This document shows positions 1 to 31,254 of a stretch of DNA of 31,254 nucleotides, in pieces; positions within the stretch are counted from its first letter, which is position 1; every line of letters starts with the position of its first letter. A program made the position numbers and the translations under genes. Location of the stretch: positions 1-31,254 of the IMG/VR virus record IMGVR_UViG_3300028388_003043. One strand, given 5' to 3'. The notes under the pieces are model-generated. The model ran no database searches and was not told where the DNA came from. It saw only the letters and a program-made list of their open reading frames with translations. The DNA is from a virus.

Positions 1-138
1 ATTTTTCAATAACTGAATTGATGTGGTATTACCTCCTAAACTGCTTTTAAAAATCGGTTTAGCAGAGACACCTTTATTTTTCTGATGTAATTCTTTTATA
101 AGGGGGTAAAAACAAGATGTACCAAAAGAGTATCTCAT
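1..138 (-). CDS. Partial leftward ORF at window edge, possibly interrupted host gene
   Basis: Reading leftward from ATG at 138 the frame is open for 46 codons and runs off the window without a stop. It begins MRYSFGTSCF. I recognise no family. In Mu the repressor gene ends about 300 bp from the left end, so this stretch could be host DNA next to the insertion or the very tip of the phage. The open frame is longer than expected by chance in AT-rich DNA, but this is weak support. Confidence 0.25.
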   Translation of the reverse strand, partial: MRYSFGTSCFYPLIKELHQKNKGVSAKPIFKSSLGGNTTSIQLLKN

Positions 139-303
139 AAAATGTGCAAAAACTGTTTAAACAGCCCGTAATTGAGCTTTTTTATTTTTTGGATAAAAAA
201 CGACTTGTACCTCATCATTGAATTTGATTGAATTTACATTGAATTTTTAAAAGGTTCTTTTAAATACTACTTAAAAATGGTTTAAAAACTGTTTTAAATG
301 GAT
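139..303. other. Candidate prophage left end / transposase-binding region
   Basis: No gene is seen. The stretch holds AAAAACTGTTTAAA at 148-161 and the near-copy AAAAACTGTTTTAAA at 284-298, three phased ATTGAATTT repeats (217-246), and an 11-bp inverted repeat AAAAGGTTCTT (249-259) / AAGAACCTTTT (306-316) that spans the repressor stop codon. Mu-type phages carry several transposase-binding sites between the left terminus and the repressor gene; this region has that position. A possible terminus is the TGTGCAAAAAC at 144, since Mu-family ends begin with TG. The exact end cannot be fixed from one side. Confidence 0.4.
217..246. repeat. Three phased direct repeats ATTGAATTT
   Basis: ATTGAATTT occurs at 217-225, 227-235 and 238-246, with start-to-start spacing of 10 and 11 bp, so all copies face the same side of the helix. 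This suits cooperative protein binding (transposase, repressor or a host factor), which is inference. Confidence 0.5.
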
Positions 304-1215
304 TTAAGAACCTTTTTCACTTTTTAAGGCTTCGAGAGCCGCCTCTAGATCATTAAGGCGATCCCACATGCTGTGCGGACTGCTAAAATCTGCTCCTAAG
401 TACATTTTAGCCTGCCAAAGCTCTACAATATCGCTTGGAGGTATGTTTAAGTTCGGATATTGCCGCTTATTGGTGATGCTGTCGGACTTGGCAACTAGGA
501 AACCATACTGCTCTACCCTATTTAAAACCCTTTTAATCACGATTCCATCGGTTTTTGTGATGATTACATAGACACGGTCATCGGTTATATGTTCAAATTT
601 CTCGACCCATTCAGCGAAGACTATATCACCGTGGGTAATGGTTGGTGTCATACTGTGCCCATCTACCTCAAAAGCTCTAAAAGTGCCGTTTTGTAGCCTA
701 GGAACGTGATAAGTAGGCAATTCTTTGATATATTCTATATCTCCATAACCCATTAAATAACCTGCCCTGGCAGCCACAGGAACCATCACAATATTGTCAT
801 TTCCGGATTTATCGACTGTAACAACCTTGGGTAGCTCCAATTTTGGGGTTGGGCTTACAGTTGGGCTTACACTTTTCGGGTGTTTTGGGCTTACATTTTG
901 GCTTGTGGCGTTGGGGCTATATTCACTATGAGGTTCATTTAGGTCATATTCACCCTTATTGACATCAGGGGTAGAAACATAATTTACATACATTTTCCCT
1001 TTCCCAGTCAATAACCAGACAGGGTTTATGTTAGTAAATTTCGATACAGTACCCTGTATTACATTCAACCCTGCATTACTTCTTCCTTTACGGATTTCTG
1101 TAAAAGTACTAGGGCTAATGCCTATTTTTTGGGCGAAATCAGCCTGACCAGTGATTATTTTCGCTTTTTTTAGCTCACTGTAAAGTTCTATAAATCTGTT
1201 AGTTACATCATTCAT
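304..1215 (-). CDS. LexA/CI-type phage repressor (XRE HTH + S24 peptidase)
   Basis: Prophage repressor of 303 residues. An N-terminal helix-turn-helix (about residues 22-45, with IGISPSTFTEIRKG) binds operators, and a C-terminal S24 peptidase domain gives dimerisation and RecA-stimulated self-cleavage. Expected catalytic parts are visible: an Ala-Gly cleavage pair (A151-G152 in ARAGYL), nucleophile Ser188 in VDGHSM, and general-base Lys228 in IVIKRV. A Ser/Pro-rich linker (about 100-127, with repeated VSPT-like units) joins them; in DNA this is GGGCTTACA repeated three times near 847-895. It is transcribed leftward from the divergent control region shared with the Ner-like gene, as in Mu. Classical Mu repressor lacks the S24 domain, so induction here is likely SOS-linked (inference). 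Confidence 0.9.
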   Translation of the reverse strand: MNDVTNRFIELYSELKKAKIITGQADFAQKIGISPSTFTEIRKGRSNAGLNVIQGTVSKFTNINPVWLLTGKGKMYVNYVSTPDVNKGEYDLNEPHSEYSPNATSQNVSPKHPKSVSPTVSPTPKLELPKVVTVDKSGNDNIVMVPVAARAGYLMGYGDIEYIKELPTYHVPRLQNGTFRAFEVDGHSMTPTITHGDIVFAEWVEKFEHITDDRVYVIITKTDGIVIKRVLNRVEQYGFLVAKSDSITNKRQYPNLNIPPSDIVELWQAKMYLGADFSSPHSMWDRLNDLEAALEALKSEKGS

Positions 1216-1226
1216 CCCAAATTATT

Positions 1227-1242
1227 TTACATAATTCTGTAT
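1227..1242. promoter_or_regulatory. Operator 1, repressor/Ner binding site
   Basis: TTACAT-AATT-CTGTAT matches the second site at 1258-1273 in half-sites and 4-bp spacer. It lies 12 bp upstream of the repressor start codon, so a bound protein could autoregulate the repressor promoter. Confidence 0.6.
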
Positions 1243-1247
1243 TTTTC

Positions 1248-1278
1248 TTTGTATGATATACAGTATTCTGTATATTTG
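1248..1278 (+). promoter_or_regulatory. Early rightward promoter (Bacteroidota type)
   Basis: TTTG at 1248-1251, a 19-bp spacer and TATATTTG at 1271-1278 match the Bacteroidota -33/-7 consensus TTTG-N19-21-TAnnTTTG exactly. Operator 2 overlaps the spacer and -7 element, so repressor binding there would block RNA polymerase. It should drive the Ner-transposase-replication operon from about base 1285, and it argues for ATG 1300 rather than an upstream start of the first gene. Confidence 0.75.
1258..1273. promoter_or_regulatory. Operator 2, perfect palindrome over the early promoter
   Basis: ATACAG-TATT-CTGTAT is a perfect 6-bp inverted repeat with a 4-bp spacer. It lies 31 bp, about three helical turns, from operator 1. 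The spacing suits cooperative binding of two repressor dimers. Confidence 0.7.
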
Positions 1279-1299
1279 AACCCGAAAGCACAAACAAAT

Positions 1300-1530
1300 A
1301 TGAACAAAGATAAAGAAATAAAAACCAAAAGTACTAAAAAAAATTATCGGTACTCATCCAAGGAGGTCGCTGAAATGGCTAAATGTTCAGTGAGTTATGT
1401 GAAGCAAATACGCACTGGAGCTGTAGACCTAAAGAGCGATAAAGCAAGGCTGGTATTAGCAATTGACGACATCTTAATCGATGGAAATAACAAGTTATTG
1501 GAAGAGGTAGAACGCATTTTAAACCTATAA
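1300..1530 (+). CDS. Ner-like early regulator, small HTH protein
   Basis: Protein of 76 residues starting at ATG 1300; an earlier in-frame start would lie inside the promoter and operator. A helix-turn-helix is visible around residues 18-41 (SSKEVAEMAKCSVSYVKQIRTG). It is the first rightward gene opposite the repressor, the position of Ner in Mu, where it turns down early and repressor transcription to favour lytic growth. The Ner role is inferred from position and fold; the sequence itself is only generic HTH. The next gene starts 2 nt after its stop. Confidence 0.7.
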   Translation: MNKDKEIKTKSTKKNYRYSSKEVAEMAKCSVSYVKQIRTGAVDLKSDKARLVLAIDDILIDGNNKLLEEVERILNL

Positions 1531-1532
1531 TT

Positions 1533-1739
1533 ATGGAAGATATAATCGACATTCAGGAATGGGCTGAAAAATGGCTCAACGACATGAATCAAGCTATAAT
1601 GACGAGAAACAAGGGTTTGATCATGGTTCTATACAAGGAAAATGAAGAAAGTGAAATTGATTGGTCAGACGATGTTCCGCCCTCAATGGCTCAGGAATAT
1701 GATCAGGTAATTGACCAAGCCAACGATATCCTTTTATAA
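1533..1739 (+). CDS. Hypothetical early protein
   Basis: An acidic protein of 68 residues (MEDIIDIQEWAEKWLNDMN...) between the Ner-like and transposase genes. It starts 2 nt after the upstream stop and ends 1 nt before the transposase ATG, so it is translated as part of the early operon. It is Trp- and Asp/Glu-rich and probably helical, with no signal peptide or membrane segment. No family recognised. Confidence 0.65.
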   Translation: MEDIIDIQEWAEKWLNDMNQAIMTRNKGLIMVLYKENEESEIDWSDDVPPSMAQEYDQVIDQANDILL

Positions 1740-1740
1740 T

Positions 1741-3822
1741 ATGCAATACCTGAATAATGACATACTATGCCTTGAATTCAAGGAATTTGTACCTGAAATA
1801 ATGCCTAAAAGTACTTATGATGTGTATAAGAATAGAGGTACCATTATAGTACATGGCAGAGGCGGAAATGGTAGTCAGGTATTGATTGAATTTGAGACTT
1901 TACCCTCAAAATATAAACAAGCAGTTAAGGCTAAATACGGTGATCCGTACCAATACTATACTAAGCAACCTTTACTGAACTCTCTTGAATGGGATAGCAA
2001 AGCGCAATCTTACTACATGGGCTATGAGCTTCCTAACGGTGATAAATTACCGAACAGCGACACAGACTTAAGGGGTAAATCGCAAATAAACTACGTGCAT
2101 CGCTATACGCAAAATGCTTCTTGGCTCAATATGCTGGATAGGCTAACGACTGATAAGCAAGCCTTAAAGCGTGAACTCAATATCAGCATAGCGCAATTTT
2201 GGGATACGGCTACGGAGGTAATCGGCATCAAAAAGGTAGCCTTACCTAAGAACTCCAGGAGGCTAAAGGACAAATTGAAGGAGTATAAAGCTGGCGGATA
2301 TGAGGTATTGATTGAGAAACACAAATTCGGCAATAGCCACTCGGCTAAGGTGAAGGATGAAGTGGCTGAGGCATACTTGAAGACCTTACTGGAGATGTCA
2401 AATAATCATGATTTCACCATTATAGCTAAAGGCTATAATCATTGGGCTAGGGAAAATAATAGACAAGAGATTACTGCTGGCACTGTGGGGTATCGCTATA
2501 ATTTATGGAAAAATGAGTTGATGTTAGGGCGAGGCGGTATAGATAAAGTAGTCAGTAAGCTCTCCATGAACATTCCTAGGAATAGGGCTAGTGCGCCATT
2601 ATTGCTGATAAATGCGGATGATAACAACTGGGATATATTCTTTAGAAAAGGGGAAAACAAGTGGTATAGACCAGCTTTATACGTGGTAATCGACACCTTT
2701 AACGATTACATTTTGGGTTATGCCTGGGGAGATACGGTCACTAAGGATTTGATTCGTGAAGCCTTCAGAAACGCAAATAATCATATTAAAATGCTGACCA
2801 ATGAGCAGAATCAGGCTTACGGATGGCATCAATTGCAGACGGATAGATGGGGTATAAGCGGTAAGAACACCACCGAGCTAGAGCAATTCTATAATACCAT
2901 GTCCATTTTCACGCCTGCATCATTGAAAAACGCCAAATCAAAGTATGTAGAGGCATCATTCGGTAAAGTATGGCATCAGATGCTAAAGGTGTGCTTTCCT
3001 CATAATTACTCAGGCTATAACATTGGCTCCAAGAGCAAAATCAATAAAGATAACCTAGTGCCAGCTAATTTCCCTGACATCGAGCAGGCGGATGAAATGA
3101 TTGAGGGATTTATCAATGTGATGCGCTGCACCACTAGGGGTAAATCCGAATTGAACAGGCAAGAGGAATGGCTAAAGGCTTTCCACGAATCGGACAGAAG
3201 CAAGCAAAAGGCACTGACCACGGAGCAGGAATTACAGATTTTCGGCAAGGAGCATGTGGATACCAATACCATTAGTAACAATGGTGTAACGCCTACTTTG
3301 AGAATACACGGACACAGTATAAAAATGCAATACAAGCTTTCACAAATGGAGCTATTACAGCATATCGGCAAGAAAGTGCAGGTGATATATGATGAAAACG
3401 ACCTCAGTAGAGTGCTGATAACAGACGGCAAAGGACTGCGAAAAGTGGTGCATAGCTTCGATAAGGTACCAGGAGCATTTGCCGATTATAAGGACGGAGA
3501 TGCTGAACGAATCAAAGCTCTTCAGGAGGAGAAAAAGACACTCGGACCATTCCTTCAGGAGAAGATGGAAGAGCGCAAAGCATTGATGGAACGTGAGCGG
3601 ATAGATGCAGAAAGTAGGCTGCAAGCAGGAGTGCTAAGGAAGGAAATCAGCCATGCAGATAACAGGCTATTGTCAGGAAATGCCACCGAAAAGCAGGGGT
3701 TTTTGCAAGAAAAAGCCCACGAAACAAGGGGGGTACGTGCAAAAAATGACACGAAAGAAACTGTTAAAAAACCTTTAAAAGCTTTTAAACAGGCTCAAAA
3801 CAGCTATTACGATGAATATTAA
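1741..3822 (+). CDS. MuA-like DDE transposase
   Basis: Transposase of 693 residues from ATG 1741; an in-frame TTG at 1711 overlaps the previous gene and is less likely. MuA family members (663 residues in Mu) bind the phage ends, form the transpososome, nick and join strands. The RNase H-like core shows the DDE triad: first Asp in LLLINADDNNW (about D293), second in LQTDRWGIS (about D368), Glu in SKYVEASFGKVW (about E404). The N-terminal third is the end-binding part. The C-terminal 100 residues are Lys/Glu/Arg-rich and helical, as expected for the domain that contacts MuB and the unfoldase ClpX. The ATPase partner lies downstream, as in Mu. Confidence 0.95.
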   Translation: MQYLNNDILCLEFKEFVPEIMPKSTYDVYKNRGTIIVHGRGGNGSQVLIEFETLPSKYKQAVKAKYGDPYQYYTKQPLLNSLEWDSKAQSYYMGYELPNGDKLPNSDTDLRGKSQINYVHRYTQNASWLNMLDRLTTDKQALKRELNISIAQFWDTATEVIGIKKVALPKNSRRLKDKLKEYKAGGYEVLIEKHKFGNSHSAKVKDEVAEAYLKTLLEMSNNHDFTIIAKGYNHWARENNRQEITAGTVGYRYNLWKNELMLGRGGIDKVVSKLSMNIPRNRASAPLLLINADDNNWDIFFRKGENKWYRPALYVVIDTFNDYILGYAWGDTVTKDLIREAFRNANNHIKMLTNEQNQAYGWHQLQTDRWGISGKNTTELEQFYNTMSIFTPASLKNAKSKYVEASFGKVWHQMLKVCFPHNYSGYNIGSKSKINKDNLVPANFPDIEQADEMIEGFINVMRCTTRGKSELNRQEEWLKAFHESDRSKQKALTTEQELQIFGKEHVDTNTISNNGVTPTLRIHGHSIKMQYKLSQMELLQHIGKKVQVIYDENDLSRVLITDGKGLRKVVHSFDKVPGAFADYKDGDAERIKALQEEKKTLGPFLQEKMEERKALMERERIDAESRLQAGVLRKEISHADNRLLSGNATEKQGFLQEKAHETRGVRAKNDTKETVKKPLKAFKQAQNSYYDEY

Positions 3823-3843
3823 CCCAAATAAAAATAAAGTCAT

Positions 3844-4005
3844 ATGAAAAGAGTAGCAAAGCCCTATACGAGCTGTAAATATTATAAATCGACCGGAGCA
3901 CCTTTTGGAGCATGCAAACACCCAAAAACTTTTTCTGCATGTACTTATCATTCAATCGATGAATGTCATTTAAGTGAAAGAAAACGGCCGCTAAAAAATA
4001 AGTAG
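3844..4005 (+). CDS. Small Cys-rich protein
   Basis: ATG 3844 opens a 53-residue basic protein with Cys at 12, 24, 33 and 41 (contexts TSCKYY, GACKHP, SACTYH, DECHLS), a spacing that could hold one zinc ion. It lies 21 nt after the transposase stop on the same strand, with an A-rich leader typical of this phage. Function unknown. The gene call depends on the regular Cys pattern and position. Confidence 0.5.
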   Translation: MKRVAKPYTSCKYYKSTGAPFGACKHPKTFSACTYHSIDECHLSERKRPLKNK

Positions 4006-4113
4006 GAAATTAATAAAAAGAACGGCCAGCTCTGCCAAGCTGACCGCATTATAAAACCACAATTTAAACAAGTAAAATTATGATTATTACAGATTCAAAA
4101 ATCGGAATTTCCC

Positions 4114-4881
4114 TTGAAAAAGGTATCAGTGAGCTACATCTCACAAATACTGAACGGAAAGTTTGAAGCCATGAGCGATAATGCCTGGAGAAACCTTCAA
4201 AAGCAAGTATCAGTGAGCTATGAAGGTGAGTGGCAAGTAGTGTCGGACATTGCCAACTATGGCAAAATCAGCCATCTGTTTGAAGATGCCAGAAACTTCG
4301 CCATGACCTTCGGTATCATCGGCAATGCAGGATGGGGTAAAACAGAAACCGCCAAAGCCATCGGAAGGCAGGAAAATGTTTTCTTAATCCGATGCAATGA
4401 GTATTACAACCGCAAATCCTTCCTGAAGGAATTATTGAGCGTGATGGGATTGGAGGATTCAGGCACGAATATTCATGAAATGATGATTACCATCATTAAC
4501 CACATGCGAAGGCTTGACCATCCGCTTATCATCATGGATGAGGTGGATAAGCTAAGCGACCAGCTCCTATATTTCTTCATTTCCCTTTATAATGCTTTGG
4601 AAGGCGAGTGTGGCTTTGTGTTGATGGGTGCTCCATTCTTGCAAAAGCGAATAGAGCAAGGCGCACAGAAGAATAAGAAAGGCTACAAAGAGATATTTAG
4701 CCGACTAGGTGGAAAGTTTATTCCAGTTGAGAAGCCAAACGAGAACGATATTAAGCGCATTGTCAATGCCAATGGAGTGCATGATGAAATGACGGTGGCT
4801 CGCATTGTCAACGACAGCAATCACGATTTAAGACGTGTGAAACGCTTGGTACATGCTGAATTAAGAAAGGAGGCAGCATGA
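4114..4881 (+). CDS. MuB-like transposition ATPase (AAA), apparent 5' frameshift
   Basis: ATP-dependent target-DNA binding protein that would deliver targets to the transposase. Seen: Walker A GNAGWGKT (residues 70-77), Walker B LIIMDEVD (about 138-145), sensor-like FVLMGAP, and a C-terminal helical part. The start is the oddity. From TTG 4114 the protein begins inside a helix-turn-helix (KVSVSYISQILNGKFE). A normal ATG at 4080 with an A-rich leader encodes MIITDSKIGISLEK in another frame. Skipping one base in the five As at 4117-4121 joins them into a correctly spaced HTH (IGISLEKVSVSYIS). So the true gene may be 4080-4881 with recoding, a mutation or a sequencing error. It ends in an ATGA overlap with the next gene. 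Confidence 0.88.
   Translation: MKKVSVSYISQILNGKFEAMSDNAWRNLQKQVSVSYEGEWQVVSDIANYGKISHLFEDARNFAMTFGIIGNAGWGKTETAKAIGRQENVFLIRCNEYYNRKSFLKELLSVMGLEDSGTNIHEMMITIINHMRRLDHPLIIMDEVDKLSDQLLYFFISLYNALEGECGFVLMGAPFLQKRIEQGAQKNKKGYKEIFSRLGGKFIPVEKPNENDIKRIVNANGVHDEMTVARIVNDSNHDLRRVKRLVHAELRKEAA
4864..4873 (+). promoter_or_regulatory. Strong Shine-Dalgarno AGAAAGGAGG
   Basis: AGAAAGGAGG lies 4 nt before ATG 4878, inside the last codons of the ATPase gene. It is complementary to the Bacteroidota 16S rRNA 3' tail, whose hosts seldom use such sites. Confidence 0.6.
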
Positions 4882-5267
4882 GCAAGCTAACACACATCGA
4901 AAGCATTAGGAGGCGCAATGCTTCCTTTGAGCAGAAAGTGGAACAATTGCTCGGTTGGACGACTGAGCAATACACTGAGTTCCTGTATGCGCAAGGCATA
5001 GAGTATTTAGAGCTTCATTACCCCAACGACAGCGTGGCACTCTCTATGGCGGAATATAAAGAGTTCTGGAGCTGGTGGAGAATGCACTGGATGAGAAGAG
5101 ACAAAGTATTCATTGAAATGACCGACTTGCTTTTCCCTCATGAGCTGGAAGGCTATTATAAGGATTTGCACAACCCAAAAGCGATGCAATTCCGCATCCA
5201 TAGCAAAGCCCTGGAGAATACTTACGAGGAGATGGTCGATAACCTTTTAAAAAGCCTTTTAATATGA
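4878..5267 (+). CDS. Hypothetical early protein downstream of MuB
   Basis: A soluble protein of 129 residues with no recognised family. It is Trp-rich in the middle (EFWSWWRMHWMRRDKVF) and otherwise helical. It overlaps the ATPase gene by 4 nt (ATGA) and the next gene by 4 nt, so it is translationally coupled in the replication operon. Context suggests a role in transposition or replication, which is inference only. Confidence 0.75.
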   Translation: MSKLTHIESIRRRNASFEQKVEQLLGWTTEQYTEFLYAQGIEYLELHYPNDSVALSMAEYKEFWSWWRMHWMRRDKVFIEMTDLLFPHELEGYYKDLHNPKAMQFRIHSKALENTYEEMVDNLLKSLLI

Positions 5268-5623
5268 TTTTAGGAAACTATTTAAAATACAAATGCGACA
5301 AGCAAGGCATTGACCTTGGCTTGATGATTTTGGACACGGTGGCTAATGTGTACGAAATGGATGTGCTGGAAATTAAAGGACAGAGCCGAAAAACGCCACG
5401 ACCTGAAGCAAGGAAAATGACTTACTACATGCTTTTCCTTTGCGGATTTGAGATTAGCAAGATAGCTGAAATGTATGAAATAAGCCGCCACACTGTTTAC
5501 ACGGCTCTCAACGACATTCCTGATTGTGTGCAAATATATCGGGAAGTAAGCTATAAGTACAATTCAATTATTGAAAAAATCACTAAACGAATCGAAAATG
5601 AAATTCAAGTTGACGCAAACTAA
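5264..5623 (+). CDS. DnaA domain IV-like DNA-binding protein
   Basis: Protein of 119 residues. Residues about 25-82 resemble the C-terminal DNA-binding domain of DnaA: VANVYEMDVLEIKGQSRK, then PEARKMTYYMLF and an HTH ending in ISRHTVYTAL, which parallels DnaA basic-loop SRK, the ARQIAMYL-type helix and the DHTTV-type signature. There is no AAA domain, so it cannot load a helicase by itself. It may recognise DnaA-box-like sites, for instance TTATCAACA at 12840-12859, or act as a regulator. It overlaps its neighbours, so it belongs to the early operon. Confidence 0.7.
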   Translation: MILGNYLKYKCDKQGIDLGLMILDTVANVYEMDVLEIKGQSRKTPRPEARKMTYYMLFLCGFEISKIAEMYEISRHTVYTALNDIPDCVQIYREVSYKYNSIIEKITKRIENEIQVDAN

Positions 5624-5927
5624 ATTAAACGGCATGCACGGAGCCATTAGCTGGCTACTGAAAACACCAGCCGAAAGAAGCAATCTATTAACCCAACTGC
5701 TTCATGAGCTACTGGATAAGCTGAATGAACGCCTAAGAGAGCGATTAAGAAAGCTTGAAAAGGAGCAGAAACCAGAAACCAGCTTAAAACTTAACACCAT
5801 AGAGCAAAGAGCTTTTTACAGCTGGTATTATTTGCAACGCTCCCTGCTCCTTGCCGATGGCAGATGGGAATATGAAATATTGATACTGGACGGCATAGCC
5901 TCCGAAATAGCGCAAGCCCATGCCTGA
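5598..5927 (+). CDS. Hypothetical protein with coiled-coil segment
   Basis: Protein of 109 residues from ATG 5598, chosen over the TTG at 5571 because it removes most of the overlap with the previous gene (26 nt remains). Residues about 28-56 are a charged heptad-like helix (LLHELLDKLNERLRERLRKLEKEQK). The C-terminal part has an aromatic cluster (FYSWYYLQRSLLL). No membrane segment or family recognised. Confidence 0.65.
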   Translation: MKFKLTQTKLNGMHGAISWLLKTPAERSNLLTQLLHELLDKLNERLRERLRKLEKEQKPETSLKLNTIEQRAFYSWYYLQRSLLLADGRWEYEILILDGIASEIAQAHA

Positions 5928-6099
5928 GGTATTAAGCGAGTCATTTCTGACTCATGAAATAGAGCAGCTACAGCAATGGCTGCGAGAGCACACGGAGACT
6001 GAAGGAGACCTTCGGTATGAAATGCAACGAAAATTAGAGATTAAACAAAATCAATTACATAAAATCAAAAACGATGAATACCAAACTAAAAGTAAATAA
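5920..6099 (+). CDS. Small charged hypothetical protein
   Basis: ATG 5920 opens a 59-residue ORF (MPEVLSESFLTHEIEQLQQW...) that overlaps the gene before by 8 nt and the DUF3164 gene after by 26 nt. This tight overlap is the pattern of the whole operon and supports translation. It is highly charged and predicted all-helical. Function unknown. Confidence 0.5.
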   Translation: MPEVLSESFLTHEIEQLQQWLREHTETEGDLRYEMQRKLEIKQNQLHKIKNDEYQTKSK

Positions 6100-6718
6100 T
6101 CAGAAGAGCGCAGCTAAGTTCTGGTTAGATGAAACAGGCAATAAGGTACAAACCAACCGCCTTTACAAGCATGAGAAGTTAGCCGAAAAGGATACGGCTA
6201 AAATGTTCAAAGAAGCTCTGAAAATTAATGAGGCTCTTGCCAAATTTAAAGAGACTGCTTTCGAAATGTGTGAAGCTTATCGAGAGCAGTATATGATAGA
6301 TAAGGATTTGGAGCAATATGGAACGAAAGGCAAAGGCAATCTTACTATTCACAACTTCGACAGAAGCTTAAAGATTGATATTGCCATAAGTGATAAAATC
6401 ACTTTTGATGAAACGGGCATTCAAAGCTGCAAGGAATTGCTTGATGTCTATTTAGCTGAGAACATTGATAGTAAAAAGCCAATTGTCATTGAAATGGTAA
6501 AAGATGCCTTTAGCACCACAAGAGGCAAGCTTGACACCAAGAAAGTAATGAACCTTTTACGATGGAGGCACTTAGAGCCAGCCGAGATATTCCAGAAGGC
6601 ATTGAATGAGCTTGAGCAAAGTATCCGAAGACCTTCCAGTAAATCCTATTATCGAATTTATGCAAAGGATGACCAGGGAGAATATCAAAACATTGATTTA
6701 AACTTCTCAAGCCTCTAA
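6074..6718 (+). CDS. DUF3164 family phage protein
   Basis: A protein of 214 residues that matches by eye the DUF3164 family common in the early region of Mu-like phages: an N-terminal FWLDETGNKV-type segment with tyrosine/histidine-rich follow-up, a central helical part, and a DISDKI/DETGIQSCKELLDVYL core. The C-terminal motif RPSSKSYYRIYAKDDQGEY is also family-like. Its molecular role is not established. It sits between small overlapping genes and a zinc-ribbon protein. Confidence 0.8.
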   Translation: MNTKLKVNNQKSAAKFWLDETGNKVQTNRLYKHEKLAEKDTAKMFKEALKINEALAKFKETAFEMCEAYREQYMIDKDLEQYGTKGKGNLTIHNFDRSLKIDIAISDKITFDETGIQSCKELLDVYLAENIDSKKPIVIEMVKDAFSTTRGKLDTKKVMNLLRWRHLEPAEIFQKALNELEQSIRRPSSKSYYRIYAKDDQGEYQNIDLNFSSL

Positions 6719-6720
6719 TT

Positions 6721-6906
6721 ATGGCGAATCATTGCATAGATGTGACTTGTGCAAATTGTGGTGCGGAATGGTGCTTGCGTGGCTGCAAGCACTCACTCCC
6801 ACCAGACGAAAGCAAGGTGAAGCCAATTGAGCATGAGGATGTCATCACGAGCAGCTATGACCCTTGTCCGCATTGCAAAAGCACAGTCTATTATCATTCA
6901 CACTAA
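6721..6906 (+). CDS. Zinc-ribbon small protein
   Basis: Protein of 61 residues with two CxxC pairs (CANCGAEW near the N-terminus and CPHCKSTVYYHSH near the C-terminus) plus extra Cys and His. This is a typical four-Cys zinc ribbon. It starts 2 nt after the DUF3164 stop and is followed 9 nt later by the RecA-like ATPase. It may bind nucleic acid or a protein partner, which is inference. Confidence 0.7.
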   Translation: MANHCIDVTCANCGAEWCLRGCKHSLPPDESKVKPIEHEDVITSSYDPCPHCKSTVYYHSH

Positions 6907-6915
6907 AACGGATTT

Positions 6916-7593
6916 ATGAAAGTACTAGGAGTTACCCAATTTCATCAAAAGACTTATAAGGAAATCGGCATAAAAGAAAAGGTGTGGTTGGAGCATTTGG
7001 GAGAGCTTGAAAAAAGCTTCATGATTTGTGTTGCTGGAGGTAGTGGTAATGGCAAGTCAGAATATTGTCTTCAGCTCGCTAAAATGCTTTGTCAGTACGA
7101 TAAAGTGGGTTGGATTAGCTACGAGCAACGATTCAAGAAATCATTACAAAAAGCATCCATGAGAAATAATATGGAAGAGAATTCAGGTAATATTCTTTGG
7201 GTTGACCCCATCGCTAATAAGCCTGAAGAAACCAGCTTATTGGAGGATTTAGACAACTACTTGAAAAAGCGCAATTCGCCCAACTTCATTGTGATAGATA
7301 GTCTTGATTATACCCGATGGGCATTTAGGGATGTGGTGTGGTTGGTCGAGAAATATGAAGGCAAGAAAGGATTCATTTTCATTATTCAGAGTAGTAAGAA
7401 CGGCACCATCAGAAAGCAAATGTGCCTTGATACCTACTTTCATGGAGATGTCGGAATATTGGTAAGAGACTTCATTGCCACGCCTGATAAAAACAGATAT
7501 AGCAAGTTTAAGCCTTATGTAGTGTTTGAGGAAATGGCTAGAGAGCGTAATCCATTATTCTTTGAAAAACAGATGAAAAAGCAAAAATCATGA
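6916..7593 (+). CDS. RecA/DnaB-like P-loop ATPase
   Basis: ATPase of 225 residues. Walker A is GGSGNGKSEY (G41-S48), a likely catalytic Glu sits in WISYEQRF (E70), and Walker B is FIVIDSLD (about 124-131), the RecA/DnaB-type order. No DnaB N-terminal domain or primase is fused. Members of this class in phages act as helicases, helicase-like recombination factors or partition-type ATPases; which applies is not clear here. It overlaps the next gene by 4 nt, suggesting that the two products work together. Confidence 0.75.
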   Translation: MKVLGVTQFHQKTYKEIGIKEKVWLEHLGELEKSFMICVAGGSGNGKSEYCLQLAKMLCQYDKVGWISYEQRFKKSLQKASMRNNMEENSGNILWVDPIANKPEETSLLEDLDNYLKKRNSPNFIVIDSLDYTRWAFRDVVWLVEKYEGKKGFIFIIQSSKNGTIRKQMCLDTYFHGDVGILVRDFIATPDKNRYSKFKPYVVFEEMARERNPLFFEKQMKKQKS

Positions 7594-8021
7594 TACAAAA
7601 ATATTTAATGAAATCGCAATCATTTGAGGGAACGGTAACCTTTGGCTTTGATGCTGAAGGCATGCTGAAGTTCTACGATAATGAAAGCGAAATGAACCAA
7701 GAGCAAAGCGCATGGCTACTCAGGAATTTCCCTTTTAGCCTGGAGCATTTGAAGCAAGTACAATCGAAGATAAAAGGCAAGCTGGAAGAGATACCAGCAG
7801 ACCTTTCATTTGAGGTTTTTTGGAAAGCTTATAATCACAAACGCAATAAGATTAGATGTGAGCCTATCTGGAAGAAAATGAAGGACACAGAGCGATTAGA
7901 ATGCCTGATGAATATAAAGTCTTACGAAAATTATTTGAGACGTTCAGGTATCGCAAAACTTAATCCAGAGAACTATCTGAAAAGGAAGGAATATTTAAAT
8001 AACTGGAATCAAATTAACTAG
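7590..8021 (+). CDS. Putative replisome-organiser-type protein
   Basis: Protein of 143 residues. The C-terminal half (FEVFWKAYNHKRNKIRCEPIWKKM ... SYENYLRR ... NPENYLKRKEYLNNW, read as spaced motifs) resembles the C-terminal domain of many phage replication proteins, with an FWxxYxxK start and an end in NPxxYLxxxxxLNNW. These domains bind helicase or loader. It is translationally coupled to the RecA-like ATPase. The N-terminal half (residues 1-60) is unassigned. The function is inferred from motif spacing only. Confidence 0.55.
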   Translation: MIQKYLMKSQSFEGTVTFGFDAEGMLKFYDNESEMNQEQSAWLLRNFPFSLEHLKQVQSKIKGKLEEIPADLSFEVFWKAYNHKRNKIRCEPIWKKMKDTERLECLMNIKSYENYLRRSGIAKLNPENYLKRKEYLNNWNQIN

Positions 8022-8027
8022 CTGATT

Positions 8028-8186
8028 ATGGGACGGAAAATAATTCAACGAATACACTTCTGTGTAGTATGCGGTCACGAGCCTGAAGATGGTGAAACAA
8101 TGTGGCAAATGCATAATGGAGTATGGTGTGATGAATGTGCGGACGATGTAGATGAGGAAGGATTTAAAAATGAAGAATCAGAATGA
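8028..8186 (+). CDS. Small CxxC zinc-binding protein
   Basis: ATG 8028 opens a 52-residue protein with two CxxC knuckles (FCVVCGHEP, C12/C15; WCDECADD, C34/C37) and a very acidic tail. It follows the previous gene by 6 nt and overlaps the GemA gene by 4 nt (ATGA), which strongly supports translation. It is the third small zinc-type protein in this operon. Confidence 0.65.
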   Translation: MGRKIIQRIHFCVVCGHEPEDGETMWQMHNGVWCDECADDVDEEGFKNEESE

Positions 8187-8563
8187 CAACCGCTCAAATC
8201 AAATACGTAAGAGGTCTGCTTGCCAAAAATGGCATCATGGACATGAAGGAGCAGCTAGTGAGCCAGTACACCAACGGGCGCAGCACTGACCTCAGCGACA
8301 TGAACTACCAGGAAACCCAAGAGCTCATCAATAACCTCAAAGGCGATGATAAGCGTGGGCGAATGGTCAGGAAGATGCTGAGCATGGCGCATGAGATGCT
8401 ATGGGAAACGCCTGAAGGCAAGGCAGACATGGAGCGCATCAATGCATGGTGCGAGAAATATACCGAGCAGCATAAGAAGCTTGACGACCTCAAGACGGAC
8501 GAGCTGCCAGCGGTAGTAACCACCTTTACGAAGGTTTATAAAAGCTTTTTAAAGGGGATTTAA
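8183..8563 (+). CDS. gemA: GemA/Gp16-family early regulatory protein
   Basis: A protein of 126 residues that matches the Mu GemA/Gp16 family: the N-terminal QIKYVRGLLAKNGIMDMKEQLV...YTNGRSTDLSDMN...ETQELINNL is the characteristic signature (shown in pieces). In Mu the gem locus affects host gene expression and DNA supercoiling; the biochemical activity is poorly known. It is the last of the core Mu-like early genes here. The 3' end carries one copy of the TTTTAAA-type boundary motif, directly before the HNH gene. Confidence 0.85.
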   Translation: MTTAQIKYVRGLLAKNGIMDMKEQLVSQYTNGRSTDLSDMNYQETQELINNLKGDDKRGRMVRKMLSMAHEMLWETPEGKADMERINAWCEKYTEQHKKLDDLKTDELPAVVTTFTKVYKSFLKGI

Positions 8564-8564
8564 A

Positions 8565-9182
8565 ATGAATGAAGAGCAGCAAAAGCAATACATCAGGGAT
8601 AATTACTTAGAGATACCAAGTAAAAGAATAGCTAAGCAAATCGGCAGAAGCGACTGTTTTGTAAGAGGATTTATGAAGCGTGAGGGATTGGTAGTTCCGC
8701 ATGAGATTGTGGAAAAAAGAAAAAGACAAAGCCGATTTCAAAAAGGAGCTACTCCTGTAAACAAGGGAAAAAAGCAAGAGGAATTCATGAGCCAGGAAGC
8801 TATTGAAAGGACTAAGAAAACCCGATTTAAAAAGGGGAGGAAGCCACACAATACCAATTATGACGGTCATATTTCCATCAGAAACAGCAAAGGACGACCC
8901 TACAAATGGATAAGAGTAGCTGAAGGAGAATATGTACTGCTTCACCGAAAAATATGGGAAGAAGCAAAAGGCTTAATTCCTGATTCCTGTAATATCCAAT
9001 TTAAAGACGGTAATACATTGAATTGTGAGCTAAGCAATTTATACCTGATAGAAAAGAAGTATCAAGCAAGCATTAATCATAGTGGACTATCGAAAATGCC
9101 ACCTGAATTAATTGAGAGTACCATTTTATTAACCAAGTTAAAACATAAGACCAATGAGAAACAAAATGACAGACCTCAATAA
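8565..9182 (+). CDS. HNH homing-type endonuclease
   Basis: Protein of 205 residues. The N-terminus has an HTH-like segment (SKRIAKQIGRSDCFVRGFMKREG) that probably gives DNA specificity, followed by a basic linker with repeated RFxKG units. The HNH_3-type nuclease motif is in residues 127-162: H127 in LLHRKIWEEAKG, IPDSCNIQFKDGN with D148/N150, and N158 in LSNLYLI. It is free-standing, starts right after the gemA stop, and overlaps the next gene by 29 nt. This is typical of a mobile endonuclease inserted between conserved genes. Confidence 0.85.
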   Translation: MNEEQQKQYIRDNYLEIPSKRIAKQIGRSDCFVRGFMKREGLVVPHEIVEKRKRQSRFQKGATPVNKGKKQEEFMSQEAIERTKKTRFKKGRKPHNTNYDGHISIRNSKGRPYKWIRVAEGEYVLLHRKIWEEAKGLIPDSCNIQFKDGNTLNCELSNLYLIEKKYQASINHSGLSKMPPELIESTILLTKLKHKTNEKQNDRPQ

Positions 9183-9399
9183 TCACCTATTTGCTCAATT
9201 AGAGCGATTGAGTGATGATGATATATCTCAAGAGGATTTAAGTAAAGAGATACAAAGAAGTAAAGCCATGACCAATGTGGCTCAGCAAATAGTCGAGAAT
9301 GCTAGAAATACAATCGAGGTAATAAAACTAGCTGAAAAAATGGGCTTGAACCCTGACAAACATTTAGAAAATTCATTCTTAAAAATATCAAACGAGTAA
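9154..9399 (+). CDS. Small phage protein, NHLFAxLE family
   Basis: Protein of 81 residues starting at ATG 9154, or at ATG 9166, which reduces the overlap with the HNH gene to 17 nt. The N-terminus (MTDLNNHLFAQLERLSDDD) and the following acidic helix with AMTNVAQQIVENARN resemble a small conserved protein found in many phage and prophage early regions. No function is established. Confidence 0.6.
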   Translation: MRNKMTDLNNHLFAQLERLSDDDISQEDLSKEIQRSKAMTNVAQQIVENARNTIEVIKLAEKMGLNPDKHLENSFLKISNE

Positions 9400-9403
9400 G
9401 AAT

Positions 9404-9637
9404 ATGAACTCATTCTTTGAACACCTGGCATTAATACAAGATGCGCAAAATATGATTGAGCACAGCAAGAACAGGCTGTATGAGCTCAAAGGAAAGCTGG
9501 AAAGTGAAATGAGTAAGGAAGAGCGCGTACGCTTCGACCTTACCCTAAATCAACAGCTTAAAATAGACGGCAAAAGCCTGAGAAAAGAATTAGTAGAAAT
9601 CATTCAAAAACTAGACGAAAATGGAAAATCAAAATAA
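9404..9637 (+). CDS. Small helical hypothetical protein
   Basis: Protein of 77 residues, all helical and charged (SKNRLYELKGKLESEMSKEERVRF). It starts 4 nt after the previous stop and overlaps the next gene by 17 nt. No family recognised. Confidence 0.6.
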   Translation: MNSFFEHLALIQDAQNMIEHSKNRLYELKGKLESEMSKEERVRFDLTLNQQLKIDGKSLRKELVEIIQKLDENGKSK

Positions 9638-9833
9638 AACAGAAGGCTGGTATTATCCGAGTGTACAGGACATGAAGGCGAGTGTCACCTGTAACTGGAA
9701 ATCTTTAACAGTTGAGCGACTAAGTGCTCACCTGGCCACCGAAGAAAATGGAGCCAAAAGAAGCTCTGTAATCAGCTATTTGCAAGCGGCTATTAAAAGA
9801 AAAAGAAAGGAGGCTGAGAATGAAAAATCATAA
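9621..9833 (+). CDS. Small hypothetical protein
   Basis: Protein of 70 residues (MENQNKTEGWYYPSVQDMKASV...). The last residues (KRKRKEAENEKS) are basic because the strong Shine-Dalgarno of the next gene is embedded in the coding sequence (AGAAAGGAGG). It overlaps the next gene by 14 nt. Function unknown. Confidence 0.6.
   Translation: MENQNKTEGWYYPSVQDMKASVTCNWKSLTVERLSAHLATEENGAKRSSVISYLQAAIKRKRKEAENEKS
9804..9813 (+). promoter_or_regulatory. Strong Shine-Dalgarno AGAAAGGAGG
   Basis: It lies 6 nt before ATG 9820 and shares the extended sequence AGAAAGGAGGCTGA with the site at 10057, so the two start regions look duplicated. Confidence 0.65.
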
Positions 9834-10080
9834 AAAGTACTTAGAAATTAAATTAACCGATGACGGTGACCAAACCAATATGACGGCTGAAATCAATGTA
9901 GGACGTAACACCACACCCGAAATGCTGGACGATATGATTAACGCCTTTGATAATTTGAGAGAAGGCTTGTACAACCAAGCAAGGGAGCAAGTGAAAATAT
10001 ATGATCAAGCCAAGAAGGATGAAGCCGACAGAAGAATGAAAAGTGATTACATAGACAGAAAGGAGGCTGAAAATGTCTAA
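9820..10080 (+). CDS. Small hypothetical protein
   Basis: Acidic protein of 86 residues (KYLEIKLTDDGDQTNMTAEINVGRN...) with a beta-rich N-terminus and helical C-terminus, ending RKEAENV like the gene before (RKEAENEKS). It overlaps the next gene by 8 nt. Function unknown. Confidence 0.6.
   Translation: MKNHKKYLEIKLTDDGDQTNMTAEINVGRNTTPEMLDDMINAFDNLREGLYNQAREQVKIYDQAKKDEADRRMKSDYIDRKEAENV
10057..10066 (+). promoter_or_regulatory. Strong Shine-Dalgarno AGAAAGGAGG
   Basis: It lies 6 nt before ATG 10073 and matches the site at 9804-9813 in sequence, spacing and following CTGA. Confidence 0.65.
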
Positions 10081-10246
10081 GTACACCAAAGAAGAGATTA
10101 TCGAAATGAGCCATGAACAGGCTCTCGATGCTAAGGAGGCCGTGAAAAGAGCTAAAACCAGAAAGAGCAAAAGGCACACTCAAAATGTGTATGACTTCTT
10201 TGCCTCTGTTTATTATCATTTGGCAGGAAAGGAGGTCAAATCATGA
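10073..10246 (+). CDS. Small basic hypothetical protein
   Basis: ATG 10073 opens a 57-residue protein (MSKYTKEEIIEMSHEQALDA...) with a basic centre (KRAKTRKSKRH) and an aromatic C-terminus (VYDFFASVYYHLAGK). It has a perfect Shine-Dalgarno and 8-nt and 4-nt overlaps with its neighbours, so it is very likely translated. Function unknown. Confidence 0.6.
   Translation: MSKYTKEEIIEMSHEQALDAKEAVKRAKTRKSKRHTQNVYDFFASVYYHLAGKEVKS
10226..10235 (+). promoter_or_regulatory. Strong Shine-Dalgarno GGAAAGGAGG
   Basis: It lies 7 nt before ATG 10243, one base different from the AGAAAGGAGG sites upstream. Confidence 0.6.
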
Positions 10247-10434
10247 AAGCTTTAATTTTTGTGTTCATCGTATTAGTGATGTTGATGGCGGTTAGTTTGG
10301 GCTTTGCCTTCCTGGTTTACTTAGGCTATCGAATGGGTCTAAAGAAGCCATCAACTGAATACGACTGCGGTAAAGACCCTTTGGAGTGTTCAAAACAATG
10401 TATATGGAAGGAGGTTCACGGTGCATACCCTTAA
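10243..10434 (+). CDS. Small single-pass membrane protein
   Basis: Protein of 63 residues. The N-terminal 30 residues form one hydrophobic helix (ALIFVFIVLVMLMAVSLGFA continuing to about residue 30), followed by a short tail with three Cys (C42, C49, C53; in DCGKDPLECSKQC). Four-nt overlap with the gene before and 14-nt overlap with the gene after. It could alter the host envelope together with the lipoproteins downstream (inference). Confidence 0.6.
   Translation: MKALIFVFIVLVMLMAVSLGFAFLVYLGYRMGLKKPSTEYDCGKDPLECSKQCIWKEVHGAYP
10406..10414 (+). promoter_or_regulatory. Strong Shine-Dalgarno GGAAGGAGG deciding a GTG start
   Basis: It lies 6 nt before GTG 10421. With no nearer ATG, it supports GTG as the start of the downstream gene. 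Confidence 0.6.
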
Positions 10435-10777
10435 TTTCTCCCACAACTGGAATAATAAGCTTGCAAATATGGCATTTACCACCCTTCGGTTGAGCAATGC
10501 CAAATATGAGAAAGGCAGCAAGTGGGCGGTACGCTTCAAAGGGCAGTACCGCCCCAAGATTGCCCAGATATTGGAAAAGAAGCAAATTAAGCTGGCTGAT
10601 ATCAACGAATATATTGCAAGGCTTGACACAGGCTACAGCAAAGCCGAATGCCAACAGGTACTGCGCACCATGTACAAAAACAGCGCAGTGAATTGGGACA
10701 CGCAAAAGATTGATTTCATTTTGCTTGCCTACACAGATGAATCCGTAAGTCAACACTCTGAATTATTTAAGCAATGA
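10421..10777 (+). CDS. Hypothetical protein, GTG start
   Basis: Basic protein of 118 residues (MHTLNFSHNWNNKLANMAFTTLRL...). The start is GTG with a well placed Shine-Dalgarno. The N-terminal half (TTLRLSNAKYEKGSKWAVRFKGQYRPKIA in pieces) has the look of an ASCH/beta-barrel-like nucleic-acid-binding segment found in phage early proteins, and the C-terminal half is helical. That resemblance is weak. It overlaps the lipoprotein gene by 4 nt (ATGA). Confidence 0.6.
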   Translation: MHTLNFSHNWNNKLANMAFTTLRLSNAKYEKGSKWAVRFKGQYRPKIAQILEKKQIKLADINEYIARLDTGYSKAECQQVLRTMYKNSAVNWDTQKIDFILLAYTDESVSQHSELFKQ

Positions 10778-11160
10778 AAACTTTTAAAACCCTTTTAAAT
10801 ATCCTTTTAGCAGTCTTTTTGATGAGTTGCCAGGAGCAGCTACCACAGCCGAGCGACCATCTACCCAATACTACCTGGGTAACTTGCGACCAGCTGATGA
10901 ACGAACGCCTTGGAGGCGATAATGTGCAATGGCTTAAGTTCCATTTTAATGGCTTGGTAACTTGGGAGCATACTCGCAATGGATCGGTGATCAGTACCGA
11001 GATAGGCGAATACAAAGCCAACGGCAACAAAGTAGAAATAAAGCGAGCAGGCGGTGTATTTACATTCGATAGAGCTGGAGCTCTGCTGATCAGCCGAGAC
11101 CTTCAGCAGTTGGATGGAAGCTGGAGGAGTTATGTTTTGATTACGGATTACGAATTTTAG
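10774..11160 (+). CDS. Phage lipoprotein 1 (possible exclusion or conversion factor)
   Basis: Protein of 128 residues with a clear lipoprotein signal: basic start, hydrophobic LLNILLAVFLM and lipobox MSC with the acylated Cys19. The mature part is a small beta-rich domain with W35, the block DNVQWLKFHF, NGSV, a GEY turn and VEIKR. The same blocks in the same order and spacing occur in the second lipoprotein at 11701-12075. It is coupled to the GTG gene by a 4-nt overlap. Prophage lipoproteins often act in superinfection exclusion or envelope conversion; that role is inference. The DNA over the signal peptide contains the motif AAAACCCTTTTAA. Confidence 0.75.
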   Translation: MKTFKTLLNILLAVFLMSCQEQLPQPSDHLPNTTWVTCDQLMNERLGGDNVQWLKFHFNGLVTWEHTRNGSVISTEIGEYKANGNKVEIKRAGGVFTFDRAGALLISRDLQQLDGSWRSYVLITDYEF

Positions 11161-11171
11161 AATTAGGAATT

Positions 11172-11378
11172 ATGATAACAGCATTAGTTCATTATAAACA
11201 GCTTATTGAAGCTCCTCACCCAATGCTTGATGATACCTGGGAAAAGAGATCAAAGGTGGTCGAAGTGAAAAAGCTAATCGATTTAAATCATATGTTTAGG
11301 CATATTAGTAAGATTGATGTGCTTAAATGCGCTCATTGTGCTAATATTCACAAATCAGTCGATAAATCAAATTATTGA
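11172..11378 (+). CDS. Hypothetical protein with CxxC
   Basis: Protein of 68 residues (MITALVHYKQLIEAPHPMLDD...) with one CxxC in KCAHCANIHK near the C-terminus and several His, possibly metal-binding. It starts 11 nt after the lipoprotein gene and is followed by the long hairpin at 11395-11463. Function unknown. Confidence 0.55.
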   Translation: MITALVHYKQLIEAPHPMLDDTWEKRSKVVEVKKLIDLNHMFRHISKIDVLKCAHCANIHKSVDKSNY

Positions 11379-11394
11379 TGGATTTGGCGATAAT

Positions 11395-11463
11395 GACCGA
11401 CCAACACCAAGATATGAGGCGTTCCGAGTTATCGGAATGACATCATATCGGCTGTTGTCGGTT
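11395..11463. repeat. Long imperfect hairpin / inverted repeat
   Basis: A 69-base palindromic stretch: GATATGA (11411-11417) pairs with TCATATC (11443-11449), TTCCGA (11422-11427) with TCGGAA (11432-11437) across a GTTA tetraloop, and the outer arms GACCGACCAACACC with GGCTGTTGTCGGTT with small bulges. A T-rich stretch follows, so a rightward terminator or attenuator is possible. A structured RNA or small mobile repeat is the alternative. Confidence 0.7.
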
Positions 11464-11509
11464 GTTTAATTTTTGTTTAATTTTATAGTTCAACTTAATA
11501 CAAGTAAAA

Positions 11510-11704
11510 ATGTCACAAGCAAAGTATTACTCAGAACATATAGTACATATTAGTCTGGAGAAATTAAATAATGAAATTAATCAATTACTTTCTGCTGAAA
11601 ATCATAAACCAATTTTTTTCCACGTACATCACAATCAAGATGAGAATGATTCCGTAGAGGCTATTTTGATTTTTGAAGCTAATAAAAATGATAATGAATC
11701 ATGA
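11510..11704 (+). CDS. Small hypothetical protein
   Basis: Acidic protein of 64 residues (MSQAKYYSEHIVHISLEKLN...) with a His cluster (FFHVHHNQDEND) and a short beta strand (VEAILIFEA). It follows the long hairpin and overlaps the second lipoprotein gene by 4 nt (ATGA), so the pair is one translation unit. Function unknown. Confidence 0.6.
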   Translation: MSQAKYYSEHIVHISLEKLNNEINQLLSAENHKPIFFHVHHNQDENDSVEAILIFEANKNDNES

Positions 11705-12075
11705 AAAATCTATTACTAATATTATTGACTATCACCCTGTTTTCATGTGGTGAGGAAGCTCCTGAAGCGGAGGTTAACCCAAATGAAGAGCTAGCTGAAA
11801 CCAAATGGGAAGCTCCAGACGAAATAGCGGATTATCTTTATTCAGGAGAGAATTTGCAATACATCGAGTTTTTAGATGCTGAAAACGCTCAATATTATCA
11901 AACCAATAATGGTAGTGTAAGAAATTCAGAGCAAGGAACATTTACCTATGAGCCGCCATTCGTTACCATTTTCCTAGAGGATAAGGAATTGGAGTTTGAA
12001 ATAACTGGAAGCTTAATGGTAAGCACCCATCAAAAAACTACTACAGGAGATTTCTTGACTTATACAAAGCAATAA
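11701..12075 (+). CDS. Phage lipoprotein 2, paralogue of lipoprotein 1
   Basis: Protein of 124 residues with a lipoprotein signal (LLLILLTITLFSC, lipobox FSC, Cys16). The mature part aligns with lipoprotein 1 almost without gaps: TKW/TTW, SGENLQYIEF/GGDNVQWLKF, NNGSV/RNGSV, EQGTF/EIGEY, V-I, GSLMVS/GALLIS and a final G. Identity is low but the pattern is consistent, so the two are divergent copies of one family. It is an acidic outer-surface or periplasmic protein, carried by the prophage ahead of a strong terminator, and suits superinfection exclusion or lysogenic conversion (inference). Confidence 0.75.
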   Translation: MKNLLLILLTITLFSCGEEAPEAEVNPNEELAETKWEAPDEIADYLYSGENLQYIEFLDAENAQYYQTNNGSVRNSEQGTFTYEPPFVTIFLEDKELEFEITGSLMVSTHQKTTTGDFLTYTKQ

Positions 12076-12103
12076 AATACCGCCAAGTGTCCCACGCACG
12101 ACT

Positions 12104-12133
12104 AGCCTCATCATTTTGATGGGGCTTTTTTTT
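12104..12133 (+). terminator. Rho-independent terminator of the early/accessory operon
   Basis: AGCCTCATCA and TGATGGGGCT form a 10-bp stem (one G-T pair) with a TTT loop, followed by eight Ts. It lies 28 nt after the second lipoprotein gene. Confidence 0.9.
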
Positions 12134-12166
12134 AGCTCCAAAAGCGTGAATTGTTGCAAAACTTTA

Positions 12167-12198
12167 TTTCTCCTAGCCTGTCTAAAATCGTAATTTTG
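12167..12198 (+). promoter_or_regulatory. Candidate promoter for the isolated gene
   Basis: TAATTTTG at 12191-12198 matches the Bacteroidota -7 consensus TAnnTTTG; TTTC lies 20 bp upstream as an imperfect -33 element. It sits just after a terminator and 15 nt before ATG 12214, so the next gene needs its own promoter. Confidence 0.45.
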
Positions 12199-12213
12199 AG
12201 TATAATTAACTTA

Positions 12214-12531
12214 ATGCGAGGTCAGCAAGCTTTATATAACGATATTTTCCCCTCTGCCATCCCCGAAACACTAGGCAGTAAAAGCAAGCGAAATACTTTT
12301 ACCAATGAAAGAGATATCGCAATGGCTCACCGTTTCTACTATCATGCTAACCTTTTGAGATCCCGATATGATGACTGCTTATTTGCATTACATCAAGAAT
12401 TTTTTATGACACCTGAAGCGATCGTACAATGCTTAGGAAATAAGCAGGAATTATTAAGGCAATTAGTAGCGGATCATGCCACTCCTCAAGAATTAAAAAG
12501 AAAGTATCCTTATTTTAATTGGAGTGTGTAA
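12214..12531 (+). CDS. Monocistronic protein, candidate middle/late regulator
   Basis: Protein of 105 residues from ATG 12214; the frame extends to TTG 12151 but that would cover the promoter. Helical, with a conserved-looking core (RFYYHANLLRSRYDDCLFALHQEFF, in pieces) and an HTH-like segment (TPEAIVQCLGNKQELLRQLV), ending KRKYPYFNWSV. Similar small proteins recur in Bacteroidota prophages, but I cannot name the family. It stands alone between two terminators, ahead of the late region, the place of Mor and C in Mu. A regulatory role is inferred from that position. Confidence 0.6.
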   Translation: MRGQQALYNDIFPSAIPETLGSKSKRNTFTNERDIAMAHRFYYHANLLRSRYDDCLFALHQEFFMTPEAIVQCLGNKQELLRQLVADHATPQELKRKYPYFNWSV

Positions 12532-12555
12532 AAGGAGCCATGTCCAGGGCTCCTT
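12532..12555 (+). terminator. Hairpin after the isolated gene
   Basis: AAGGAGCC and GGCTCCTT form a perfect 8-bp stem with an 8-nt loop 1 nt after the stop codon. There is no T run after the stem, so termination is likely but not certain. Confidence 0.5.
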
Positions 12556-12660
12556 CGACAAACTTGGGTTAACGTACGTCAACCCAAAAAGCAAAACATT
12601 TCGCTTTCTTAGGGTAAACTGTTTTACCTTTTACCTTTCTCGACTTACGAAAAATCAACT

Positions 12661-12710
12661 TTTGAAGTCTGCCATTGTGTTTGCGATATTTACACATTTG
12701 GCTATCCTCC
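12661..12710. repeat. Inverted repeat, left arm
   Basis: TTTGAAGT (12661-12668), then GCGATATTTACACA (12683-12696) and GGCTATCCTCC (12700-12710). Each block recurs in reverse complement at 13000-13035. The left copy has 14 extra bases between the first two blocks. Confidence 0.7.
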
Positions 12711-12839
12711 TTTCTGAGGCTGTTTCGTTTAAAATAAGGTCATTCCGTTAGGCCTCAATACAGTAATGACATGGACATACTGTAAAATTACTAAATTAAT
12801 TTGCTTAAAGAGTACGATATCAACCAAGTTGATTACAAC

Positions 12840-12859
12840 TTATCAACAGTTTATCAACA
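12840..12859. repeat. DnaA-box-like iterons TTATCAACA
   Basis: TTATCAACA at 12840-12848 and 12851-12859, an 11-bp direct repeat, with a related ATATCAACC at 12817-12825. Each differs by one base from the DnaA box TTATCCACA. Confidence 0.5.
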
Positions 12860-12879
12860 ATATTTAAGATTTTACACAT

Positions 12880-12908
12880 AAAAAAAGCCCAAGTGAACTC
12901 TTGGGCTT
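12880..12908 (-). terminator. Rho-independent terminator of the leftward head operon
   Basis: Read leftward, AAGCCCAAG and CTTGGGCTT form a perfect 9-bp stem with a 6-nt loop, followed by a run of seven Ts. It ends transcription coming from the genes at 13128-18842. Confidence 0.9.
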
Positions 12909-13029
12909 AAAGTCTTACTACTCTCCATTTATTGTTGTCTTTGTTTAATGGTTTGCTTGTTGTTACATAATAGTCGTGTTTGCAAGCGAGTAAGCTTTTG
13001 GAGGATAGCCTCCTGTGTAAATATCGCAC
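12907..13029 (-). CDS. Possible 40-residue ORF before the terminator
   Basis: From GTG 13029 the frame encodes 40 basic residues ending NKWRVVRL, with its stop inside the terminator stem. Codon content in the second half looks protein-like (DYYVTTSKPLNKDNN). The first half coincides with the inverted repeat. It may be a small real gene or a remnant. Confidence 0.25.
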   Translation of the reverse strand: MRYLHRRLSSKSLLACKHDYYVTTSKPLNKDNNKWRVVRL

Positions 13030-13035
13030 TTCAAA
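13000..13035. repeat. Inverted repeat, right arm
   Basis: GGAGGATAGCC (13000-13010), TGTGTAAATATCGC (13014-13027) and ACTTCAAA (13028-13035) are the reverse complement of the left arm at 12661-12710. The arms enclose about 290 bp that contain the iterons and the leftward terminator. Confidence 0.7.
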
Positions 13036-13127
13036 TAACGTGAAAATTAACCAATAGTTAAAAAATATTTAAGATTTTTAGTAGAATAAGCTGTTATTTC
13101 ACCAATAAAAGAGCTCTATTTCACCAA

Positions 13128-13256
13128 TTAAAGCCATGTATTATACAGTAAAATATTGATGATAGCTGCAATGAATATTATCAAAATTAGCCATGAAATG
13201 ACCTTTTGCAACCATTTAGGCAATTTTTCAAATTGGTTATAATATCGCATCGACAT
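13128..13256 (-). CDS. Small membrane protein (42 residues)
   Basis: From ATG 13256 a 42-residue frame begins MSMRYYNQFEKLPKWLQK, an amphipathic basic-aromatic start, and continues as a single hydrophobic segment (VISWLILIIFIAAIINILLY). It starts 22 nt after the upstream stop in the leftward head operon and is its last well supported gene. Roles such as a lysis-related or holin-like peptide are possible but not shown. Confidence 0.5.
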   Translation of the reverse strand: MSMRYYNQFEKLPKWLQKVISWLILIIFIAAIINILLYNTWL

Positions 13257-13278
13257 TTGATGAATATAGTGAAACAGA

Positions 13279-13725
13279 TTAAGATGTCAAACTGACATCC
13301 TCAAACTGACTTACAAAGTTAATTTGCATCACCTTAATTTGGTCGCCTCTTCGCTCTTCTCTTTGGCTTCTACGGCTTAATTGATTCAAACTGGCATCCG
13401 TATAGCCTTGAAGCTTTTTATACACTTTTTGTACTAGCTTTAAATACTCGAGGCTCTTGGCTCTTTCTGCATCAGGCGTAACTGCTGAAGTATTGCCTGT
13501 ATAATCATTAGCCACTCTAATGCCTATTTGCACATTACAATCTTGAGATGTGCCTTTATAGTCCAGGTCTTCAGTATTGGGATATTGAATGCTGATCAAG
13601 GCGCATGGAAATAATACTGGAGGTCTTGAGTCTGCTGTTTCCAATTGTCCTTTATCAAGGTCAATCCATTTGAGTTCTACTATCTCATCCAGTTTAGCGA
13701 GTATAATTTCATAAATTTCGTCCAT
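13279..13725 (-). CDS. Putative tail terminator / head-tail joining protein
   Basis: Protein of 148 residues. A beginning like DEIYEIILAKLDEIVELKWIDLD, an FPCALISIQYP strand and a VQIGIRV strand match the shape of tail-terminator or minor-capsid completion proteins that follow gpG in siphovirus-like modules (Mu gp37 is the positional counterpart). The assignment comes from gene order and secondary structure, not from a recognised signature. It starts 2 nt after the gpG-like gene. Confidence 0.55.
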   Translation of the reverse strand: MDEIYEIILAKLDEIVELKWIDLDKGQLETADSRPPVLFPCALISIQYPNTEDLDYKGTSQDCNVQIGIRVANDYTGNTSAVTPDAERAKSLEYLKLVQKVYKKLQGYTDASLNQLSRRSQREERRGDQIKVMQINFVSQFEDVSLTS

Positions 13726-13727
13726 AA

Positions 13728-14240
13728 CTATTTTTTAGTAAATGCCATTCTCAGGCGGTTCATAATCTTATCCTTCAGCTCTCTATTAAAGCCCATAAAC
13801 TGACGTTTAGGCATCTTAAAGTCCACCTTTCGGTTATGGCCTTTAATGGATACCGTTTTGCCCTTCCCCATGAAATTGGGTTTATTGTGTGGCCTTACAT
13901 ATTGCACACCACTTATTTGTTCCCCTTCATTATGCACTTTAGCATAAGGCACCTTTGCGCTTCCAGCTGTAATGGTTACTCGATTAGGCATTACATCCTT
14001 TGACCTAATGCTTCTCTGAAGGTTTGAGGTTTTGGTTAGAATCCTGCCTTTTCCTCTAGTCTTCTTCCGAGCATATTCAGGGCTTAAAGGCTCCCAAGGA
14101 ACACCATTCCATTCTTGCTCTTGAAATCGCTCCTGGTAATATTCTGTAGCAGTCTCCGCAATTACATTCGGGACTTGATTTCGGAAGCGTTCGTCAAAAC
14201 CATCGAAGAAAGCGTTAATTTTACCACTGTTTTTACTCAT
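13728..14240 (-). CDS. Virion morphogenesis protein, Mu gpG-like
   Basis: Protein of 170 residues of the phage virion morphogenesis family (Mu gp31/G). Seen: the WNGVPWEPLSPEYARKK block, GKGRILTKTSNLQRSI, and YAKVHNEGEQ, which match the family core (W-x-P-L-x3-T/Y-x3-K, ILT-x3-L-x2-S, YA-x2-H-x3-G). In Mu this protein is a minor head or head-tail joining component. It overlaps the portal fusion gene by 8 nt. Confidence 0.85.
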   Translation of the reverse strand: MSKNSGKINAFFDGFDERFRNQVPNVIAETATEYYQERFQEQEWNGVPWEPLSPEYARKKTRGKGRILTKTSNLQRSIRSKDVMPNRVTITAGSAKVPYAKVHNEGEQISGVQYVRPHNKPNFMGKGKTVSIKGHNRKVDFKMPKRQFMGFNRELKDKIMNRLRMAFTKK

Positions 14241-16452
14241 CCTTCATCTCTCTTTTGACCCTTTCCATAATCTCAATTACATAAGGCGGCAAACTTTTAA
14301 CGTATTGTTGATTTTCGGCAAACACTACTCCTTCATCCGCTCGGTTTATTCCCCATCCTTGGCTTGTAGTTTTTTCCCATTCTGGTGATTCCAGTAAGGC
14401 ATCTACTTTGGATCTGTCGGCTTCTATCTTAGTGATATCCACTTCTCCAGCTAAACGAGGTACCACATAGCAACGGCAGTTCCAACCATTAGGAGGAAAT
14501 ATTTGTTGCCATCTTGGATCATCAGCTGGTAGAATAATACCGTGAATGTTACGGTGGCTTTTCCTAACATTTTCGTCCTGAAGGGTTTTATATTCCCAAT
14601 AGGGGAAAATGTCTATTTGCCCCATTAATCGCTTATAAGTGGCAGCCGCTTCTCCGGTCAGCTGAGCGGTGTTATATTCAGTTTCTAAATAGGAAACATT
14701 GAATATCTCCATTCTTTGTTTGGCTAGTCTGTAGAACTCCTCAAAGCTAGTAGCTTCTCGAAACAGCTCATTAAGTAGTAAGGTCATGGCTTGAGTTTTA
14801 CCAGCCGAAAAGCGAAAGATATTATTCTCAAAAGCCTTGATCAGTTCCGGATCATCAAAGCCATAGTTAATTCCAAGCTCAGCCAGCTTTATCTCTTCGC
14901 TTTGATTAGTACCCCTTTTAAAACCCTTTAAAAGAGTTTCTAAAGTGTATTTAAAAAGGCTTTCTTCAAAAGAAAGATTACCTGAAGCATCAAAGGCTTT
15001 ATTGATCAGCTCCTCATTATTGAATTCTTCTTCAACTTCACTCAGCTTGATCATAAGGCGATCGCCACAGCAGCTCGTTGGCTGTTTTGCCCCGACTCTC
15101 TTTGGAGTCAGGGCTAGGCCAAAAAAAGATTTGAAGCGATTAAATAAGCTTAGCTCTTCTGACTGAGTAGGCTCTTTGTTCTGGTCTTTTTTTCGCTTCG
15201 GTTTATCATCCGTTGACTTGTTGTAGGATGTATCTTCTTTTTGAGTTGGATTCCCTGATTTTAATTGATCATAATTATCAGGCTTTGGGATTCCATAAGT
15301 TTCATATAGGAAATCATCATCCATTGGTAGCTTCATTTCAGTAGCTAAGCCTTTGTGGATTTCAAACATTTCTTTTTTGGTGAGGCTGTCTTCTTCACCA
15401 GCCACAATGAATTTACCGCCTTTGGTGTCAAAACCATGAGCCTTCAGGATTGGAATAAAACGGCTGTTTAATATCCTTCTTGCAAACTTAATATCAGATT
15501 CATGCTTGCGGTCATCCTGCCCTTCATGGGTTTTAGATTGCGCATAACCTGAGCTTTCACTGGCTTCGGTAGTTTCGGTGCTTCCAAGTATCGTTTTACT
15601 GATCTCCTTATTAAGCAGATTAATAAATTTGGTTTGTAGATCACCGTTGGCATTTGCAGATTTATCCAATAACTCCACATTGGTTCCTTCAGGCCTTACA
15701 ATGGCACCGCCTTGTCCTAGTGCATTAATGGCCTCTAAAAGCTTAACTCTCTGTTCATCATTATATCCGTCCCAAGTCGCATCTACTAAAGGGTTTCCGA
15801 ACACCTGGACAAACATGGCGTAATCTCCAAGCCCACCTCTTTTCAATACCTGATAAGGCGCAACCTTTAGCAATAAGCCTAGATCATTGGTTCTGCCTAC
15901 TTCCATGATGGTTTTAGCATAGATCCCCTTTCTGATATTCAAGCCATCATCCGAATAGGCATCATTGGAAATGATCCCTAACTCAGGACGCATATTTAAT
16001 TTAGGTACTGTCCAGAGGCTCATTTCTTGCTCTCCTTCAGAGTTGGTGAAAAACTTAGGCTCTAACATTGAATACCCCCAAAAGCGTGAATTGATAATCT
16101 CTGAAAGCATATCATCAAAGCCGATGGTGTCAATTAGCTCATTAATAGCATCAACCTCAGCTCCTTCCTTATCCACGAATTTCCAACCTGCTGAAGTAAC
16201 CGCATCCATTCTTTTTTGAGTAACGGATTCCACATGTCCATCCAATACCACATCCGCATACAAATCATAAAGCAGCACTCTTCTGGGTATTCTGCTTTCG
16301 GCATGTTGCAGGGCATTTCTCCAAGTTTGAATGTCTTGATTAGTACGATGAAAAGGCCTTACATCAATTTGATTATTAATGATGCTAACTGGAGCTCCTC
16401 CCGGCTGAAGCTTCGGATTCTTAGTGTTTAGTATTTTCTTATTTCTAGTCAT
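14233..16452 (-). CDS. Portal (DUF935) fused to Mu F-like head protein
   Basis: A protein of 739 residues that combines two separate Mu genes. Residues about 30-400 are a DUF935/gp29-type portal, the dodecameric DNA channel (DLYADVVLDGHVESVTQKR, then FGNPLVDATWDGYNDEQRVKL and a NLLNKEISKTILGSTETTE helix). A Lys/Asp/Gln-rich linker (about 405-440) follows. Residues about 460-739 are the gp30/protein F head morphogenesis domain, ending with the family motif H637-G, PADDPRW, PPNGWNCRCY (C659-R-C661). The linker holds no stop, so portal and head protein are made in equal amounts unless cleaved. The gene lies between gp36-like and gpG-like genes. Confidence 0.88.
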   Translation of the reverse strand: MTRNKKILNTKNPKLQPGGAPVSIINNQIDVRPFHRTNQDIQTWRNALQHAESRIPRRVLLYDLYADVVLDGHVESVTQKRMDAVTSAGWKFVDKEGAEVDAINELIDTIGFDDMLSEIINSRFWGYSMLEPKFFTNSEGEQEMSLWTVPKLNMRPELGIISNDAYSDDGLNIRKGIYAKTIMEVGRTNDLGLLLKVAPYQVLKRGGLGDYAMFVQVFGNPLVDATWDGYNDEQRVKLLEAINALGQGGAIVRPEGTNVELLDKSANANGDLQTKFINLLNKEISKTILGSTETTEASESSGYAQSKTHEGQDDRKHESDIKFARRILNSRFIPILKAHGFDTKGGKFIVAGEEDSLTKKEMFEIHKGLATEMKLPMDDDFLYETYGIPKPDNYDQLKSGNPTQKEDTSYNKSTDDKPKRKKDQNKEPTQSEELSLFNRFKSFFGLALTPKRVGAKQPTSCCGDRLMIKLSEVEEEFNNEELINKAFDASGNLSFEESLFKYTLETLLKGFKRGTNQSEEIKLAELGINYGFDDPELIKAFENNIFRFSAGKTQAMTLLLNELFREATSFEEFYRLAKQRMEIFNVSYLETEYNTAQLTGEAAATYKRLMGQIDIFPYWEYKTLQDENVRKSHRNIHGIILPADDPRWQQIFPPNGWNCRCYVVPRLAGEVDITKIEADRSKVDALLESPEWEKTTSQGWGINRADEGVVFAENQQYVKSLPPYVIEIMERVKREMKDE

Positions 16453-16455
16453 GGC

Positions 16456-16866
16456 TTAGTATTGAGTAGTTCTTCTAGTTGCAGAGGTAATTTTCCAGCT
16501 GTCGCTGATGCCTTCAGGCTCCGTTTTGAATGGCCAGCCTTCAGGAACAAATTCTCCTTTTTGAATTTGCTGGAGTCGCTTGATGGCTTTCTCGTATCGC
16601 TCAGCCTGAAATTCAATATTCATATTTGGGTTAGCCAAATTGATAAAATGCCAAACCGCTATATCCTTAATGAAGGTTAATAGCATTTCGTCTCTATCAT
16701 CTCCTATGGCAGAGAACAGCGTTTCTAAATCATACTTACTCAAGAATCCTTTAGCTTCTTTTTCAGCTGTTTTAATTGCCTTCTCTAGTAGCAAGCCACC
16801 ATCACGTTCAATAGCGTTGATGATTTCGGTGTACATGTGGGTGTTAAAATCTGCTCTTAATAACAT
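16456..16866 (-). CDS. Mu gp36-like protein (DUF1320)
   Basis: Protein of 136 residues with the DUF1320 arrangement: DFNTHMYTEII start, AEKEAKGFLSKYDLETLF helix, IKDIAVWHFINLANP and a final ERYEKAIKRLQQIQKGEF amphipathic helix. These proteins act as head-tail adaptors near the neck. In Mu gp36 follows the capsid gene, but here it lies between the large terminase and portal genes, which differs from Mu order. Gaps to neighbours are 3 nt on both sides. Confidence 0.75.
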   Translation of the reverse strand: MLLRADFNTHMYTEIINAIERDGGLLLEKAIKTAEKEAKGFLSKYDLETLFSAIGDDRDEMLLTFIKDIAVWHFINLANPNMNIEFQAERYEKAIKRLQQIQKGEFVPEGWPFKTEPEGISDSWKITSATRRTTQY

Positions 16867-16869
16867 AGC

Positions 16870-18375
16870 TTAAAATCGTTTAGGGTTGTTTCTAAAGGGT
16901 TTCATAGTTTGTACTTTGCTGGTGTCTGATACCGTTTTAAAGTTAATTTTGAATACTGCTCCTTCTACCGCATCGGGTGCATCATCATGTGCACGGCTGG
17001 ACGGTGATAGTGCTGTAAATTGCGCTTCTGTCGCCTTCATGTGTTCACTCGGCTTTAGGTCTTCATTAAACCACAGCTTTTCATTTCTATTCAATGGCTC
17101 AAGTAGAGATTCAATCCTGAAGAATTTATCAGGCTTAGTTCGATCATCGGCTTTTAGTGGTAAGGTGATCCCATGTCGTTCATTTGCTTTCTTGAGCTCC
17201 AGCTTCAATGTATCATCAATGGAAGGCCACTCGATGAAGAAAAATACAGGTACTACACCATTGACCATTTTCATAATCATGTATTGCCAGTCCAGCATTT
17301 CAGCAGTGCTGGTCTGCGCTGCAAACATTTTTAATACATGATATTCATCCTTCCATTTTCCGACTAATGCAGTGGCCTTAAAGTCATTCTTTTTTCCTCC
17401 TTTATAAGAGGGGTCAGTGTAGGCAATCAGGAATTTATATTCCCGTAATGGTCTTATTTTTTTATAATGAAGCTTTTCAAATACCTTACCTTTTTTAATC
17501 GGATTATTAAAATACTCTCCCTGTTGGGCTGCATAGCTTAATTTACTTAAGGCTCTGTCGATCTGCTCCTCACTGTTTTTCTGAGGCCATGATGATTTCC
17601 CGTCTTTGTTTCGGATGTTCACCACCTCATAGTGATCAGCCATTTCCATAGCTTTCAGCATACAGCAATGTTCGGCTATAATGTTACCGCAGAATATCAC
17701 CAGTAAAGGATTAGAAATTGACCTAGTAGCTAAGAAGGCTCTTTCAATCCAGTCCCATTTCTTATCTACGGTGTCAGGATTTCGGCAATCCTCATCAGTA
17801 TCAAAGTCATCAATTAAAAGCACATCAGGTCGAACTGCTTCGTTCCTGGTACCACGAGGAGATTGCCCTGCACCAATAGCCCTAAAGGCTACGCCCTTTC
17901 GGGTAATGAATTCACTATCTGACCAGTTGCCGTATTTCTCTTGAATGCCGTAATCATGAATAATTCGGTCATTCTTTTCGAGCAAAGTCTTGTAAGGCTT
18001 CAACAATCGGACGGCATTATCAAAGCTGTTGGAGGTAAGGACTACGTTTCGCTTTTTACCAGTCAGAATCAATTTAAGAACCTCCATCATGGTTCTACCT
18101 GATTTAGCTAGTTCCCTTGACCAAGGTCGGGCTTCATACCACTCAGGATTGTTCATTACCAGCTTAGTACTTCTTTTATGAAAGTCGGCTGGCTCAGAAG
18201 TGTAATAAGCAGGAAAGTAGTATTTGAACCACTCCTCATCGTTTGCCTCAAGCCTCTTCATTCGCTTGAGTTGCTCGGTTTTGTCCTCGGTGTAATCTAC
18301 AGGGCTGTCCCTGTTCATGTTCACTACGAACTCATCCCAATCAAACAAGGCTCTTTTATCCGCTGCTTTTATCAT
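16870..18375 (-). CDS. Large terminase subunit (Mu gp28-like)
   Basis: Packaging motor of 501 residues. The ATPase half shows a degenerate Walker A-like RELAKSGRTM (87-96) and Walker B VLLIDDFDTDED (185-196). The nuclease half has an RNase H-like first Asp in IAYTDPSYKGGKKNDF (D321), an acidic FFFIEWP (E382) and the last acidic group HDDAPDAVEGA (463-473). In Mu-type headful packaging it cuts host DNA near the phage ends. It overlaps the small terminase gene by 4 nt. Confidence 0.93.
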   Translation of the reverse strand: MIKAADKRALFDWDEFVVNMNRDSPVDYTEDKTEQLKRMKRLEANDEEWFKYYFPAYYTSEPADFHKRSTKLVMNNPEWYEARPWSRELAKSGRTMMEVLKLILTGKKRNVVLTSNSFDNAVRLLKPYKTLLEKNDRIIHDYGIQEKYGNWSDSEFITRKGVAFRAIGAGQSPRGTRNEAVRPDVLLIDDFDTDEDCRNPDTVDKKWDWIERAFLATRSISNPLLVIFCGNIIAEHCCMLKAMEMADHYEVVNIRNKDGKSSWPQKNSEEQIDRALSKLSYAAQQGEYFNNPIKKGKVFEKLHYKKIRPLREYKFLIAYTDPSYKGGKKNDFKATALVGKWKDEYHVLKMFAAQTSTAEMLDWQYMIMKMVNGVVPVFFFIEWPSIDDTLKLELKKANERHGITLPLKADDRTKPDKFFRIESLLEPLNRNEKLWFNEDLKPSEHMKATEAQFTALSPSSRAHDDAPDAVEGAVFKINFKTVSDTSKVQTMKPFRNNPKRF

Positions 18376-18842
18376 TTGATTTGCGCTTTAATAAAGTGGT
18401 CAGCAAGGCCTGTAATTTCCTTGGCTTTCTCATAATCCTGATGCCTTACAAATACCAGGAAGTTTTTCATGACTTCCATGATTTCAGCCAGAGCCGTTTC
18501 AGTCTCCATGTCCTTAATTGCCTTTGCTATTTTACTAAGGGTGTCGGCTTCTTTTGAGTTGGCAAAACGCTCGCCTTTTTCCCTGTCCATAATCTTATCA
18601 TTCAACTCTGTGAGCTGCATGTACATTCTGCGCATTTCAGCCTCTTTGGTGATGAGTGTGCTTTCTCTCATCCTGTCCCAAAGTCTATCATCGGCATTTA
18701 CCCATTTATTGATAGTTTGAGGAGATACGCCTACTCTTTCTGCCAGCTCTTTTTGTACCGTTACGCCTTGCACGGTATAGAGCAATTTGGCGTGTTCATG
18801 CTTCTGTTGCATGCTTTGTGGAGTGTTTTTTTGCTTTGCCAT
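18372..18842 (-). CDS. Small terminase subunit
   Basis: Protein of 156 residues that begins the leftward head operon. An HTH (VTVQKELAERVGVSPQTINKWVN, about 27-50) is the DNA-recognition domain, followed by coiled-coil oligomerisation helices (LTELNDKIMDREKGERF...). The HTH and the adjacent large-terminase gene (4-nt overlap) support the call. AAAGGAGG lies 12 nt before its ATG. Confidence 0.85.
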   Translation of the reverse strand: MAKQKNTPQSMQQKHEHAKLLYTVQGVTVQKELAERVGVSPQTINKWVNADDRLWDRMRESTLITKEAEMRRMYMQLTELNDKIMDREKGERFANSKEADTLSKIAKAIKDMETETALAEIMEVMKNFLVFVRHQDYEKAKEITGLADHFIKAQIK

Positions 18843-18872
18843 AGGTCAAAATTGCCTCCTTTATAAGGCTTT

Positions 18873-18953
18873 AAAAAATTGGCATTATTAATAATGGCAG
18901 TTACTGCTATTATTAATTGCAATAACTGTAATCGATAAAAATGCCAATTTTTT
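18873..18953. promoter_or_regulatory. Nested inverted repeats between divergent late operons
   Basis: Outer perfect 14-bp inverted repeat AAAAAATTGGCATT (18873-18886) / AATGCCAATTTTTT (18940-18953). Inside it is a 31-bp palindrome (18887-18917) centred on GCAGTTACTGC with one G-T mismatch in its 15-bp arms. It lies in the only space between the leftward terminase and rightward protease operons, so it is the likely control site for both. No clear -7 element was found, so an activator is plausible. Confidence 0.65.
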
Positions 18954-19016
18954 AGCCCCGAAAAACCGCTTTTTCTTTGTGAAGAATCGAGGGAGAAACA
19001 ACCCAAATTTTTAATC

Positions 19017-20033
19017 ATGAAGAAAAGCACTAAGCGATTTGTAATTAGTACCGAAACTAAGAATAACCTTGGCTTCAAGGTTCGCACTTCGGGTATTGAT
19101 TTGAAGCAATTCAATAAGAACCCACTATTACTTTGGATGCATAAGCGACCTAAAGGCGAGCGTAAAGATGAAATCTTACCGCTTGGATTTTGGGAAGACT
19201 TACAAGTGAATGCAGATGGTCAATTGACAGGAGTTCCTTCATTTGATGAGACGGACGACTTTGCTATGAGCATCTACAACAAAGTAGAAAATGGGACACT
19301 CAAAATGGCAAGTGCTGGACTTAGCCCACTAGACTGGAAAGAAGAGAATGGCGAGAATTGGCTTGATAAGTCGGTATTGCTTGAAGCTTCTTTATGCGAT
19401 ATAGGTTCAAATCCTGATGCGCTTGCAGTGGTGCTTTATGATGAAAATGAGCAAGTGATCACCCTCTCTCAAGACTACCTAACGAAAGTATTACCACCAA
19501 AAAATTTAGATATGAAAAAAATAGAGTTAAGCCCGTCAGTCCTGCCGCTATTGAAGCTTGCGGACGGGGCTACTCCTCAGGAGGCTGAGGAAGCAATCCA
19601 AAGAATCGTAACGCTTGCTAATAAGCAGAAAACGCAAATCAACACGCTTCAAACCGAGAAGGAAGAGGAAGTGAAGTTGCGTGAAAAAGCGGAGGGCGAT
19701 TTAAAGAAGTTGAAGGAAGACCAGGAAGCAGCCCAAAAGACTGCCTTACTGGACAAAGCCATCAAGGAAGAGCGCAAAATCACAGAAGACCAGCGAGAGG
19801 ACTTTGTGCAATTGAGCTATGAGCAGGCAAAGAGCATTTTAGATAAAATGACTCCTAACCCAACTGCTCAATCTCAATTTGACCAAGGCAGTGAAAAGAC
19901 TAAGGATAAGTATGTGAAATTAAGCTGGAAAGAGCTTGACAAAAAAGGAATGCTTATCGCCTTGAAAAACGAGGATTTCGGACTTTTCAAAGCCAAGTTT
20001 CAGGAAGAATTCGGAAAGGAATATCAGGGATAG
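19017..20033 (+). CDS. Prohead protease fused to scaffold (Mu gpI-like)
   Basis: Protein of 338 residues, first of the rightward late operon. Residues 1-150 are a herpesvirus/HK97-type prohead protease: the catalytic His is probably H42 in LLLWMHKRP and the Ser S99 in LKMASAGLSP, with the family end LLEASLCDIGSNPDALAV. Residues about 166-338 are a scaffold with a long coiled coil (KQKTQINTLQTEKEEEVKL...). An in-frame ATG at 19512 begins a possible separate scaffold. The palindrome at 20049-20081 and the capsid gene follow. Confidence 0.85.
   Translation: MKKSTKRFVISTETKNNLGFKVRTSGIDLKQFNKNPLLLWMHKRPKGERKDEILPLGFWEDLQVNADGQLTGVPSFDETDDFAMSIYNKVENGTLKMASAGLSPLDWKEENGENWLDKSVLLEASLCDIGSNPDALAVVLYDENEQVITLSQDYLTKVLPPKNLDMKKIELSPSVLPLLKLADGATPQEAEEAIQRIVTLANKQKTQINTLQTEKEEEVKLREKAEGDLKKLKEDQEAAQKTALLDKAIKEERKITEDQREDFVQLSYEQAKSILDKMTPNPTAQSQFDQGSEKTKDKYVKLSWKELDKKGMLIALKNEDFGLFKAKFQEEFGKEYQG
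19512..20033 (+). CDS. Nested scaffold protein (Mu gpZ-like) from internal start
   Basis: ATG 19512 (Met166 of the protease) lies at the junction between protease and scaffold, after the A-rich stretch ACCACCAAAAAATTTAGAT, the start context used elsewhere in this phage. It would give 173 residues beginning MKKIELSPSVLPLL. Mu makes its scaffold Z from an internal start of gene I in the same way. The fit is by position; translation is not shown. Confidence 0.5.
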   Translation: MKKIELSPSVLPLLKLADGATPQEAEEAIQRIVTLANKQKTQINTLQTEKEEEVKLREKAEGDLKKLKEDQEAAQKTALLDKAIKEERKITEDQREDFVQLSYEQAKSILDKMTPNPTAQSQFDQGSEKTKDKYVKLSWKELDKKGMLIALKNEDFGLFKAKFQEEFGKEYQG

Positions 20034-20048
20034 TCCTACCGAGCAATC

Positions 20049-20081
20049 AACTTTTCCAAAGTTTCAAACTTTGGAAAAGTT
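20049..20081. repeat. 33-bp perfect palindrome before the capsid gene
   Basis: AACTTTTCCAAAGTTT, one C, then AAACTTTGGAAAAGTT is a perfect 16-bp inverted repeat with a 1-nt centre. There is no T run after it. It may be an RNA-processing or stability hairpin that raises capsid expression, or a host-type palindromic repeat. Confidence 0.85.
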
Positions 20082-20113
20082 CAAAATCAATCAGTAATAC
20101 AAAAACAGAAATC

Positions 20114-21250
20114 ATGAAAAAGATTAAATATCAAAGTTTACTATACAACATAGTCATGGCTCTCCTGATCGGGATTGTAGCCAGCACCACCATAGGCGCA
20201 AACCTTTATGCAGTTGCAGGAGGTACATTTGCCCTTGGTTTCGTAGTCTCTTTTATCCGACCGATTATCGCACCACATTGGCAAAATGGCGTGTTGATGA
20301 TGGCCGTTCAAAAGGAGATTTGGCAGAATCACATTGAAGAAGAAATCTTTAAGGATAATGGATTCTTAAAAAGGGCTTATCAAGTAGAAAAAGAGCATAT
20401 TAATGGTAAAGCTGTTCATATCCCTCAATCAGGTGGTTCAGGAAATGTAGTAAAGAATAGATCTTCCTTTCCTGCATCAGTAAGAGATAGAACAGATACT
20501 GATGTTATCTATTTGATAGATTCTTACACTACTGATCCAGTTAGAATTCCTAATGTAGATAATTATCAATTGTCTTATGATAAGCGAAATTCAGTTTTAG
20601 GTGAAGACAGGGATAAATTAGTTCAGCAAGTAGCTGAATGGATGTTAGTTAACTGGATTACTACTCCAGCCTATGGAGCTTATTCAGCTTCATCGATACC
20701 ACAGTCTAGAATATTAAACACAACTGGTGAAGCTGTAGCTGCTGGAGGTGATGGTCAAACAGGTTTGAGAAAAGCGACCACTTTAACTGACCTTCAGTCC
20801 ATGAGAACCAAATTCAAAAGAGAAAACAAATGGTTTGAAGGCAAAATGCACGCTTTACTGACCCCTTCTATGGAAGCAGAATTATTTCCACCTGACAAGG
20901 ATTACATCGCCACTTATATGAATGGTGTAAGCAAAGAGGAAAAAGAAGCGGGTGTAATTGCCAAAGTTCAAGGATGGAAAATATGGAGTCGTTCTTCAGT
21001 ATTCTTATTAGATGATACTGACGCATTTAAAACACCAGGTGAAGTAGCAGCTGCTACCGATAATGATGCAGCTTTATTCTGGTATGAAAAAAGTGTTGAA
21101 TATGCAATGGGTGATATTGACTTCTTCGAAGATTTAGGAGCACCAGCATATTACGGTGATGTTTTCTCTATGGAAATATTCACAGGCGGTAGATCACGAA
21201 GAAATGACTACAAAGGGATTGGTATTTTACGTCAAGTAACTACTGTCTAA
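20114..21250 (+). CDS. Major capsid protein with hydrophobic N-terminal extension
   Basis: Protein of 378 residues in the Mu gpT position. Residues about 62-378 look like a capsid core (MMAVQKEIWQNHIEEEIFKD, IDSYTTDPVRIPNVDNYQ, ALLTPSMEAELFP, IAKVQGWKIWSRS, FWYEKSVEYAMGD). The first 55 residues hold two hydrophobic helices (LLYNIVMALLIGIVASTTIG and LYAVAGGTFALGFVVSFI) unlike ordinary capsids. ATGs at 20297 and 20300 (Met62 and Met63) fall at the boundary, so a shorter form is possible, or the prefix is cut off by the protease upstream. Capsid identity comes mainly from position after protease and scaffold. Confidence 0.8.
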   Translation: MKKIKYQSLLYNIVMALLIGIVASTTIGANLYAVAGGTFALGFVVSFIRPIIAPHWQNGVLMMAVQKEIWQNHIEEEIFKDNGFLKRAYQVEKEHINGKAVHIPQSGGSGNVVKNRSSFPASVRDRTDTDVIYLIDSYTTDPVRIPNVDNYQLSYDKRNSVLGEDRDKLVQQVAEWMLVNWITTPAYGAYSASSIPQSRILNTTGEAVAAGGDGQTGLRKATTLTDLQSMRTKFKRENKWFEGKMHALLTPSMEAELFPPDKDYIATYMNGVSKEEKEAGVIAKVQGWKIWSRSSVFLLDDTDAFKTPGEVAAATDNDAALFWYEKSVEYAMGDIDFFEDLGAPAYYGDVFSMEIFTGGRSRRNDYKGIGILRQVTTV

Positions 21251-21256
21251 TCTCCG

Positions 21257-21769
21257 ATGAACTACTTCATCAAAATATTGAATTCATTTGGATATGAGAA
21301 GCTGTCGGATTTTACCGATAGCCTCTTTCCTTCCTTCAAATATGTTAGCATGACTATTTTCACTTTTACGCTTAGCGGCCTATCAGCATCTATATTCAGA
21401 ATTTTTGGCATTGATGCTTTGGCGTTTTTAGCGTTGGCATTAGTCTTCATATTTGAACTCGCTACAGGGCTTGCAAGGGCAAGAAAAGCAAAGGAGCAAT
21501 TCAGTAGCATGAAGTTTAGTCGATTTAGTTTTAAGCTGGCTTATTACCTCATCATCATAGCGATTAGCTACTTAATGCAAAGGAGCTTTGAGAATAACGG
21601 TAATACATTGGCTTCTGACATATTCCATTGGATGCATGTATTCTTTGTCGTGCAAATTGTGCTGGAAAACATAGTCAGCATTTCAGAAAATATAGCAGTG
21701 ATTACAGGCAAGCCAAAGGCACACTGGATCACTAAACTACAAGAAAAAATTAACAGCTATTTCAAATGA
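21257..21769 (+). CDS. Holin
   Basis: Membrane protein of 170 residues with about four hydrophobic segments: YVSMTIFTFTLSGLSASIF, IDALAFLALALVFIFELATG, LAYYLIIIAISYLM and HVFFVVQIVLENIV. The basic loop ARARKAKEQFSSMKFSRFSFK between the second and third is typical of the Bacteroidota phage holin family (Phage_holin_4-like). It would form the inner-membrane lesion at lysis. It overlaps the endolysin gene by 4 nt (ATGA). Its place right after the capsid gene is unlike Mu. Confidence 0.75.
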   Translation: MNYFIKILNSFGYEKLSDFTDSLFPSFKYVSMTIFTFTLSGLSASIFRIFGIDALAFLALALVFIFELATGLARARKAKEQFSSMKFSRFSFKLAYYLIIIAISYLMQRSFENNGNTLASDIFHWMHVFFVVQIVLENIVSISENIAVITGKPKAHWITKLQEKINSYFK

Positions 21770-22347
21770 ATTATCAGGAGTTGAAAGCATTATTTGAGGA
21801 GTTAGGTCATGTCTTTTTTGACAAAGGAGCTTATAACCTCAATTTATACGGCATTCGGAATGGTTACGGATCAGTGAATGAGTTTAATGATGTGCTTGGA
21901 GTAGCCTACCGAGATGAGCAAGGCAATGAGATTGTACTCGAGCATAAAGGCACAACCGACCCGGGCAGCTGGTGGCTAAGGAATAGAATGGGGAATCCTA
22001 ACGGGACTTTCATTTTAGCTCCTGGGCAATACAGAGATTGCTGGTCGATTGGCAAGCACAAAGGCTATGAGGCATTAGTGCAAGTCGGCTCGCCTTTCAA
22101 AGGCTGGAGAGACAATGACCAGGACGGACAATTAGACCCTGAAGGGAAATTGTACCGAGATGTAACAGGACTGAATATGCATACTACTTCTTGGCTGAAG
22201 CAAGTCGATAAAGTAGGCGCATACTCGGCAGGCTGTCAGGTAAGGCAGTATACTGAAGCGCACGAACACATTATGAAGCTGTGCAGGAAATCGGCTGATT
22301 TCTACGGAAACAGCTTCTCTTATACTTTAATAGAAAAAAGATGTTGA
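21766..22347 (+). CDS. Putative endolysin with L,D-transpeptidase-like active site
   Basis: Protein of 193 residues. No lysozyme or amidase motif is seen. The centre has GLNMHTTSWLKQVDKVGAYSAGCQVRQ, where H139 and the S-A-G-C157 group fit the His and Ser-x-Gly-Cys of YkuD-type L,D-transpeptidases. A calcium-type DNDQDGQLD loop (117-125) precedes it. There is no signal peptide, so export would need the holin next door. Between holin and spanin candidates, a role in peptidoglycan breakdown is the best inference. It overlaps the spanin gene by 7 nt. Confidence 0.65.
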   Translation: MNYQELKALFEELGHVFFDKGAYNLNLYGIRNGYGSVNEFNDVLGVAYRDEQGNEIVLEHKGTTDPGSWWLRNRMGNPNGTFILAPGQYRDCWSIGKHKGYEALVQVGSPFKGWRDNDQDGQLDPEGKLYRDVTGLNMHTTSWLKQVDKVGAYSAGCQVRQYTEAHEHIMKLCRKSADFYGNSFSYTLIEKRC

Positions 22348-22865
22348 GGCATACTTGTTTAATATACGTGGCAGCGGTCTTAGCAGCCTGCAATCTGGCA
22401 GGCTGCAAATCGACAAAGCAAACGAGCAGTAAGCAGATTGAACGAGAAAGTGTCATTGATTCGGCTTTGCGTATCAATACCAACGAGGTACTAACTACCG
22501 ACTATTTCGATGATGAAATAAGCGGATTTGTACCGATGGATTTCACTCGGCTTCAGGACTTGGATTCGGTAGTGATTCCTGTCAAGAGCAAGGGGGTTGA
22601 AATGGAAATGGTAGTGAAGCCTTCAGGTATAAGTTACCACACTAAAGTCAAGCCAGTGGCTCGCTCCAAATTGCAGAAGCAAGAGGAGCGCACTCAGACT
22701 TCACAAACAAAAGTGAAGGAAGAGATCAAGGAAAAAGAGAAGGTTAAGACGAAGCCTTCAGGTTTCAGGTTCCCCTGGTGGATGTGGGTAGCCTTAATTA
22801 TAGCAGCCATCATTTTGGTACTGCGACTTTTAAAAGTAATTCAAAACCCTTTAAAACTATTTTAA
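22341..22865 (+). CDS. Putative unimolecular spanin (lipoprotein + C-terminal TM)
   Basis: Protein of 174 residues. The N-terminus is a lipoprotein signal with two lipobox-like sites (LAAC17 and LAGC22). A charged periplasmic stretch follows, with a coiled-coil-like Lys/Glu run (KLQKQEERTQTSQTKVKEE). The C-terminus has one strong TM helix (about 146-165, WWMWVALIIAAIILVLRLL). An outer-membrane lipid anchor plus a C-terminal inner-membrane helix is the u-spanin layout (phage T1 gp11). It is the last gene of the lysis cassette. The identification rests on topology alone. Confidence 0.7.
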   Translation: MLRHTCLIYVAAVLAACNLAGCKSTKQTSSKQIERESVIDSALRINTNEVLTTDYFDDEISGFVPMDFTRLQDLDSVVIPVKSKGVEMEMVVKPSGISYHTKVKPVARSKLQKQEERTQTSQTKVKEEIKEKEKVKTKPSGFRFPWWMWVALIIAAIILVLRLLKVIQNPLKLF

Positions 22866-22867
22866 AA

Positions 22868-23452
22868 ATGGGAAATACGAGAGAAGATAAAAAGAGAATC
22901 ATGTTTGCTACACATCGAAATACTGATGTGTTCTATGTGACCTCTAATGATAAATTTTTCTACACCGAGCAAGATGCGGAGTCAGCGGCTCAGCTACTTG
23001 AAGATAAGAAGGTAGATAAATTAGAAAGAGATTCGGTGCCAGCCAATGAAGAGCTGGAGAAAGAGATTGAGGCAAAGAAAGCAGCTGAAAAATCAACTGC
23101 TGAAAATGCTGATGCGCCAAACAACCCTGATGGAAGCCAAGGCGAGGAAGGCGATGATTCATCAAAAGATGATGATCCTTCCAACCCTGAAAAGACTGAA
23201 GGAGCGGACACTGATCAGAAAGATGAGCAGGATGCAGATCAGAGCAATGATCAAAGTGATGATCAGTCAGGAAATGACAAGGATGATCAAGCGGATCAGT
23301 CCGATGTTAAAAGTTTGGACTCATTGAAAGATGAGTATAAAGAACTCACAGGCAAGCCTGCTCATCACACTTGGGATGCGGCAAGGATTGAGGAAAAGAT
23401 AGCAGAGGCGAAAGCTGAAGCATCTGAAGATAAAGGAACTACTAACCAATAA
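22868..23452 (+). CDS. Acidic-linker structural protein, Mu gp35-like
   Basis: Protein of 194 residues from ATG 22868; an upstream in-frame start would lie inside the spanin gene. The N-terminal 60 residues are a small folded part (MFATHRNTDVFYVTSNDKFFYTEQDAE in pieces). The middle (about 75-145) is a low-complexity Asp/Ser/Gln/Glu linker rich in DDQ and DQS. The C-terminus (LKDEYKELTGKPAHHTWDAARIEEKI) matches a short HeH/SAP-like domain found in Mu gp35-type proteins near the capsid gene. In Mu gp35 also follows the capsid gene T. Confidence 0.65.
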   Translation: MGNTREDKKRIMFATHRNTDVFYVTSNDKFFYTEQDAESAAQLLEDKKVDKLERDSVPANEELEKEIEAKKAAEKSTAENADAPNNPDGSQGEEGDDSSKDDDPSNPEKTEGADTDQKDEQDADQSNDQSDDQSGNDKDDQADQSDVKSLDSLKDEYKELTGKPAHHTWDAARIEEKIAEAKAEASEDKGTTNQ

Positions 23453-23462
23453 TTGTTGAATC

Positions 23463-23969
23463 ATGTCAAAAGTAAGTTATGGCCTACAATCGGTCGAAGT
23501 ATCACCAATAGATGAAGTAACAGGATTAGCAACCGCTTGGGAAGATGCTGGGTTGATTTACAGAGATTCCATTACGCTGGATTCAGCCGATGGAGAAAAG
23601 ACGGAGCATTTTGCTGAGTTGGAGCAAGACCCTGTGGAAGTAATACAGGAGAAAGGTTCAAAAACCTTAAATCTTCAATTAATGGACACTTCACCAGCGA
23701 ATCTATTGAAGTATTTGGGTGGAACCATTACGGGCGTTGACCCTAATGAAGAGTGGAATGAGCCAAACGATATCGTGGCTATTGAATTTGCCTGGAGATT
23801 AACCTTTAAAAATGGGCAGAAAATGACCATTTACAGAGGAAAAACCAATGGTAAATATACAGGGGATTTCAATAGAAATGGCATTCAGTTGCTTTCGCTT
23901 ATGATCTCACCACTAAAACCGAAGGTTGATGGTGTTCCTGTTATGGCAATTGGAAATCCAGCAGCATAA
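23463..23969 (+). CDS. Major tail tube protein
   Basis: Beta-rich protein of 168 residues immediately upstream of the chaperone pair and tape measure gene, the conserved position of the tail tube. Seen: a VEVSPIDEVTGLATAWEDAG start, ITLDSADGEKTEHFAELEQDPVEVI, FAWRLTFKNGQKMTIYRGKTNG and a final strand LLSLMISPLKP. No sheath gene is present, so the tail is long and non-contractile. This differs from Mu and resembles B3/D3112-type transposable siphophages. Confidence 0.75.
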   Translation: MSKVSYGLQSVEVSPIDEVTGLATAWEDAGLIYRDSITLDSADGEKTEHFAELEQDPVEVIQEKGSKTLNLQLMDTSPANLLKYLGGTITGVDPNEEWNEPNDIVAIEFAWRLTFKNGQKMTIYRGKTNGKYTGDFNRNGIQLLSLMISPLKPKVDGVPVMAIGNPAA

Positions 23970-23970
23970 C

Positions 23971-24456
23971 ATGAAGGAGAATCCTAACATAGAGCGCTTA
24001 GCCGCTGACCAAATCTTAGATAGAGGCGCACGTATAAAGATGCGAGCGCCTCTTCTTTTACGGCTCATCGGCATTAAGGAAGTGAGTCTAACAGTAAGAG
24101 CTCCTTACGAAGGCACATTGCACCGAGTGGCCAGTTACTATTTGAGTACAGGCTTATCATCAGAGAAATTAGAAGATTTAACTCATGAGCAAGCATTAGC
24201 AATAATGGTCGCACATGGAAAAGCATTAAGAAGAGCTGTGGCTTGTGCCTGGCTTAATGGCTATTGGATGGGTAAGCTCTTCACAAAGCCACTAGCGCAT
24301 TATATGAAATGGCATTGCAAGCCAGTAGAGATCACAACAATTGCAATGCTTATTCTCATATATGGAGGAGCTGCGGATTTTATGAGTACTACCAGATCGG
24401 TGCGTATGATGAAGATTACGACACCGAAGATGGGTCAGGAGAATCAGGGGAGTTAA
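23971..24456 (+). CDS. Tail assembly chaperone G
   Basis: Protein of 161 residues from ATG 23971, 1 nt after the tube gene stop; an earlier ATG at 23926 overlaps the tube gene. Helical, with APLLLRLIGIKEVSLTV, HEQALAIMVAHGKALRRAV and an end ITTIAMLILIYGGAADFM...TRSVRMMKITTPKM. Position between tube and tape measure and an overlapping ORF in the -1 frame mark it as the G part of a G/GT chaperone pair. Confidence 0.75.
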   Translation: MKENPNIERLAADQILDRGARIKMRAPLLLRLIGIKEVSLTVRAPYEGTLHRVASYYLSTGLSSEKLEDLTHEQALAIMVAHGKALRRAVACAWLNGYWMGKLFTKPLAHYMKWHCKPVEITTIAMLILIYGGAADFMSTTRSVRMMKITTPKMGQENQGS

Positions 24457-24656
24457 TTCAAACAGGTTTACATAGCCCCTGGGGAATGCTCTACCAGTTT
24501 GCGAAGGAAACAGGCTGGAGTTATCACGATTTACTTTGGAAAGTAAGTCGCCCAAATTTACTGCTCATGATGGCGGATAGACCGAATTTCAAGAGCACCA
24601 AAAACATGGTTAAGAAAGGAGATCCCTCCGACCTTGCCGCTAAGCTAATGAGTTAA
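24309..24656 (+). CDS. Tail assembly chaperone T extension (frameshift product)
   Basis: This frame (-1 relative to gene G) is open from 24276 to 24656 and is most probably joined to G by a -1 ribosomal frameshift, giving G-T. Its unique part (GLHSPWGMLYQFAKETGWSYHDLLWKVSRPNLLLMMADRP in pieces) resembles the T domains that bind the tape measure. The ATG at 24309 lies deep within G and has no obvious start signals. If the slip is at 24447-24450, the product is 23971-24450 joined to 24450-24656. Confidence 0.65.
   Translation: MALQASRDHNNCNAYSHIWRSCGFYEYYQIGAYDEDYDTEDGSGESGELIQTGLHSPWGMLYQFAKETGWSYHDLLWKVSRPNLLLMMADRPNFKSTKNMVKKGDPSDLAAKLMS
24447..24456 (+). promoter_or_regulatory. Candidate -1 frameshift site before the G stop
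   Basis: CAG GGG AGT TAA ends gene G; the GGGG at 24447-24450 lets the GGG tRNA re-pair one base back, after which GAG TTA ATT continues in the T frame. No canonical XXXYYYZ heptamer was found in the overlap, so the precise site is uncertain. Confidence 0.4.
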
Positions 24657-24660
24657 TTAT

Positions 24661-27600
24661 ATGGAGCCGATTAATGTAGATTTTATTATCAATAATGAGC
24701 AGGTGAAAGCCGATTCACAGAAAGTGAAACAGGATATTACTGGAGTGGATCAGACTGCCGAAAAATCTGCAAAACGTGTAAGTCAAACTGTAAAGCGTGT
24801 GTATGATAACAACGTGAAAGAGGTTGATGAATACACTAAGGCAGTGGCTAGGAGTTCTAAAACTACTGCGGCTATGGGCAACACAGCCGCAGCCACTAAG
24901 CCTAAATTTAACGGCCTACAGAACTCTATTAACCAGTTAAGCCGTGAAGCTCCAGCATTTGCGGTTTCGGCTCAAACGGGTTTCTTAGCCTTGTCTAACA
25001 ATATTCCAATCCTTGCTGATGAAATACAAAGGCTTAAGGTGGAAAATCAGCAGCTTGTTGCTTCAGGTCAAAAGGGAGTACCGATATGGAAACAAATCAC
25101 TAAGTCTTTATTTAGTTTTGGTACAGCTCTTTCTTTAGGGGTAACCTTAATTACTATTTATGGTCGGGAAATTGGAGAGTTTATTGGTCGATTATTTAAA
25201 GGAAAAGGTACTATTGATTCCCTAAAGGAAAGCCAAGAAGCCTTAAACAAAGCCTTTGAAAGTACCGATTATCAGAATGCTATCAAGGATGTACTTTCTC
25301 TTGAGACTAATATAGACCTTGCTAAAAGAGGGATGATTGATGCTAAGGATGTGGTGGAGCAGTACAATGAAAGCCTAGGAAAAGCCACTGGATCAGTCGA
25401 AGACCTGAAGGGAGTAGAGGAGCTAATGATTGCCAACTCTGACAAGTACATTCAAATGATGCTGTATAAGTCAGCGGCTAATATTGCCCTAGATGAAGCG
25501 GCAAAAGAAGCTTATAAAAGTGAGCTTCGTAAAATGGAACTTCAGGAGGAAATAGCAGAGCAAGAGGCGGCATTTGCTAAAGTGGCATCTAGTGCGACCT
25601 CCAGTGATGCGATTATCAATGCACAGCGAGAGAGAGCTAAGAACTTAAGAAAGGCCTACAGTGAATATAATAAAGAAGTTGAACGAGCAGTAGAAGACCG
25701 AAATCAGATATTTAAAAAGCTTCAGGAACGAGCTGCTTCTTTTGGTTTGAATATGTTCCTGGACGATGATGATAAAGCAGGGACAAAAGACAAAGGCGAT
25801 AATGGCTTAAAGGCTCGACAAAGGTTACTCGATAGAATTGCAGCCCTGGACAAAGAGTATGCTCGTAAGCGAATGGATGATGATGAGGCTGAGGTGCAGG
25901 CTTTGCGTGATAAGTTTGCTAAGATTAGAACACTAATTGAGCGATTCAATAAAGCCAATCCTACCATAGCAATCAATATTGATCAGCTGGATGCCATAGG
26001 CGCACAGGCTGAGGCTGATTTGATAGGTAGGCAAGAGCAAGAGGCCTTAGAGAAAATCAGGAAAGAGGCTGAGGCATCTCGTGAAGAATACGAAAAGCAA
26101 TGGGCTAAGCAGCTAGAGGACTTGAAGAGCTATGAAATGAATCGTAATGATATGATAGAAGAGTATCAGAAATTACGTAATAAATTAGTAACTCAGGGCT
26201 ATGATGAAAGAGCAAAAGAACTTGACAGGCAACATCAAGCAGAGCTTGGCGCATTAGATGATGCTCAGTTAAAAAAGCTCCAGTCTTACAAGGATTTATT
26301 TGATGGTATAAATGGGCTAAGCATAAAGGCTGGTAAAGAAATTATTGCAAATGCAAAAGCACTAATTGAAAGCCAGCGCATGAGTGCTGAAGCTAAAGCA
26401 GAAATATTAAAGAAGATTGCTGAAGCTGAAGCCATTATACAAACCACTCAGCTGGATAATATCTATAAAATATCAGAGGCTTTTTTTGAGTTAGGTGCAT
26501 CACTTGAAAACCTTGGCGAGTCGGTCGATTCAGCAGGATTAACACAAGCAGGCGGTGCGCTTTCCGGGCTTGCTTCCAATATGCGGAATATACTGACCGC
26601 CTTTGATGATCAGGCAGGCACAACCGATAAGATCGCAGCTGGGATCAGTTCAATATCTTCTTTAATTACAATGCTCGCTAATGCTTCTCGAGAGCGAAAA
26701 GAAGCCGAGAGAGATTATTATTTGAGTGTAATTGGTTTTCAAAATGATTATAACCTAGCCCTTCAGGATCAGATCAGACTGCAAGGCATGTTGAATGATA
26801 GTGCTTTCTTAACCGACTATGAAGGTAGGATCACTAGTGGAGTAGAGGCTTTGAGAAATGCTAATTCAGAATACCAAAAAGCATTTGCTGACTTAGCTGA
26901 TGCTCAGGTTAAGATTGGGCAGAACGATAAAATTGATTGGGGGAATGTTGGAGCTGGAGCCAGTGCTGGAGCTGGAGCTGGAGCGGCAATTGGTTCAATA
27001 ATTCCTGGACTCGGTACGGCAATCGGAGCTGGTATTGGTGCACTAGTAGGTGGTGCAGTTGGATTGTTTGGCGGCAAAGAGACGGTGGATGAGTTTGGTA
27101 GTTTATTGGCAGAATATCCTGAAATCATAAGTACTTCAGCTGATGGCTTGCAAAGTATCAATCGAGAGTTAGCGCAAAGCTTAATCGCTAATGGAATGGT
27201 GAATGAGGAAACGCAAGCAATACTTGAAAATATTATGGCTTGGGAGGATGCTATTCAAGAAGCTCGAGATCAGATCAGGGAAGTAATATCCGAATTGGCA
27301 GGTGGTTTAGGGGACGACCTTAGAAATTCCTTGGTAGAGGCTTTCAAAGCTGGAGAGGATGCAGCGGTGGCAATGGGTGAAAGTATTGAGAAGGTACTTG
27401 AGAATGTATTATCACAATTGATATTCAATCAAATCTTTAGTTCGGCTTTTGAAGACCTCGAGGCACGTATGGCGGATAGCTTTGATATTGGAGGTGATCA
27501 GGATTGGTTGGATGATTTTGCAGCTTTCTTTAACCAAGCCAGCGGACTGACGGATGACTTCAATCAGGCTTTAACCGATGCGCAAAAAGAGGCTGCTGAT

Positions 27601-27933
27601 TTTGGCTTTGATATTTTTAACCAAGACAGCGAAGGAGCTGAAGGCTTAAAAGGTGCTATCCGCAGGGAAATGACCGAAGAAACGGCCAGCGAATTAACAG
27701 GTCTCTATAGGGCTACATTCGATGTGCAAAAAAGGCACTTGAGGTTAAGTGAAGATTTGTACCGAGTGAATGCGAGTAATATGCGCTTCACCATGAACAT
27801 CATGCAGACGAATGCGCTCATTGAAAGGCATACAGCTAATACAGTGCTAGAGCTTCAGGCGGCAGTCGGCTTTTTAAAGAAAATTAAGGACAATACTAAA
27901 GACCAATCTGGGAGGGATATAGGAGTATCATGA
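24661..27933 (+). CDS. Tail tape measure protein
   Basis: Protein of 1090 residues, the longest gene in the window, starting 4 nt after the T frame. The N-terminus (MEPINVDFIINNEQVKADSQ) and LSREAPAFAVSAQTGFLALS...IPILADEIQRL are typical of Bacteroidota phage tape measures. Long coiled coils fill residues about 185-625. A Gly/Ala-rich hydrophobic stretch (about 760-805, GAGASAGAGAGAAIG onward) may insert in the host membrane at DNA entry. The length would set a tail of the order of 150 nm (inference from about 0.15 nm per residue). It overlaps the next gene by 4 nt. Confidence 0.92.
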   Translation: MEPINVDFIINNEQVKADSQKVKQDITGVDQTAEKSAKRVSQTVKRVYDNNVKEVDEYTKAVARSSKTTAAMGNTAAATKPKFNGLQNSINQLSREAPAFAVSAQTGFLALSNNIPILADEIQRLKVENQQLVASGQKGVPIWKQITKSLFSFGTALSLGVTLITIYGREIGEFIGRLFKGKGTIDSLKESQEALNKAFESTDYQNAIKDVLSLETNIDLAKRGMIDAKDVVEQYNESLGKATGSVEDLKGVEELMIANSDKYIQMMLYKSAANIALDEAAKEAYKSELRKMELQEEIAEQEAAFAKVASSATSSDAIINAQRERAKNLRKAYSEYNKEVERAVEDRNQIFKKLQERAASFGLNMFLDDDDKAGTKDKGDNGLKARQRLLDRIAALDKEYARKRMDDDEAEVQALRDKFAKIRTLIERFNKANPTIAINIDQLDAIGAQAEADLIGRQEQEALEKIRKEAEASREEYEKQWAKQLEDLKSYEMNRNDMIEEYQKLRNKLVTQGYDERAKELDRQHQAELGALDDAQLKKLQSYKDLFDGINGLSIKAGKEIIANAKALIESQRMSAEAKAEILKKIAEAEAIIQTTQLDNIYKISEAFFELGASLENLGESVDSAGLTQAGGALSGLASNMRNILTAFDDQAGTTDKIAAGISSISSLITMLANASRERKEAERDYYLSVIGFQNDYNLALQDQIRLQGMLNDSAFLTDYEGRITSGVEALRNANSEYQKAFADLADAQVKIGQNDKIDWGNVGAGASAGAGAGAAIGSIIPGLGTAIGAGIGALVGGAVGLFGGKETVDEFGSLLAEYPEIISTSADGLQSINRELAQSLIANGMVNEETQAILENIMAWEDAIQEARDQIREVISELAGGLGDDLRNSLVEAFKAGEDAAVAMGESIEKVLENVLSQLIFNQIFSSAFEDLEARMADSFDIGGDQDWLDDFAAFFNQASGLTDDFNQALTDAQKEAADFGFDIFNQDSEGAEGLKGAIRREMTEETASELTGLYRATFDVQKRHLRLSEDLYRVNASNMRFTMNIMQTNALIERHTANTVLELQAAVGFLKKIKDNTKDQSGRDIGVS

Positions 27934-28346
27934 ATCAATATTCAATCAACGGATCAGATGCATTCACTACTTACGGCATAGTGTTCAAAGAAGGTACTTT
28001 GGAGCAATTAATGACTTTGCCAGAGCGAAAGCCTGGCGTTGAAAATAACTGGCCTGATGAAGATGGAACGGAGCGAGACTTGGAGGTGATCAAATACCAA
28101 AGCCGAGAAGTGGCGGTTAATTGCGTGATGATAGGCAACTCAAAAGCTGATTTTAAAAGCAAATACGAAGCTTTTAAAGCCTTCTTAAAAGATGCTGGCT
28201 ATTTCTTTCTATTGAATCAAGAGTTTCAGATTCAATGGAAATTACTATATGATGGCATGGAGGATTATGTGCAGGATGATTTGCAAACTGCCAGCTTCAC
28301 ACTTAACCTAATTGATGATTTTCCACTTGAAGAATTTCCAATATGA
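27930..28346 (+). CDS. Distal tail (Dit-like) protein
   Basis: Protein of 138 residues between the tape measure and the tail hub gene. SINGSDAFTTYGIVFKEGTLEQLMTLPERKPG is a beta-type N-terminus like Dit proteins, and FTLNLIDDFPLEEFPI is the end strand. A distal tail ring role is inferred mainly from position and length; no signature was verified. It overlaps its neighbours by 4 nt each. Confidence 0.6.
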   Translation: MNQYSINGSDAFTTYGIVFKEGTLEQLMTLPERKPGVENNWPDEDGTERDLEVIKYQSREVAVNCVMIGNSKADFKSKYEAFKAFLKDAGYFFLLNQEFQIQWKLLYDGMEDYVQDDLQTASFTLNLIDDFPLEEFPI

Positions 28347-30685
28347 TTATTGAGATAAAAAGAGGATTAGCAACAGTTGCCAGCTTTAGAGCTAATGAGG
28401 ACGTGGTGTTCACTCAAAAGCTGATGGGTGAGCATAAGATCACCGCCACCATTCAAGTAGCGGATGAGATGGACGTTCAAATTGGTGACTATATTGAATA
28501 TAATGGAGATGTTTATATTTTAAATAATGCTCCAGAGGTTACTCGCATGGGTAATCGAATGTTGGAGTATAGCTTTGAGTTTGAGGGAGAGATATACAAG
28601 CTCTACAATAAAATCTTTATGGATGAGGGAGCGGCTGATTTCAGCTATTTCGGTACTCCTGAAGATTACCTCTTATTGTTATTGACCAATATCAATGAAA
28701 TAGATGCAGGCTGGACATTAGGCACGGTGGATGATGTAGAGCCTCGCAATATCACCTTTAATAATCAAAGCTGTAGAGAAGCCTTAAGCCGAATAGCAGA
28801 AGAGTTCGGGCTTGAGTACATTGTAGAAGGCCAGCAAATTAGCATGGTTAGTAAGGTTGGTGAGGATATATTCCTGAATTTGGAATATGGAAAAGGCAAA
28901 GGTCTTTATCAATTGGAGAGATTAAGATTGAATGATAAGGGAGTGATCACTCGCTTATATGCCTTTGGTGGCCGTAAGAATATCGACTTTGATTATAGAG
29001 ATGGAGCGGATAGGCTTCAATTTGCCGCTAATCCATTAGAAAGCAATGTGTCTACTTATGGAGTGGTAGAAGGCTCTATTACCTTTGAGGATATCTTCCC
29101 GAATCGGACAGGCTCAGTTACTGACTTGCCAGCCAGTGGTGATATCTTGAGCATTTTTGACAACACTCTTGATTTCGACATCAACGATCAGTTGTTAGAA
29201 GGAACAGTCGCTAAGATTGTCTTTAAGACTGGAGACCTTGCTGGAAATCAATTTGAGATTACCGCTTATGACCATACCACTAAGAAAATCACCTTTAAGG
29301 AGTTCACAGAAGAGAATGACTATAAGCTTCCTAACGATGTGGTAAAGCCTGCCTTGGGAGATGAATATACCTTGGTGGATATTAAGATGCCACAGACTTA
29401 CATCGATACAGCTGAGGCGGAGCTTCAGGCAAAGGCTCAGGAGTATTTGGATGAGCATGATCACCCGAGGGTTACCTATGCTTTTAACTGTGATGAGATA
29501 TTCTTTAAGCAGAATAATATCAATATCAATATAGGGGATAGAGTCAGTATTATCGACCAGCCTTTAGAAATTAATACTACCCTAAGAATTAGTGAGATAA
29601 GTTTCCCTTTATTGTATCCTAAGCGATTGACTGCCGCTATTTCGGAAGGAGTGGAATATACCACCACAGAGCGAATCATTAGAATTACGGCTAACACTTT
29701 AGAGCAGATCAAAACAGTAAGCCAGACCTCCAATGAGCAGGCAAGATTGAGCCAGCTGAGGCTAAGAGAATTGCAAGGATTGATTTATGATCCTGACGGC
29801 TATTTTGATACTGAGAACATTAAGCCCTCCAGTATAGAGACTATCCATTTGGCGGTAGGTGTGAAGAGCCAGCAGTTTGCGCTAAGTGGAGTGGTATTCT
29901 CACCCAATCAAAATGCCATCCCAGCAAGCTTCGGCTGGACGGGCGGTGAGCTGATACATTACGAGATAGAGGAGAATTTAAGAACATGGCAAATTGCCCA
30001 AGGGAGCATCGGTTCCTTACTGGATGGGAATGCTTATTACATCTTTGCCCGTGTGCCAATAGTCGGCAATCAGGGAGGAATAGTGCTAGACACCGCAGCT
30101 CGTAAAGTTGATCATGAAGCTGGCTTTTATACGCTGCTTATTGGTGTGCTTCATTCGGTAATTGATGGCGTGAGAGGCATATCCCTGACCTATGGTACTA
30201 CTGAAATAAACGGCAAGTTCATCAGGACAGGTACTATCACCTCACAGGATGGTTTAACTTACTTTGACTTAGATAGTGGGGTGATTGGTGGAAAGATTCA
30301 GTTTGAGGCTGGGAGTAGTGGATATCAGAACTTGGCGGATATTCCTGGGGCTAATCCTTACTTTGAGCAGGGGGTGAGGTTGTGGAGTTATTCATCTGTC
30401 GGTGAAAACACTGAGGAAAACCTTATAGACATAATTGTTAACACTGGAAGTTGGGGCGGAAAAGCCTTGCAAATACAAGGCTCTAAAAGTGTTTTTTGGA
30501 AAAATGCCAAGTCTGTCAATACTTCAAATAAGTACAAGGGACGATTCCGAGTCAGGCAAACAATAGACTCTACTGATCCGAATAAAATGAGGGTATATGC
30601 TGGCGTAAGATGTTTAGATAGAGATTATCAAAGCTTAGGTAATAATAAATATTTTGTATGTGAATTTGAGTTAATATCAGTATAA
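28343..30685 (+). CDS. Tail hub/fibre protein, cut by in-frame TAA
   Basis: Protein of 780 residues up to TAA 30683. Residues about 1-400 look like a tail-associated (Tal/hub) domain (FTQKLMGEHKITATIQVADEMDVQIGDYIEYNGD; NQSCREALSRIAEEFGLEYIVEGQQISMV, in pieces). A coiled neck (about 450-475, ANTLEQIKTVSQTSNEQARL) leads to a fibre part. From residue 670 a lectin-like module begins (ANPYFEQGVRLWSYSSVGENT). The stop falls inside that module (FVCEFELISV), and the same frame stays open for 189 codons after it. Either the fibre is shortened, or the stop is read through. Confidence 0.85.
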   Translation: MIIEIKRGLATVASFRANEDVVFTQKLMGEHKITATIQVADEMDVQIGDYIEYNGDVYILNNAPEVTRMGNRMLEYSFEFEGEIYKLYNKIFMDEGAADFSYFGTPEDYLLLLLTNINEIDAGWTLGTVDDVEPRNITFNNQSCREALSRIAEEFGLEYIVEGQQISMVSKVGEDIFLNLEYGKGKGLYQLERLRLNDKGVITRLYAFGGRKNIDFDYRDGADRLQFAANPLESNVSTYGVVEGSITFEDIFPNRTGSVTDLPASGDILSIFDNTLDFDINDQLLEGTVAKIVFKTGDLAGNQFEITAYDHTTKKITFKEFTEENDYKLPNDVVKPALGDEYTLVDIKMPQTYIDTAEAELQAKAQEYLDEHDHPRVTYAFNCDEIFFKQNNININIGDRVSIIDQPLEINTTLRISEISFPLLYPKRLTAAISEGVEYTTTERIIRITANTLEQIKTVSQTSNEQARLSQLRLRELQGLIYDPDGYFDTENIKPSSIETIHLAVGVKSQQFALSGVVFSPNQNAIPASFGWTGGELIHYEIEENLRTWQIAQGSIGSLLDGNAYYIFARVPIVGNQGGIVLDTAARKVDHEAGFYTLLIGVLHSVIDGVRGISLTYGTTEINGKFIRTGTITSQDGLTYFDLDSGVIGGKIQFEAGSSGYQNLADIPGANPYFEQGVRLWSYSSVGENTEENLIDIIVNTGSWGGKALQIQGSKSVFWKNAKSVNTSNKYKGRFRVRQTIDSTDPNKMRVYAGVRCLDRDYQSLGNNKYFVCEFELISV
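30350..30466 (+). repeat. Fibre module repeat, copy 1
   Basis: Encodes NPYFEQGVRLWSYSSVGENT followed by EENLIDIIVNTGSWGGKAL. The same block returns at 31139. This looks like the start of a jelly-roll, carbohydrate-binding-type module (inference). Confidence 0.75.
30683..30685 (+). other. In-frame TAA inside the fibre gene
   Basis: Codons before it read FELISV and after it FEGLISGEG in the same frame. The next stop in this frame is not reached in the window. A single base change (for example AAA to TAA) would explain it. TAA followed by TTT is not a known efficient readthrough context. Confidence 0.85.
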
Positions 30686-30856
30686 TTTGAGGGATTAATA
30701 TCAGGAGAAGGTAGTGCTACAAACCAATTTATTCCTGGTACTAAATATGTAAGGCCAATGTTTATTGTTAATGTAAGTGGTGGAGATGGTACTACCGAAA
30801 TAGACGGTCTAGAATTCTACGATATTACTGAAACAAACCTTTTAGAAAACAGTCTT

Positions 30857-30970
30857 GGAAATTTGGCTTATGAAAATCTAGTTGGTCTCGCAAAGCTAGA
30901 CTCAACAGTCATTGATGGTGGTTATATAAAAACATCCCTTATTGATGTTAATACTTTAATAGTTCAGGGT
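30857..30970 (+). repeat. Fibre repeat A (38 codons)
   Basis: Encodes LAYENLVGLAKLDST followed by VIDGGYIKTSLIDVNTLIVQG. Repeat B is the second copy, 138 bp later. Confidence 0.8.
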
Positions 30971-30994
30971 AATTTAGCTACTCAGGACAATCTG

Positions 30995-31108
30995 GGAGAT
31001 TTAGCTTTTGATGATCTAGTGAGCCTCGCCAAATTAGACAGCACTATTATTCAAGGCGGTTATATAAAGACCAGCTTAATTGATGTCGAAACTTTAATAG
31101 TACAAGGA
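30995..31108 (+). repeat. Fibre repeat B (38 codons)
   Basis: Encodes LAFDDLVSLAKLDST followed by IIQGGYIKTSLIDVETLIVQG, nearly the same residues as repeat A with many synonymous changes in DNA, so the protein sequence is being kept. Confidence 0.8.
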
Positions 31109-31138
31109 GATATTGCTAAAAGAGGTGATTTAAATTTA

Positions 31139-31254
31139 ACTAATCCCTTTTTTGAACTTGGGACTAAATATTGGAGCTATTCATCTTCAGGAGAAAACAC
31201 TGATGAAAACCTGACGGATACAATTGTTAAAATTGGGAGTTGGGGTAGAAATGT
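31139..31254 (+). repeat. Fibre module repeat, copy 2 (cut by window end)
   Basis: Encodes TNPFFELGTKYWSYSSSGEN then TDENLTDTIVKIGSWG, aligned without gaps to copy 1 at 30350. Confidence 0.75.

Follow-up and report, generated by a model that had tools for sequence, protein, structure and literature searches.

Does the in-frame TAA near the end of a phage tail fibre gene mark a real truncation of a formerly longer protein, a stop used to make short and long fibres, or an error in the sequence? The window is the entire virus record of 31,254 bases. The gene, the stop and the frame beyond it are placed as follows.

28343..30685, plus strand: truncated tail hub/fibre gene, 780 aa; N-terminal part matches Prophage_tail (PF06605, E=5.5e-16), with matches to PHROG profiles.
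30683..30685, plus strand: in-frame TAA stop, at the position of an 'ADGWQ'-type hairpin loop in homologues.
30686..31252, plus strand: continuing open frame of 189 codons, with the module remainder, two LAKLDSTIIQGGYIK-type repeats and the start of a second module.
24661-27933: tape-measure gene.
27930-28346: Dit-like gene.

The reading frame starts with ATG at 28343. As judged from the profile matches, it encodes the hub/fibre of the tail in a Mu-like phage fragment. The window further contains genes for a Mu-type transposase (PHROG 310, Mu-transpos_C), an AAA ATPase, an S24-like repressor, a Mu portal/F-like protein and a terminase, as well as head genes. Tail relatives of the Mu-like phage are found in Bacteroidota. 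Hub homologues from bacterial genomes match the first ~650 residues at 34–49% identity, have no internal stop and are mostly 925–1780 aa long; their C-terminal domains differ from those of the window gene. Hub relatives L019–L022 and L024, with differing C-terminal parts, were left out when the stop was judged.

The structural region forms two divergent blocks. Portal, terminase and neck genes are on the minus strand (13279-18842); head and tail genes are on the plus strand (19017-31254). Just 5' of the tape-measure gene, ORFs 23926-24456 and 24309-24656 overlap in different frames. Both are ~60% identical to the hub relative L021, which has the same overlap, and a conserved GGATTTT lies within it at 24375. 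Many tailed phages make a tail-assembly-chaperone pair by programmed -1 frameshift; from its sequence, the ORF pair looks like one of these.

Past the TAA, the frame of the fibre gene contains no stop up to 31252, close to the contig end, which lies 569 bases from the stop and within a repeat. The remaining two forward frames contain 23 and 22 stops over the same stretch. From base composition, the chance that a frame stays open this long is ~1e-7. Codon usage past the stop matches that of the window's genes in this frame only. The sequence-only reading, that an in-frame TAA splits the fibre gene and is followed by protein-like sequence, is borne out by these values. Two pairs of repeats are associated with the downstream frame.

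30849..31118, plus strand: two 132-nt tandem repeats, 72% identical, dN/dS ~0.2.
31140..31251, plus strand: second module copy, start only, cut by the contig end; 74% identical to 30351-30462.

The pair of 132-nt repeats sits wholly 3' of the stop; the pair of module starts straddles it. Codon differences give dN/dS of ~0.18–0.21 for both pairs. Values near 0.2 in the downstream repeats point to protein-level constraint on the regions past the stop until recently; the ratio dates the divergence of the repeats, not the stop.

The stop interrupts a single module.

30344..30838, plus strand: carbohydrate-binding-module-like beta-sandwich module, interrupted by the stop; recognized by sequence homologues and by the fold of an intact homologue.

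Relatives of the module occur in Bacillus phages (38% identity), on a linear Shewanella plasmid (40%), on a Tritonibacter plasmid and on 17 viral contigs. A profile search with the module recovered homologues inside long open frames. In the combined alignment (~20 viral, phage and plasmid records), every homologous module is continuous at the stop point and none has a stop there. The comparison with homologues that the sequence-only reading had proposed thus gave a continuous frame at the site of 30683. Its placement of the stop within one folded module also holds, since homologues align on both flanks and PHROG profiles align consecutively across the stop. The Shewanella plasmid, pSH190041-1 (L025), is a 52-kb record, listed as linear and non-mobilizable; it bears a fibre-like gene of great length, 8,043 bases within the record, that contains the same module, and is possibly a plasmid-prophage.

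One detail was absent from the earlier reading. About five residues, present in nearly all homologues, are missing at the stop. Most homologues carry at this point a hairpin such as (V)ADGWQ(V/L/E)(F/Y)EG with a near-invariant Trp, which is invariant in 14/14 aligned viral modules. The window has ISV, five absent residues, the stop and then FEGLISGEG; the hairpin loop is missing. No close relative of the module was found in viral contigs, in Bacteroidota genomes (395 genomes) or, by DNA, in phage records, and the searches therefore gave no immediate ancestral DNA. A Pfam search with the window's module gave no family, and so no curated CBM sequence family, at E<=0.01. A PDB sequence search gave no match. 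A literature search gave nothing specific.

The AlphaFold model of an intact homologue is a beta-sandwich (pLDDT 81). The closest solved structures to it are 8zdp (Z 11.9; Douge central fibre) and CBM16, CBM4 and CBM22 modules (Z ~10; 2zey, Z 10.4). In this model, the loop missing from the window links strands 103-112 and 119-125, and the truncated product would be without the last three beta-strands of the module. From the fold only, we infer that the module may bind sugar.

An imperfect direct repeat is located at the stop.

30663..30680, plus strand: copy 1, AATTTGAG-TTAATATCAG.
30684..30704, plus strand: copy 2, AATTTGAGGGATTAATATCAG, beginning at the second base of the stop.

Its gapped score is 16. 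Simulation gave 3 peaks of this strength per 900 kb; real sequence from relatives gave 4 over 80 kb, of which three share a single locus. The arrangement is suggestive, not proof, of one slippage or template-switch event that deleted the loop and created the stop. Comparable local repeats, also strong and scoring up to 19, occur at 848-957 and 23268-23313.

The explanation that we consider best, and probable, is a real truncation, recent in evolutionary terms, of this Mu-like phage's tail hub/fibre gene. The frame of the ancestral gene would have run through the module into the distal repeats. Later, ~5 codons would have been lost from the hairpin that joins two of the module's beta-strands, with the stop at the junction. 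A single origin by slippage or template switch is possible, because immediately 5' of the stop there is a near-copy of the sequence that follows it. The encoded hub would be 780 aa long, its last module incomplete and its distal repeats gone. The allele is probably inactive or impaired, as in a decaying prophage or in one member of a population. The marks of a pseudogenised allele, an in-frame stop with coding-like continuation and homologues continuous across the site, were both found. A fresh nonsense mutation, as suggested earlier, is retained in part. Recent disruption of a longer fibre agrees with the continuous homologues and the low downstream dN/dS; a simple, clean one-base nonsense mutation in a normal module does not fully account for the site, because a five-codon hairpin loop is also missing there and a short repeat abuts the stop. 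The short fibre might alter host range, as the sequence-only reading proposed.

A stop introduced in sequencing or assembly close to the contig end, into a frame that is continuous in the real genome, is unlikely, though it is the most credible of the other explanations. The record ends by cutting the second module copy a short distance from the stop, and past the stop the frame is unbroken and under selection, both as expected of an error. Five missing codons are, however, not explained by a single-base error. Exact repeats here reach only 8 and 10 bases, shorter than the usual assembly k-mers, and the two module copies are merely 74% identical, which also argues against misassembly. Less likely again is a hairpin naturally short in this lineage, combined with an independent, ordinary point nonsense mutation. 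In the window's module the hairpin before this one is likewise ~4 residues shorter than in homologues, without damage, and a fold is still predicted for the read-through module (mean pLDDT 84), albeit with guidance from the homologue alignment. Against such a lineage, the lost loop includes the Trp invariant across the aligned viral modules, and loop loss and stop coincide exactly.

The sequence-only reading also raised a stop under regulation, by suppression, read-through or phase variation, that gives short and long fibres; this is very improbable. The open and selected-looking frame past the TAA would suit it; the features of the site do not. With T as the next base, the TAA sits in a strong termination context. 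More of the window's genes end in TAA than in any other stop (16 of the 28 listed), and the codon is not reassigned; an alternative code with TAA as sense gains no support. RNA 3' of the stop folds worse than shuffled sequences (z=+1.2), and an Rfam search gave no match. Promoters, terminators and simple repeats were checked and gave no support for regulation. The site has no homopolymer tract of the kind behind phase variation; the only run is TAATAATAA, ~40 bases upstream of the stop, a trinucleotide run whose length changes would keep the frame. As to an invertible segment, an inverted-repeat scan covering the gene as far as the contig end, 28343-31254, gave only weak arm pairs (14–25 nt, 76–93%), but the gene continues past that end. 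A short fibre would stop in the middle of a fold, and no homologue has a stop at the aligned site, so that the stop is not conserved among relatives. A deliberate low-level read-through point, with minority long fibres and two receptor-binding forms in one virion population, is more improbable still. Restart past the stop was rejected: the in-frame ATG at 30758 is within the same module and would yield no whole domain.

The in-frame stop in a formerly longer fibre gene thus most likely represents an allele inactivated recently; the alternative is an error. The finding is an ordinary one. A recent inactivating allele would be a fibre allele caught soon after disruption, of little importance beyond annotation. 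For annotation, 780 aa is misleading as a fibre length; in relatives the protein is longer. Should the local repeat prove to be the cause, the locus would offer a small example of mutation by slippage or template switch within a receptor-binding module.

Tail-fibre genes truncated by nonsense mutations or indels are a known general kind in prophages and phage variants. The window gene resembles truncated prophage tail-fibre genes in its in-frame cut, its open downstream remnant and the continuous frames of its relatives. It differs in that the stop coincides with the loss of five hairpin residues and with an imperfect local repeat. The modular receptor-binding protein of Bacillus phage vB_BsuS_PJN02 (UNH58399.1) and that of FADO (UNY48883.1) contain the same module, ~38% identical and aligned on both sides of the stop; there it is unbroken, with the loop ADGWQ, and the phage type and host phylum differ from those of the window. 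CBM16, CBM4, CBM22 and the domain of the Mycobacteriophage Douge central fibre gp20 are the best structural matches to the modelled fold, but are only 13–14% identical in sequence.
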